Below, piece after piece: positions 1 to 49,153 of a stretch of 49,153 bases of DNA. A program made the position numbers and the translations under genes. Origin of the DNA: a virus; the IMG/VR virus record IMGVR_UViG_3300050821_001314, positions 1 through 49,153 of that record. The stretch is one strand, 5' to 3'. The notes under the pieces were generated by a model. That model did not search any database. It was not told the origin of the DNA and saw only the letters and a program-made list of their open reading frames with translations. How positions within the stretch are numbered: the first letter of the stretch is position 1; each line of letters starts with the position of its first letter.

Positions 1-97
1 GCCCAAATCATCCTGCCTGGATTGGAGTCCGCGAGCGTTCCTGAACCACGTTGCAACCAGTTCCGCATGAAGCTAAAGCGTTGCTCGAATTGGCTAC
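1..97. repeat. Left copy of 97-bp terminal direct repeat
   Basis: The first 97 bases are identical to the last 97 bases (49057-49153). The open frame on the minus strand continues unbroken across the join. This is the usual overlap left when a circular or circularly permuted genome is assembled linearly. It could instead be a short physical terminal repeat, but a P22-like packaging layout favours headful packaging, and the repeat lies inside a coding region. Confidence 0.95.
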
Positions 98-2381
98 CAG
101 TCTGCGGGCCTCCGGTTTCATCATCGAAGTACCGCCAGAAATTCATCGTGTTATTGCCAGTGAAAGAGAAACCTGGATTGCCCACATCTCCCAAACAGGC
201 TCCTGCCGTCGTAGTGCATACGCTTCGTGCGATGTAAAGCGTGTCCTCTTGCACGGGATCGGGGATTGCATACTTTAGAGCTGGGAAACCCATCGTGGCA
301 TCGACTACCGTGTTGTAATAATTATAGGACGTAGGCCGCGCGAGCATGTAGTGCTGAAAATATAGGAAATTATTCTGCGCGACTGTTGCGGTCTGAGTTC
401 CTGTGTGGAAGTTCCAATAGGTGTCGGTGATATAGTAGCGCGGGTAGCCGGTAACGTAAGACGTGAATGGCTCACTGTTGCATTGCGTTGAGCCTGTGGC
501 CGTACAAGTTGCTCCCCATTGCACAACGAAAGTCGTGGCACTTTTCGCTGGAGCGCCACCTGCACACCCACCGGAATTGTTGAAGGTGATAGTGGTACTG
601 GTGAAGCTCGCAACCGTGCATTGCACATAAGACTGAGCCGTGGGATTGACACCCGTGACGATTGTTACCGTCTCACCGTTCGCCAGGTTGCTCGTTCCGT
701 TTACGGTATAGACGTAATTTCCTGAGCCTCCACCTGAGACAACCGTATTGACGACGCGCGAAGGACAAGATGCTCCCGGTACGCAGTACTGATAGTTCTC
801 AATGCTATTTGCCCCGCCTGTTACTTCAAGCTGGTTCGGCTGAAGGCCGATGATGATTTCATTGTTGCTCGTGTTTGTAACGCCGGGCTGATATTCCAAA
901 GACTTCGGCCAGTAACCAGCGGCTTGGTAGACGCCGGTTTCAATTCCATTTGCGCCATCGTCTAAATCCGCCCAGCCGACCGGATAGATGGTTTGGGTTA
1001 GAATCGTGCTTGGATTAGGCGTATGGCTGCTGTCGTTATACTGTGTTCCGCTGAGGGATGCGTAACGGTTGTTGAAGGACGGGCCAGCACGAGCTACTTC
1101 TAACTGCACGCAATCGTCCCCGCCAACTTGTGCGCCGCAGTTCGGGTCATTGTTGATGTCCGGCACAGCCCCGCTGGTGGTGTAGCCAATCCATTCGTCT
1201 GCAAATTGTGCGGAAGAAATGGTTCCGGTGACAGGCGATGCGACATTATTTGTGCTGAGCTTATAATTACGCGAGGATGGCGAACCTAGATTGTCGGTCA
1301 GATGTAACTCTATCTGTTGCGCTTCCCTGTATGCGGTGTTTATCGACTGAGTACCCATGCTCGCGGGGATAGCATTGCGAATGGCAACGGAAGTCTTAGT
1401 GTCGGAATGATTAGCCCAAAAGTGCTGGCGTGTGCGCCATTGCAGGTAAATGTCCCCGCTAGAATTGACCAGATTGCCTTGGCACATCACCACCGAGCGA
1501 ACGGAGCCGTTTTCTTCGATGAAACATGTAGATGAATTGTCGTTAGCAGAAGTGTAGGTTGCTGTCAAATCGGAACCGCATACCGTGACTCCTGCATATA
1601 CTGTTCCGATAGGCCCAGAAGCATACGGCGCGGAAGTTCCAGAGACTCCGGGGACGCAAGAAATAGCGTTTATGCCGCCTGCCGAGTATCGCGTATGGCT
1701 CGGTCCTACGGCTACGATGCCGTCTGTCGCATCATGAATCCCTGCCGCAACGATGTGCGTCGAGCCTATTAGAACATCATGGAACAGGTCATAATTCGCT
1801 TTCTGGATGATGAAGGTTGCTGCCCCAGTCGTGACCGTGATGGTCGTTCCATTGTCCACGGCCATCGGAGTCGCCGCAACACAACTTCCTCCGGTGCATG
1901 TGACATTTCCACCGCCTGAAGTGACTTGCTTGACTGTGATGGAAGTATCGAAGCCTTGCGAACCAGTGCAAGAGCCAGGGAGTCCGGTCAGTTGGCATTC
2001 AGTGAACGAGCCTAACTGCGCGTCAGTCAGCACCCATTTCGCATGACCTGAAGGCCAACGAGCAGTGCAACGGAATTGCGCGGTTATCTGCGTCGAGCCG
2101 TTGAACAGGCCTATCAGAGTCGGGGCTTCCTCGTTCTGCGGAATCTGCGACCATCCTGACCCAGTGCCGCCAATGTTCGGGCAATCCATCGCATCTGCGT
2201 CGGGGATTCCCAGGCCGAAAGTAACAGGAGCGTTTGTGCGCGTGCCGGAAGGATAGACAGGCATCGCGCCCCACTCCGCAGGCTGCACGGTAATGTTGGT
2301 GATGGTCGTCTGCGCAAACGCAGGGAAGGCCAACAAGAACAGAATGATGGCCCACAAGAGAAGAATAAGAAGGCGTTTCAT
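1..2381 (-). CDS. Giant secreted polysaccharide-lyase-like protein, N-terminal part (continues at 49153)
   Basis: This holds residues 1 to about 793 of a 2,388-aa protein that runs off the left edge and resumes at the right edge. The ATG at 2381 overlaps the TAA of the preceding gene (TAATG). It opens with a Sec-type signal: MKRLL, a long hydrophobic core, then AFA-Q. The next region has a beta-sandwich look with the segment ARWPSGHAKWVL at about residues 100-115, which recalls the N-terminal domain of PcRGLX/YetA-type rhamnogalacturonan lyases. I checked long stretches codon by codon on the minus strand and found no stop. Virion tail protein or secreted depolymerase are both possible; the enzyme family is inference from short motifs. 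Confidence 0.85.
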   Translation of the reverse strand, partial: MKRLLILLLWAIILFLLAFPAFAQTTITNITVQPAEWGAMPVYPSGTRTNAPVTFGLGIPDADAMDCPNIGGTGSGWSQIPQNEEAPTLIGLFNGSTQITAQFRCTARWPSGHAKWVLTDAQLGSFTECQLTGLPGSCTGSQGFDTSITVKQVTSGGGNVTCTGGSCVAATPMAVDNGTTITVTTGAATFIIQKANYDLFHDVLIGSTHIVAAGIHDATDGIVAVGPSHTRYSAGGINAISCVPGVSGTSAPYASGPIGTVYAGVTVCGSDLTATYTSANDNSSTCFIEENGSVRSVVMCQGNLVNSSGDIYLQWRTRQHFWANHSDTKTSVAIRNAIPASMGTQSINTAYREAQQIELHLTDNLGSPSSRNYKLSTNNVASPVTGTISSAQFADEWIGYTTSGAVPDINNDPNCGAQVGGDDCVQLEVARAGPSFNNRYASLSGTQYNDSSHTPNPSTILTQTIYPVGWADLDDGANGIETGVYQAAGYWPKSLEYQPGVTNTSNNEIIIGLQPNQLEVTGGANSIENYQYCVPGASCPSRVVNTVVSGGGSGNYVYTVNGTSNLANGETVTIVTGVNPTAQSYVQCTVASFTSTTITFNNSGGCAGGAPAKSATTFVVQWGATCTATGSTQCNSEPFTSYVTGYPRYYITDTYWNFHTGTQTATVAQNNFLYFQHYMLARPTSYNYYNTVVDATMGFPALKYAIPDPVQEDTLYIARSVCTTTAGACLGDVGNPGFSFTGNNTMNFWRYFDDETGGPQTGSQFEQRFSFMRNWLQRGSGTLADSNPGRMIW

Positions 2382-4345
2382 TATTGGTAGAGGATTCCCC
2401 AGTTCAAGGATGCGGATGTCCCAGTCCCGCCGCCGATGGCAAATTCCACGTAATATAAATCTCCCGCAGCTACGGAAAAAGACAACCCTGTCGCCGTACA
2501 GGTAGTCGTGGTCGATACGCTGGTCGTTACTTGGCATTGAGTGCTGGTGCTCGCAGTAGCGTCTACTAAAGTAAAAGTTAGGTTAACCGTCGCGCTGGCC
2601 TGTGCCGCGCTGAGATTCCATCGAATTGCAGTAACTGTGAAGGCTCTTGCTGCCACGCTTTCAATCGCAGCAGCGGTGGTGTTACTTGCTTGCGGTCCGC
2701 CAAAAGCATTGTGCGAGTTATTGGTCGTTGACCAGGTAATCGCTGAGGTGCTGCCCCCCATTAAAGCACTAGCTATCCCAGTTCCTGCATTCGCTATAAC
2801 GAAGGCATCCGTAGCAATCTTTGTTGTGTTGTCCGCTACGGATTGGGTTGTTGCGGTGGCCCCGTTTGGTAGAGCGATGGTACTAGAAAGCTGTGTTCCC
2901 GTGATGGTCGCGTTGGTTATGTCGGCAGCCACTACGGCGGATGACGTACACGCCTGAGTCAAACCTGCAAAGTGACAGAGCCCTACGCCGGGAGAGGCCG
3001 CAGTGACCACGTTCGATGGATTTACGGAAAACTGAGCGTAAGTAAAAGCGCTACCCGCTGGGCCGATGCTCGTAATGCTAGAAGTAAGCAGCCAGCTTGT
3101 GGTCGCGTTGGCGGTACCACTCTGAACCGGAATCGCTCCAGTGTTGTTCACGTCTGATGGCTGGTCGTAATCAAGGGCGCGAGTGAAGACAGGAGATACC
3201 GCTACGTTTCCCACGATGGTTGCCGTATAGATTCCGTTCTGTGTCGCGTCCGTTTGATTCTTCAACAGAACGCGCTGCCCAATGGTGTTGATAGCAATGC
3301 CGTCGAGGGTGAAAGCGCCCGTTGCGGTGACGGTGAAAGTGTCTCCGATGCCGCCCGCGACTGACGTATAAGTCCCTGTAATATTTGCGGTGGATGCGGC
3401 CAGTACTGCCACGGCAGGATTAACCGCTGCGATGGCGTTGGTTATTGCCGTGGTAACGTATTGCGTGCTCGCCGCTTTGGTGCTGGCGTCGCTGGCTGCT
3501 TGGGTCGTAGTGAGGAGCGAAGTCGCTCCAGTAAAGTCCTGTGCTCCCGTGGTGTACGTATTGCCCTGTCCTGTCCCCACGCAAGTTGCGCATGCGACCA
3601 CCGGAGTTGTCGTCGGATTCGTGGTGCTGAGTAATCCCGTTCCGCTTACATTTGTAACCGTGCCTGTCCCCGGAGTTATCGTGTGGCATCCAAACCCCGT
3701 TCCCGATGTCCAGATTAGGGCGCTGGTAGTGGCGCTGCATGAAGGAAGGGGTAAGTCTGAAGGCGTTGTAGCGGTCAACGCCCCCAGAACGGTGTTTGCA
3801 GTCTGTGTGGCAAGCGCGGCCTGTAGCGTTCCGCTGGTTGTCACTGCCGTGGATGGCGTTGCGCTCAGAACGGTGCCATCTCCGGTGAAGGTCACGCTGG
3901 TTACTGTTCCGCTGCCACCACCGCCACCACCGCCTCCTAACAGCGCGGTGTCGATAGCATTCGATGCGTTCAGTGCCACCACTGCCGTGCCGCTAGTATA
4001 AGCCGAGCAGCGCACTCTGAAGACTTGCGCTCCTGGTACGTTGCACGTCCACGTCCCTGCTGCCGTCGTGCTCGTAACCGCAGTGGTAGAGTTAGGCGGA
4101 ACGCAGTTCACTGAGGATTTGTTAGCTTCCGTGCCGTCTGCGAGGACTTCAAATTGCAGCGTAGCCGAGAAGGTTCCGGAGATAGTGAACGTCACGCTTC
4201 CGGTATTTGTGGTGCTGAGTTGAATTACTGCGCAAGCTCCTGCCGTCGTACAGCTTGAGCCTGCCGCCGTGATGTTCTGCCCCTGCGCACGCCATCCGCC
4301 TACCAGCAGCAGAAAGGTGAGCAGGATTAAGTGTCTTTTGTGCAT
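2381..4345 (-). CDS. Secreted tail-fibre-like protein with poly-Gly hinge
   Basis: A 654-aa protein starting at the ATG at 4345, preceded by AGGAGG at ideal spacing; a longer upstream frame is a shadow of the neighbour. Residues 1-23 form a Sec signal (MHKRH, hydrophobic core, AQG-Q). Low-complexity Thr/Ser/Ala beta repeats follow, with an eight-glycine run near residues 136-145 and then a GTVTSVTF-type repeat, which is typical of phage tail fibres. The C-terminal 110 residues look like a compact beta domain ending in WGILYQ. It sits between the tailspike-like gene upstream (stop 8 nt before this ATG) and the giant gene downstream. It is probably a receptor-binding or adhesin protein; no catalytic motif is visible. 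The signal peptide is odd for a virion component. Confidence 0.8.
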   Translation of the reverse strand: MHKRHLILLTFLLLVGGWRAQGQNITAAGSSCTTAGACAVIQLSTTNTGSVTFTISGTFSATLQFEVLADGTEANKSSVNCVPPNSTTAVTSTTAAGTWTCNVPGAQVFRVRCSAYTSGTAVVALNASNAIDTALLGGGGGGGGSGTVTSVTFTGDGTVLSATPSTAVTTSGTLQAALATQTANTVLGALTATTPSDLPLPSCSATTSALIWTSGTGFGCHTITPGTGTVTNVSGTGLLSTTNPTTTPVVACATCVGTGQGNTYTTGAQDFTGATSLLTTTQAASDASTKAASTQYVTTAITNAIAAVNPAVAVLAASTANITGTYTSVAGGIGDTFTVTATGAFTLDGIAINTIGQRVLLKNQTDATQNGIYTATIVGNVAVSPVFTRALDYDQPSDVNNTGAIPVQSGTANATTSWLLTSSITSIGPAGSAFTYAQFSVNPSNVVTAASPGVGLCHFAGLTQACTSSAVVAADITNATITGTQLSSTIALPNGATATTQSVADNTTKIATDAFVIANAGTGIASALMGGSTSAITWSTTNNSHNAFGGPQASNTTAAAIESVAARAFTVTAIRWNLSAAQASATVNLTFTLVDATASTSTQCQVTTSVSTTTTCTATGLSFSVAAGDLYYVEFAIGGGTGTSASLNWGILYQ

Positions 4346-4353
4346 CGAGCCTC

Positions 4354-7300
4354 CTATTTGTTGATAAGAACAGTTGCAGTCGCGCCGGAGCCAGTTCCGC
4401 TCACATCTCCAATCACGATACCAGCATATTCTCCGGCAGTGCAGGCGGTTGACCCATTGTCGTGCGCAAATCCGATTGTTCCAGTAGAAGCCGGTGGTCC
4501 GCAGGCTACGTCTCCCACTACCGGAGTGCCGTCGAATATCAGCGTGAACTGTCCAGCGGTTCCAACGAAAATCTGCGTACCTGTGCCACCGACAGTCTCT
4601 GCCTCGCCGACGATATTGTTGGCCGCGAGCGGGCATGCTGCGACTTGATACGCCGTCGTCGTCATGCAAACCACTTCATGAGCGTTCGACAGTGCGGAAG
4701 CGACGGTGAAGGATTGGAGCATCTTCGCGTGACCCTGCTTGCCCCCGGCTGTGGAGTTCCCTGCCTCCACTACTGCATCACCCGCGTTGGAACTGCCACT
4801 TGTTGAGGCGTTCGACCCGCCAGTTAAGTTGGCGGCCCCAGCGGAGAACGCTCCCGAACCGCCAGTAACGTTACCGCCCGTGGCGGTGAATGTGCCCTGC
4901 GTTGCGCCACTGTTTATGCCAGACTGAATGGTCACGTTAGTCGCGGCCAGTAGAGCTTTGATGGCTCCAGCATTGAAGTTCAGGCCGGGGAAGCTGATGG
5001 AGGTTGCGCCGGAAGTTCCGCTATGGACTAAAGTAAGAGTGCTGGTTCCATTCGTTCCGGCACCGATAATATCATTCCATCCCCACGAATCCGCTGCGTA
5101 AGCCGAAACACCTGTCTGATAGACTCCTTCGACAAAGACGCCCGGAGAACTAGCCACCGCGCTTGCTACGGGAGTTTGGGTGATTATATCTCCGTTTACA
5201 TCCGTCACGACGTTCGGTGAACCTGTCAGCGCATTGCTTGTGCCTGACGTGGAGTAGTAAGGGATTTGATACTGCGGAGAAGAAACAATCGTATTCCCCC
5301 CAGCGGTAAAAGTTTGGGGGTTTAGAATTAATGCAGCCGTGGGGGATGTTATAACCTTAGCGCAAGTTAGTACTCCTGCAACTAAGTCGTTGGCAACCAA
5401 TGAAACATAGCTACTCCCGTTTGATTTATAGAGACCCAATGTTCCGATTCCATTCGCATTTATGGTCGCCCCGCTAGTCGTATTATTGTTAGTAGGAACC
5501 CAGCAGAAGTCCATTCCCGTAACATAAGAAGTAGGTCCAGGTGATAGCGTCACTGTCTGCGCATTCGCTGTCCCTCCACCGACTCCGTAGTAATTCGGGC
5601 TATAGTCTTGCGTGCCGATGGCTCCGCCCATTGCTACGTTCCAGTTGGCATTATCGGGAGACCAGATTGTGGAGAGCTTGCCTGCTGGAATCTTGAGCGT
5701 TGAACCGGAGCAGTAAGGTGAATTATCAACGCAGGTGAAAGTACTAGTGGTCGTGGTGATAGTGTCTAAAGCTGTCCCCGTATTTGAGATGCTGAGGTAG
5801 AAATTGCTTGCAAATCCCGCGCTCCCTGCTTGCGGCAGCGTGTCGGTCATTGCTGTCGATGCGCCGCGTGTCACGATGCAGGAAAAGTCTGAGGCTACAT
5901 ACGGATAGCTCGCAGAGCTTCCCGAACCTCCGGGGCATTGCCCAGCCGTGGTTGTCAGCAGCGTACCGCTATTCGCACCGTTTACTAGAACTCTGGGTAC
6001 TGGCGTTAGATTCGCTACGCCGGGAGAGCAGCCTGCCGTTACGGCGCGAGGAGGAGAGCTTGCATCAGTGCAAAGGCCGGAAGAAGTTGACCACGCCGCG
6101 TCAGTGATGAAAGAAGCAAGGAAATTCCCAACCACCATCCCGCAAACTCCCCCGGCATGGGTAAGGCAGCGCCAGTTGTCGCTCATGTCATACCATTGCC
6201 GGTCCTGAAAAATAGCTGGAGCGGGAGGTGGCGTGCTCAGGTTATTGGGTATGGAATCCGTATAGGCCGGGCAGCCTGTAGTACTCGCGCTTGACCCTTC
6301 GCAATATACTTGCGGATAGAATCCTGCCGGGTCCATCAGGCCGTTACCGATGGCCCCAACTGGGTTCATATCGAAGTGAACCGGGCCTCGCAGGCCATTA
6401 GTCGATAGATTATTGAACATGTACACGGGCGCGGTAAAGTCCACTACCCTGGTATCCCGAAATGTCCAATCGTTCACGTAAGTTCCGGTCGCTATGGCGA
6501 AATCCTTGCCAACAAGTCCTTCTGAGAGGACATCATCGAATACGACATCCCCATCAGACGGCACGCCCGCGTTGTTCACGACAACAGAACTATTTCCACC
6601 GATAAATGAATGCTCGAAGGTAATCATATTGAAATTCGTGAAGGTTAGATTCGCAGGCCCAGACCAGGAAGAGTATTCAGACCGGAAGCCAAACCCCGAT
6701 ACCTGACTGGAACTGGACGCATCCGCTAGGTAAGCTGCCCCGGAGGAATTGTTGTTGATGACGCACTTGCTGAATATCTCCCACGTCGAGCCAGCGCCGG
6801 AATTGTCATGCGAGTGAATAACCGCTGTCGTGCTAAAACCCTCAAGGTCGATGCCCTCGAAATAGACTTGCGTTACTCCGTTCAAGTCAACCAGAGGAGC
6901 AGACTGAGTGGTTGGGTTCGTCCAACTAACCGAAGGAGCATATAGGAAACTGCCGGATAACCCCTGAAAACTTCCCGAATGTCCGATGAAGGCTGACTGG
7001 TTGCCAGGAACTACCGTGTTGCCGCAAAGCCCGCTGTCGAATACCGAAACAATCCATCCATGCGTTCCTGTGGGAATGTTGATGGTTGAAAACTTATAGC
7101 ATCCTGTGGAGTGAGGAAAATACACGGTTCCACCGCCGCCTGTGCCTGTGGCGTTCAAGTCAGCAGCGGCTTGAGCATAGGCTGCGTTGATAGCTGCTGT
7201 GTCATCGGTAACGCCATCACCATGCGCTCCCCATGCTGTCACGTCGTACCACGGCTGCCCGCTCTTGACTCGCAAGTTTCCAGGTATTGAAAGAACTGGA

Positions 7301-8049
7301 GGAGTTGCACCGTAAGTATAAATAAGACCTGAGGGGCCGATGAAAACTCCAGAGCCGTTTACTTGGACGTTCGTATCAACCCCACCTGGAGTCCCACCGC
7401 CTCCTCCACCTCCGCCTAACGGGTATTGGTCTGCGTAAACCAGCGTCTGAATGGTAGAAGAATAGACTTGAACGGTGTACGGATTTGATGCCACGTATGC
7501 GTAAAAATACCCGTTGCCGTTCGTCTGTACGGGGTTGGGCAGGGCGCTCGTTGTTACTGTTCCCCCTGTTATGTAGCTGCCGGGATTAGAGAATACGTTG
7601 GCAATCGTTACGTTCAGCCCTGAGACGGAAGCTACGAGCCAGACGCCGTTATATCCAGACGGGCTTGCTCCCGTGATAGAAATGTAAGAGCCTGCCACAA
7701 CATCAGAAGGAACTATGGCTAGCGCGAAGGTAATCTGTTGCACCGCATAGGAAGCTCCGGTTAGAGATGTCGTATTTGTGCTCGGGGCGTTGTACAGAGT
7801 CGCAAGCGGAGTGCAGGGCTGAGAAGTCAACGTGGCTGGCTGCGAGCAGATGGCAACATTCGCTCCGGCTACCGCAGCGCCGAGAGGAGTCTGTACCGTT
7901 CCTTGCAATCGGAAAACGGGCTGTTGCCCGAAGGCGGCAGATGGGCATAACATGGCAAGCAGAAAGGAGATTACTGTGACCATCCTCTTAATCGTGCTGA
8001 TTGCTTTCTTCTTGTCGCCGCAGTTAGATAAGCTCGGGTTGTAACTCAT
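4354..8049 (-). CDS. Tailspike-like protein with pectate-lyase-type beta-helix
   Basis: A 1,231-aa protein whose ATG overlaps the preceding stop (ATGA). A hydrophobic stretch at about residues 23-42 ending AFG-QQ looks like a Sec signal, preceded by a Lys-rich segment. An Ig/CarboxypepD-like region (LQGTVQTPLGAAVAGANV) follows, then an eight-glycine hinge near residue 210. A right-handed beta-helix of the Pectate_lyase_3 type starts near residue 268 with the hallmark WGAHGDGVTDDTAAI and runs to about residue 640. The C-terminal half has Gly/Ser/Thr-rich fibre repeats and a final beta domain. In P22-like phages the last structural gene is the tailspike depolymerase, so position and fold agree. 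The specific polysaccharide cannot be read from sequence. Confidence 0.85.
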   Translation of the reverse strand: MSYNPSLSNCGDKKKAISTIKRMVTVISFLLAMLCPSAAFGQQPVFRLQGTVQTPLGAAVAGANVAICSQPATLTSQPCTPLATLYNAPSTNTTSLTGASYAVQQITFALAIVPSDVVAGSYISITGASPSGYNGVWLVASVSGLNVTIANVFSNPGSYITGGTVTTSALPNPVQTNGNGYFYAYVASNPYTVQVYSSTIQTLVYADQYPLGGGGGGGGTPGGVDTNVQVNGSGVFIGPSGLIYTYGATPPVLSIPGNLRVKSGQPWYDVTAWGAHGDGVTDDTAAINAAYAQAAADLNATGTGGGGTVYFPHSTGCYKFSTINIPTGTHGWIVSVFDSGLCGNTVVPGNQSAFIGHSGSFQGLSGSFLYAPSVSWTNPTTQSAPLVDLNGVTQVYFEGIDLEGFSTTAVIHSHDNSGAGSTWEIFSKCVINNNSSGAAYLADASSSSQVSGFGFRSEYSSWSGPANLTFTNFNMITFEHSFIGGNSSVVVNNAGVPSDGDVVFDDVLSEGLVGKDFAIATGTYVNDWTFRDTRVVDFTAPVYMFNNLSTNGLRGPVHFDMNPVGAIGNGLMDPAGFYPQVYCEGSSASTTGCPAYTDSIPNNLSTPPPAPAIFQDRQWYDMSDNWRCLTHAGGVCGMVVGNFLASFITDAAWSTSSGLCTDASSPPRAVTAGCSPGVANLTPVPRVLVNGANSGTLLTTTAGQCPGGSGSSASYPYVASDFSCIVTRGASTAMTDTLPQAGSAGFASNFYLSISNTGTALDTITTTTSTFTCVDNSPYCSGSTLKIPAGKLSTIWSPDNANWNVAMGGAIGTQDYSPNYYGVGGGTANAQTVTLSPGPTSYVTGMDFCWVPTNNNTTSGATINANGIGTLGLYKSNGSSYVSLVANDLVAGVLTCAKVITSPTAALILNPQTFTAGGNTIVSSPQYQIPYYSTSGTSNALTGSPNVVTDVNGDIITQTPVASAVASSPGVFVEGVYQTGVSAYAADSWGWNDIIGAGTNGTSTLTLVHSGTSGATSISFPGLNFNAGAIKALLAATNVTIQSGINSGATQGTFTATGGNVTGGSGAFSAGAANLTGGSNASTSGSSNAGDAVVEAGNSTAGGKQGHAKMLQSFTVASALSNAHEVVCMTTTAYQVAACPLAANNIVGEAETVGGTGTQIFVGTAGQFTLIFDGTPVVGDVACGPPASTGTIGFAHDNGSTACTAGEYAGIVIGDVSGTGSGATATVLINK

Positions 8050-9038
8050 TCGTCGTCATCCTTCTTCGGGAACTTGGTTATCTCCCGCGGCCTTGGATAC
8101 TCCGCTTCCTGTGTCGCAGTCGGAAATCTCGGTACTTTCCTTCCTTCCATTGGAGTCATACCGCCTGCGAAGTCCATTCCTCGACGGCTGGCGTTCTTCT
8201 TGGCTAAATCTCCCAGAACGTCACGGGTGTTGAATTCACCCGGCGTTAGAACCATCCGGCCTGCTGGTCTGGTTGCTGAAGTTTCTAGTGCATTCGGCAT
8301 CCCCGTAGCTGAAGGGATAGACGATTTCGGAAACTTCGATGGGATTTTGGAAAATTCTCCGTAAGGATTTGGATGCTCAGGCAGGAGCATATCCGCTAGA
8401 CTAGGCCCTAGAAGTGTTCCGGCAACAGCGCCTGGGCCACCTGCGGTCATCCCTCCGACTCCTGCGCCAGTCGCACGACTAAGCGCCCTAACTGAAGGTT
8501 TTAATTTACCCGTCTCCTGCATGCGAGTCGCTTCACCGAGAGCATCAGGGATTCCGCCAATCTTGCCAGCAACCTTTGGTATCCAATGTGATGAAGTGGC
8601 GGCGACTGCTGGAGGAATTGATTGCCCTATGATTCCTGCCATGTCTCCACGGCTCGCGGCATCTTCCATACCCGGAGCGTTTATTCCCAAACCCTCTCCA
8701 AGTCCCGCGACCGCTCGATATGGTACGCTGCGCCCTTGTGCCTTACGAATGGCGTCATCCCCTGCAATGCGAGCGCCGCTTGCCATAGCAGAACCAGCGT
8801 CAGGCATTCCCGAAGTCATTCCACCAACGAGTCCTTTAGTGGCATCCCAGAGGCCAGAACCTAGACGTTTCCATGCGGGAGTGGTATTTGTTTCTTTTAC
8901 TGCATTTTCTATCGAATTGTTCGCAGTAGTCGGAGCTGGCCCTGCCGGTTTTGCAGGTTGCGCCTTCTCGTCTTCCCACTTAATCTCAGGCAGTGGAGCT
9001 TTCTTTTCGTCTTCCCAAGTTATCGCTGCGCTGCTCAT
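8046..9038 (-). CDS. Putative internal virion (ejection) protein
   Basis: A 330-aa protein linked to both neighbours by ATGA overlaps. The N-terminus carries the repeated peptide ITWEDEK / IKWEDEK, then a Pro/Ala-rich linker. A long Gly/Ala-rich region follows with helices of glycine-zipper character (residues about 70-210), and the C-terminus is charged and disordered (KKDDDE). I recognise no enzyme motif. It lies where P22-like phages encode their ejection proteins (gp7, gp20, gp16), just before the tailspike, and Gly/Ala-rich amphipathic composition fits a protein that enters membranes during DNA delivery. The role is inferred from position and composition. Confidence 0.65.
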   Translation of the reverse strand: MSSAAITWEDEKKAPLPEIKWEDEKAQPAKPAGPAPTTANNSIENAVKETNTTPAWKRLGSGLWDATKGLVGGMTSGMPDAGSAMASGARIAGDDAIRKAQGRSVPYRAVAGLGEGLGINAPGMEDAASRGDMAGIIGQSIPPAVAATSSHWIPKVAGKIGGIPDALGEATRMQETGKLKPSVRALSRATGAGVGGMTAGGPGAVAGTLLGPSLADMLLPEHPNPYGEFSKIPSKFPKSSIPSATGMPNALETSATRPAGRMVLTPGEFNTRDVLGDLAKKNASRRGMDFAGGMTPMEGRKVPRFPTATQEAEYPRPREITKFPKKDDDE

Positions 9039-10330
9039 TTAGGTGCTTGCCCCATATTGGCGTAGCCTGTCAGCCACTTATCCGCAGACTTGATGCGGGC
9101 CTTCAAATCTTCCGGCGATTGTGCTTGCCCGAAATCTTTCTTCAATGCTTCGATGAAGTGCTGCCCACCACCACGCGCACCGAAGTGCGTCACGGCGACG
9201 GCTGATGCGAATAATCCCAAGTCCTGGTCTAGCGCAGCGTAATCCGGGTCGTTCGCCCCGACTTTCTTAACCCAGAAATCGTTCCAGCGTCCTGCTCCGG
9301 GGCCAATCTTCGCTGCAAGAGCGTCAACTTCGCTGGTTATGTTCGGAATCTGGTCGATGACCGTCTTAGCGAATTCGGCCCTATTCTGGTTCTGCGCTCC
9401 GAGCTTACCGCCTGGGCCTCCAGTAGTTTTTGCCCCTGCCTGTCCGGGCTGTACCAGACGTCCGTTCTTAACCATCACAGGAGTTCCATCTGGCATAGTT
9501 CCGCGTGCGCCTTCCTGCTTTCCTGTGGGGGCTGGGCCAAGGTCGTGTTCTGCCGTTCCAAATTCCTGAGTAGCAATATCCCGCTGAGTAGATTCACGTC
9601 TGCCCGAGATGATGTTCTCTAGGTTGTCACGCATCTGAGCAATCTTAAACTGATTATCTCGCTGTGCTTCCGCTCGTGAGTCTGCTGCCGCTTGATTGGT
9701 CGTGGCTATTTTCTCGCGTGATTGGTTTGTTTCTCCCGCAACCTTTTCCCTACTACCCGTCTGAGTGTCGGCCACATCCCGCGCCGTTTGTCCTTTCGTC
9801 TCAGTTGCCTTTTGAATCTCTGCTGCTCGTTCTCGTTCAATCTCTAATGGACCCCACTTGGAAATTGGAACCTGCTGCGTATTTCCCTGCGAGTCGGTGA
9901 AAGGAACCAACTGACCCGATTCTCTAGCGGTTTCCGCCTGCGCGTTCTCTAGCCCTGTTCTTGCTCCCTTCGCGGCCAGATTCGCCGCCCTATTCTCCAT
10001 CAGGTTCTTGTTGAGGTCGGAACCAGGGATTAACGCCGTGATGTTTGGAGCGAGTACGTCCCCAGCGATGTTTGCAGCACGATTTATCCCGTGCCCTATT
10101 TTCTGCCACGCAGTCTGAGGCGGCTTAGGCGGTGAAGCCGGTGCGCCTACCGGTGGCGGAGTTGCGGACACGGGAACTGTAACCGCTGGCATAGTATGAA
10201 CGGGCGGTGCTGGCGGTATTGCGTTGGGAGAAGGAATCGAAGGACGCGGAGGCTGAGTCGCGCTTTCCGCGATGCGCTTCTTGAGTTCTTCTTCCGGTAT
10301 GGGTTGCCCTGTTACTGGGTCAGTTGCCAT
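9035..10330 (-). CDS. Putative internal virion protein, coiled coil
   Basis: A 431-aa protein beginning with a Pro-rich disordered arm (residues about 25-75), then a long charged Gln/Ala/Glu/Arg-rich coiled coil (about residues 150-250, with repeats such as QSREKIATTNQAAADSRAEA). A Gly-rich linker and a helical C-terminal domain (about 310-431) follow. The ATG overlaps the upstream TGA by one base. No catalytic residues are recognisable. It belongs to the run of three genes that matches the P22 ejection-protein block by position. A long helical rod with flexible ends fits an ejected periplasm-spanning protein, but a scaffold or connector role cannot be excluded. Confidence 0.65.
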   Translation of the reverse strand: MATDPVTGQPIPEEELKKRIAESATQPPRPSIPSPNAIPPAPPVHTMPAVTVPVSATPPPVGAPASPPKPPQTAWQKIGHGINRAANIAGDVLAPNITALIPGSDLNKNLMENRAANLAAKGARTGLENAQAETARESGQLVPFTDSQGNTQQVPISKWGPLEIERERAAEIQKATETKGQTARDVADTQTGSREKVAGETNQSREKIATTNQAAADSRAEAQRDNQFKIAQMRDNLENIISGRRESTQRDIATQEFGTAEHDLGPAPTGKQEGARGTMPDGTPVMVKNGRLVQPGQAGAKTTGGPGGKLGAQNQNRAEFAKTVIDQIPNITSEVDALAAKIGPGAGRWNDFWVKKVGANDPDYAALDQDLGLFASAVAVTHFGARGGGQHFIEALKKDFGQAQSPEDLKARIKSADKWLTGYANMGQAPK

Positions 10331-10902
10331 CAGGCATTCTCCGCTATTTGCCCAGCGGTTTTAGCTGCTCCTGAAAGTGAATTGATTAACTGAATTCCAT
10401 TCTGAAACCACCCGGAATTCCCTGCGTTTACACCCGCATTGATGTCAGGAGCTTCTAGGCCCATTGCGTGCATCTGTGCGCCTACATCTGTGCCATAAAG
10501 TCCGGTAAGTGCAGATTGTGCTCGTTCTTTATTCTGCTGGGCTAGGTCGGTTGACTGCCGTTGCACCCCGACCGCGTTTTGCGACATCTGCTGGCCTCGC
10601 TGTCGAGAGGCTTGGTCTAGAACTCCTGATAGCGCCCCGGAGTTGCGCGTGCGTGCCGCATTTAGCCCCGCCGCACCTGCCACGCCTGCATTAGCGCCTC
10701 CCGCTCCTTGCTCTCCTGCCACTAGCTCATTATTCGCCTGCGTAGGGGTTAGGCCGACATTGCCTGTTGCTTCGCGCTGAAGCTGTGGGATTAACGACGC
10801 ACCAATACCGGATGCAGCGGCACCGTAGTTTCCGCCTGTGGTTGATGCTGTCTTGCCTGCGTTTTCGGCCTGTTGCTGTAAACTGCGGTCCGCGCTCTCC
10901 AT
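10330..10902 (-). CDS. Putative small internal virion protein
   Basis: A 190-aa protein started by an ATG with a strong GAGGAGG Shine-Dalgarno. It is Gly/Ala/Gln-rich: a short N-terminal helix, a Gly/Ala-rich middle (GASLIPQLQREATG, AGVAGAAGLNAARTR), a Gln-rich helix (QMSQNAVGVQRQSTDLAQQN) and a C-terminal amphipathic helix. This composition resembles P22 gp7-type ejection proteins and similar short proteins of other podophages. It opens the three-gene block of putative internal proteins. Function is inferred from position and composition only. Confidence 0.6.
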   Translation of the reverse strand: MESADRSLQQQAENAGKTASTTGGNYGAAASGIGASLIPQLQREATGNVGLTPTQANNELVAGEQGAGGANAGVAGAAGLNAARTRNSGALSGVLDQASRQRGQQMSQNAVGVQRQSTDLAQQNKERAQSALTGLYGTDVGAQMHAMGLEAPDINAGVNAGNSGWFQNGIQLINSLSGAAKTAGQIAENA

Positions 10903-10912
10903 CGGACCTCCT

Positions 10913-11308
10913 CTATCTTAAAATTGCCGTATACGAATTCCAGGGGCTTCTTTGGAAGCCCAAAGACTCTAATCTTTTGCCAAATTGTTTTTCTACTTGT
11001 GGTGGCAACCAAGCAGTAACGTGGTCAAGGCCGACCTTGTACGCTTCATGTAAACCTTCCCCGGTAAGTTCTTCGAGGGCTTCCCATCTTGACTCGGGAG
11101 TTCCCTTGCTGTGGTCAACAAGCAGGAAAATCTCTCCATTTAGCTTTAGGAATCCGCCGAGTGCTGGTCCACTTCCGTTCTCCGCTACTTTCTTCACCAC
11201 AAATAGCGGACTCTCAAAGTCCGGCAAGCAATTCTGCGGAAGTCCCGACTCCGCATGGATTCTGCGCATATCGGGAATATCTTTTAGCGTGAATTCTCGT
11301 ATCTTCAT
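10913..11308 (-). CDS. GNAT-fold (acetyltransferase-like) protein
   Basis: A 131-aa protein with the arrangement of a small GNAT domain: beta1/alpha1 MKIREFTLKDIPDMRRIHAESG, a central strand ALGGFLKLNGEIFLLVD, a helix with EALEELTGEGLHEAYKVG, a strand VTAWLP, and the terminal FGKRLESLGFQR helix-turn common in this fold. The canonical acetyl-CoA loop (Q/RxxGxG/A) is not evident, so it may be a structural GNAT relative. Acyltransferase-like proteins occur among the internal or tail genes of other podophages, and here it stands just before the ejection block. It overlaps the upstream gene by ATGA. Confidence 0.6.
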   Translation of the reverse strand: MKIREFTLKDIPDMRRIHAESGLPQNCLPDFESPLFVVKKVAENGSGPALGGFLKLNGEIFLLVDHSKGTPESRWEALEELTGEGLHEAYKVGLDHVTAWLPPQVEKQFGKRLESLGFQRSPWNSYTAILR

Positions 11309-11859
11309 GCGAATTGGTCTGTCCCAAAACCCTGTCCACCAACTTCTCCGCTCGTTGGTGCTGTTCCTGCTCCTGTCGAGGTCAACAGATTCAGCGTGGA
11401 GGCTCCTGTGAGCGTCACGGGCGTAGGATTCAGGTTCGGCCCGTTGTAAATCTTGTCGGATGCCACTTCAGACCCGAGATAGGCTGAATATCCTCGAAAG
11501 TAGTAGCTGATTACATCTCCACTTCCGTCTTTTGCAGGCAAAGCCATCACACGGCCACGGCTCGCTCCTAAATGTTCCACGTTGGGCTTCATAAAAGAAG
11601 GGTCGTTCGCACTCCACTCAAGGAAATAGTTCAGCGCTCTACTTCTCTGTGCGCTATCGGTAAGCGTAACGTGTACGTGGTCGCTTCCTGCTGAAACCTG
11701 AATGGATTGCGGCGGGTCGGGTGGTGAAATATGGCCTGTTGGGTCAACGCCTGTCGAGATTCCCACCTGGTTGACTCCATCAATGATTTTCTCAAGCAAT
11801 AAGGAAGTTCTGGGTAGCGTCTGCCGTATCTCGCTCAAGTAGCTTCCACCGTCGAGCAT
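11305..11859 (-). CDS. Virion protein with fibronectin-III-like domain
   Basis: A 184-aa protein whose ATG directly follows the upstream TAG. An N-terminal helix (YLSEIRQTLPRTSLLLEKIIDGVNQ) is followed by an Fn3-like beta-sandwich (PDPPQSIQVSAGSDHVHVTLTD to YYFRGYSAYLGSEVASD) and a Gly/Thr-rich tail. It lies between the nozzle-like protein and the GNAT protein, roughly the position of the tail needle or closure genes in P22-like phages. An adhesive or plug role is plausible, but I see no homology that settles it. Confidence 0.6.
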   Translation of the reverse strand: MLDGGSYLSEIRQTLPRTSLLLEKIIDGVNQVGISTGVDPTGHISPPDPPQSIQVSAGSDHVHVTLTDSAQRSRALNYFLEWSANDPSFMKPNVEHLGASRGRVMALPAKDGSGDVISYYFRGYSAYLGSEVASDKIYNGPNLNPTPVTLTGASTLNLLTSTGAGTAPTSGEVGGQGFGTDQFA

Positions 11860-14800
11860 CTAATTGCTTCCTCGATATGCAGCCCATGCCGCTTTCTTCA
11901 TCGTCATCACCACGCGAGACAATTCAAAATTAGCAGGCGCTTGTATTGTTCCACCGTTTGCCACTTCTAGAAAGAATCTTGCCCCTGTTTGATTCACCAT
12001 TATTTCCGTGTCCCCGTAGGCTGGCGAAGGCGAGAGAGGATACGCGCCCAGAGGGAGCGCATACGGCGAAGTAATCGTGTCGGGATAAATATTGACCTGT
12101 GCATTTCCGTTCCCTGTTAGAAGTGCTGTAATCATGTCGGCATCCAGCATCTGATTGCCCATTCCGAGAGCTTGTGCCTCTTGTGTTTTTGGCATCGGAC
12201 TTGTGACGTAGTCCCATGGAATGATTGCTCCGTCGTCGAGGTAGTTCCCCGTGAGTTGCTGGTAAATCTTTCCGCGAAACTGGTTGTTGCAATAGAACAA
12301 AGGTTGGGTCGTGTCGGTGCGAGTGATAAAATCCGCATAAGAAGCCTGAATCGACCACGCGCTCCACTTACGTCCTAACTGAAAAGTCCTGAGTTCTCCC
12401 ATGAAGCTCTGCCGTATCGGGCCTTCGCTGGTCAACGCTCCGCTCGACATCAATTCCCGGTAGGACAGCATCAGAACTACGTTGGGTGACGTAGGATTCG
12501 CGTTTACCGGGAAGTTCGGCATCCATTGATTAGGCGTCGCAAGAGGAACACCGATACAAATTCTCCGGTTGATGATGTCGTTCTTGACCCATAGGGTGTA
12601 ACCATATTTCCAGTTGATGGCGTTCCAGAGAGTGTCTATTTCGGGGGAAAGTTTCTGAGGTTTACCGCCGTCAAAGAGATAGAGTCCTGCCTGCCCTGCA
12701 ATCAGCGCCCAGCTTTCGCTGTCTTTATCGGTCGAATAATCCACACCGTTTATAGAAGGTGTTCCGATGCCAGCAATCTCTTTAATCGTCCAGCCGTCAG
12801 GTTCGGTGATGCCATTGTCCGAGGTCGAGCAGAATGAACGAGTCCGCACTACGTAGAGATTGTCAAACAAAGTGAAAGCGGCACTCACGGGCTGCTGGTT
12901 TTGTGTGCCGACTCCAAGGTTTCCGGTCACGCCGTCGAAGGCTTCAAAGTTGTTGACGTAAGAGCCACGCAACTGTGTGTTGAGCACGGGCTGCTGAGTC
13001 GGATAAATCTCTATGCGGTCGATTAGGTAAGTAGGAACGAAATAGAAATTTACTCCCATGAAAGGCTCGTGGCTGATGGCATAAACTCTTAAAAGCAAGT
13101 CGGTAGGAACGGTTGCGAGCGGAGTGTCGAGCAAGTCAGCTTCAAATGTTTGCATTGCCGCGGTCGGTGTGCATCCGAAAAGCCCATAGGTCTTGCCGAA
13201 AGAAGGGCTGTACAAATCCACATTCAGACCAGAATCAGAGTTAGAACCCGCAGTCAGTTGCGCAGTAAATCTAATGCTGTATTGTGTATTAGGCTGGATG
13301 ATAGGTGCGCCGCCGCGAGGACTCGAAATAGTAACCTTTTGCTTATGTCCTCTTCCTAGAGTTCCGAATGTAATTGTCTGCGCCGTGAAGGAATCCTCAA
13401 AAGCAGGCTGCTCAATCATTCCCTGAATCACTAGCCCACCAGAAATGGTCTGAATCTGATAAGCGTCTCCGAACACAGGAGAATCAACGACTGAGGTAAC
13501 TCCTCCTCCAACAATCCCCGCTCCGTACACACTATCGGGCGTCCAACCGAGCGGATAGGTGGAAACAATTGTGCTAGGGTCGGTCGGAACGGGCAGAACC
13601 TTCCCGGCACCGCCATCAAAGGTCATGTTTATCAGGTTCTGTATTTTGTTGTTTTCCCCCCAAACGAACAGTCGATTGGCATAGGCGATAGTTCCTAGAC
13701 AGCTTCCCAACTCTACTTGGGCAAAATTGTTTGTCCCTTGAAAGCTGATACTTTCTGCTGCAAGCAGAACTGCGTCGGTAAAAGTGAACGTGGCCGAAGT
13801 GGATGTGTTGTCGTTGATGATTGTTTTGGTGTAGTTCACTGTTTGATTGTTGCTGATGACACTTACATCCTCGGGAATCCAGTAGTAATACCCGCCGCCT
13901 CCGGCTAGCGTTGCTCCTCCTGCTCCGGTAAAAGCAATCACGCGTGCCACGACGTTATCCGGTCCAATGGGAATCTGAGAAGCGATGATGGAGTTGGCCG
14001 AACCGCTCAGCGTAAAAATGGTCTGGGGAGAAGGCGCGGTCAGGTAGCCATTCGTGGTAAGAAAAAGCACAACAGCCCCGCGCACTCCAGCGCCTAAGAG
14101 TCCCGCTACGACAAGAGAACCTGTGGTCGATGTGGCGATAATCTGCAAAGGGTCAAATTGGAATCTGGTGCCGTTAACAATCGCAAACGCTGTTTCCGGG
14201 GCCGATGTGATGTTCGGTGAAACAATCGCCACGCTAAATGTCGAGGACGTAGCTGCGGTGATGATTGCGCTAGTGACATTGAATATTCCGTTTCCATTGG
14301 ATGTTCCCGTCACCGTTACCCTCTGTCCGACTGCGGGAGTGACACCGCTGACAAGAGTGAAGGCGTAAGTTGCAACGTTGCCGGACAGCACCGTATTGGT
14401 AATAGACATTTGCGCGGCATTGAGTGTAAACAGGACAGTGAAAGTTCCGTCCCAGGTTGAAGGACTAGCTCCTGAGATAGTCAACTGCTGGCCTTCTTGA
14501 AGATTCGGCACGGGCGTCGATGCCACGACCGTTGCAAGCGTCGGCTGGTAAGTCGAGCCTGCCTGCGGATGCCCGGAAAAGAATCCAATCTGATTTACTT
14601 GAATCGTAAATATCGGATGAATCGTGCCGCCTGAAGTTCTAGCGGTTCCAATGCTCGTCACCGTGTAATAAACCGGGTTTCCCCCTGCGCCGTTGTTCGG
14701 GTTGAACCCGCTGATAGTCTGAAGGCCGGTAATGACGACGTTATCCCCAGGCTGAAGCTGGTTGCTCGCCGGAGGGTCAACCTGCGCTCCACCCCAAGTC

Positions 14801-15462
14801 GTTCCGGTAAGCCCGTAAAATGTGATGACGTTTCCTGGCGTGTTCAGCGTCGGCCCGGCAGACCATAGCATGTAGTAATTGCTGCTTCCGTCTCCCAAAA
14901 TCTCAGGGGCAATCTGAAAGATAGGATTCACAGGGTAGCTCAGCGTAGTCGATGTTATCTGACAACCAGCGCCCGGCCCTACTTGCGAAATCCTATCGAA
15001 GTTAAAACCTATGCCATTGTCATTGACACTGAACTGCCGCGGAATGTCCGTACCTTCCTGCAAGTCCGATATAGCAATGAATTCCCGGTCATCGTAGGTA
15101 ACGGATTTAGCAAAAGAGTTCGGGTCGATTCCTGAAAAGAACGGTGTCAGAACGCCAGGGTCGGAACCTTCGTCCATCCCCGCAACTGCTTCGTACCACA
15201 TATTCCCGGCAGTATCGAGCGCCAGCGTCAGCACGCTTCCATCCCCCGTCTCATAGGACTTTACGTAATTGAAGTTCTGTCCTGTATCGACGGGCATATA
15301 GACGCTCGATAGCCCCAGGCGTGTCTTGACTGAGCCAATGGTGAAATCGCAATCACAGCACAGAGGCGAAGAACCTGCGGGCAAGTCGGCAGGGTTCAAC
15401 TCTGTTACGAGCCCGCCAAAGGTAGTCAGCGTTGAATCTGGTTCAAATTGCGTATTAGGCAT
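11860..15462 (-). CDS. Large tail (nozzle/gp10-like) protein with Ig-like repeats
   Basis: A 1,200-aa protein. I place the start at the ATG at 15462, which overlaps the upstream TAA, because the extra 46 codons before it lie inside the neighbour. The N-terminus (FGGLVTELNPADLPAGSSP then DCDFTIGSVKTRLGL) and the later GQAGLYLFDGGKPQKLSPEI are typical of beta-propeller tail hub or nozzle proteins such as P22 gp10 and T7 gp12. Inserted near residues 230-450 are beta repeats of the form GQxxTISGxxxxxWDGTFTV, also found in other virion proteins here. It is much longer than P22 gp10 (about 470 aa), mainly because of these inserts. Expected role: the tail channel below the adaptor. Confidence 0.7.
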   Translation of the reverse strand: MPNTQFEPDSTLTTFGGLVTELNPADLPAGSSPLCCDCDFTIGSVKTRLGLSSVYMPVDTGQNFNYVKSYETGDGSVLTLALDTAGNMWYEAVAGMDEGSDPGVLTPFFSGIDPNSFAKSVTYDDREFIAISDLQEGTDIPRQFSVNDNGIGFNFDRISQVGPGAGCQITSTTLSYPVNPIFQIAPEILGDGSSNYYMLWSAGPTLNTPGNVITFYGLTGTTWGGAQVDPPASNQLQPGDNVVITGLQTISGFNPNNGAGGNPVYYTVTSIGTARTSGGTIHPIFTIQVNQIGFFSGHPQAGSTYQPTLATVVASTPVPNLQEGQQLTISGASPSTWDGTFTVLFTLNAAQMSITNTVLSGNVATYAFTLVSGVTPAVGQRVTVTGTSNGNGIFNVTSAIITAATSSTFSVAIVSPNITSAPETAFAIVNGTRFQFDPLQIIATSTTGSLVVAGLLGAGVRGAVVLFLTTNGYLTAPSPQTIFTLSGSANSIIASQIPIGPDNVVARVIAFTGAGGATLAGGGGYYYWIPEDVSVISNNQTVNYTKTIINDNTSTSATFTFTDAVLLAAESISFQGTNNFAQVELGSCLGTIAYANRLFVWGENNKIQNLINMTFDGGAGKVLPVPTDPSTIVSTYPLGWTPDSVYGAGIVGGGVTSVVDSPVFGDAYQIQTISGGLVIQGMIEQPAFEDSFTAQTITFGTLGRGHKQKVTISSPRGGAPIIQPNTQYSIRFTAQLTAGSNSDSGLNVDLYSPSFGKTYGLFGCTPTAAMQTFEADLLDTPLATVPTDLLLRVYAISHEPFMGVNFYFVPTYLIDRIEIYPTQQPVLNTQLRGSYVNNFEAFDGVTGNLGVGTQNQQPVSAAFTLFDNLYVVRTRSFCSTSDNGITEPDGWTIKEIAGIGTPSINGVDYSTDKDSESWALIAGQAGLYLFDGGKPQKLSPEIDTLWNAINWKYGYTLWVKNDIINRRICIGVPLATPNQWMPNFPVNANPTSPNVVLMLSYRELMSSGALTSEGPIRQSFMGELRTFQLGRKWSAWSIQASYADFITRTDTTQPLFYCNNQFRGKIYQQLTGNYLDDGAIIPWDYVTSPMPKTQEAQALGMGNQMLDADMITALLTGNGNAQVNIYPDTITSPYALPLGAYPLSPSPAYGDTEIMVNQTGARFFLEVANGGTIQAPANFELSRVVMTMKKAAWAAYRGSN

Positions 15463-16355
15463 TAGCCCCTGACGTAAATAGCCTCGAACCGAATCGTTCC
15501 ATCGAAGGCCACGGTTGCTCCCAGCCCAGCCTCGTTCTGTACTGCTCCCGAGCTTGTTCCGGTCAAGAAAATCTGAACGGTGGAGTTGGTCGTATTCCAA
15601 ACGTAGGTGTAGCCCTTGATGGAGAAGAAAGTCATTTGCACCACGGGAACACCATTTCTCGCAAACGTCTGAAGACCAGCCTGGAAGTTACCCGAGCCAG
15701 TCCCTGAATCGGTGGTTACGCCCGCAGAGTTGGTTACGATGAAAGAGCCTGCCGTCGAGGAAGTCTGCGTAATGGAATTGATGGTAAACGTTCCGTTATT
15801 GGCAGCGTTGGTGCATCCGGCAATCGTTACGGATTGGCTGGCCTGAAGCTGCGGGCCTACTAGCGTGGTGTAAGTGTAAGTCACCTGCCCGCCCGTGTTG
15901 GAAACAGCGGTAACGGTGAACGTCTGCGGGATAAGCGCCTGAACGCCGAAGTGCAACTGCCCAACGCCTTGCGCGGTCTGCCCGGTCTGACCTGTTCCTG
16001 AAAGAGTCTTTCCTGTGAGCGGAACGGCTGTAAAAGTTCCGGCGCTGGTACTCGACGCCACTACATTTGAAACCGTGAATGTGCCGTCATTGGTGTTCGA
16101 TGCAGTATTGTAGATGACGACAAGCTGCCCATTAACGAGCGGAACGCCCTTAAGGGATGAATAGGTGACAAGACCCACCGCGGAAAATGCCGTCACTTGA
16201 AAAGCGGTACTTCCTACTCCGCCCGGAACGTATTCCGTCGCCGTGTCATTCTCTACCAAGGTTCCGCGCAGAATAACGGTATGCTCGGTATTGTCTACTC
16301 CAGAAGGAAATGCGAAAAGCGCTGGATTCAGAGTCTTAGTTGCTGTGTATGCCAT
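15462..16355 (-). CDS. Virion protein built of Ig-like NGTFTV repeats
   Basis: A 297-aa protein with a good GGAGG site 11 nt before the ATG. It contains at least two copies of a beta repeat of about 80 residues: NGQLVVIYNTASNTNDGTFTV...SAGTFTAV and SQSVTIAGCTNAANNGTFTI...TAGSFIVTNSAG. The C-terminal part (residues about 230-297) is a separate beta domain ending in FDGTIRFEAIYVRG. It lies between the adaptor and nozzle-like genes, so it is probably a tail or head-decorating protein. No catalytic motif is seen. Confidence 0.6.
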   Translation of the reverse strand: MAYTATKTLNPALFAFPSGVDNTEHTVILRGTLVENDTATEYVPGGVGSTAFQVTAFSAVGLVTYSSLKGVPLVNGQLVVIYNTASNTNDGTFTVSNVVASSTSAGTFTAVPLTGKTLSGTGQTGQTAQGVGQLHFGVQALIPQTFTVTAVSNTGGQVTYTYTTLVGPQLQASQSVTIAGCTNAANNGTFTINSITQTSSTAGSFIVTNSAGVTTDSGTGSGNFQAGLQTFARNGVPVVQMTFFSIKGYTYVWNTTNSTVQIFLTGTSSGAVQNEAGLGATVAFDGTIRFEAIYVRG

Positions 16356-16410
16356 GTTATTTAGGGCCTCCTCGGTCCCAAGTTAAAGGTTTGTCCGCTC
16401 CTCGCGGGCT

Positions 16411-17202
16411 TCAAGCCATCCCCGGAATCTTCCAGCCGTCTGAATCGCGGTTATACGGCTGCCGCTCGTGGCGGATTCCCTGGTCCTGCTTCACGTACCG
16501 ATTCATGATGCTGCGCAAGGCGTCATCGGCATCCGCCTTGAAGAGTTGGGCCATCTGCGCACCGCGGGCGCGTGCGTAACGGTAGGCCACAAGGTGCGCC
16601 ATAGCTTCCGTGGAAGCCTGAATAACGATGCTTACGTTGGCGAAATTGTTGGTTGGACTTGAAGCAGCAAGGGGCAATAGCTGCGCCTGATAGCGAAGCC
16701 TTAAATCCTCGATACTGGTTGAACCGAGCATCCAGATTGCGTCGTTGCGCCACTCCCAGTTATAGAGAAGTTGTCCTTGATAGTCCGAGCAGAGTCCGTT
16801 CTGCGGTTGAAACATCAGAGAGAACGGAAGGCCTGAACCATTCTGCCTTTCCCATAGCTGAAGAGGCACAAGCATATCTGAAGGAAGAGTAGGCAGCGCA
16901 TGCTGAATCGTCCCATCGTAAAATCCAGTGAAGCTCACGTTAATCTGCACACTGGGGTCAACATTCACGACCGGAGTAATCGGAGTCATGATGTAATTGT
17001 CGCGCACTAATGTTATGGAATCGTAGTCGCGGAGTTCGTCCTGAAGATATTCCAAAGCTCCGTTGAGGTACTCGATGGTGAAGGGAGCGGTGTCGGTGAG
17101 AATCCGGCCAGCGCCTCCCTGATAGGCGTCATTGATGTACGCACGCGCCCTGTTCATGACTTGTTCGACTACAGGGTACGCCTGGACTGGGTTAACTGGC
17201 AT
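16411..17202 (-). CDS. Head-tail adaptor-like protein (P22 gp4 position)
   Basis: A 263-aa protein. The N-terminal helices (VEQVMNRARAYINDAYQGGAGRILTD, then YLNGALEYLQDELRDYDSITLVRDNYI) followed by a beta-rich middle and a helical C-terminus (EAMAHLVAYRYARARGAQMAQLFKADADDALRS) match the pattern of podovirus head-completion or adaptor proteins. Its place between coat-side genes and the tail hub is the gp4 position of P22. No good Shine-Dalgarno precedes this ATG, so translation may be coupled to upstream reading. Recognition is by overall pattern; structure comparison would be needed to confirm it. Confidence 0.65.
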   Translation of the reverse strand: MPVNPVQAYPVVEQVMNRARAYINDAYQGGAGRILTDTAPFTIEYLNGALEYLQDELRDYDSITLVRDNYIMTPITPVVNVDPSVQINVSFTGFYDGTIQHALPTLPSDMLVPLQLWERQNGSGLPFSLMFQPQNGLCSDYQGQLLYNWEWRNDAIWMLGSTSIEDLRLRYQAQLLPLAASSPTNNFANVSIVIQASTEAMAHLVAYRYARARGAQMAQLFKADADDALRSIMNRYVKQDQGIRHERQPYNRDSDGWKIPGMA

Positions 17203-17272
17203 TTTGTAGCATCATGGGAAGAACCGCACGCAAACCCTCAGGAGGGAGTTCGTTGAATGCAATCCTTCCCAT
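17192..17272 (-). CDS. Possible 26-aa microprotein before the adaptor gene
   Basis: A short frame (MGRIAFNELPPEGLRAVLP...) that fits the 77-nt gap between its neighbours and overlaps the adaptor start by 11 nt. It has a sensible helix-like composition and could couple translation to the adaptor gene, which lacks a Shine-Dalgarno. It has no convincing ribosome binding site of its own and could be chance. Confidence 0.3.
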   Translation of the reverse strand: MGRIAFNELPPEGLRAVLPMMLQNAS

Positions 17273-17279
17273 GAAGATT

Positions 17280-18062
17280 TTAGGACTTCCCCGCAAACAT
17301 CTCCGGGTAGAGTTTCCTAGCCTGCTTTTCGTCCAGCACCGCTTTGCAATGCGGGCAGAGCACGATGCCCTGCTTAATCGTCCCTCCGCAGCCGGGGCAA
17401 TCCTGGGTTGCCGTGAACTTCCTGTGCCACACAGTTTCAATTTTGAAATAATCAGCCGCGGTGTGATGAACGAGGCCAACGCGGTCGCCGTTGTACTTCG
17501 GGTCTTGCTGCGCCGCATACAGTGTTTCGGCCTCTTGCAGCTTCTGGTTGTAGAAAGCCTCCATGCGCTCTTTTGCCTTTGCCAGCGCCTTCGGCTCCGG
17601 TGGGTTGGAGAGCGTCCAGAAGCACCCGAAGTTGTAAAGGTTAGTTCCTATGTTGGTCGTCTGTCCTTGATTGATTGGCCGCACTGACTTCCAATCGCCC
17701 ATCGGGTCGTCTGGGTTCAGAACGTCTTGGGCGTAGAACTTCCCGTCTCGTCCAACGGTTGAGAACTCGCTCGCCCCTGAAACGAATCTCTTTTCCTGAA
17801 TCACATCAGGAATCGCGTAAGGCTCGCTGTATTCCTTGCCTTCCTCTCGCGCCGGAATGACTACGCAGCCGCCGTGCGCCCACGGCCTCTGAATGCGTTG
17901 CTCGATGGCGCTAAGATTGAATATGTAAACCCAGTACTTTATTTCCCTTCCTGCGTTCATATCGCCTACCATGCGCGGAGGGTCGGACATCTGCTTCTCT
18001 AGTGCTTTGCTCATCCTGGTTGCGTTGTCGCTGTCGCTTGAGATTGTTGCGTTTACGGCCAT
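17280..18062 (-). CDS. Conserved-type phage protein with C-terminal zinc ribbon
   Basis: A 260-aa protein with an AGGAGG site before its ATG. The first 200 residues form an unrecognised alpha/beta domain (REIKYWVYIFNLSAIEQRI, VVIPAREEGKEYSEPYAIPD). A two-Cys-pair zinc ribbon sits at residues 222-239 (CPGCGGTIKQGIVLCPHCK). The gene lies in the head region between GroES and the adaptor. The ribbon suggests nucleic-acid or protein binding, perhaps in assembly. I do not recognise the family. Confidence 0.65.
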   Translation of the reverse strand: MAVNATISSDSDNATRMSKALEKQMSDPPRMVGDMNAGREIKYWVYIFNLSAIEQRIQRPWAHGGCVVIPAREEGKEYSEPYAIPDVIQEKRFVSGASEFSTVGRDGKFYAQDVLNPDDPMGDWKSVRPINQGQTTNIGTNLYNFGCFWTLSNPPEPKALAKAKERMEAFYNQKLQEAETLYAAQQDPKYNGDRVGLVHHTAADYFKIETVWHRKFTATQDCPGCGGTIKQGIVLCPHCKAVLDEKQARKLYPEMFAGKS

Positions 18063-18077
18063 TAGTTCCTCCTGAGT

Positions 18078-18761
18078 TTAGTTCTTCTGAAACAATCCGC
18101 GCCTCGGGTTCCTGAGCACCTTGTCGGGAATGCTTCTCCACACTCTTTCTACATTTTCCATCTTGCGGGTGATAAGAGCCGTCCGGTTGCGCTGGCCTTC
18201 GTAGGAAACCGGGCCATAGAAAGCAGGTAGGTCACTCTCTAAGCGGTCGGCTATTTCGTTGACCATGCGCTCGTTTTCTTTTCGCTCCTCTTCTGCTTTG
18301 AGCGCCATAAGTTCAAATTTAGATAGATGTTGAGCCATTTCAATCAAAGGAATCATGGTGTCGATGATTACGTGCTCAAGAGGAAGAGACTTCACGGACA
18401 AATTTCCATCGACTATTTTTTGTTCAACGAGCGGAGTGAGAACTTCATAAGCTCCCTTCTCCGGGTAAGGGCCGAGGATAGAAAATCCTGGGTTGTCCGG
18501 GTCGGCGTTCTCCGCATACCAAGATTCCGGCGTCCCGAACGCTTCTGGTGCTTTCCACCTAAGAATGTTCCAACAGGCTACACCACTGCAAAGCAATCGC
18601 GGTTCATACACCCCCATTCCTGCGACTGTCGTTGTCTCCGTCTGTCCCCACACAATCTTGAAGTTCGGTTCATCGAAGCGATTGAGTCCGAATCGCTCGG
18701 TGATTAACTCCTGAAATTCAGGAGGGCAGGTTAGCCGTTCATGTCGCGGAATAGTCAGCAT
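18078..18761 (-). CDS. Unrecognised head-region protein
   Basis: A 227-aa protein. The ATG at 18761 is chosen because GAAGGA lies just upstream; a TTG at 18788 would lengthen it by nine residues. It begins MLTIPRHERLTCPPEFQELI and has a helical C-terminal third rich in Glu/Lys/Arg (KAEEERKENERMVNEIADRLE), followed by a basic tail. It overlaps the GroES gene end by 23 nt, so the two are probably translated together. No known motif is visible. Confidence 0.6.
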   Translation of the reverse strand: MLTIPRHERLTCPPEFQELITERFGLNRFDEPNFKIVWGQTETTTVAGMGVYEPRLLCSGVACWNILRWKAPEAFGTPESWYAENADPDNPGFSILGPYPEKGAYEVLTPLVEQKIVDGNLSVKSLPLEHVIIDTMIPLIEMAQHLSKFELMALKAEEERKENERMVNEIADRLESDLPAFYGPVSYEGQRNRTALITRKMENVERVWRSIPDKVLRNPRRGLFQKN

Positions 18762-19137
18762 TTTTCCTTCGAGCGTACACTTCACCAACTCTCAACAGCA
18801 CAAACTCCTCGCCATCTAGTTCAAAATCTGTACCGCCATACTTCGTAATGACAACTTCGTCCCCAACTTTCAAACTCAAAGGAACCAAATTGCCTCCGAT
18901 GATGCGCCCCTCTCCTACCGCTATGACCTTGGCAATGTTGCTTTTTTTAGCCTCGCCAGGAGCGGAGAATAGAGTTTCATCTTTCAGATAAAGCTGCCCT
19001 TCTTTTATAACTGCGGCTGATTGCCTGCGCTGCACGATGACGAAATCATTCAACGCCTCAAGAGGAAATTCCTCCATCTTGAATGCTGGCGTTTCGCATC
19101 CTGCGCCTACTAGCGTTTCTACTGTTGCCTGTTTCAT
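18739..19137 (-). CDS. GroES-like co-chaperonin (Cpn10)
   Basis: A 132-aa protein with a clear Cpn10 core at residues about 29-122: LNDFVIVQRR matches the first strand, KSNIAKVIAVGEGRIIGGN the strand and roof loop, and VPLSLKVGDEVVITKYGGTDFELDGEEFVLLRVGEVYA the conserved second half. The segment between residues 40 and 65 corresponds to the mobile loop that contacts GroEL and is longer than the bacterial version; a 28-residue N-terminal extension is extra. It has a good GGAG site. No GroEL is encoded, so it must work with host GroEL, as T4 gp31 does for folding the coat protein. Its place next to the coat gene (separated by an HNH gene) supports that role. Confidence 0.92.
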   Translation of the reverse strand: MKQATVETLVGAGCETPAFKMEEFPLEALNDFVIVQRRQSAAVIKEGQLYLKDETLFSAPGEAKKSNIAKVIAVGEGRIIGGNLVPLSLKVGDEVVITKYGGTDFELDGEEFVLLRVGEVYARRKNADYSAT

Positions 19138-19156
19138 GTTTTCTCCTGATACATCA

Positions 19157-19192
19157 TGCAGGGAGAAACAACGGGATGTGCCTCTCCCTGCA
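19157..19192 (-). other. 10-bp perfect hairpin between HNH and GroES genes
   Basis: Arms TGCAGGGAGA (19157-19166) and TCTCCCTGCA (19183-19192) pair perfectly around a 16-nt loop, in the gap just before the GroES ribosome binding site. No T-run follows on the minus strand, so a simple terminator is unlikely. An mRNA processing or stabilising stem, or a boundary mark of the HNH insertion, is possible. Confidence 0.6.
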
Positions 19193-19205
19193 CAATGCCT
19201 CCTGT

Positions 19206-19661
19206 TTATTCATACGACTTCAAATACTGCAAAGCTCGCTCGGCGCAAGAATCGGGTTTTGCAAATCCGCTAACAAACATCTCAACGATGTGAAGATTCT
19301 GATTACACTTTGCGCAGAGAAGCCCGCGAGCCTTTCCGCTGTCATGGTTATGGTCAACAGCGAGACGGGCAAATCTGCCAGTGCGCCAATGGACTCCCGA
19401 TTCCGGTTTATTGCAGATAGCGCAAAGTCCTTTTTGTTCTGCGAACTTAGAATCGTACCAATCAGGAGTGACACGATATTGCTTCCAGAGCCAGTCGCGC
19501 CTATCTTGGACACGCGCCACATCAGGATTTGACTTTCTGAATCTACGGCGTTCGGCTGCCTTTCGTTCGTTATAAATCTTTCTGTTTTCCGGGTCTTCAA
19601 GATGTTTTCTTTCCCACTCACGTTGGTAATTTCTTTGAGATTCCCTGTCTTTTCTCGGCAT
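19206..19661 (-). CDS. Endonuclease VII-type HNH endonuclease, probably free-standing homing type
   Basis: A 151-aa protein starting at MPRKDRES with a strong GGAGG site; a longer frame upstream lacks support. The N-terminal half is a highly charged Arg/Glu/Lys helix. The C-terminal domain has the recombination-endonuclease-VII signature: a zinc site CAICNKPE and CAKCN around the His-Asn motif LAVDHNHDSGKARGLLC, then LQYLKSY. The family resolves branched DNA or acts as a selfish homing nuclease. Placement between coat and GroES genes, flanked by two perfect hairpins, suggests an inserted element. Confidence 0.85.
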   Translation of the reverse strand: MPRKDRESQRNYQREWERKHLEDPENRKIYNERKAAERRRFRKSNPDVARVQDRRDWLWKQYRVTPDWYDSKFAEQKGLCAICNKPESGVHWRTGRFARLAVDHNHDSGKARGLLCAKCNQNLHIVEMFVSGFAKPDSCAERALQYLKSYE

Positions 19662-19685
19662 ATTTCCTCCAGTAAGGTCGGCATC

Positions 19686-19709
19686 GGGCGGTTGTACTGG
19701 CAACCGCCC
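19686..19709 (-). other. 9-bp perfect hairpin downstream of the coat gene
   Basis: Arms GGGCGGTTG and CAACCGCCC pair around a 6-nt loop. It lies in the leader of the HNH gene, about 75 nt after the coat stop. The minus-strand continuation is not T-rich, so it is not a classic terminator. It may attenuate transcription or stabilise the coat mRNA. Confidence 0.55.
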
Positions 19710-19766
19710 TAGCCGTTTGTTTCCCCGCTGTTGCACCAGCGAGATACATATTTTACCCGTAAAACG

Positions 19767-19787
19767 TTTAGCTTAGTAGAAGCTAAA
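19767..19787 (-). terminator. Possible weak terminator overlapping the coat stop codon
   Basis: Arms TTTAGCTT and AAGCTAAA form an 8-bp stem with a 5-nt loop that includes the coat TAG. On the minus strand it is followed by CGTTTTACGG, only a short T-run. It could slow or partly end transcription after the coat gene. Confidence 0.4.
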
Positions 19788-21126
19788 TCACTGGTTCTGC
19801 GGCATTTTGGATATACACGCCACTTCGCATATTGCTATTAAATAAATTTAGCGAAGCGTGATGGTAAAAGATATTACTAGTTAGCCAACCGTTACCACTT
19901 GGGTCTGGGACTGGCATCGTAGTTACCCCATTCCCGAAATCATAAAGGCTTGGCTCGATTAACTCCACTAAGCCCCAAGTCGAAAGGCACAGACCGTCAA
20001 CCCTTCCGGGTGAAGCGTTGTAGCCGATAAGCAATTCACGGCCCCCGAAAGTTTGCGGCATGTACTTCTTGACCATGTCGAGTTGCTCATCGCCTTTAAT
20101 CTCCTGAGCGTTGGCGATGACTACGTTCTGGTACAGATTGTTGATTTGGATTTGCTGGCCCGGCCCTGTGTACCAAATCATGGACTCTGCTTCCTCGGTG
20201 TCCGGCCCTAATGCGCGGTCAACCAGCACCTGCGCACGGAACGGAACAACGGGAGTCAAAGCGCCGCCTGCCAAGTTAATCGTGGGAGTGGACAAGCGGC
20301 CAGGGAAGTTAGCGCGTGTGATGCCGAGCACTGTCCCTGAGTTGCCGTTGACCTGGTAAGTCTGAATCCCCGCGATGCTTGAGTTGGTGGCTCCGGTGGT
20401 TCCTGCAATCATCAGGAAGTCGCCGGTAGTTGTGCCAGTAGGCAGTGCTTGCGAACTGTAGATGGCATTCGCCACACCGTCCACATAGCTGATAGTGAAC
20501 GAGCCGCGGTTCGTGCCGCCTACTGCCGAGAATACTTGCACAACCTGCTGGTCGGTAAACTGGTTCGCATTGTTCATGCCCGTAATCGAGCTGTATTGCA
20601 CGCCCGTTCCGGTTGAGTTGTTTACCGTGGCAGTCGTGGGAATCTGGTCAAGCGTTCCCGAACCGTCGCGGTTGAACAATGTTTCCAGTCCGTGAATGAA
20701 TACTTCAAGAGCGTTCTTTAGCTCCTGAGAGCGGACTGTGGTAATTGCACGCTTGCCACCGTCAGTTGCCCGGCGAGCAAGGTAAGTTATCTCGCAGCCG
20801 CCTACCACGAACACAGGCTGGATGTCGCCCGATACCCACTGCGAGCCGGTTCCGCGCCCTAGTGAGTCACCGTCACCTGTATTCTGTTGGATGGGAGAAC
20901 CGGACTGAATGCGCATCGGAACGCGAAAGGCAGGACGTTGCGCCACGCCTGTCGTCGCTCCAATGTTTCCGGGTGCTGCTGTGATGTAGGCAGTCGGATA
21001 AGTCTTAACCGCCCCTTTGATTTTGTTGTACAGCGTTTTGAACTTCCCGATGAGGTCGGGAATCTGCTTCATGTATGCTTCTAGCTCGATTCCCTCTACC
21101 GCTGCTTCTGCAACTGGTGAGGCCAT
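19783..21126 (-). CDS. Major capsid (coat) protein
   Basis: A 447-aa protein directly after the scaffold gene and one small frame, the standard coat position. Features fitting an HK97-fold coat: N-terminal helix (LEAYMKQIPDLIGKFKTLYNKIKG), a spine-helix-like segment RSQELKNALEVFIHGLETLF near residues 133-152, and a C-terminal beta region (LLIGYNASPGRVDGL...). Between about residues 165 and 275 is an inserted Thr/Ser/Gly-rich beta region (SAVGGTNRGSFTISY, DFLMIAGTTGATNSS) resembling the Ig-like repeats of this phage's tail proteins. Its ribosome binding site is weak (GAGAG 6 nt upstream); a strong AGGAGG lies about 30 nt upstream. Assigned from position, length and fold pattern. Confidence 0.85.
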   Translation of the reverse strand: MASPVAEAAVEGIELEAYMKQIPDLIGKFKTLYNKIKGAVKTYPTAYITAAPGNIGATTGVAQRPAFRVPMRIQSGSPIQQNTGDGDSLGRGTGSQWVSGDIQPVFVVGGCEITYLARRATDGGKRAITTVRSQELKNALEVFIHGLETLFNRDGSGTLDQIPTTATVNNSTGTGVQYSSITGMNNANQFTDQQVVQVFSAVGGTNRGSFTISYVDGVANAIYSSQALPTGTTTGDFLMIAGTTGATNSSIAGIQTYQVNGNSGTVLGITRANFPGRLSTPTINLAGGALTPVVPFRAQVLVDRALGPDTEEAESMIWYTGPGQQIQINNLYQNVVIANAQEIKGDEQLDMVKKYMPQTFGGRELLIGYNASPGRVDGLCLSTWGLVELIEPSLYDFGNGVTTMPVPDPSGNGWLTSNIFYHHASLNLFNSNMRSGVYIQNAAEPVI

Positions 21127-21210
21127 GTGGTGCTCTCATATTCGTTCTCATTCGCCGGAATCCTCCTGTAGATTCAGGGCAATGGCTCAGGCGGTTTCCA
21201 GCCGCCCGCT

Positions 21211-21324
21211 CTACTTCTCCTGTTTCAGCGCGTCTCTAATGATTCGCGCTTTTGAAGACACTTCCGCTTGCGCTTTTTGGTATCGCAGGCGTGGACCTGC
21301 GTCGCGGTTGTGTCGGAAAATCAT
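21211..21324 (-). CDS. 37-aa basic microprotein between scaffold and coat
   Basis: The ATG overlaps the scaffold TGA (ATGA) and the frame ends at a TAG at 21211, filling most of the gap before the coat gene. The sequence begins MIFRHNRDAGPRLRYQKAQA and continues as a charged amphipathic helix ending KQEK. The ATGA coupling and the composition suggest a real gene. It might be a minor assembly factor; I do not recognise a family. Confidence 0.55.
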   Translation of the reverse strand: MIFRHNRDAGPRLRYQKAQAEVSSKARIIRDALKQEK

Positions 21325-22595
21325 TTTACGGCGTTCCAGTCCCATTTCACTTCCTTGCCATTTCGCAAGGTGGCTTCGCCTCGCATGAAGCGGGCGCGAG
21401 ACTTGTCTTTATCCCAGTTGATGTCTTCGCTGCGGGGTTTGGCTGCTAGCATTGCGGGATTTGCGTTGCCGTTCCCATTACCCAGATTGTCCGTCGCGTT
21501 CGGCGCGCGCCGCCAACCTAGTCCAACCGTTACAGACTTGAATACTTTCGGGGCAATCTCTTCCAAGCGAGGGCGGTAGAGATTCATCAGCGCCTTTTCA
21601 TCTTTGCGCTTCAGCACGATGTCGCGCTTGCTCTTAAAGGCGTCGTCCTTCGAGAACTCCTCGGCTAAATCGGTATAGAAGTTCTTCTCGATGCGTTGTT
21701 TCTGCTCGGTGGTGAGATTCTTTCCCTTGAAGAACTCTCCCATCATCTTCTTGAATGAAGGGATGACAAGTTCGGAATTCAGCTTGGTGTTGAACCCTGT
21801 ACGGAAGTTCGCCTCTTCCTGCTGTCTGATAGTCTGCTCGCGGGTGTCTAATTCCTTCTGCCGCGGATCAACTTCCTGCTGTCCGGCAGGTTTTGCTCCC
21901 ATCTGCTGAAACTTCTTGAACCATGCTGAGAGATTAGAGGCTTGGTCGTGTGCGCGTTCCTGCTTGCCGTTGGCGATGTCCTCAACGAGTGCGCCGATAG
22001 CAGCGGCCATCGTGTTCACGCCATCAGGGAATCCGTTCTGCCTGAGAACGTCAGAGAATCCCGACATCGAAATAGCGGCGTAGCGTTCCGGGTTAACATT
22101 GCGCAGCTTACTGAAGGAATACTCTGTAAGTTTCGCTGCGCCTTCCGGTGAGCTTGCGAAGATATTATCTACGACCTTCGGATTGCCTTCCGATACCATC
22201 GCCAGTTCGTCGGCATATTCCTGCGCCTCGGTGCGTAGAGTGGTAATGCCCTCTTCACCGCCCAGCGTGTCGAATGTCTCTTTTAATGCGCGGGCCTCTT
22301 GCACTCCACCGGGAAACATGCTGCGGATAGAACCTTCCAGGTGATACTGCCCGCGGATATGCTCGGCCAGTTTGGGGTCTAACTCTCTCAGCTTCTGGAA
22401 TGCTGACTTGAGCGCAGCCTGCGAAGGCTTTCCGTCTTTTTCAAAGGAAGGCTGCGGTTGTTGCGCTCCGTCAGTTTGTTGCTGCTGTTCTGGTTGGTCA
22501 ACCTGCTCGACTGTGCCAGAATCAACTTCGGGTGTATCGACTACCGGGGCTTCTACCGCCCCTACGTCCATTAACGCTGCGTCACCTGCTGCCAT
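21321..22595 (-). CDS. Scaffolding protein
   Basis: A 424-aa protein with AGGAG 7 nt before its ATG. It has the typical make-up of a podophage scaffold: an acidic Gln/Pro/Glu-rich N-terminus (TVEQVDQPEQQQQTDGAQQP), long helical segments through the middle, a Gln/Glu coiled stretch near residues 245-265 (RQKELDTREQTIRQQEEAN), and a basic C-terminal segment (KDKSRARFMRGEATLRNGK) of the kind that binds the coat N-arm. It lies between portal and coat, exactly the P22 gene 8 position. It should fill the procapsid and leave before DNA packaging. Confidence 0.85.
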   Translation of the reverse strand: MAAGDAALMDVGAVEAPVVDTPEVDSGTVEQVDQPEQQQQTDGAQQPQPSFEKDGKPSQAALKSAFQKLRELDPKLAEHIRGQYHLEGSIRSMFPGGVQEARALKETFDTLGGEEGITTLRTEAQEYADELAMVSEGNPKVVDNIFASSPEGAAKLTEYSFSKLRNVNPERYAAISMSGFSDVLRQNGFPDGVNTMAAAIGALVEDIANGKQERAHDQASNLSAWFKKFQQMGAKPAGQQEVDPRQKELDTREQTIRQQEEANFRTGFNTKLNSELVIPSFKKMMGEFFKGKNLTTEQKQRIEKNFYTDLAEEFSKDDAFKSKRDIVLKRKDEKALMNLYRPRLEEIAPKVFKSVTVGLGWRRAPNATDNLGNGNGNANPAMLAAKPRSEDINWDKDKSRARFMRGEATLRNGKEVKWDWNAVK

Positions 22596-22682
22596 TTATT
22601 TTCTCCTGAGCCTATCTTTCTCGTTTATTACGCAAAACCAAATCATTCCTAAAACCCAAATACCTACAAGAAACCACCTCAC
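22596..22682 (-). CDS. 28-aa single-TM microprotein between portal and scaffold
   Basis: A GTG start overlaps the portal TGA (GTGA), and the TAA abuts the scaffold ATG, so it fills the gap exactly. The peptide is one hydrophobic helix, MRWFLVGIWVLGMIWFCVIN, followed by the very basic tail EKDRLRRK, which fits a membrane peptide with its C-terminus in the cytoplasm. Part of the 3' end doubles as the scaffold ribosome binding site (CTCAGGAGA). Function unknown. Confidence 0.55.
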   Translation of the reverse strand: MRWFLVGIWVLGMIWFCVINEKDRLRRK

Positions 22683-25162
22683 TGAACTTTCTCCGACTGT
22701 TGCGGTACGACCGGAATAGGTACTTGCGGATGCTTCTCGGCGGCCTGTTGCACGTCTTGTGCTTCAAAGTCCTCTGGTCCTTCTACGATGCCTGCCTTAG
22801 CTGCTGCCTGCGCTGCGCCCTTCGGTGGCAAATCCTTTAGGTTGATACTCACGCTCGGAGGCTTCTGTTGCTGTGGCTGGTTCTTCTGTCGCAATGCTTC
22901 GTGCTCGTTGTAATGCAGGACAAGATTCTGGAATCCCATCTGCTCTTCTTGCGTCCCGTTCTGCATCGCCCGGCCTTCCGGGGAGCGCATCTTGCCAAGG
23001 CAAGTCATGGATTCAATGTCATGGTCATCCCAAGAATTTACAGGAACGCTCGATGTCTCGGGAGAAATCTGCGCAATAGTCTGTTGCATTTGCTGCGCCA
23101 TCTGCTGGCCTTCCGGTGTCGGCGGAGGCGGCCCCATCTCCGTTACCTTCTGCATCGCTTCATCGAGCTTGGGATTGGGAAGAGGCTGTCCTTTGAGCAG
23201 TATTTCTATCTCGCCAAGCTGCTTGTCGCGTGAAGCTAGCTGGGGGATAATCAGCGAACTAACTCCTATTGTGTTCTTGACTAGTTCTAAGTTACCTGGG
23301 TCATCTACAATCTGCAGGAACATAGGATTCGTAATCGCTAGTTGAATTGCGGCTTCAATCTTCTGGGCCGTTTGCGCGGAGGTTAGCGGGAAGTTCTCGT
23401 CCGTCTCAGGGAAACAATACACGTTACCCTTGAGGTCGGCAGTCTCGACTCTCACCGCATCTTTGCCTACCGTCTTGATTACGTCCTGCCCGGATTTGGA
23501 AAGACACATTACCGCCTGCCGCATTACACTGGAGAGTCCTTCTTTGATTCTTCCCCAGACAGGCCCGAGTCTTCCGAGGGCTTGGTCGCGCTGGATTTCG
23601 ATTCCTCCCATCGTGTCGTTGCTTCCGGTGTCTCCGCCGAATAGAGCAGGAAAGCATCCGGTAAGTAACTGAGCGAGGTCTCCTGATAGCCATTGAATGA
23701 TAGCCACCAACTGTTCTGGGAATGGTAGCGTTTCTTCGACAAAGATAGCTTCTCTGACTCCGTTCGGGAACTTTCCTGGGTCTTGCACATAGAAGTCAAA
23801 TCCTCCCGGCACGCGAGTCTGTGCCTTGATGCCCTCTTTACTGAATGGCCCTGCCGGAAACCACGTCATCGGCACGCCGCGCACCAGATAATCATTCGCT
23901 AGGTCTAGGAGATTATTTAGCACCTTCTGAATAGGTAGCAGCCACTTGAGCAAGCTAGCTCGGTGCATTCCATCGCCAGACCTTGCGTGTATCAGCGTCA
24001 AATGGTCGTCCATAGAGATATTACGCGCTTCGCAGAACGTCTCGCCCATGTACACCACGCGGCATCCGTTCGGGAACATCTTGAGCAGGTCGTCACGCAT
24101 CGGCTCAGTGATGTCAGGGTCGTAGAATATCGAAGGCCGGAACCAGGTTACTTGTCTCGTAACGTCGTAAGCCACAGAGTCTGAAGTCTGAAAGTTATTC
24201 TCGACGCCGAGCTTCACGTTCACACGAGCAAGACGCGCAATGTTATCTCCGCCCGGCCCGGCGCTTGATGTGGAGATTTGGCTAGACTTATCGGGGAACT
24301 CCGCTTTGGCAATCGAGATGGGAACTTCTTTGCTTATCTGAGCGTAATCGCAGTCACCCAGACAGTTCGCCTTCATGGGAAGCTTGGATTCTAGAGAGCC
24401 ATGTGCGACAACGGTTTCTCGGCCTCTGGGAGGTCTTGCATTACCCAACACTTGAGGTCCAGGTAATCCACTCTGCCCGGAAGTATCGGAATCAAGCCCT
24501 GCTGATATTTCTCCGCTATCTGAGCTAGTCTCTTGCGCTCCCATGCCGTCGAGTGCTCCGCTCTCATCCTCCGGCACCACGCCCGGACTGTCCGACTCGT
24601 AGCCGTATTTCTGGGCGTCTTTGACATAGTTCGTCTCCAGTACTGTGCGGCCATCGGTGCAAAGCAGCCTGTCTATGTCCTGAAGCAGCGAACGACCGCC
24701 GATGTTAATTTCTACCGAGTCCTGCAAGTCAGATGCCGCTTCTGCCGCGGTGATGTCGATGTCGTTCTGCTCGTCGTTTGGTTCAAAGCGTGTCGGTGGG
24801 AACTGCCTCGACAGCGCCGAGACAATCATTTCCTTGTACGAAGAAAATATATTGGCGTTGAACATCGCCCGGCTGCCGGCATCGTTCGGATGATAGCCTG
24901 AGCCTAACGCGGGAAGCGTCCAACCCTGCGTCTTGCTATAGAGCAGGTTCTGAAAGCCTCTATCAAATAGCCGCATCTCCCACGCGCTGATTATCTCCTC
25001 GCGCCATGCTGGTAAGTCCTTCTGTCCGACCTTTTGCACCTGCGCTTTGATAATCGCAATCTGCGTGTCAACCAGCTTTACAGGCTGCTCCTCGAATACT
25101 TCATAAGGCGCGGCGATACCGGGAGCTAATTGCTGCTTTTCAGGCTGTTGGTTAGTATCCAC
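22679..25162 (-). CDS. Portal protein (P22 gp1-like)
   Basis: An 827-aa protein, long as in P22-like portals (about 725 aa). A helical N-terminus is followed by the wing/stem pattern with LPAWREEIISAWEMRLFDRGFQNLLYSKTQ-type segments, and then a mixed alpha/beta core. From about residue 640 there is a long helical, Gln/Pro-rich C-terminus (QQMAQQMQQTIAQISPETSS), comparable to the P22 barrel helix. The start is a GTG overlapping the upstream gene by 11 nt; the next ATG is 62 codons in and would remove conserved-looking sequence. It forms the dodecameric DNA entry channel and docks the terminase. Neighbours (terminase upstream, scaffold downstream) agree. Confidence 0.88.
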   Translation of the reverse strand: MDTNQQPEKQQLAPGIAAPYEVFEEQPVKLVDTQIAIIKAQVQKVGQKDLPAWREEIISAWEMRLFDRGFQNLLYSKTQGWTLPALGSGYHPNDAGSRAMFNANIFSSYKEMIVSALSRQFPPTRFEPNDEQNDIDITAAEAASDLQDSVEINIGGRSLLQDIDRLLCTDGRTVLETNYVKDAQKYGYESDSPGVVPEDESGALDGMGAQETSSDSGEISAGLDSDTSGQSGLPGPQVLGNARPPRGRETVVAHGSLESKLPMKANCLGDCDYAQISKEVPISIAKAEFPDKSSQISTSSAGPGGDNIARLARVNVKLGVENNFQTSDSVAYDVTRQVTWFRPSIFYDPDITEPMRDDLLKMFPNGCRVVYMGETFCEARNISMDDHLTLIHARSGDGMHRASLLKWLLPIQKVLNNLLDLANDYLVRGVPMTWFPAGPFSKEGIKAQTRVPGGFDFYVQDPGKFPNGVREAIFVEETLPFPEQLVAIIQWLSGDLAQLLTGCFPALFGGDTGSNDTMGGIEIQRDQALGRLGPVWGRIKEGLSSVMRQAVMCLSKSGQDVIKTVGKDAVRVETADLKGNVYCFPETDENFPLTSAQTAQKIEAAIQLAITNPMFLQIVDDPGNLELVKNTIGVSSLIIPQLASRDKQLGEIEILLKGQPLPNPKLDEAMQKVTEMGPPPPTPEGQQMAQQMQQTIAQISPETSSVPVNSWDDHDIESMTCLGKMRSPEGRAMQNGTQEEQMGFQNLVLHYNEHEALRQKNQPQQQKPPSVSINLKDLPPKGAAQAAAKAGIVEGPEDFEAQDVQQAAEKHPQVPIPVVPQQSEKVQ

Positions 25163-25313
25163 TCTTGGACCGTTTCTTGGCCTTGTCTATCACGCTCGGA
25201 AGTTTCTTACCTTTCGTAGCAGAGTTCCACTCAGCAACACCAGCATCGCCAAGCGCCTGATGACCTGCTGGAGAGTTTCCCCATCTACGTTGTTTGTCAC
25301 TTTTCCACGGCAT
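25152..25313 (-). CDS. Small basic phage protein (MPWKSxxQRRW type)
   Basis: A 53-aa protein starting at the ATG at 25313. The opening MPWKSDKQRRWGNSPAGHQA is of a kind seen in many short phage proteins near the head genes; the rest is Lys/Ser-rich (KKLPSVIDKAKKRSKSGY). It overlaps both the upstream zinc-binding gene and the portal start. Probably a small nucleic-acid-binding or assembly-associated protein; the function is not known. Confidence 0.6.
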   Translation of the reverse strand: MPWKSDKQRRWGNSPAGHQALGDAGVAEWNSATKGKKLPSVIDKAKKRSKSGY

Positions 25314-25563
25314 TGTATTGGCCCGCGTCAACGATGAAACAATGCCCATCCGCATTCTGTCCTATTACGAGTCTCCTAATCTTGCCAACCGTTCCGCAGT
25401 GCGGGCAAGTATCGTTGTAAGGTGGAATCCACATCACGACACCGCACTCAAGAGTACTAGCGCAGCCATATAAAGCGGGGGCACCTTGCAAGATGCCATC
25501 TTCACGTTTCACTTCGGAGGAGTCCACTACGCTCTTACCCCCTGTCTCAAGCGTCCCTCTCAC
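25297..25563 (-). CDS. Small zinc-ribbon protein
   Basis: An 88-aa protein. The frame is open further upstream, but that part is a shadow of the His-rich gene, so I take the GTG at 25563, 7 nt after that gene's stop. A cysteine cluster (GCASTLECG, then CPHCGTVGK) near residues 33-60 fits a zinc ribbon. The C-terminal part (LVIGQNADGHCFIVDAGQYN) is a beta hairpin. No clear ribosome binding site is present, so translation may be coupled. Function unknown. Confidence 0.5.
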   Translation of the reverse strand: MRGTLETGGKSVVDSSEVKREDGILQGAPALYGCASTLECGVVMWIPPYNDTCPHCGTVGKIRRLVIGQNADGHCFIVDAGQYNAVEK

Positions 25564-25570
25564 TGCAAGG

Positions 25571-25927
25571 TTAGACAGCCTGAAAGCCTTTGTGCTCCGC
25601 CATCCCGCCCATATCTCCACCGCCCTGTTCCTCTTGCTGCTGAGGCATTGCGGTATCGACGTGGTGATGCGCCGAGTGTGCGTCGTGGTGCTTGGCCTTA
25701 TGCACGTGCCCGTCCCGATGTTTTGAGTGAATCTCCATCTCATCGGCTGGGCCGTGAGCACCCACCACCTCTTCGATAGGCTGCTCCATATTTCCCTGCC
25801 CTGGCTGTTCCTCGCCTTGCGGCATGGCTTTAGTTTGGGGCATAGGACTACCGCCAGAGCGGTCGGCAGCGCGGCCTATCTCGTGGTTCTCATAGCGTTT
25901 ACCGCTCTTTGATTGGTATGCGGCCAC
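25571..25927 (-). CDS. His-rich small protein
   Basis: A 118-aa protein from a GTG with AAGGTG upstream. After a disordered Gln/Pro/Gly N-terminal half, it carries a histidine-dense stretch near residues 67-92 (HSKHRDGHVHKAKHHDAHSA, then HHH) and ends Gln/Gly/Met-rich. Similar short His-rich proteins near portal genes are familiar in phages, but their role is unclear. Metal binding is plausible from the histidine spacing. Confidence 0.55.
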   Translation of the reverse strand: MAAYQSKSGKRYENHEIGRAADRSGGSPMPQTKAMPQGEEQPGQGNMEQPIEEVVGAHGPADEMEIHSKHRDGHVHKAKHHDAHSAHHHVDTAMPQQQEEQGGGDMGGMAEHKGFQAV

Positions 25928-26121
25928 TAGAGCACCTTGCGTCGTTCTACGCCGTTCGGCCCGACTCCTGCTACCTTTCTTCGCTCCGGGCCGCTATACA
26001 CAACCTGCGAAGCAATCCCCGCTGGAGGCTTTGCCGCAACCGCGGGCTTAGGTGGCAAACGTCGTTCCTTCCCTGAATATGCAGCCTTGCTCACTCGCCT
26101 TTCAATCTCAACGTGTGACAT
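25927..26121 (-). CDS. Small protein with three (S/N)G-x-ERR repeats
   Basis: A 64-aa protein with AGGAG 7 nt before its ATG. It contains three spaced copies of a short motif: YSGKERR, YSGPERRK and NGVERRK, separated by Pro/Ala linkers. The last copy ends the protein. The repeats and linkers suggest a disordered, arginine-rich binding peptide. No family recognised. Confidence 0.6.
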   Translation of the reverse strand: MSHVEIERRVSKAAYSGKERRLPPKPAVAAKPPAGIASQVVYSGPERRKVAGVGPNGVERRKVL

Positions 26122-26238
26122 GCGATTCTCCTTTGTGCTATATTATCCACGACATTCTTCGATGCTTTATCGCTGAGAAGAGTGGGAACTGGGGTAGCTT
26201 GGCACGCATCCAGTATAAACAACACGTGCTCCACTTCC

Positions 26239-26517
26239 TTAGCCGCCTGCTGGTACTGCTACTGCGTAGAAGCCCCAGTTTCCGCTGATGATGTTGTAGG
26301 TGAGCAATTGGCTCGTGCTGTTGCCTGCCGTCGAGTTCACGGTCGTACCATTCGGCACGTTCGTGTAAGACAGCGTGCGCGAGCCTGTGCCGTCCTGCTG
26401 GATAATCAGGTTCAGCAACTGTCCGTCATAGCCCCCGATAATCTGAAGCGAGCTATTCGAGGTCAGCACGATGCGTTCCGTGTTCACCCCTGATACGTTT
26501 GCAATTATCGCTGCCAT
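26239..26517 (-). CDS. Small beta-rich virion protein, possible decoration protein
   Basis: A 92-aa protein with AAGGAG before its ATG. It is almost entirely beta: ERIVLTSNSSLQIIGGYDGQ, LLNLIIQQDGTGSRTLSYTN, then a Thr/Asn-rich segment and WGFYAVAVPAGG. The (G)QxLxLxxxQDGTGSRT pattern is found in small head-decoration or tail-end domains of other phages. Lying between terminase and portal genes, it could be a capsid decoration protein. Inference from pattern. Confidence 0.55.
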   Translation of the reverse strand: MAAIIANVSGVNTERIVLTSNSSLQIIGGYDGQLLNLIIQQDGTGSRTLSYTNVPNGTTVNSTAGNSTSQLLTYNIISGNWGFYAVAVPAGG

Positions 26518-26519
26518 AG

Positions 26520-26813
26520 CTAGTTCTCCTTTGGTTTGGCTGCTGCTTCTTCTGACTCGGTTAACTGCCTTTGAAGCTCTGCGAGACTGAGCCTAGATGA
26601 CCTTTGTGCGTTATAAGCTGGAATGAAGTCTTTGGGAAACGGTTCAGGCACGTTCATTCGTCCCGATTGCATCAGAATAAGCTCTAGCCGCTCTGCTCGT
26701 CCCTTAAAGTAATCTCGCTGCTGCTCAAGGTCTGCAATACGCTCTTCGCGCAGCCGTGTAGCCGTCGAGCGGAATAGCGTGCGCAGGAATTCGCGGAAGC
26801 TATTTACTGTCAA
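26520..26813 (-). CDS. Short coiled-coil protein
   Basis: A 97-aa protein read from a TTG at 26813 with GAGGG four bases upstream; no in-frame ATG would keep the helix. The segment REERIADLEQQRDYFKGRAE is a heptad-patterned coiled coil, and a second helix lies near the C-terminus (LSLAELQRQLTESEEAA). It starts inside the end of the zinc-finger microprotein gene. Function unknown. Confidence 0.5.
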   Translation of the reverse strand: MTVNSFREFLRTLFRSTATRLREERIADLEQQRDYFKGRAERLELILMQSGRMNVPEPFPKDFIPAYNAQRSSRLSLAELQRQLTESEEAAAKPKEN

Positions 26814-26964
26814 TTTCCCTCGGATTCCCGAGCGCCACAGTAGAACAAGGCCTGTTTATCTCGGGGTGTTTCTCGTCAAGGTGTGCGTTCTTCATCACCT
26901 GCGATGGCTTCTCAGGGTATTCAAATCCGCACAGCGTGCACTTGTAAGTGCTCAACCAGGTCAC
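26800..26964 (-). CDS. 54-aa C2H2-type zinc-finger microprotein
   Basis: A GTG start overlaps the large-terminase TGA (GTGA), and the frame fills the 147-nt gap that follows. Residues 9-33 carry a possible zinc site: CTLCGFEYPEKP, then HLDEKH, i.e. Cys-x2-Cys and His-x4-His. The composition is that of a real small protein. Coupled to the terminase gene, it may act on DNA or on packaging; this is inference. Confidence 0.6.
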   Translation of the reverse strand: MTWLSTYKCTLCGFEYPEKPSQVMKNAHLDEKHPEINRPCSTVALGNPREIDSK

Positions 26965-28493
26965 TGATTCATCGCCCACTTAGGCTTTGACTGCATCCGC
27001 ACCGGCCCATCTGATTGCGCTTCCATCAGGTGCTTATATGCGAAGAACACCTTACTTGTCGGGTCGGCAATCGCTGCTAGTTTTTCCTGATACACAATCT
27101 CGGCAGGGATATTACGAGGCTGCAAATAGCTTTTAAGTGCGTAGCGCGTCTCGTCGCAGATGTCGTCTGCAATAGACTCAGACTTCTTTACGTCCTCAAG
27201 GTCCTCCGGGTCGCGCATCACCGCGGGAATAGCGTTAATCGTATAGGGGCAGGTATCAAACACCATGAAGTCATCCATCTCGATAAGCTGATACATCAGG
27301 TTCCAGCCGCCTACACGGTCGTTATCCGCAGCAGCACAGAATGGTAAGCCATGCTTCTGTAGGGCTTCAGACATCTGAATGGCTACGGTCCTGAAGTTAT
27401 CCTTGCGAGCGAAAGCGTCAGGGCTTAGGTAAATAGAGCTAATCGTCTCGCCTTCGGTCATTGTGGCTATCATCTCGGCAAGCTGCTCTGCTGTCTTTTC
27501 CTTGGTGACAAGCTCGCGATACTTGAGATTGACCTTGCGAGCTTCAGGGCTAACCTTCCCGCCGACCGGAACAAGCCCGGTTGTGTACCAGCCGATGGAG
27601 CTGTGGTGCGCGAAGCCCCAGTCAATTCCAATCCACTTAGGCCACCAAATAGGAATTTTGAAGGGATTGTTGCGGGTATCCCAAACATGTCTATTGGGGT
27701 CGAAGTTACTGAAGAACTGCCCTTCAAACTTATCCCAGCGGCCCTCGTAGCGTTGCGCTCGAATCGTGGGGGATAGCGTTCTGAGGTTCTTGATATACTC
27801 CGCGTCATTGGCATATATCGGGTTATCCATGACGTTCGCAGGGATGAACTCGTAATCGGCAGGGTCATACTGGTAGTCTTCCATCCCCATGAAGGTGCGT
27901 TTGCCTTTACCATCGCATCCCCACAGGGCTTTTACCCATTCGGAGTTTTCACCGCCAGGATTGGTTGCTCCTGCCATACATGGACGTGCGCCGGGGACAG
28001 GGCAGCGGTTCCTGAGGCGAAGATGTTCCCAGATGCGAAAAGGAAATTGTGTAAGCTCATCAAATCCAATGAATACGTACTCGGCTCCATCGTAATTGTA
28101 GACATGTGAAAAACGTTCACAATACCCAAAACGTAATACACTGCCATTAGGAAAGCGGTGTAATCTTGCCGTCTGATTGAACGACTTACGACCTCCAAAT
28201 GTTCCCCTCCATGCTGCGGTATCAGGTATCTTGCCCAGTACGTGCTTCTGGAAATGGTCGATAAGCGTGCTGTCGAGTTCGGGACATGTTCGCCTCAATA
28301 GCAGCGCGTTCGAGCCAGGATATTGCAAACAGTGGAGTATCGCTTCCCAGAGTAAAGCCAATGATTTCCCAGGTCCCTGCGCTCCACCAAATAACCTGAA
28401 CCTCGCAGGGCTGCTGTGGAATTGGGCTTGTTTCAACCATGGTTGATACACACTGCTGACACGTATCTCATTATCGTTTAATTCTGTGGCCAT
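26961..28493 (-). CDS. Terminase large subunit
   Basis: A 510-aa protein from the ATG at 28493 (TAGGA upstream). The ATPase domain has a Walker A GGAQGPGKS at residues 36-44 and a Walker B YVFIGFDEL near residue 140, followed by the coupling motif region GATNPGG. The nuclease domain has the expected acidic residues in WIGIDWGF, YLSPDAF and ADDICDETRYAL. It cuts and packages concatemeric DNA through the portal. Neighbours are the small terminase (beyond an inserted HNH gene) and the portal. Confidence 0.95.
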   Translation of the reverse strand: MATELNDNEIRVSSVYQPWLKQAQFHSSPARFRLFGGAQGPGKSLALLWEAILHCLQYPGSNALLLRRTCPELDSTLIDHFQKHVLGKIPDTAAWRGTFGGRKSFNQTARLHRFPNGSVLRFGYCERFSHVYNYDGAEYVFIGFDELTQFPFRIWEHLRLRNRCPVPGARPCMAGATNPGGENSEWVKALWGCDGKGKRTFMGMEDYQYDPADYEFIPANVMDNPIYANDAEYIKNLRTLSPTIRAQRYEGRWDKFEGQFFSNFDPNRHVWDTRNNPFKIPIWWPKWIGIDWGFAHHSSIGWYTTGLVPVGGKVSPEARKVNLKYRELVTKEKTAEQLAEMIATMTEGETISSIYLSPDAFARKDNFRTVAIQMSEALQKHGLPFCAAADNDRVGGWNLMYQLIEMDDFMVFDTCPYTINAIPAVMRDPEDLEDVKKSESIADDICDETRYALKSYLQPRNIPAEIVYQEKLAAIADPTSKVFFAYKHLMEAQSDGPVRMQSKPKWAMNQ

Positions 28494-29028
28494 GAATCCT
28501 AGCAACCAAGTCCAGAAAGTCACTTTCACTTAGGTCGCGCTTTGCCCAGTTGCATCGCTTGCAGCACGGAAGAACATTGTCGATAACATAGCCGCGTGAG
28601 TTATCTCTGCGGTCGATTCCGTTGTAAGCCAGAGTATCGCGGGGATGAGAGAGCGTAGGATGTCCTAGCTCTATTTGCGACGGTAGAGAGCCGCAGTAAT
28701 AGCAAGCCTGCGAACATACGTGCGCTAGCTCTTGCTTCGTCAGACTAAACTCTAATGCATCGAATTTAGCTCGGCCCTTGTATCTTCCATAAAGCCTATT
28801 AAAGGCCACGGAGCCAAGCGGACTACGTAACTTGCGCAGCTTATCTCTCTTGTAGCATCCGCAACTGTTCGTGTGGCCTTGGACTAATGCAGTGCTCTGC
28901 ACGACTCTCTCAGTTCCACATTCGCAGCGACAATGCCAAATAGCTTGGCCCCACTTATTGCGGCCTGCTTCCTTCAGCACTGTCCAGCGATTTATTCGGC
29001 GGTTGCTTAAGTCTAGAAAGTTCGGCAT
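28471..29028 (-). CDS. HNH endonuclease inserted between the terminase genes
   Basis: A 185-aa protein. The N-terminal domain (INRWTVLKEAGRNKWGQ, CRCECGTERVV, HTNSCGC) is the zinc-binding DNA-recognition module common in phage homing endonucleases. The C-terminal domain has an HNH signature: ACYYCG, then GIDRRDNSRGYVIDNVLPCC and CKRCN. Its start lies 74 nt inside the coiled-coil gene upstream and its end overlaps the large terminase by 23 nt, which fits an insertion. HNH proteins beside terminases assist packaging in some cos phages (HK97 gp74), so a packaging role is an alternative. Confidence 0.85.
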   Translation of the reverse strand: MPNFLDLSNRRINRWTVLKEAGRNKWGQAIWHCRCECGTERVVQSTALVQGHTNSCGCYKRDKLRKLRSPLGSVAFNRLYGRYKGRAKFDALEFSLTKQELAHVCSQACYYCGSLPSQIELGHPTLSHPRDTLAYNGIDRRDNSRGYVIDNVLPCCKRCNWAKRDLSESDFLDLVARIHGHRIKR

Positions 29029-29140
29029 CTCTTGATTTTAACTCACCTTGCAATGAAATGTTCTGCGACTCAAGATTCTTATTGCGCAGATACAGCAGCC
29101 CAATCTCCGCGAGGATCGCTGCATCAACCGGCGTTGTCAT
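28955..29140 (-). CDS. Short coiled-coil protein after the small terminase
   Basis: A 61-aa protein from the ATG at 29140, which overlaps the small-terminase end by 17 nt. It has an N-terminal helix (DAAILAEIGLLYLRNKNLES) that continues as a coiled coil (SLQGELKSRDAELSRLKQ). The last 24 codons overlap the start of the HNH gene in another frame, so its C-terminus may have changed when that gene arrived. Function unknown. Confidence 0.5.
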   Translation of the reverse strand: MTTPVDAAILAEIGLLYLRNKNLESQNISLQGELKSRDAELSRLKQPPNKSLDSAEGSRPQ

Positions 29141-29489
29141 CTTGCGCTTTGAGAGATAGCGTCTGCCCCAGTACTGTTGGGCGCGGTACGTCGAGTCGGA
29201 TGGTAATAGAGACATTGCCTGACCCTTCACCGTCTCCTGAGTCTGCTTTACCTTCTACGCGATTGATTACCTGCTCGAAGTGAGGAACACTACCTATCTC
29301 GGCAGCCAATACGAACTTCTGAGCTATGCGCTTACAAACCTCAGGAGTTAACTCAGCTTCCAGTGCTTCAGTGAGAGGCTTCTTCTTGGGGCGTCCTGAA
29401 GGATTGCCAGATTGTCCGGGCTTATAGGGAATGAGGTTGCGTAGGCTATTTTCATTGATACCAGAGAGATTTGTCTGTGTTTCACTCAT
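29124..29489 (-). CDS. Terminase small subunit-like protein (DUF5681 type)
   Basis: A 121-aa protein whose ATG overlaps the upstream TGA. Residues about 21-37 carry the YKPGQSGNPSGRPKKKP signature of the DUF5681 family, frequent in small-terminase-type phage proteins. A helical region (LTEALEAELTPEVCKRIAQK) and an acidic Gly-rich linker follow. Position before the large terminase supports recognition of the packaging start. DUF5681 proteins are not all proven terminases. Confidence 0.75.
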   Translation of the reverse strand: MSETQTNLSGINENSLRNLIPYKPGQSGNPSGRPKKKPLTEALEAELTPEVCKRIAQKFVLAAEIGSVPHFEQVINRVEGKADSGDGEGSGNVSITIRLDVPRPTVLGQTLSLKAQDDNAG

Positions 29490-29821
29490 ACGCTCTGCAT
29501 CACCTGGCCCTTCCTAGCGGCCTCAATCTCTTCGGATGTTACGCCGTATGACCTGCGAGTGCATTCATCTGCGATGTGGCGCTGTAAACTCTTCGGGATA
29601 GCAAGAGATACTTCCGTTGTGCGAGCGCGAAAGCAAGCTGAGGAGCGCCATCTCTGCGTCATGCGATAGATGCGCTGCGAGAGGTCTAAAGGCTCGACTT
29701 CGTTGTTCTTAATCATGTTTTGGAGTTCTCTGCGGTTTACGTGGCGGTGTTCTTTGCGAATGAAGGAAGGTTTGCCTAGCTCACTCTTATCGAAGTGCGC
29801 TGGGACAATGGCGAATCGCAA
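29486..29821 (-). CDS. Unrecognised basic protein upstream of terminase
   Basis: Up to 111 aa. The start is uncertain: TTG at 29821 keeps a coding-looking N-terminus (FAIVPAHFDKSELGKPSFIR) but has no ribosome binding site; the ATG at 29716 would give 76 aa. It contains a helical basic region (SLQRHIADECTRRSYGVTSEEI). It opens the packaging cluster and could be a regulator or a DNA-binding partner of the terminase. Confidence 0.5.
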   Translation of the reverse strand: MRFAIVPAHFDKSELGKPSFIRKEHRHVNRRELQNMIKNNEVEPLDLSQRIYRMTQRWRSSACFRARTTEVSLAIPKSLQRHIADECTRRSYGVTSEEIEAARKGQVMQSV

Positions 29822-29902
29822 ATGGAATAGGCTGTTTACTGCACCCGCCTCGGGTAGATGCTTTAGTGTTCGCGGGTAGTGTTTACCAGTTCCGACGCTT
29901 TG

Positions 29903-30286
29903 TCAAGAAAATACGCGAGCGAGTCGGATTCTTGTGCAATTCTCGTGGCTCTTTTCCTGCATTACGCTTAATTCAATGTGCTCAGTAGAGTCACTGCGGA
30001 TAAGTTTAAGGTTGCTGATGCAGTCGATTACCGGCTTGCAAGCGCCGTAGAGATTGTCTTTGTCGTAGAGACGCATGTGCTCGACGTTCACATCAAGATA
30101 CATCTTAATTCCTTGTAATGCAAGAGCTTCTAACCATCTGCGGTCGTCGTACTGAATCAGCGCATAGATGGTTCTCTGCCAGGAGTTGCGCAGGTCGCGG
30201 TACACGAATCTGCTCATGCGCTTTTGCACGTTCAGCGAAGGAGGCACCATCGGTACGCAGATGCTCACTGATGTGGTGCTGTTCAC
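29903..30286 (-). CDS. RusA-like Holliday junction resolvase
   Basis: A 127-aa protein of RusA length. The N-terminus VPMVPPSLNVQKRM is the typical opening strand and loop. The catalytic region has LYDKDNLYGACKPVIDCI followed by IRSDSTEHIEL, with D75, D77 and D99 aligning to the RusA acidic triad; the usual nearby lysine is glycine here and K84 may replace it. A GTG start overlaps the preceding TGA. It would resolve branched replication and recombination intermediates before packaging. Confidence 0.75.
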   Translation of the reverse strand: MNSTTSVSICVPMVPPSLNVQKRMSRFVYRDLRNSWQRTIYALIQYDDRRWLEALALQGIKMYLDVNVEHMRLYDKDNLYGACKPVIDCISNLKLIRSDSTEHIELSVMQEKSHENCTRIRLARVFS

Positions 30287-30441
30287 TTTGGCTCACCCGC
30301 CTGCTGTGTCCCGGTGCGCCGCGCCCGCAACTTACCTCGTACCCATTCAACGCAAGCATAGATAATTAAGCCAAGTAAGGCGATGAACGCAACGAATGCA
30401 ATTCCCACAAACATTCCAAGCATCCTATCTTGGTCGCTCAC
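30283..30441 (-). CDS. 52-aa single-TM protein
   Basis: A GTG start with a strong GGAGG site 6 nt upstream; the TGA overlaps the RusA-type start. After MSDQDRM a hydrophobic helix (LGMFVGIAFVAFIALLGLII) is followed by a basic tail (KLRARRTG), so the C-terminus should be cytoplasmic. Function unknown. The last 40 bases resemble other gene ends in this region. Confidence 0.65.
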   Translation of the reverse strand: MSDQDRMLGMFVGIAFVAFIALLGLIIYACVEWVRGKLRARRTGTQQAGEPK

Positions 30442-30486
30442 TTCTGCCCTCCCTGCTGTGTCCCCGCGCCGGCGCCAGATAAATAA
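30442..30486 (-). pseudogene. Remnant 3' end of a lost gene
   Basis: This short open stretch reads LSGAGAGTQQGGQK then TGA and has no start. It resembles the end of the gene at 30800 (LSGAGSEK) at both DNA and protein level (shared GCGCCAGATAA). It looks like the tail of a deleted gene left at a junction, now serving as a leader with a ribosome binding site. Confidence 0.4.
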
Positions 30487-30771
30487 CTAACCATTGTTTA
30501 TGGATGCTTCGCCATTGAAAACTTTACGAGCGTCTCGCGCCCGGTCTAATACATTTGCAACGCTACATGAACCACCGTGAACAGATTCAAACAAAGAACG
30601 CAAGCCAGCCTCGTATGGTTTCAGATATGCGCTGCCCATCTTTTCGTAAAAGGTTTCCAAGAACGCATCAACTCCGTAGCCCGCTAAAGCATCCAGAGCG
30701 CCCGCTTCCTGTTCACTCAGGACGATTACTACCTGCGCGGAAATGACTGGCCTTCCTTCAATTCTTGCCAT
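30487..30771 (-). CDS. Unrecognised small early protein
   Basis: A 94-aa protein starting at MARIEGRPV, with AAGGAG 6 nt upstream. A short beta strand (RPVISAQVVIVLS) precedes helices (EQEAGALDALAGYG, DAFLETFYEKMG) and a helical C-terminus. No motif recognised. It lies in the block of small early genes. Confidence 0.6.
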   Translation of the reverse strand: MARIEGRPVISAQVVIVLSEQEAGALDALAGYGVDAFLETFYEKMGSAYLKPYEAGLRSLFESVHGGSCSVANVLDRARDARKVFNGEASINNG

Positions 30772-30799
30772 GCTGTCTCCTTTGATAATCAATAGTCAC

Positions 30800-31168
30800 T
30801 TACTTCTCGCTCCCCGCGCCAGATAAGGCAGCCTCCAGCGCAGCGCGTAACATAAAAGCGCATTGGTTGTACGTGACCGCAGAGTGAGGCGACCTTTCTA
30901 GCAAATCGCCTCCGGTCACTTTCCAAGTCTCGGCTAATTTCTCTAGTGCCGCCCGTAGCTCTGTATGGGAGGACGCTGCCTGACGCACGCAATCAGAACA
31001 TTCGTAGAATCCGCTGGAGATGATTAACTTCATCGCACGCTTGTGAAGGTTGCAGTAGATACCGCTCGGCGGCTCGCTGGCTGGAGGCTCTGTGGGCGCA
31101 TCGGCCAGTACCGTATTCTTCCATCGCACGCACTCTGCACAGCTACAGTAAATTTCGTGCTCGCTCAT
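30800..31168 (-). CDS. Cys-rich early protein
   Basis: A 122-aa protein overlapping the upstream gene by ATGA. Cysteines come in pairs (YCSCAECVRW near residue 10 and YECSDCVRQ near residue 57, with CNLH between), suggesting zinc binding. The C-terminal half is helical (ELRAALEKLAETWK, AFMLRAALEAAL), a pattern common in accessory phage proteins. Function unknown. Confidence 0.6.
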   Translation of the reverse strand: MSEHEIYCSCAECVRWKNTVLADAPTEPPASEPPSGIYCNLHKRAMKLIISSGFYECSDCVRQAASSHTELRAALEKLAETWKVTGGDLLERSPHSAVTYNQCAFMLRAALEAALSGAGSEK

Positions 31169-31347
31169 TTTCCCTTTTCCCCTTTCTGCCCCGCCGCGTC
31201 AGCTTCGATTTCTAGCGCCTCGCACAGCCCAATAATCTCGTGGTCTATTTCCCTGATGCGATTCGATGCACACATGATTTCAGCTTTCTTCGAGAGAATC
31301 TTCCCTTCAATCCATCGGCGCAAATGTCTCGAATCCCAGTCGCTCAT
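31165..31347 (-). CDS. Small helical early protein
   Basis: A 60-aa protein with a TAATG overlap upstream and ATGA downstream. It is mostly one long amphipathic helix (RRWIEGKILSKKAEIMCASN, IREIDHEIIGLCEALEIE) with a C-terminal tail GQKGEKGK. This tail nearly repeats that of the gene at 31526 (GQKGERK). Function unknown. Confidence 0.6.
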   Translation of the reverse strand: MSDWDSRHLRRWIEGKILSKKAEIMCASNRIREIDHEIIGLCEALEIEADAAGQKGEKGK

Positions 31348-31529
31348 TAGCGTGTCAACATTGCCAGCATTACTCTATTCCTGACCGAGAACTTACGAAA
31401 GAGTCTGTGGCTGTGCTGCTTAACTGCGGTTACACTAATGCCCATTTCTTCGGCAATAACCTTGTTGGGCTTACCGTCACGAATCGCAGCGAAAACTTCG
31501 GACTGCATCTTGGTAAGTCTAGGTGTCAC
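31347..31529 (-). CDS. Solo LuxR/GerE-type helix-turn-helix protein
   Basis: A 60-aa protein consisting of one LuxR-type DNA-binding domain: LTKMQSEVFAAIRDGKPNKV, then the HTH IAEEMGISVTAVKQHSHRLF and RKFSVRNRV. The residue pattern (Lys-Ile-Ala-Glu, Val-Lys-x-His, Asn-Arg) is the family hallmark. A GTG start with GGGGAG upstream overlaps the preceding TGA. There is no receiver or ligand domain. It is probably a small transcription regulator of phage or host genes. Confidence 0.85.
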   Translation of the reverse strand: MTPRLTKMQSEVFAAIRDGKPNKVIAEEMGISVTAVKQHSHRLFRKFSVRNRVMLAMLTR

Positions 31530-31921
31530 TTGCGCTCCCCTTTCTGCCCCGGCTGTGCGGCCAGCGCATAGGACTGCATAAACTCAACCACTTTCCCTAG
31601 TGGTATTCTGTCCAAGTCTCCCTTCCACCTGTCGCGCAACATTATTTCTGCATCGCTTAGGGGTGTTCGTTTCGGAAACTTAGCCAGAATACTAGGGTCT
31701 CCGTGCACCTTGCCATTCTCGTCTATTTCGATTATTTCATCCGCTCCCGTTGGCTCCGGCATGGGCGCTGCACTGGCCAAAAGTTCTCGTTCAACAATAT
31801 TTGCGCATTCCATTATCGCGGCCTTGGCTTGCTCGGTTGCAAAGCTAATCTTTGCCCACTGTCTCAAATCCTCCACTACTTTCCGCACGTCACCTGTCTG
31901 CGTGTGCGTCGGTTCACTCAT
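31526..31921 (-). CDS. Unrecognised early protein
   Basis: A 131-aa protein with GGAG before the ATG. The N-terminal half is helical (VRKVVEDLRQWAKISFATEQ, AKAAIMECANIVERELLASA), followed by an acidic linker and a second helical region (LSDAEIMLRDRWKGDLDRI). The tail is GQKGERK. No enzyme motif; function unknown. Confidence 0.6.
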   Translation of the reverse strand: MSEPTHTQTGDVRKVVEDLRQWAKISFATEQAKAAIMECANIVERELLASAAPMPEPTGADEIIEIDENGKVHGDPSILAKFPKRTPLSDAEIMLRDRWKGDLDRIPLGKVVEFMQSYALAAQPGQKGERK

Positions 31922-31936
31922 TTCGGTCTCCTCACG

Positions 31937-32329
31937 TCACTTGGTTGGGTCATGGGCTTCCGGTGCAAAATCTGGCTTGGCTTCCACTGAAAACTTGGCT
32001 CTGCTTTTGCGTGCGCGAAACTCGCTGATGATTGCTGATTTCAGTTTCGTTAGTTTTTCTTCTAGGACTCTGATTTTCTCGGCCTGCGTCTCGTTATAAT
32101 GCTCCAATTGGAAATCGGCATCGCGGATTATTTCCTGCAAATCTATTAACATCAGGTCCGCGAATGAAAGTTCCTTCCACTCTTTTTCTTCTATCGGCTT
32201 GATCGAAATGCCTTGTTCGTGCACACGCACGTCGAACACTCCCATCCCGAAATGGTCCCAACACTCCGAGACAATCCTGGTCTGAATTGGCCCCTCGTGC
32301 TTAGATTGCGGAACAGGTTCCGGCTTCAC
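31937..32329 (-). CDS. Unrecognised early protein with coiled coil
   Basis: A 130-aa protein read from a GTG with GGAGG upstream. A mixed N-terminal domain (IVSECWDHFGMGVFDVRVHE) is followed by a coiled coil (NETQAEKIRVLEEKLTKLKS) and a basic, then acidic, tail. Between it and the upstream gene is a nine-codon frame that may couple translation. Function unknown. Confidence 0.55.
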   Translation of the reverse strand: MKPEPVPQSKHEGPIQTRIVSECWDHFGMGVFDVRVHEQGISIKPIEEKEWKELSFADLMLIDLQEIIRDADFQLEHYNETQAEKIRVLEEKLTKLKSAIISEFRARKSRAKFSVEAKPDFAPEAHDPTK

Positions 32330-32354
32330 TCGCCCTCCCCTTGAATCGGCGGCA

Positions 32355-32921
32355 TCAGCGCGGGCCGCTCGTCAACTTAACCGCTATCCTGCAAAACGTG
32401 CATCCCTTATAGTGCCTCGACTCCTCCGCACAATGGCCCTGTTGCTCCAAGAATTGTATAAGCACATCCTTCTCAGTCTCAGTCAGAAATATCCCCTTCG
32501 GCTTGCGCTTCGGCTTCCTGTTAGCCACGGTTTTTCTCCTCTGGCGGCGGATACTGTACGGCTCCGCAATAGCATCTTCCTTCTCCCGGTGCATATTCTG
32601 GATGTCCATATCCCGCGCATTCTTCCTCGGCTGTCGGCGGGGGTTGCTGTCGGTCAAGATTTCGTGCTCGCAGAGAATAGAAACACCGCCTCTTCTCCAG
32701 GGAAATAGACGCTCGGCATCGTCTTGCCTAATCTCGTAGAACTCCGTGGCATCGCATCCCACCTCACGCCAATAATGAGTCCTAACCGGAACCGTCGTTG
32801 GTCTGACGTGTAGCAGCACGGGCTTGAAATCAAATTCCAGGGCTTCGGGCGCTGTATCCGTAGCCTTCGGCCCCTTCCAATCATGAACTAACCTCAATCG
32901 CACTGGCTGCCACTCGCTCAT
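32355..32921 (-). CDS. Unrecognised early protein with basic linker
   Basis: A 188-aa protein from the ATG at 32921 (GGGGG upstream). The N-terminal domain (WQPVRLRLVHDWKG, LHVRPTTVPVRTHYWREVGC) is beta-rich. A very basic middle (RRQRRKTVANRKPKRKPKG) leads to a helical end with CTFC. The basic stretch suggests nucleic-acid binding. Family not recognised. Confidence 0.6.
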   Translation of the reverse strand: MSEWQPVRLRLVHDWKGPKATDTAPEALEFDFKPVLLHVRPTTVPVRTHYWREVGCDATEFYEIRQDDAERLFPWRRGGVSILCEHEILTDSNPRRQPRKNARDMDIQNMHREKEDAIAEPYSIRRQRRKTVANRKPKRKPKGIFLTETEKDVLIQFLEQQGHCAEESRHYKGCTFCRIAVKLTSGPR

Positions 32922-32935
32922 GCCCCCATCCCCCT

Positions 32936-33028
32936 TTATTGGTTCAGCCACGGAACTACAAAGTCAACTGCTTGGCGAGCGTAAGAGCAGAGTCCAAATC
33001 GCTCGCAAGTCAAAAGCCTCACCTGCAT
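32936..33028 (-). CDS. Possible 30-aa microprotein
   Basis: A short frame (MQVRLLTCERFGLCSYARQA...) that fits the gap before the next gene and overlaps the end of the TM microprotein. There is no ribosome binding site; a GTG two codons in would overlap the upstream TGA. It may be real through coupling, or chance. Confidence 0.3.
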   Translation of the reverse strand: MQVRLLTCERFGLCSYARQAVDFVVPWLNQ

Positions 33029-33153
33029 ACGTGTGTAGCTAGCCAATGATTCACTAGCAGTTTCTCTAAAATTACCCCTACGAGTACAAAGAAACTTGAA
33101 AAGAAAATGGCACAAAACCATTCCAGACGGTAGCTGACGTAATCTTGTTTCAT
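33019..33153 (-). CDS. 44-aa single-TM microprotein
   Basis: MKQDYVSYRLEW is followed by a hydrophobic helix (FCAIFFSSFFVLVGVI) and a short tail. A double GGAGGAGG site stands upstream and could serve either the ATG at 33153 or a GTG at 33159 that overlaps the preceding TAG. Probably an early inner-membrane peptide; function unknown. Confidence 0.6.
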   Translation of the reverse strand: MKQDYVSYRLEWFCAIFFSSFFVLVGVILEKLLVNHWLATHVCR

Positions 33154-33158
33154 ATTCA

Positions 33159-33320
33159 CTATTCCTCCTCCAGCAACCTAAACTTTTCATCGGGAAAATG
33201 TTCCTTCAAATATTCCATAAATTCTAATGCTGCCTGTTCGCTGTCAAACTCGCAGCTAGCAAAGAAATAGGTATCCCCCATTCGACTAGGACGCCTCTTT
33301 TGTGTGATAACCCAAGCCAT
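33159..33320 (-). CDS. Small early protein
   Basis: A 53-aa protein from MAWVITQKRR, with AAGGAG 8 nt upstream. The pattern MAWVITQKRRPSRMGDTYFF then EQAALEFMEYLKEHFP is a beta-hairpin plus helix, as in many small accessory phage proteins. Longer in-frame starts (to 33341) exist but lack better support. Function unknown. Confidence 0.55.
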   Translation of the reverse strand: MAWVITQKRRPSRMGDTYFFASCEFDSEQAALEFMEYLKEHFPDEKFRLLEEE

Positions 33321-33370
33321 TTCATACGCTCCTTGACCAAACATGCCCTTGCAGCACGGCCTTGTACCTC

Positions 33371-33658
33371 TTAGCCAGCCTTTGCGGCCAATTCTTTTTC
33401 TTGCCGAAACTGAATCTCTCTCCACGATTCCATGCGCTCGTCCTGAATGATGCTCTCCGCATCTTGCCCACCCCCGCTCTTGTATCCTCGGTCGTTCGAG
33501 TAGGCGTTCCATGCTTGCGGTGCGAAGTAAAATACATCCGTCACGCGCGTTGCGCGGAACCATGCTCGCGCTACTGCTATATGCGGAGTCGAGCCGTAAA
33601 CGTGGTGCGAAAACTTCCCTTCTTCGTTCGGTGCGCTACGCTTCGTTAGGATGTACAT
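33371..33658 (-). CDS. Unrecognised small early protein
   Basis: A 95-aa protein with AAGGAG 8 nt before its ATG. An N-terminal beta part (MYILTKRSAPNEEGKFSHHV) and aromatic-rich centre (DVFYFAPQAWNAYSNDRGYK) precede a charged C-terminal helix (ESWREIQFRQEKELAAKAG). No known motif. It starts inside the end of the upstream HNH gene. Confidence 0.55.
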   Translation of the reverse strand: MYILTKRSAPNEEGKFSHHVYGSTPHIAVARAWFRATRVTDVFYFAPQAWNAYSNDRGYKSGGGQDAESIIQDERMESWREIQFRQEKELAAKAG

Positions 33659-34007
33659 TCGGGATGCTCCTTAAACGAACTTGTTTCTCGGGGTGCAGCA
33701 TCTTGTGATGGAAAGCGCAGACGCTTACGAGATTATCGAGCGAGTCATCTCCGCCATCTCCTCGATGCTTTTGGTGATGGGCATGTACCGCTTCTTGACC
33801 ACAGAAGTCTGTTCCCCTCACGATAACGACGCAACACCCAAAATCTCGCTCGAAGCATTCTTTCCTGCGCCTCGACCAATCTCCGCTAGACAGAAACTCT
33901 CTACCATCGGTAGCGATGAAGCTGTTTTTGCACCGTAATCTCTTGGATTTCTTAGCTGCATCAGTCGCGGCCCAATCCTTTTTTGCACCGTTCCCTTTTA
34001 GCGACAT
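33636..34007 (-). CDS. HNH endonuclease
   Basis: A 123-aa protein with GAGGTG upstream. The basic N-terminal part is followed by an HNH core: RKECFERDFGCCVVIVRG, CGQEAVHAHHQKHRGDGGDD, SLDNLVSVCAFHHKMLHPEK. The double His, Asn and final His-His match the catalytic and metal residues, and the cysteines frame a zinc site. It probably acts as a free-standing homing nuclease or in DNA processing. Confidence 0.8.
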   Translation of the reverse strand: MSLKGNGAKKDWAATDAAKKSKRLRCKNSFIATDGREFLSSGDWSRRRKECFERDFGCCVVIVRGTDFCGQEAVHAHHQKHRGDGGDDSLDNLVSVCAFHHKMLHPEKQVRLRSIPNVHPNEA

Positions 34008-34138
34008 ACTTTCACCTCTTTGAGCGTCACGGTGCAGGGCAAGCCTTTGCGCTTCGCTACCGCAGCTATCTGAGCCATGAGCTTCGATTGCTTGCTCTGC
34101 GGAGGCTTGAGAGCTTTTAGGTGCTTGAGACGGCTCAC
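33998..34138 (-). CDS. 46-aa basic microprotein
   Basis: A GTG start overlaps the preceding TGA (GTGA), and its TAA overlaps the HNH start. The peptide MSRLKHLKALKPPQSKQSKL leads to a helix and a strand (LPCTVTLKEVKV). It is strongly basic, so nucleic-acid binding is plausible. Not recognised. Confidence 0.5.
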   Translation of the reverse strand: MSRLKHLKALKPPQSKQSKLMAQIAAVAKRKGLPCTVTLKEVKVCR

Positions 34139-34305
34139 TTTAAGTCTACGTTGTTCGGAACCCAACGCCCCCACTTAGGAATCCAGCTAATGTACGGCTT
34201 CCAGATGCACCACACTTGAGGCAGATGCAGCAGAAGTCCTTGCTTCAATTCCCACGGCAGCCTAGACCAGTGCTTCATGGAAATTCTTATGTATGGCTCT
34301 TTCAT
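34135..34305 (-). CDS. 56-aa Trp-rich microprotein
   Basis: The ATG overlaps the TGA of the replication-type gene (ATGA). It contains seven tryptophans in 56 residues (MKHWSRLPWELKQG, VWCIWKPYISWIPKWGRW) and many basic residues. The composition is unusual for chance coding and suggests a membrane-surface or DNA-binding peptide. No family known to me. Confidence 0.55.
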   Translation of the reverse strand: MKEPYIRISMKHWSRLPWELKQGLLLHLPQVWCIWKPYISWIPKWGRWVPNNVDLK

Positions 34306-34946
34306 CTTCGCCACTCTCCCACCTGTATCTCCCTACGCACAGCAGCAGCACGCGCATCCTCACGGCAAACATGGTGCTTCATCGCAGCCCGAGAGTTCGT
34401 TACAACTCCGTTGCAGGTTTTGCATCTGAGGGTTTGGGTTTCATCGAAGTTGAAGTTTTTATAAGTGCCGTTCTTTACGGTTGATTCTAAGGACGGTTGC
34501 TTTAAGGACGGTTCGGGTGCAACTTTGTGCACCTTTTCTGTTGTACTTTGCACCTTTTGTGTCGCAACTTGCACCTTTTCCTGGGGGGTGGGGTGCAAAG
34601 TTTGCGCCATTTTCGGGAGTGAATAAAGGCTAGTACTACTGCGTCCTACACCGCGCCGAGTCTTAAGTTCACCGATGCCCTCAAGTTCGCGTAGAGCGTA
34701 TTGGACTTCACGCTCGCACAGATTCGATTCGTGCGCGATTGTTGCGACCGAAGGCCATGCTCCAGTGCCGTCTGCTTTTGCGTGATTTGCTATCGAGAGT
34801 AAAACGTGGCGTGCGCCGAGGCGTGATTGCGAGTGCTCTAAAACCCAGTTGATTGCTTGGATACTCAAGTCCCCTCCGACAAGAGGAGAGAGCGGATGTG
34901 TCGGCACCCGCCCTCCAGATGTGTTGCCGCTAGTCCCATGCATCAT
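34302..34946 (-). CDS. Winged-helix replication-type protein with zinc finger
   Basis: A 214-aa protein. The start is one of two adjacent ATGs (34946 or 34943), 7-10 nt after the upstream stop. Residues about 30-115 are a phage replication-type winged helix: QAINWVLEHSQSRLGARHVL, LLSIANHAKADGTGAWPSVA, TIAHESNLCEREVQYALREL. A Lys/Gln/Thr-rich linker (QEKVQVATQKVQSTTEKVH) precedes a C-terminal zinc finger (CKTCNGVV then HHVC). Proteins with this domain initiate or regulate phage DNA replication. No helicase loader or polymerase is seen nearby. Confidence 0.8.
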   Translation of the reverse strand: MMHGTSGNTSGGRVPTHPLSPLVGGDLSIQAINWVLEHSQSRLGARHVLLSIANHAKADGTGAWPSVATIAHESNLCEREVQYALRELEGIGELKTRRGVGRSSTSLYSLPKMAQTLHPTPQEKVQVATQKVQSTTEKVHKVAPEPSLKQPSLESTVKNGTYKNFNFDETQTLRCKTCNGVVTNSRAAMKHHVCREDARAAAVRREIQVGEWRR

Positions 34947-34953
34947 AGAAAAG

Positions 34954-35973
34954 TCATCCCTGAAAGTCAAACACTTTCTCATCGTTATTTCTTGGTTCTA
35001 CCTTCCGATAGTCTGTGCGGTAATCTTCCCAAGAAACTACTTTGTAATATCGGCGTATAACCCATCTCTGGAAAGCCAGAAGTCTCTTGTTCGTTCTATC
35101 AAATACCATCGGGTAAGGCAGGCATCCAAGCGCAGCCATCTCGTTGTAACGGTACAAGACTTCTTCTTCTGTTTCGTTCTTGCGGAATCCCACGAGCATG
35201 TAAACCATGAGATGATGCGGAGGTATTCCGGCGTTCTTCAAAGTCTGGACACCTGCCTTGAATACCTTTTCATCGCCCAAATTGTCCCACGCGGTATAGA
35301 GCCGACGCTTTTTGAATTGGTCGTCACAATAGTAAACTGTACTCAGTTCCCGCGCCTGCTCCTCATTGACCAATCGGATGTTTATTCCCTGATTAAAGCA
35401 GACCTTGAAACTGTTCTCCCTTGCCTCTTTGAGTTGTTCTCTCCATTCTGGCTGCCCGAAAAAATCATTGTCTAGTAGAACTATGTTTTTGGGGTATGGT
35501 TCTCCGCGCCAAAGACCTATGATTCCGGAAACCTTGCGAGCTTCTCCTTCGCGCGTCTTCATGCGACAGAACCCGCAATCTAATCGGCATCCTCTTTGGG
35601 AATATCCAATCGATGGAGAAAACGAATGGTAGTCCGAATAATCAGGAACAATCCCTTCGGGGTCGATATCGGTAATCACTTCTCGTAAGTTGCTTCCTAG
35701 ATTTCTCCCGACGATTTGCAGTTGATTCCAAATAGGCTTATAACCATCTCCGCCAGTTAATGCATCAGGGAAATATTGAGCTAGCCTGTCTCGACGCTCT
35801 TTAGAAAACTCGAAGATCGAAGAAGAATAAACACGGTCAGGCTGGAATAGGCTTAGGTCTCTGAGAAACGGAGTCAGGAAAACCTCATCTTTCTTTTCTC
35901 GGTGATAACGCGCCAGCTTCATAAGAGCCAAATTAGGGAACTTTCCATCTACTTGGAATAAAAGAATCTTCAT
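34954..35973 (-). CDS. Radical SAM protein with B12-binding-like N-terminus
   Basis: A 339-aa protein from the ATG at 35973 with AAGG upstream. The N-terminus MKILLFQVDGKFPNLALMKL resembles a cut-down cobalamin-binding Rossmann domain. At residues 129-136, GCRLDCGFC gives the Cys-x3-Cys-x2-Cys iron-sulfur motif of radical SAM enzymes, followed by a TIM-barrel pattern (IVLLDNDFFG, VCFNQGINIRLV, MVYMLVGFRKNETEEEVLYR). Members of this family occur in phages, but their substrate is unknown. It lies between recombination genes and the replication-type gene, so nucleotide or DNA chemistry is possible; that is inference. Confidence 0.88.
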   Translation of the reverse strand: MKILLFQVDGKFPNLALMKLARYHREKKDEVFLTPFLRDLSLFQPDRVYSSSIFEFSKERRDRLAQYFPDALTGGDGYKPIWNQLQIVGRNLGSNLREVITDIDPEGIVPDYSDYHSFSPSIGYSQRGCRLDCGFCRMKTREGEARKVSGIIGLWRGEPYPKNIVLLDNDFFGQPEWREQLKEARENSFKVCFNQGINIRLVNEEQARELSTVYYCDDQFKKRRLYTAWDNLGDEKVFKAGVQTLKNAGIPPHHLMVYMLVGFRKNETEEEVLYRYNEMAALGCLPYPMVFDRTNKRLLAFQRWVIRRYYKVVSWEDYRTDYRKVEPRNNDEKVFDFQG

Positions 35974-36038
35974 CTTTTGCCTTTGCGCGCTTTTGACTCT
36001 GCTCTCAAGCGCAAATCTTTTGCTGTTCTTTTTCGCAC
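35970..36038 (-). CDS. Possible 22-aa basic leader peptide
   Basis: A GTG-started frame reading MRKRTAKDLRLRAESKARKG and ending in a TGA that overlaps the radical SAM ATG (ATGA). It is extremely basic. There is no good ribosome binding site. It may couple translation, or be chance; the rest of the 107-nt gap shows nothing clear. Confidence 0.25.
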   Translation of the reverse strand: MRKRTAKDLRLRAESKARKGKR

Positions 36039-36080
36039 CGCCAATCAATAGGGAGAGTCCCTGCGCGGAAACGGTGCGTA

Positions 36081-36800
36081 CTAGGCTCCGCTGCCCGGTA
36101 CAAAGTCTGGTATCTCTGCTTTTGGCACTTGCGTCTGGAAATATTCCGGGTTGTCATCACCTTTGTATTTCAGCAGCTTTCCGCACATCTCGTTTAGCTC
36201 GGCAATGAACTTCTCAACCTCGCGCTCCATGATGCCGATGGCAACGTCATCCCGCTCAAATCGCACGACGAACAGTCCGAACTCTTCAGGCAGCCGCGGG
36301 TCGTAGGAAACAAAGTCGCACCACTGGCGGCTCGTGCAGGCCATCTGCCACAGCATTTGAGGCTTGTAATCTTCAGGCACTACGCCGTCAATCAGGTACT
36401 GCAAGTGCGTGACTGTGTTGGGAACCTTGAACTCCACTAGGCCGTAATCGCCAACGAGTCCGTCAGGAGAGCATCCTGTCCGCTTGATAGTCGGGTGCAG
36501 AACGAATCCTACGCGCTCGACTTCCACGCCCTTGGCTAGTTCGTAGGTCGTGCGGGCTAGAGGCTCGTTCTCGGTGCCAAAGTCCATCGCCTGCGAGACG
36601 TAATGCTCCGTGGCACGCCCGGTAAGCACCTCGGTTAGCAGTTCTAGCTTATAAGAGGCTCTTCTAGGGCTTTCCACGCCGCCCCTGGTCTTAGCTACCA
36701 CATCCTTGACCCGGCTCGCCGTTACGCACCCTATTCGCGCCACGAGCCATTCTGGCGTTCCCTGCTCGACGTTCAGGTAGTTAGGTGGCAGTTTGCTCAT
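36081..36800 (-). CDS. YqaJ/lambda-exonuclease-type recombinase nuclease
   Basis: A 239-aa protein from MSKLPPNYLN (GGAGG 6 nt upstream). It has the PDDEXK exonuclease pattern: EQGTPEWLVARIGCVTASRV at the start, then SPDGLVGDYGLVEFKVP with D113, E123 and K125 as catalytic residues, and the helix YKPQMLWQMACTSRQWCDFV. The family degrades one strand of double-stranded ends so that an annealing protein can pair the remaining strand. It overlaps the Erf gene by 20 nt, forming a Red-like pair. Confidence 0.88.
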   Translation of the reverse strand: MSKLPPNYLNVEQGTPEWLVARIGCVTASRVKDVVAKTRGGVESPRRASYKLELLTEVLTGRATEHYVSQAMDFGTENEPLARTTYELAKGVEVERVGFVLHPTIKRTGCSPDGLVGDYGLVEFKVPNTVTHLQYLIDGVVPEDYKPQMLWQMACTSRQWCDFVSYDPRLPEEFGLFVVRFERDDVAIGIMEREVEKFIAELNEMCGKLLKYKGDDNPEYFQTQVPKAEIPDFVPGSGA

Positions 36801-37569
36801 TCTGGCCCTCCTCTTTGCGGAGTTGTTTGATACGCTCGTCCTTAGCGGCAACTAGCATCTTCATGGCCGCGGTGTTCATCAGACCTGCCGCCTGCGAGAA
36901 TCCAGCCTTGAAGTCCCTTTGCAGCACGTTCATGTTCGGAGCGGTTGAGATGGCATCCAAGAACTCTTGAAGCTTTTCCCATTTCTCGGCTCCTTGCCCG
37001 TCGTTATCTTCGTCGCCAGCCTCTAGGCCCGTCGCCGCCAGCAACGTGTAGCGTTCCAGGTACTTCACGGTCGAGCCGATGGCCTGAATCTTGTTCTTGC
37101 TTCCGGTGTCGTCCGGTGCCCCAGATAGAGTCGTTTCCTCGGAGTGGCCCCTGTCATGCGTCAGAATACAGGTGACTCGAATAAGCCCGTCTGACTGCTC
37201 GGTGCGCCACCTGTGAGAGATTCCATGCTTGCTCAATGCCCCGGTAACTTGGTCGCAGACATTGGCGAGCGTGGCGTATTTGTAGGCCACGTCTTTGTAA
37301 GCAACTTTTTTGTTCTTGATAATATCCGGGGGGTCGGCTTTGAAGGCGTTCATCGCTGAGACAAACGCCTTCTTAGCCTCATTCGCCTCCCATCGAAGCT
37401 GAAGCTCCATGAGCTTTTCTAGCTTGCTGATGTCTGCGTTCTGGTTCATGGCAAGCTGAATAAGTTCCATCGGAGTCACTGCGTTATCGTAAGGATTAGG
37501 CTGATGCACAACTAGTCCGCCCTTATCGGTCGGTACTCCGAAATCCGGTATTACTTTCGTCTCGCTCAT
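36781..37569 (-). CDS. Erf-type single-strand annealing protein
   Basis: A 262-aa protein with AGAGGAA before the ATG. The ERF domain spans about residues 55-185: KKAFVSAMNAFKADPPDIIK, DVAYKYATLANVCDQVTGAL, the Gly-Ile-Ser-His-Arg-Trp strand, then LTHDRGHSEETTLSGAPDDT and GSTVKYLERYTLLAATGL. It anneals complementary single strands, as P22 Erf does when circularising the genome. The C-terminal helices (about 190-262) probably aid ring formation. Overlap with the exonuclease gene supports a joint recombination function. Confidence 0.9.
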   Translation of the reverse strand: MSETKVIPDFGVPTDKGGLVVHQPNPYDNAVTPMELIQLAMNQNADISKLEKLMELQLRWEANEAKKAFVSAMNAFKADPPDIIKNKKVAYKDVAYKYATLANVCDQVTGALSKHGISHRWRTEQSDGLIRVTCILTHDRGHSEETTLSGAPDDTGSKNKIQAIGSTVKYLERYTLLAATGLEAGDEDNDGQGAEKWEKLQEFLDAISTAPNMNVLQRDFKAGFSQAAGLMNTAAMKMLVAAKDERIKQLRKEEGQNEQTAT

Positions 37570-37718
37570 TTCCTCTCCAGTGGTGCAAAGATTAAATCTA
37601 GTTCGCTTTCCATCTGCGGCTCCGGCTCCCGCTGCTTGCGCCAGTATTCAAAGACTCGAATGGTCAGGGCGCTTACCTGCTCTGGGCTGTCGGTAGTCCA
37701 GTCGAAGGGCTTAGGCAC
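37566..37718 (-). CDS. 50-aa small protein before Erf
   Basis: A GTG start within the end of the upstream gene (GAGG 9 nt upstream), ending in a TGA that overlaps the Erf ATG. It begins MPKPFDWTTDSPEQVSALTI and continues as a charged helix (RVFEYWRKQREPEPQ). The frame fits exactly between its neighbours. Function unknown. Confidence 0.55.
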   Translation of the reverse strand: MPKPFDWTTDSPEQVSALTIRVFEYWRKQREPEPQMESELDLIFAPLERK

Positions 37719-37926
37719 TTTCCACTTCCTCTTTGGCTAAAGTTTCCTCTACCATGTCGGAGAAGTGAGCAGCGACGTTGAATATGCGATATGCCGGGTA
37801 AACGAATGTCCTGTAGGGCTGTCCGTCTCGGAATACTTCTATCCGCGCATCCGGTTCGTCGCCCCAATACGCTTTCGCTGTGAAGTTCTTGTGAGTTATT
37901 TCAAACGCTAATTTCTCGTTGGTCAC
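37711..37926 (-). CDS. Unrecognised small protein
   Basis: A 71-aa protein from a GTG with AAGGAG at good distance. A beta-rich first half (LAFEITHKNFTAKAYWGDEP, ARIEVFRDGQPYRTFVYP) precedes a helix with an acidic end. It lies just before the recombination genes. Function unknown. Confidence 0.55.
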   Translation of the reverse strand: MTNEKLAFEITHKNFTAKAYWGDEPDARIEVFRDGQPYRTFVYPAYRIFNVAAHFSDMVEETLAKEEVESA

Positions 37927-37953
37927 GGCTTTCTCCTTAGCCTGCGTAGGCGC

Positions 37954-38541
37954 TCAGTGATTTGATGGTGCGGTAGCTCCCATTCCCAAATCCAGTTGCA
38001 TATTCTTAGCAGCATTTGCTGGTCTCCTGTGAATAGGTTCATTTATCGTTCTTTCGTGCGTCCAGCCACTGTCGATTCTTCCCCTCAGAGTGTCAGGGTC
38101 AACACCAAGACGAGCGGCCCATTCCGTGGCAGTCAGGGTTTGTCCCCTAGCGGTTATTAGTCTGTTGGCCCTGGTATTGTTTTGCTGCTCTCTCCGTGTG
38201 GCCCAACGGCAGTTCGATGGCTTGTAGTCTCCGTCCTTGTCAGGGTAGCGGTCTAAGGTTTTCCCTGGTGGCCTGCGTCCCATGTCTCGCAAGAAGTTTT
38301 TGAACGAACCGTTCCACCTTTTGCAGACCTTTATTCCCCTGCCGCCGTAGTAGCTGTAGGCCGGAGATTTAAGATTGTTGCAGCGCACCCGCATACTAAT
38401 CCAAATGACATACTCAGTGGAGTGCCTTCCGTCTGGGGTATCTCGGCTAAAAGTTCCCCGATTTAGGCGTTCTTGTAGCTTCTCGTTCGCCGCTACCGAT
38501 TCAGGGTTGCCTCGATGACGCGATTGGCAGATGTCGGTCAT
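37954..38541 (-). CDS. HNH/AP2-type homing endonuclease-like protein
   Basis: A 195-aa protein with an ATGA overlap upstream. The core has the pattern of a common phage endonuclease family: STEYVIWISMRVRCNN, YSYYGGRGIKVCKRW, FKNFLRDMGRRPPGKTLDRY, PSNCRWATRREQQNNTR. A C-terminal helix-turn-helix (TATEWAARLGVDPDTLRGRI) would read DNA. Probably a free-standing mobile endonuclease; it sits between two small early genes. Confidence 0.75.
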   Translation of the reverse strand: MTDICQSRHRGNPESVAANEKLQERLNRGTFSRDTPDGRHSTEYVIWISMRVRCNNLKSPAYSYYGGRGIKVCKRWNGSFKNFLRDMGRRPPGKTLDRYPDKDGDYKPSNCRWATRREQQNNTRANRLITARGQTLTATEWAARLGVDPDTLRGRIDSGWTHERTINEPIHRRPANAAKNMQLDLGMGATAPSNH

Positions 38542-38873
38542 GCGCGTTTCTCAGCTTTAGAGATAGCGCGTTGAATCATGCGTAGTTTTTCTGTAGAGCC
38601 ACAGTAGGCGATGCTGGCTACCTTGCACGCTTCAAGAAGTTCCGGGGCCGCTGCGATGAGCAGGGCATTGGCGTTGCTCTCTGTTTGCATCCTGAGATTG
38701 AATGCACGATTCCTTGCTACGTCATCGAAAGATGGGTCTGTTGACCAGCGTGTGTGATTGAGCGAGGCAACTTGAACTACATGGCCGTTTTCCCATCTTG
38801 CAGTCACAGCACTACCGTCTAGTACCCACGGCCCTCGTGTATGCTTTGGGTTTTGCGTCTTTGACTTTTTCAT
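38538..38873 (-). CDS. Ead/Ea22-like small protein
   Basis: A 111-aa protein from the ATG at 38873 (GAGGAAAGAGAA upstream). The pattern HTRGPWVLDGSAVTAR then ANALLIAAAPELLEACKVA is the hallmark of the Ead/Ea22-like accessory proteins found in lambdoid and many other phages. Their role is unknown and they are generally non-essential. Confidence 0.75.
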   Translation of the reverse strand: MKKSKTQNPKHTRGPWVLDGSAVTARWENGHVVQVASLNHTRWSTDPSFDDVARNRAFNLRMQTESNANALLIAAAPELLEACKVASIAYCGSTEKLRMIQRAISKAEKRA

Positions 38874-38971
38874 TTCTCTTTCCTCCCCAAGATTCCTTGC
38901 CATACGAACCACAGCCCCACCACCACCTGAAAACCAACACATAGGCCGCACACGGTAAGCAGGAACTTCAC
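38870..38971 (-). CDS. 33-aa single-TM microprotein
   Basis: A GTG start with GAGG 7 nt upstream, ending in a TGA that overlaps the next ATG. The peptide MKFLLTVCGLCVGFQVVVGL continues hydrophobic to a basic end (GRKEK). A longer GTG start five codons upstream is possible. Probably a membrane peptide; function unknown. Confidence 0.5.
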   Translation of the reverse strand: MKFLLTVCGLCVGFQVVVGLWFVWQGILGRKEK

Positions 38972-39000
38972 TTTGCATCCTCGCACCACAGAGTTGTTTT

Positions 39001-39255
39001 CTACATTCCGAAAGACGCGATAAAACAACGTTTTCCGTGCCCTTCGATTTTGTACATATCGTACCCTTGTGTTTCGGTGGTCCTAGCACTAGGAACGTCC
39101 ATCAGAACAAACTCTGCTTTCTGCGGATTGGAACTGCCGCACCCGAACAGCATCAGAACAATAAACAGAGCCAGCCCTGCCCCGAGTAGCACGGTTACAA
39201 ATACGTCAGCCGGAGTCACCGGACGCGATGCTTTTACCCACTGGCGGTTGCTCAT
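39001..39255 (-). CDS. Small membrane protein with lipobox-like motif
   Basis: An 84-aa protein from the ATG at 39255 (GGAGG upstream). A cytoplasmic start (MSNRQWVKASRPVTPAD) is followed by a TM helix (VFVTVLLGAGLALFIVLML) ending in FGCGSS, which resembles a lipobox, and then a polar domain. It may be a lipoprotein or a type II membrane protein. Overlaps the upstream zinc gene by ATGA. Confidence 0.55.
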   Translation of the reverse strand: MSNRQWVKASRPVTPADVFVTVLLGAGLALFIVLMLFGCGSSNPQKAEFVLMDVPSARTTETQGYDMYKIEGHGKRCFIASFGM

Positions 39256-39488
39256 TGCTTCAACCTCCACGCTTCCCGCATCCTCTCCGTCTCTGCCTCT
39301 TGCGTGTGGTAGTCGGCAGGTACAGGTTCCGGCCAGCACTCGCGTTGGGTTTGCTGATATTCAATCAGAACTTCCGCCATTAGAGCCGCCGCTTCCTTGT
39401 CGTAGGCTACAAATCCGCAATCCGGGCATTCAGGGAAGCAGCCTTCTTTCTCGACCATTCCATCAAAAGCGCATTGCGGGCAGGTCAT
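39252..39488 (-). CDS. Zinc-ribbon early protein
   Basis: A 78-aa protein with ATGA overlaps at both ends. Residues 3-24 form a zinc ribbon (CPQCAFDG, then CPDCGFVAYD). The rest is a charged helix (AETERMREAWRLKQ). Possibly a small regulator or RNA/DNA-binding protein; not recognised. Confidence 0.6.
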   Translation of the reverse strand: MTCPQCAFDGMVEKEGCFPECPDCGFVAYDKEAAALMAEVLIEYQQTQRECWPEPVPADYHTQEAETERMREAWRLKQ

Positions 39489-39838
39489 AGTGCGTGCCCC
39501 CTTTCGTCTTGGAATCGTTCGTCGAAGTCTTCTCCAGATTCAAATTCGTCTAGGGCTTTTGCGCATCCATCTAGGAAACCAACCTCAGAGTCTTCTGCCT
39601 GCTCAGGTTCTGGCTCGTTGGGAATCGTGGGTATCCCATACTTTGCGTGGCGCTCGTGGGCCTGCTTGCAGCGAAGTGCTATGTGCGTTCCGCTTTCGCT
39701 GAATGCGCATTCCCATCCACAGGTGCAACAACCGTATTTCTCTCGGCCTGTCCAGAAGTGTTGTTGGTGTTGCTCTCCCGCGATTTGGACTTTGCAGTCA
39801 AGCGGGCCGTTTTGTGGTTCTTGGCTACGCAGGCTCAT
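39485..39838 (-). CDS. Cys/His-containing early protein
   Basis: A 117-aa protein from MSLRSQEPQ, with AAGGAG upstream; a longer start at 39868 lies inside the preceding regulator gene. Cysteines and histidines (EKYGCCTCGWECAF, then HIALRCKQAHERHAKYG) fit a zinc finger near the middle. The C-terminal third is acidic and disordered. Function unknown. Confidence 0.55.
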   Translation of the reverse strand: MSLRSQEPQNGPLDCKVQIAGEQHQQHFWTGREKYGCCTCGWECAFSESGTHIALRCKQAHERHAKYGIPTIPNEPEPEQAEDSEVGFLDGCAKALDEFESGEDFDERFQDERGHAL

Positions 39839-39998
39839 GGACTCGCTCCTTTTCTTGCCGAGACTCATCGTCCTTCGTAATCAGGTCAACGATGTAGTCC
39901 GTCAGGTTGCAGATGTTGGCCTTGGCTCCCCGCCGAGCCGCCCGCTTCACGGCAGGCTTGACGCGGATGATGATGGTGTCTTTGGATTCACTGGGCAT
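39825..39998 (-). CDS. Ribbon-helix-helix DNA-binding protein
   Basis: A 57-aa protein. The strand DTIIIRVKPAVKRAARRGAK and the second helix CNLTDYIVDLITKD match the ribbon-helix-helix fold (strand, helix, turn, helix) of CopG/Arc-type regulators. It is the second gene after the 40.2-kb promoter and overlaps the first by 11 nt. It may bind the palindrome inside that promoter and repress its own operon, as Arc-type proteins do. The link to that site is inference. Confidence 0.75.
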   Translation of the reverse strand: MPSESKDTIIIRVKPAVKRAARRGAKANICNLTDYIVDLITKDDESRQEKERVHEPA

Positions 39999-40161
39999 CT
40001 TTGGCCTCTTGCTCGGTTGCGAATGGGCCGTCCGAAATGGGGTAGCCGCACTCGTTGTCCTCGGTCGGCTCGTGATTCAGGTTCCAACCGATGACGATAT
40101 TCTTCTGTGCTTCAGGGTCGTATGCTACGTAGAACCTCTCGCCTTTCATCATTGATGCCAT
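39988..40161 (-). CDS. First gene of the early operon, small acidic protein
   Basis: A 57-aa protein from MASMMKGERFYVAY, with GGAGG 8 nt upstream. It is beta-hairpin rich (FYVAYDPEAQKNIVIGWNLN) with an acidic end (ATEQEAKDAQ). It lies directly under the strong early promoter, about 20 nt after the -10 box. First early genes of phages often target the host; no family is recognised here. Confidence 0.6.
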   Translation of the reverse strand: MASMMKGERFYVAYDPEAQKNIVIGWNLNHEPTEDNECGYPISDGPFATEQEAKDAQ

Positions 40162-40183
40162 TGTGATTGCCTCCACACAATAG

Positions 40184-40211
40184 AGTATATACCTGCTATA
40201 TAGCATGTCAA
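40184..40211 (-). promoter_or_regulatory. Near-consensus sigma-70 promoter of the early region
   Basis: Read on the minus strand: -35 box TTGACA (40211-40206), 16-bp spacer, -10 box TATACT (40189-40184). It stands about 20 nt before the first early gene. It is the only strong promoter match I found in the window. Confidence 0.8.
40194..40205. promoter_or_regulatory. Palindromic operator candidate TGCTATATAGCA
   Basis: A perfect 12-bp palindrome fills most of the spacer of the early promoter, adjoining the -35 box. With one mismatch pair it extends to 18 bp. A protein bound here would block RNA polymerase. The ribbon-helix-helix protein of the same operon is a candidate binder. Confidence 0.65.
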
Positions 40212-40229
40212 TGGGAAAATGCAGGAAGG

Positions 40230-40253
40230 TAGTACCGATTTTCCTTAGTACTA
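40230..40253. promoter_or_regulatory. Inverted repeat upstream of the early promoter
   Basis: Arms TAGTAC and GTACTA are separated by 12 bp, with centres 18 bp apart, ahead of the -35 box (about position -50 to -75). This spacing fits a dimeric activator or repressor site. No matching regulator can be named. Confidence 0.45.
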
Positions 40254-40322
40254 ACGGGGGTGTTACAGGTAGGGGTAAAGCACGCAGGAGCCACCGAGCA
40301 CCGGCAAGGCAGCCCCTGCGCT

Positions 40323-40338
40323 TTCCTTGGGGAAGGAA
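40323..40338 (-). terminator. Possible terminator hairpin after the Ig-like gene
   Basis: Arms TTCCTT and AAGGAA pair around CCCC, right after the stop of the Ig-like gene. No T-run follows. It could reduce read-through from the lysis region into the early promoter. The rest of 40254-40322 holds GC-rich imperfect repeats and no gene. Confidence 0.4.
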
Positions 40339-40339
40339 C

Positions 40340-40768
40340 TTAGGGGGTTATGCTTGCTACAAGGCTTTCTGCTGTGTCGGCTACGACCGTCACAAGGTTC
40401 GTGTCAGACAATCCGTTTCCGGTGTCCGTGGTCGTAATCGTTGCGGTTCCTACGGCTACAGGAGAGATTTTTCCCGAAGCCGGGTCAACTGTTAGCGTAG
40501 CTGGTGTATCGCTGGCATAGTTCATCGGGCCAACCGGAGGCAGTGGACTACCTGTTCCGTTCGGGCCATCGAACTCTTGGAACGTGACTTGCGCTGTCGT
40601 GCTATTCAGGTGAATACTTGCTGGTGCTCCCATATCTAATCCTCCTACTTCGATTTGTGAGATTAACGACTCCGCTCGTTGCGGAAATTTATGCTTCAGG
40701 ATTTTGGTTAACTCGCGGAAGAAGTCCGTCTCCGCTCGGTACAACTCTCGCAGTTCATGGTCGCTCAT
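40340..40768 (-). CDS. Ig-like (Big2-type) protein with internal start
   Basis: A 142-aa protein with AAGGGA upstream. Residues 1-45 are helical (HELRELYRAETDFFRELTKI, LKHKFPQRAESLISQ). Residues 46-142 are an Ig-like beta domain of Big2 type (DTPATLTVDPASGKISPVAV, GTATITTTDTGNGLSD). An in-frame ATG at 40633 begins exactly at this domain and has AGGAGG 7 nt before it, so two products may be made. Such domains bind cell-surface polymers or decorate capsids. It lies at the end of the lysis/lipoprotein operon. Confidence 0.65.
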   Translation of the reverse strand: MSDHELRELYRAETDFFRELTKILKHKFPQRAESLISQIEVGGLDMGAPASIHLNSTTAQVTFQEFDGPNGTGSPLPPVGPMNYASDTPATLTVDPASGKISPVAVGTATITTTDTGNGLSDTNLVTVVADTAESLVASITP

Positions 40769-40787
40769 ACTGTCCCTTTTTGCACGT

Positions 40788-41543
40788 TTATGCCTTCAGT
40801 GCTGCGAGGTCGGCCACCAGCGCATCCCAGTTCATGCCTGTCGGTGACAGGTCGGATGCTTCTTCGATGAGGTCTTTAGTTAGCACGATATACGTCTCAT
40901 CCGTGTATTGCTGGTCAAATCCGTTGTCGCCTTTGACATCGCCCTTGCCCCATGATTCAAAGTTGCGGCCATCTTTACCGTACCCTGATTCCAAAATGAA
41001 GTGTCCGCCTTCGATTGGAGAGTTGGGAACATATGTCCAAGTCTGCCCCGCATTGAACTGGTCTTGCGCCGACTGAGGGCATTGTATCCCTACTCCCACA
41101 CCAAAGAACGTGTACAACCCCTGATTGCGCCGGAGCATGTTCTTGTTATCAAGCTGCGCCCATCCGTCAATCTTGTGGCCGCACAACCCCACAGTCTGCC
41201 AATAATTCAGACCATCCGTTACAGCCATCCCGTTATCGTTTTCCCCAGTAGCTTCGTTCCATCCAGTGATGTCCGAATAGACCTTCTTCCAGTCGTCTGG
41301 GCCTGGAATTACAATCTTCCCAGCGTGGGCAGTGATAAGCATGAGCCAGTGGAACATCCCGGCGACTACACAGTCCCCCACGAGGTCGTTGCCGTACATC
41401 CCGATGGTTTCAGGAGGTATCTTATATTCGTAATATGTCTTCTCAGGAGGCGGTGGAGGCGCAGCGGCGTTCACGTAGCGCGAGAAAAGCATGGTCTTCT
41501 CGTTGAACTTTGGGGCATCCTTGCCGAGCTTAAGCCTAGTCAT
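40788..41543 (-). CDS. Papain-like cysteine protease-type protein
   Basis: A 251-aa protein with GNDLVGDCVVAGMFHWL, in which C58 fits the catalytic Cys after a GxxxGDC loop, and EGGHFILESGYG with H181 as the catalytic His. FESWG near residue 198 corresponds to the papain Asn-Ser-Trp-Gly region, with Glu-Ser here. A five-proline run (AAAPPPPPEK) stands near residue 30. No signal peptide is seen. Possible jobs are cleavage of host or phage proteins, or peptidoglycan peptide cleavage during lysis. The start overlaps the small gene before it. Confidence 0.7.
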   Translation of the reverse strand: MTRLKLGKDAPKFNEKTMLFSRYVNAAAPPPPPEKTYYEYKIPPETIGMYGNDLVGDCVVAGMFHWLMLITAHAGKIVIPGPDDWKKVYSDITGWNEATGENDNGMAVTDGLNYWQTVGLCGHKIDGWAQLDNKNMLRRNQGLYTFFGVGVGIQCPQSAQDQFNAGQTWTYVPNSPIEGGHFILESGYGKDGRNFESWGKGDVKGDNGFDQQYTDETYIVLTKDLIEEASDLSPTGMNWDALVADLAALKA

Positions 41544-41664
41544 AGTCCGCTCCGCTTATTACATCTTCGTAGGTGATTTCGTTGATTGCTCCGCCTTCAT
41601 GCCCTACCTGCCAAGCCATGCGGATAGCTCGCTCGATAAGCGCCTTGATTTCTTCTTCCGTCAT
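41536..41664 (-). CDS. 42-aa small protein
   Basis: An ATG with a GGAAGGGG site. The peptide MTEEEIKALIERAIRMAWQV continues to an acidic end (ITYEDVISGADYD). It overlaps the protease start by 8 nt, so the two are coupled. Possibly a small partner or inhibitor of the protease; this is inference from position. Confidence 0.6.
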   Translation of the reverse strand: MTEEEIKALIERAIRMAWQVGHEGGAINEITYEDVISGADYD

Positions 41665-41674
41665 GCCCCTTCCC

Positions 41675-42274
41675 TTACTTCGTCTGCGGTAGCTTGGCTT
41701 CGGGGTGTCCGCTCGCTATGCACTCTTCGTTGAAGGCGGCAATGAAATCCTTGCGGCTCCGAACAACTGGAACCACGGTGACCGTATCGCGTCCGACTTT
41801 GAAGCTAACAAGAACGGGCGGCGCTGGCATAATCTGCTTCAGGAATCCCTCGATGGTCGAAACGATAATTTGAATCAGCGCAACAGCTATCTTCACAATG
41901 GGGTTGGCAGATTGGCCGATGGCAGTTAGGAACGACTGGATGTTGTTCGTGATGTCGTTGAAGATTAGGATTATCTTCTGCGAGAGAGTCGCCTTGTCCG
42001 CAGCAGGAGCGTTCAGGTAAGCGTCAATAGCAGCGGAGAGGGAAGCGAATCCCGCCTCTACCAGTTGGGCGATGGCATCAATGCCCGGAGCAGCAAGAGG
42101 CGCGACAAGAGCCAAGATGCTCTGGAAGGCTTGGATGCCAACCGGAACCCATTGCTCTATTTCGTGCCAAACATCGGTTGAATTGCAGCCGCCGAGCGTC
42201 ATGCTCGAAATTCCAAGAGCGAATCCAGCCGCTCCACCCGTGAGGCTTCCTACGAATTGTCTGCGAGTTTGCAT
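41675..42274 (-). CDS. Tat-type lipoprotein
   Basis: A 199-aa protein with a twin-arginine signal: TRRQFVGSLTGGAAGFALG, then a lipobox MTLGGC with the acylated Cys at residue 30. The mature part is helical and hydrophobic-amphipathic (VGIQAFQSILALVAPLAAPG, PIVKIAVALIQIIVSTIEGF), with a basic C-terminal end. It should be folded, sent out by Tat and anchored in the host membrane. A phage lipoprotein next to lysis genes could exclude superinfecting phage or aid envelope disruption. Confidence 0.8.
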   Translation of the reverse strand: MQTRRQFVGSLTGGAAGFALGISSMTLGGCNSTDVWHEIEQWVPVGIQAFQSILALVAPLAAPGIDAIAQLVEAGFASLSAAIDAYLNAPAADKATLSQKIILIFNDITNNIQSFLTAIGQSANPIVKIAVALIQIIVSTIEGFLKQIMPAPPVLVSFKVGRDTVTVVPVVRSRKDFIAAFNEECIASGHPEAKLPQTK

Positions 42275-42287
42275 AGTGGCTCCACTA
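42274..42287 (-). promoter_or_regulatory. Inverted repeat covering the lipoprotein ribosome binding site
   Basis: TAGTGG and CCACTA pair around AG, enclosing the GGAG site just before the start codon. As RNA it would hide the ribosome binding site; as DNA it could be an operator at the adjacent -10 box. Confidence 0.45.
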
Positions 42288-42311
42288 TAAACCGCTCTGT
42301 CTTAAAAGCAA
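42284..42311 (-). promoter_or_regulatory. Possible promoter before the lipoprotein gene
   Basis: On the minus strand: TTGCTT (-35), 16-bp spacer, TATAGT (-10). The -10 box overlaps the leader, so a transcript would start almost at the start codon. The -35 box is weak. Confidence 0.35.
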
Positions 42312-42323
42312 GTAAATATCGTG

Positions 42324-42794
42324 CTACTCGATGCCTGATGCGTTCCACACGGCAGTTATTCCGCCGTTCATGTAAATTGTGCGCACTTCATCATCCGGGC
42401 TTACTGGGAACCTTCCGGTGAGTTGGACGTGGGGCGTGTCTTTGTCCTCTCCGTGCCACTCGGCCCCTGATACAAGTCCGAGAGATTCAGCCGCAGATAC
42501 CATTCTTGCCCAGACTGGATTATCGAGGTTCCAATCTGGCTGTCCTGCGGTAACGTCCTCAGGTACCAAATCAACCGCGAGACCGAAATTGTGCCAACTA
42601 AATCCTCCGGCAGCATGCGTAACAACTGCTCCAGGTTGGGTTCGTCCTTGTGCATAGAGCGCGTCCTGTTCGGCCCATGTGCGTAGGCCTTGCGTCACCT
42701 CAAAGTCGAAGTCAAGCATCTCCGCTAGCTGGTGAATCCGGTAGGAAAGCGTCGGATGCACCGCACCAAGCCGACCTTCGCTGATGGCGTTCAC
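42324..42794 (-). CDS. Endolysin, M15-type L-Ala-D-Glu/D-Ala-D-Ala peptidase
   Basis: A 156-aa protein from a GTG at 42794 that overlaps the TGA of the holin candidate; longer frames upstream are shadows. It has the M15_4/VanY pattern: TQGLRTWAEQDALYAQGRT near residue 38, the zinc ligands H68 and D75 in SWHNFGLAVDLVP, a helix with AESLGLVSGAEW, and H122 in PHVQL. The family cuts peptidoglycan peptide bridges, as T5 endolysin does. No signal peptide is present, so it needs a holin. Confidence 0.9.
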   Translation of the reverse strand: MNAISEGRLGAVHPTLSYRIHQLAEMLDFDFEVTQGLRTWAEQDALYAQGRTQPGAVVTHAAGGFSWHNFGLAVDLVPEDVTAGQPDWNLDNPVWARMVSAAESLGLVSGAEWHGEDKDTPHVQLTGRFPVSPDDEVRTIYMNGGITAVWNASGIE

Positions 42795-42958
42795 CGATGA
42801 AATCCAGTAGCCACTCCCGCGAACACGATAGACCAGAAGTACAACGCCACGCCGAGCCATCCGAGATGCGGACGAATCGGAGATGGTGCGTTTGGATACC
42901 AGAACGCTGCGATGGTGCAACAGATTGCCGCTGCGATTACCAATACGAGTCCTAACAT
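42791..42958 (-). CDS. Two-TM holin candidate
   Basis: A 55-aa protein with GGAGGAACATC before its ATG. Two hydrophobic helices (LGLVLVIAAAICCTIAAFW and LGWLGVALYFWSIVFAGVA) are joined by a short loop (YPNAPSPIRPH), and it ends in a basic residue pair. Size, topology and GTGA overlap with the endolysin fit a class II holin. Three other small membrane proteins upstream could also take part. Confidence 0.65.
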   Translation of the reverse strand: MLGLVLVIAAAICCTIAAFWYPNAPSPIRPHLGWLGVALYFWSIVFAGVATGFHR

Positions 42959-43173
42959 GATGTTCCTCCTGTTTTGTCCTTCTCGTGCTGTTGTCCCTCA
43001 GCGAATGACCCTTTCCGTGTAGCTTCTAAAAGCTCAGTGAGGCGAGAGTTGACCGATAAATGCACTTCCTGAATCTTGCTCTTGTTAATGAATCCCACGA
43101 TAAGGCTACAAATAGCCACCATAGTCGGCGGAGCGGCTGCGATGAGCGCGACTTCCACGGTTGGGCTAATCAC
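42952..43173 (-). CDS. Small membrane protein of the lysis cluster
   Basis: A 73-aa protein from a GTG with GGAGG upstream (GTGA overlap). An N-terminal TM helix (VEVALIAAAPPTMVAICSLI) is followed by a charged helix with VHLSVNSRLTELLEATRKG, a pattern common in small phage proteins next to holins. It may be a holin accessory or spanin-like protein. Confidence 0.6.
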   Translation of the reverse strand: MISPTVEVALIAAAPPTMVAICSLIVGFINKSKIQEVHLSVNSRLTELLEATRKGSFAEGQQHEKDKTGGTSC

Positions 43174-43448
43174 TTAGGGCCTCCGTTGGTGCGATTCTCC
43201 AACCATGTCAGGCGCTTCTCAGAATATTCCAGCGCCGCACTGAGCTTGTAACTGAGACTAGAAAGCAATCGTATCTGCTCATCTCGCTGGCGGCAGTCCT
43301 CCAAATGCTCTTTGCGCCAGTCCTCTTGAGTCCGCATGCGGTCGTCCATCCCTTTCCAATCTCCACCGCGATTGAAGAACCATAGCGCAGCAACGCCCAG
43401 CCAGGGCGCTAATGCGATAATCGTTTGCCACGGCGTCGGTGCATCCAA
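43170..43448 (-). CDS. Spanin-like membrane protein
   Basis: A 92-aa protein from a TTG with GGAG 5 nt upstream. A TM helix (WQTIIALAPWLGVAALWFF) is followed by a long coiled coil (RTQEDWRKEHLEDCRQRDEQ, SYKLSAALEYSEKRLTWLEN). This topology resembles an Rz-type inner-membrane spanin, though no partner lipoprotein overlaps it in the usual way. Confidence 0.55.
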   Translation of the reverse strand: MDAPTPWQTIIALAPWLGVAALWFFNRGGDWKGMDDRMRTQEDWRKEHLEDCRQRDEQIRLLSSLSYKLSAALEYSEKRLTWLENRTNGGPK

Positions 43449-43471
43449 GTGTTCTCCAATGGCCCAGGAAC

Positions 43472-43828
43472 CTACGGTTGTTTTGGTGCTACCTCTTTCG
43501 CGTCTGAAACCAAATCCGCCGCTTTATTCGCTAGCTGTCCTGCCTGCTTAGATGCTACCTCCGCCTCATCGAGCTTCGCCTGTAGCGCCTCTGGCTGTGC
43601 GTTTGTGGATGACCACTTTAACAGCACCGGAATCCAGATGGCAGACTCGCGAGAGATAACCGTCACGCCTGCGAGCTTTGCCATATTCCAAATTGCCGCA
43701 GTGTCGTGAAAGTTGAAATTCGCGGGCAGAATCATCCATGCACCCACGTTCACAATCAAGGCGTTCACCGCATTTTTTAGGAACACTATCGCAGCGTTTC
43801 TGAGAGTCCATGTCCATCCGTTAGCCAT
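43472..43828 (-). CDS. Membrane protein of the lysis cluster
   Basis: A 118-aa protein with AAGGAG 4 nt before its ATG. Two hydrophobic segments (AVNALIVNVGAWMILP near residue 25, and AKLAGVTVISRESAIWIPVL near 50-70) are followed by an Ala/Lys/Glu-rich helix. It opens the lysis block and could be an alternative holin or antiholin. Confidence 0.55.
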   Translation of the reverse strand: MANGWTWTLRNAAIVFLKNAVNALIVNVGAWMILPANFNFHDTAAIWNMAKLAGVTVISRESAIWIPVLLKWSSTNAQPEALQAKLDEAEVASKQAGQLANKAADLVSDAKEVAPKQP

Positions 43829-43836
43829 AAGTCTCC

Positions 43837-44256
43837 TTACTGAATAACTGTCGTTACCGATGGTGCAGTAAGCGTCAAGGCCCCGTTCTGCGAGAAACTA
43901 GCGCCTGGTACTGTCGCCGTAGAGGTCGCTTTGCTTGGTATTGTAAGCGCCACGGAGCCAGTCTGAGGGTTTCCGCCGTTCACGCTGATGGAAGTCACGC
44001 CTGCCGCTGCCCCTCCGCACACCACGCCAGGTATATAAGGACTTCCGTTGCAGGAAATAAGCATTCCTACGCTTCCAGTGGTACAGTAGATTGTCACTCC
44101 CGCAGCCGGAGCCGTGCAACTGGCAGGCGTCACGCTCGCCTGAATCGGAAAGTTGATAGCCGCGTTAGACCAAATACCACTGCTGCTCTGCGCCTTTGCT
44201 CCAATCGTGAGGACTAGAACAATAGCTAGCCCTGCGAGAATAAGTCTTGCTCTCAT
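43837..44256 (-). CDS. Small secreted tail-fibre-like protein
   Basis: A 139-aa protein from the ATG at 44256, chosen for AAGGAG and because it starts a clean Sec signal (MRARLILAGLAIVLVLTIGA, cleavage at AKA-Q). An ATG at 44274 overlapping the giant gene's stop would add six residues. The mature part is small beta repeats (GVTSISVNGGNPQTGSVALT) familiar from phage fibres. It is the last member of the four-gene secreted set. Confidence 0.65.
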   Translation of the reverse strand: MRARLILAGLAIVLVLTIGAKAQSSSGIWSNAAINFPIQASVTPASCTAPAAGVTIYCTTGSVGMLISCNGSPYIPGVVCGGAAAGVTSISVNGGNPQTGSVALTIPSKATSTATVPGASFSQNGALTLTAPSVTTVIQ

Positions 44257-44270
44257 TTTCTTCTCCTTGC

Positions 44271-47200
44271 TCATTTTATCGCCACTCCCATAGGCGTTAT
44301 AGGATTATTCGGAAAAACAGTCGTGGGCGACGTACTGACACCAGATAGCGCCGCCGTTACGGGACTTCCCGATGCTCCTGTGAATGCGATGCTCAATGTT
44401 GATGTCAGTGTGCCAATGTCGGTAATGGCTGGAGAGAAGTTCACTGTTACGAGGCAAGTATTTCCTGCGGTCACAGGTGCCGTGCATCCGTTCGATTGAA
44501 TGTTGAAGTCCACCGCGTTGCTCAATGACACTGTACCCGGCGTGACCGTTCCGGCTGTGCCGTTGGTGAAGATAAAAGTCTGCGGACTGTCGCTGCTATT
44601 TCCGCTGCCTGCTACGGTTGAATTGAAAGCATAAGTGGACGGTGCAAGTGTCACGGTTGCACCCAGTCCGGTTCCTGCGAGTGGTGCCGAGACCGAGCCT
44701 CCACTGCTAGTCGTCAGCGGATGCGGATAGGTGTAGGGTTGGTAGATAGAAACCCACGCCCCAGACTGGCATTGATACAGAGTCCCTTGCGAGCCGACGT
44801 TTGTGGCAAAATAGCTGACAGACAGAGAGCAACTTATTGGCCGATTAGCCCCAATTCCCCAACCCGTTCCGCTTGTGCCGTTAAACGGCGAAGTGGGACT
44901 AGTATTTGCCGTCTGTGAAGTTGCACTTTCCTGATACCAGTCTCGATTCGCAATCAAGCTCAGAGTCTGCGAACCCATCAACCCAAAATTGATAATAGAG
45001 CCGGGAGAAAGTGTGTCGTTCCACTCGTAGGATGGGTCCAAAACTTCATTCACCCAGCCTGTGGGCGGTGTGGCTCCAGAAAGCAGTGTGCTGAGGATTC
45101 GCGATGGCTGGTCGATACAGACAGATGACTTGAGAATCTGGTAAGTATCTCCAACATTAAACACGGGCCAGCTATTGTAGGAATCCTGGGAGTACAGAGT
45201 TGAGCTAACGGAATTGGATGTGCTGCTGCTAATTTCCCAACCGTAGGTATTTCCTAGCGTAAGGTTAACGATGCTGTAAGCAGAACCGTTACCCGGTGCC
45301 CATTGATTGGTCGTCCAGCTTTGGGAAGTGTCGGTGACAACCAAAGTGTGCGCCCCGCCAGAGCCGGATGTGGCCGTGATTGTTCCAGTGGCATAGACCA
45401 CTCCATCGTTGTTATCCCACGGACCCGCTCCGTTGCAGGTGTCCCAGCCGCCGAGATTGGCCCAGCGCCTAAACTCCGCGAGTTGCAGGAAGCCGTTGAA
45501 AAAAGAGCCGGAGCCGGTGGTATAGGTGTTACCGAACTCGTACACAACACCGCTGCGCGCTTGGAATCCATTGGAGCATCCCGCTGTCGTGTTGCAGGTA
45601 AACTGGTTTCCGTAAATCTCTATCTGCCTGCCGCCGCGTGACCTGCCGCCGCTTTCCGTCCCGTGGACGGTTCCACCTGCGCTAATGAGCGTGTTGTGGC
45701 GAAGTACCATGCGGCAAGCGCCGACGTGCTGCGCTCCGAAGGCGCTGTGGTCGCAATCCACAATCAAGGCTGGCTGAGGGGCGCTGCCTCCGGCTGTAAT
45801 TGTATTGTCCTCAAAGTAGAATGCGTTGTTGGTCCCGAGAGAATCGGGCTGCGTCCAGGAATTATCTCCGTACTGGCCCACTCCCAAATACGAAGCGTGG
45901 CTGACGTTACCGAAGATACCGCCGCCCGATGGGTAGGTGACCGTGTTGTGGTCTGCTACGCCAAATACATCAGCGACATCCATTTGCCAACCGGAACCAG
46001 AGTTCCAAGTAGACCCAGTAGAACCCGTGAACACCATGTGGTCTAAGCGGAAATTAGGACAGCCACTCGAATTGCAGGTTCCCAAGACAGACACCATATC
46101 GTCTAGGTAGTTGGCCGGATTGGTGCTCAAAGGTTGAATGGTCGCGCCCGATATGCGGAAAGTCTTTCCCACTGGAATCTGGATTTGGAACATCGACCCG
46201 GAACTGTGAATAACCGCGTCGTTAAGAGTTGTAGTGCCTCCGTTGCCAAAGATGACATACGTAGTGAAGGTCGGGTTATAAATGAGTGGAGAAGTCCAAG
46301 TGCAAGTTCCAGAAGGCACTAGAACCGTCGTGTTGTCGGCTGAGACAGAGGTAAGCGCAGTTGCAAGTGTCGGTTCATTGCAGTCCGCAAGAGGTCCAAT
46401 GGTCGGGCCTCCGCCCCCTCCGTAGCTCACTTTCAAATTGGCTGTCCGCGCACCAACGATAGCAGGAGTAAATGTCGTATTTATCTGGCAGATAGAGTTG
46501 TTCGCTAGACTGCTACCACAAGTCGTGCTAGGTGAGGTGAAATCGCCTGGGTCTGCCCCGGTAAATGAAGTGCTCAAGCTGGTTGCCGCGGCTCCGCTAG
46601 TATTCGATAAAGTTTCGGGTTCAGGGCTATCCGAGCTAGGGAGTCCTACGGTCTGCGATTGAAAAGTGCAAGTCCCGTTTGCCGTTGCTGGCAATGAAAG
46701 AACGCAAGGATTCGGAGGAATTATAATCACGCTGCCTGCCGCCAAGCCGAATCCAGAAAGAGTGGAACTAAGCGACCCGCCCGTGTAGGTCGCGACGACC
46801 GTGCCAGTCCGCGAGCCTGTTGCGGTTGCCGTGAAAATCACACTGATGGTGCAACTAGCCCCCGCGGTTAGGGATACACCGCAAGTATTGGTCTGCGAGA
46901 AATCTCCCATAGTTGAAATAACCAGCGATGCGAGATTACTAGAACCAGCCGTCAGCGTGAAAGTTCGGGGACTGTCTCCGCTAGATGTTCCTACTGCCGC
47001 GGAATAGAATGCTTGGGATGTAGGTACTAGCGATGCCGCGGAAGTTCCATAGGCTGCCAGATAAAACTGGTAGGTAACATTAGGCTGTGTGTTGAATGTA
47101 TAGACGCAAGTCACTGTACAGCCCGTACCTGGCACGACTGAATTGTACCCAGGGCAAGGTACGTTCCCGTTTCCGCAGTCTGGCAACGGAACCGCCGCAA

Positions 47201-49153
47201 AGACTGGCTGATTGGTAGTAGGGTCTTGCGCCGTGGTGCCTATCTGAATCTGCGTTGCACCAGGTCCGGGGACTGTCTGGCAAATAATTAGATTCGACGA
47301 GCCGCACGTCCCTGTCCCGGTGGAACTGAATCCCAACGAAGGAACGATGGTCTTGCCGAGGGCTGGGCAGTCGTTTCCGTAGATGGTCAGATGTCCAGAC
47401 TGACAAGGGAGATATTCCAACAGGTAGCTCTGCCCGTAAACACTTGAAAGTCCAGTAGGCTTTGTCCAGGTAATTGTGCAAGTCCCCGTGCCGCTTGTCG
47501 GCCCAATACATCCGGTGGGCGATGCGTGCGAGCACCCAGTTCCTGTGCAACCCGTGACTGAGAATGAGAGCGGCGTCAAGGAAGGTACGCTGGGGCTAAT
47601 CGTTTGCGCGAATGCACCGTTTTGCGAACCGTTGGCGATGATGTAGTTGATGCCCTGCTGAATCATGTGCGAGCCGAGTTCAATTTGCATCGACGCATCG
47701 AGCGTAGTTATCACGGAAGCGAAGATTGGATACCACTGTACTGCTCCGGTAAGGTCGGCAATGTTGTTCGACATAAGCGACATGCCATCGATGGCAAACC
47801 AGTTGGTTAAAGTGTGGCATCCAGTAGGACAAGCTAACAAACAGTTAGAACTGGAAGTGCATCCGGGAGATGTTGCCGGATAATCTATCGGCGGCGCGTA
47901 GATACAGCCGGAACCAGTAAAACTACCTGAGTTTACGCAATGTTCCGCGAGAGTGGAAAGCCCTCCCGCATACATCACATTCCGCATGCCCCAATCCGAG
48001 ACAACCGAGTTCGTATTCGCAGGAACGCCGCTACCCGTGGCGCTGGCGAATGATGTCGCTCCGTTTACGAAGTAATATCCACCGGAGGCAGAAGCAGGGC
48101 CGACGGCTACATGCCAGTTCGGACCAAGCAGGCTGGTTATGAATTGCCATGCGTCATAAAGTCCGTTGATGTAAGTGCCGCGCTGGAATGTCGTACCTGT
48201 GCGGTATTGAGATGTGTTCGTCATGCTGTCGGCACACGGAGCCACTGTCCCAGAACAGTTATTTTCTTCCTGCCCCGGTCGCATGAATCCGGTTAGCGGT
48301 GAGGTGCCTTCCGAGCATAGGTCGGCTGGCTTCGATTGTGACGGGTCAATACAGCTTGTCGGACTGGTACTGCTTGTCTCGGGCCAACCTGCTGGGAATC
48401 CTCCACGAATAAAGGGAGCCATTGCGCCCACGGCTAGCTCATTTAACATCGCGCTCATCGGAGTAGTGGAACCTATTGCGGTCCCAGGGACGTTGTAGCT
48501 GCCAGCCTGCCAACCCGCCGCCGTGTCTGCGTCCGCGTCGTTCCATTGCAGCAAATGAAATGCGGTAGAGGCTGCGTCGGACTCCCACTCACCGCAAGCG
48601 CGGGTTCCGTTGCAGTGGCCGTGACCGGCAGAACTATTGCTTGATTGGTTGGAATAAGAATTAGCGAAGGTCACATAGGGATTCAGGAAGGTGTCTTTGT
48701 ACCCTTGCAGAACCTGCTCGTGCGCCCACTCGTCGCCAGTCAAATCATAGTAATAAGGCAGTCCCCACCAATGTGAGTGCTCAAATCCATCAAGGGCATC
48801 CAGCCAGTTGCGGGAGCCTTGATTCCACATCGTTGTACTCACGCTCATGTTGGAAATTTGAGGCCAGCCCGCTAGCGTGAAATTGAGCGCGTCACAGAGG
48901 GTCATCGAAGTCGCAGTACAGCCTAAGCCGGACATTTGCTGGCGGAATCCAGCGCTAGTTCCAGATGTGCATGTCGAAGTGAATGGTGACACGCTATTGG
49001 AGCATGAGTCAGAGCGCGGAATGCTATGTTCGATTATCATGCGATACCAACCGGCTGCCCAAATCATCCTGCCTGGATTGGAGTCCGCGAGCGTTCCTGA
49101 ACCACGTTGCAACCAGTTCCGCATGAAGCTAAAGCGTTGCTCGAATTGGCTAC
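44271..49153 (-). CDS. Giant secreted protein, C-terminal part (ASH domains and beta-helix)
   Basis: Residues about 762-2388 of the gene that begins at 2381 on the left side. The region near residues 800-900 (SHWWGLPYYYDLTGDEWAHE, ACGEWESDAASTAFHLL) resembles the alpha/alpha barrel of polysaccharide lyases. Two ASH/choice-of-anchor-D-type repeats follow at about 1487-1680 (STMGDFSQTNTCGVSLTAGA). A right-handed beta-helix occupies about 1680-2110 (VLVPSGTCTWTSPLIYNP). A third ASH repeat ends the protein (about 2270-2388). The whole suggests a polysaccharide-binding and -cleaving protein. Enzyme assignment is inference. Confidence 0.8.
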   Translation of the reverse strand, partial: SQFEQRFSFMRNWLQRGSGTLADSNPGRMIWAAGWYRMIIEHSIPRSDSCSNSVSPFTSTCTSGTSAGFRQQMSGLGCTATSMTLCDALNFTLAGWPQISNMSVSTTMWNQGSRNWLDALDGFEHSHWWGLPYYYDLTGDEWAHEQVLQGYKDTFLNPYVTFANSYSNQSSNSSAGHGHCNGTRACGEWESDAASTAFHLLQWNDADADTAAGWQAGSYNVPGTAIGSTTPMSAMLNELAVGAMAPFIRGGFPAGWPETSSTSPTSCIDPSQSKPADLCSEGTSPLTGFMRPGQEENNCSGTVAPCADSMTNTSQYRTGTTFQRGTYINGLYDAWQFITSLLGPNWHVAVGPASASGGYYFVNGATSFASATGSGVPANTNSVVSDWGMRNVMYAGGLSTLAEHCVNSGSFTGSGCIYAPPIDYPATSPGCTSSSNCLLACPTGCHTLTNWFAIDGMSLMSNNIADLTGAVQWYPIFASVITTLDASMQIELGSHMIQQGINYIIANGSQNGAFAQTISPSVPSLTPLSFSVTGCTGTGCSHASPTGCIGPTSGTGTCTITWTKPTGLSSVYGQSYLLEYLPCQSGHLTIYGNDCPALGKTIVPSLGFSSTGTGTCGSSNLIICQTVPGPGATQIQIGTTAQDPTTNQPVFAAVPLPDCGNGNVPCPGYNSVVPGTGCTVTCVYTFNTQPNVTYQFYLAAYGTSAASLVPTSQAFYSAAVGTSSGDSPRTFTLTAGSSNLASLVISTMGDFSQTNTCGVSLTAGASCTISVIFTATATGSRTGTVVATYTGGSLSSTLSGFGLAAGSVIIIPPNPCVLSLPATANGTCTFQSQTVGLPSSDSPEPETLSNTSGAAATSLSTSFTGADPGDFTSPSTTCGSSLANNSICQINTTFTPAIVGARTANLKVSYGGGGGPTIGPLADCNEPTLATALTSVSADNTTVLVPSGTCTWTSPLIYNPTFTTYVIFGNGGTTTLNDAVIHSSGSMFQIQIPVGKTFRISGATIQPLSTNPANYLDDMVSVLGTCNSSGCPNFRLDHMVFTGSTGSTWNSGSGWQMDVADVFGVADHNTVTYPSGGGIFGNVSHASYLGVGQYGDNSWTQPDSLGTNNAFYFEDNTITAGGSAPQPALIVDCDHSAFGAQHVGACRMVLRHNTLISAGGTVHGTESGGRSRGGRQIEIYGNQFTCNTTAGCSNGFQARSGVVYEFGNTYTTGSGSFFNGFLQLAEFRRWANLGGWDTCNGAGPWDNNDGVVYATGTITATSGSGGAHTLVVTDTSQSWTTNQWAPGNGSAYSIVNLTLGNTYGWEISSSTSNSVSSTLYSQDSYNSWPVFNVGDTYQILKSSVCIDQPSRILSTLLSGATPPTGWVNEVLDPSYEWNDTLSPGSIINFGLMGSQTLSLIANRDWYQESATSQTANTSPTSPFNGTSGTGWGIGANRPISCSLSVSYFATNVGSQGTLYQCQSGAWVSIYQPYTYPHPLTTSSGGSVSAPLAGTGLGATVTLAPSTYAFNSTVAGSGNSSDSPQTFIFTNGTAGTVTPGTVSLSNAVDFNIQSNGCTAPVTAGNTCLVTVNFSPAITDIGTLTSTLSIAFTGASGSPVTAALSGVSTSPTTVFPNNPITPMGVAIK
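49057..49153. repeat. Right copy of 97-bp terminal direct repeat
   Basis: Identical to bases 1-97. It closes the map into a circle of 49,056 bp and lets the reading frame of the giant gene continue without interruption. The unique map therefore ends at 49056. Confidence 0.95.

Follow-up and report, generated by a model that had tools for sequence, protein, structure and literature searches.

Assembly of tailed phages is taken to be wholly cytoplasmic, in a compartment that seldom allows disulfides to form. Sec signals are found on some phage envelope proteins, such as the spanins and the receptor-blocking lipoprotein Llp of phage T5. Soluble phage depolymerases are released by lysis, and a review of these enzymes makes no mention of signal peptides (PMC5380687). 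The tailspike of the cultured Serratia phage Spe5P4 (PP858852) carries an N-terminal domain, here called D, followed by the start of a right-handed beta-helix.

The virus record IMGVR_UViG_3300050821_001314 (the window: the whole 49,153 nucleotides analysed) encodes four spike- and fibre-type proteins that resemble each of these systems in part. Like the spanins and Llp they are phage-encoded and would use the host secretion pathway, but they are large and form a series of four, whereas the spanins and Llp are small lysis or exclusion lipoproteins. The window tailspike would share the polysaccharide-lyase-like fold and extracellular action of the soluble depolymerases; these are freed by lysis (PMC5380687), whereas the window proteins carry Sec signals. 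D and the predicted beta-helix come in the same order as in Spe5P4, with beta-helix starts of FGAKGDGVTDD and WGAHGDGVTDD in the comparison of the two; a D domain followed by a beta-helix is thus an arrangement that true tailspikes have. However, the Spe5P4 tailspike begins directly at D, without the 41-residue Sec signal of the window protein and without the cysteine pair inside D. The literature searched, which was partial in coverage, contained no account of a tailspike with a Sec signal. Tailspike and fibre proteins are themselves well known; what appears to be new is the presence of export signals on them as a trait of a lineage.

Genome layout

The two ends of the window share a 97-base direct repeat, so the contig closes to a circle of 49,056 bases with 66 genes, and its core genes lie on the minus strand (Table 1). 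The terminase assignment is the firmer one, being about 31% identical to those of Pelagibacter podoviruses; the portal, capsid and tail labels are putative and derive from weak profile matches, gene order and size. The gene order is two proteins (9035, 8046), tailspike, fibre, giant, small fibre and a lysis region with an endolysin, and the small fibre, giant, fibre and tailspike genes are contiguous through the circular join. An earlier note on this DNA had the giant gene running through the join, and indeed its two parts form a frame that stays open over 2388 aa, with no internal stop once the 97-base repeat is removed. A stretch of the fibre matches phrog_2647 (head decoration).

Table 1 Features of the window discussed in the text (arrows mark predicted signal peptidase cuts; TTA and TTB are labels of this analysis)
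Feature	Position (strand)	Remarks
Direct repeat	1..97 (.)	identical to 49057-49153
Giant protein, N-terminal part	98..2381 (-)	predicted Sec signal 2313-2381, cut AFA↓Q
Fibre-like protein, 654 aa	2381..4345 (-)	predicted Sec signal 4280-4345, cut AQG↓Q
Tailspike, 1231 aa	4354..8049 (-)	Sec signal, D, predicted right-handed beta-helix region incl. PF12708, fibre-like C-terminus
Pectate-lyase-like start of beta-helix	7087..7251 (-)	PF12708; low-confidence model
Domain D	7345..7926 (-)	predicted transthyretin-like beta-sandwich with inserted FCCH-like barrel
Tailspike Sec signal, codons 1-41	7927..8049 (-)	predicted cut AFG↓QQ
Large tail protein TTB, putative	11860..15507 (-)	
297-aa protein	15462..16355 (-)	no D domain, no signal; fills TTA-TTB slot
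Tail-tube gene TTA, putative	16411..17202 (-)	marker adjoined by signal-less D fibres in relatives
Major capsid protein (MCP), putative	19783-21126 (-)	weak profile matches, gene order, size
Portal, putative	22679-25162 (-)	weak profile matches, gene order, size
Terminase	26961-28529 (-)	
Small fibre-like protein, 139 aa	43837..44256 (-)	predicted Sec signal 44191-44256, cut AKA↓Q; alternative start 44274
Giant protein, C-terminal part	44271..49153 (-)	Hydin/ASPM-type Ig-like repeats; joined across contig ends

Four contiguous tail-type genes encode predicted Sec signals

Each of the four proteins begins with a basic n-region and a hydrophobic core, followed by AFG, AQG, AFA or AKA directly before Gln. 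The N-termini read ..KRMVTVISFLLAMLCPSAAFG↓QQPV in the tailspike, MHKRHLILLTFLLLVGGWRAQG↓QNI in the fibre, MKRLLILLLWAIILFLLAFPAFA↓QTT in the giant and MRARLILAGLAIVLVLTIGAKA↓QSS in the small fibre. Signals were called by a rule, not by SignalP, that asks for a charged n-region, an uncharged hydrophobic core, agreement with the -3/-1 rule and no following anchor, and that accepted 10/10 classical E. coli-type signals. Among the 66 window genes the rule was passed by the four genes of the block and by two small membrane-type ORFs, a clustering in the block with a Fisher p of 2e-5; gene 41675-42274 shows a Tat/lipobox pattern. The control genomes gave 0/36 matches in T7, 1/48 in Pelagibacter HTVC104P and 3/47 in P22, the last being the holin, Rz and an ORF antisense to annotated genes. 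When the N-termini were shuffled 3000 times, the observed score was reached by 32 shuffles for the tailspike, 20 for the fibre and none for the giant or small protein; the first two signals are thus good, but the last two are the more extreme. A chance origin of the signals was rejected on the shuffles and the block Fisher test. The earlier note's central claim, that Sec-type signals cut before Gln are carried by four contiguous tail-type genes, is thus upheld by the rule-based analysis. Two of the starts are preceded by a Shine-Dalgarno sequence, AAGGA at a distance of 9 nt for the tailspike and AGGAGG at 4 nt for the fibre. The giant start has no clear one and overlaps the fibre stop (TAATG).

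Domain D and the architecture of the tailspike

The N-terminal D domain of the tailspike is shared with other phage tail proteins and is of the adaptor type. Its model (pLDDT 77.5, pTM 0.75) superimposed on 5aq0 in VIA-align with a Z of 10.0 and an rmsd of 1.6 over 78/82 residues, and D is predicted to have a transthyretin-like, or carboxypeptidase-regulatory, fold; Foldseek alone gave no PDB match to the model under 1e-3. The barrel inserted in D resembles the FCCH domain of E1 enzymes and the barrel of the phi92 endosialidase (Z about 8-9). Bacterial proteins that are secreted often have a transthyretin-like fold, and D does not have to act as an adaptor of the virion wherever it occurs. PF12708 covers only the first 55 residues of the beta-helix region. 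AlphaFold gave a poor model (pLDDT 51) for residues 40-640 of the tailspike, and the matches of this model to beta-helix tailspikes and an epimerase therefore count as supporting only. With the full-length tailspike as query, tblastn gave no match among named phages.

D occurs with and without a signal in related soil podoviruses

Relatives were gathered by TTA and terminase alignments, which yielded about 30 contigs, nearly complete as analysed, of a diverse podovirus group. Single-protein scans with the tailspike or TTB returned few relatives, and alignment-based scans were needed. D is present in about 30 related soil podovirus contigs, in two forms. In 13 genomes (G002, G003, G007-G013, G022-G024 and G032) it forms the N-terminus of a signal-less fibre of about 450 aa, which in every case adjoins TTA. 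These fibres belong to the same phage family as the window tailspike and have a homologous N-terminal D (43-48% identical in those tested), but they lack a signal and end in a fibre-like C-terminus, whereas the window protein has a signal and a beta-helix. In 14 genomes D stands behind a Sec signal (17 with weaker matches); the 14 include G038, whose N-termini were missed by the rule and whose signals were recognised by eye, and the additional three (G030, G034 and G041) have D-like signal-bearing proteins missed by the profile. No genome among the relatives examined holds both forms. The signal-bearing form also adjoins TTA in several genomes (G004, G030, G035); in the window, D has moved out of this slot. 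Hidden signals in the signal-less homologues were considered and rejected, since an in-frame stop closes the frame 2-10 codons upstream in 5/5 genes checked.

The predicted mature N-terminus lies 3-6 residues before a conserved Arg in nearly all signal-bearing proteins (outliers 2 and 9), and the signal-less proteins start 4-7 residues before it. The putative signal is placed exactly at the border of D, and predicted cleavage would leave the same short N-terminus as in the signal-less form. On a core-gene tree of terL, portal, MCP and TTA, in which some of the deep nodes are weak, genomes with either form are intermingled; signal-bearing D stands in at least three places, and at least three switches are needed.

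The 22 kb that follow TTA downstream are enriched in genes for signal-bearing proteins whose predicted cut has a Gln at it or close by (40/327 genes, against 9/345 elsewhere; p = 1e-6). The closest relative, G001, is 90-99% identical to the window in the core and encodes five signal-bearing proteins. Its tailspike is 75% identical to that of the window before an unrelated C-terminus, its giant protein is 40-74% identical, and the small fibre of the window has no match in it. As judged from these comparisons, the putatively exported set is the variable part between the two phages. The giant signal of the window has a 7-residue deletion relative to its G001 counterpart and is retained as a signal. 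Most other putatively exported proteins of the relatives had no Pfam match, so that they are at most candidate enzymes.

Signal-bearing proteins are rich in cysteine

The signal-bearing D proteins contain 2.0 Cys per 100 aa, against 0.09 in the signal-less ones, which have 0-4 Cys in the whole protein and in 11/13 cases none. The cysteine pair ICSQPATLTSQPC in D of the window is missing from most signal-less homologues, which read VLTQPATTTTQPGSP at this position. Across 53 dereplicated signal-bearing proteins the Cys content was double that of other proteins. An even number of cysteines is expected in disulfide-bonded proteins, and such a number was found in 41/47 signal-bearing proteins with at least two Cys (p = 9e-8), compared with 208/355 non-signal proteins (Fisher 9e-5). 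The window proteins themselves have 21 (tailspike), 13 (fibre, mature chain), 68 (giant) and 4 (small) cysteines, so the parity sign fails for two of the four although it holds family-wide. The Cys content and even parity are typical of disulfide-bonded extracytoplasmic proteins and suggest that disulfides are formed.

Related proviruses point to a probable Acidobacteriota host

A first scan of bacterial genomes with the signal-less type of D returned no relative. A second scan, with the Cys-pair type, returned 17 loci, all in Acidobacteriota MAGs (Acidiferrales and Terriglobia). Most had portal, MCP, TTA or TTB genes around D, which identifies the loci as proviruses or binned phage contigs, and D adjoined TTA in most of the proviruses examined. 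Many of the relatives thus appear to infect Acidobacteriota, and we infer that the host of the window phage is most likely a member of this diderm phylum. In 12 loci that can be compared, ungapped identity is 28% between the signals, against 66% in D, yet most of the 13 readable loci pass the signal rule, and the predicted cut almost always falls immediately ahead of the Gln in QGSR or QGVR. Signals that diverge to this extent and are still signals point to selection on being a signal and not on the letters; selection appears to maintain the property rather than its sequence.

Export, assembly and alternative explanations

The explanation that we favour, and hold to be reasonably probable as a whole, is Sec export followed by maturation in the periplasm, with a preferred last step that is much less certain. 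The infected diderm host, most likely one of the Acidobacteriota, would export the four spike- and fibre-type proteins through Sec, signal peptidase would cut before Gln, and the mature chains would fold, probably with disulfides, in the periplasm. The D-bearing tailspike would still be the receptor-binding or depolymerase part of the virion and would join particles when lysis mixes periplasm and cytoplasm, and the giant, fibre and small proteins would be accompanying exported enzymes or adhesins. Export of the four products is very probably real and selected: lineage-wide signals, their retention despite turnover and the Cys signature together make export from the infected cell well supported. 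The signals, their position at the domain boundary, their retention in the lineage, the mutual exclusion with signal-less D and the Cys signature can be read directly from the genes, and translocation and cleavage would be their expected outcome.

Three explanations have little probability. The least probable, to which we give hardly any weight, is a start-site or prediction artefact, with translation really beginning downstream of the signals. A signal-less tailspike could arise from an internal ATG (..AMLCPSAAFGQQ), but Shine-Dalgarno sequences precede the tailspike and fibre starts as annotated, this ATG has none, and the signal is conserved in relatives. Uncleaved N-terminal anchors, by which the proteins would stay tethered to the inner membrane of the infected cell and could, for example, exclude superinfecting phages, would accord with the moderate shuffle-score excess of the tailspike and fibre; this is very improbable, as short cores and (A or G)-x-(A or G) sites before Gln recur family-wide, with cleavage at the domain border. 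The earlier note had also raised captured host secreted-protein genes with leftover signals, which would no longer be functional, and relatives in Acidobacteriota and transthyretin-like and Ig-like folds common in secreted host proteins would fit such an origin. The suggestion is highly unlikely to be correct: the signals mostly still pass as signals at 28% identity, the giant signal survives its deletion, Cys parity is seen in the mature parts, and the N-domain of the tailspike also occurs in signal-less phage tail proteins.

For the fate of the exported proteins, the earlier note had offered secretion or completion of the particle outside the cytoplasm; export itself is well supported, and the sequence is compatible with both options. 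All four proteins may be exported and never enter particles. They would then be set free before or during lysis to act as depolymerases, adhesins or receptor-masking proteins, and some other protein, such as the 297-aa protein, would serve as the virion fibre. Soluble depolymerases released at lysis are already known (PMC5380687), the giant has Ig-like repeats of the secreted-protein type, and the genomes G007, G008 and G012, whose D is signal-less, still have another group of signal-bearing proteins in this part of the genome, which suggests that the locus exports non-virion proteins in general. Against this, no genome combines signal-less and signal-bearing D, and signal-bearing D in the virion-tail slot by TTA looks like replacement of a virion fibre and not an addition. 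As an account of all four proteins this is a lesser possibility, but free exported depolymerases or adhesins are nearly as likely as the virion-spike reading and are favoured for the giant and small proteins. For the tailspike, the exchange of a signal-less fibre for signal-bearing D in the same slot suggests that the protein remains the spike of the virion and would join particles at or after lysis, and this syntenic replacement slightly favours completion of the particle outside the cytoplasm. A lineage that makes its spikes as Sec pre-proteins, forms their disulfides in the periplasm and attaches them to DNA-filled particles only at lysis, with assembly finished outside the cytoplasm, is plausible to us at a little under an even chance. 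Attachment of the P22 spike in vitro is a precedent for late spike addition. Attachment after lysis would face dilution, which counts against the assembly step.

Conclusions

The repeated switch between signal-less, Cys-poor and Sec-signalled, Cys-rich tailspikes offers a natural comparison for where phage spikes fold, and the same comparison bears on whether virions can be completed at lysis. It also bears on the possible secretion of polysaccharide-active proteins, ahead of lysis, by phages of a soil phylum with few cultured members. With either outcome it matters for annotation, as genes of this kind would otherwise pass for secreted proteins of the host.

Domain D and signal-bearing proteins of related phages

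An FCCH-like barrel inserted in D, the predicted transthyretin-like N-terminal domain of the tailspike, is present in the window, in its closest relative (G001) and in the signal-less group, and most signal-bearing D proteins lack it. Similar repeats seem to occur in the large tail protein TTB and the 297-aa protein. Signal-bearing D proteins were also found on two Acidobacteriota contigs (L233 and L234) where no core genes of a phage could be recognised up to 10 kb away; these are either host proteins or belong to unrelated proviruses. Signal-bearing proteins of three related soil podovirus contigs (G007, G031 and G037) begin with AAFPGAQG or NFPGxxG, reminiscent of secreted pectate lyases, and had no match in Pfam.

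Features of the window and its relatives
Feature	Location	Strand	Match or motif
FCCH-like barrel, insertion in D	window 7543-7782	-	
HNH-type endonuclease genes (at least three)	window 28471-29028, 33636-34007, 37954-38541	-	
Radical SAM protein	window 34954-36048	-	phrog_9298, E 5e-50
251-aa protein, unknown-function family	window 40788-41543	-	phrog_19005
Fifth export-type N-terminus	window 41675-42274	-	MQTRRQFVGSLTGG..TLGGC
Signal-bearing proteins, ~600-750 aa	L138:8826-11081 (G007), L179:1505-3382 (G031), L130:365-2206 (G037)		

Early region and endolysin neighbourhood

The radical SAM gene lies in the early region, adjoining genes for an exonuclease that resembles RecE and an annealing protein that resembles Erf. 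The HNH-type endonuclease genes, dispersed across the genome, are probably homing elements. The gene for the 251-aa protein (49% identity to its G001 counterpart) lies with the exported genes on one side and the early region on the other. The fifth export-type N-terminus, encoded next to the endolysin gene, contains a twin-arginine motif and a lipobox, indicating that the predicted product is likely a Tat-exported lipoprotein, possibly with a role in lysis or exclusion.
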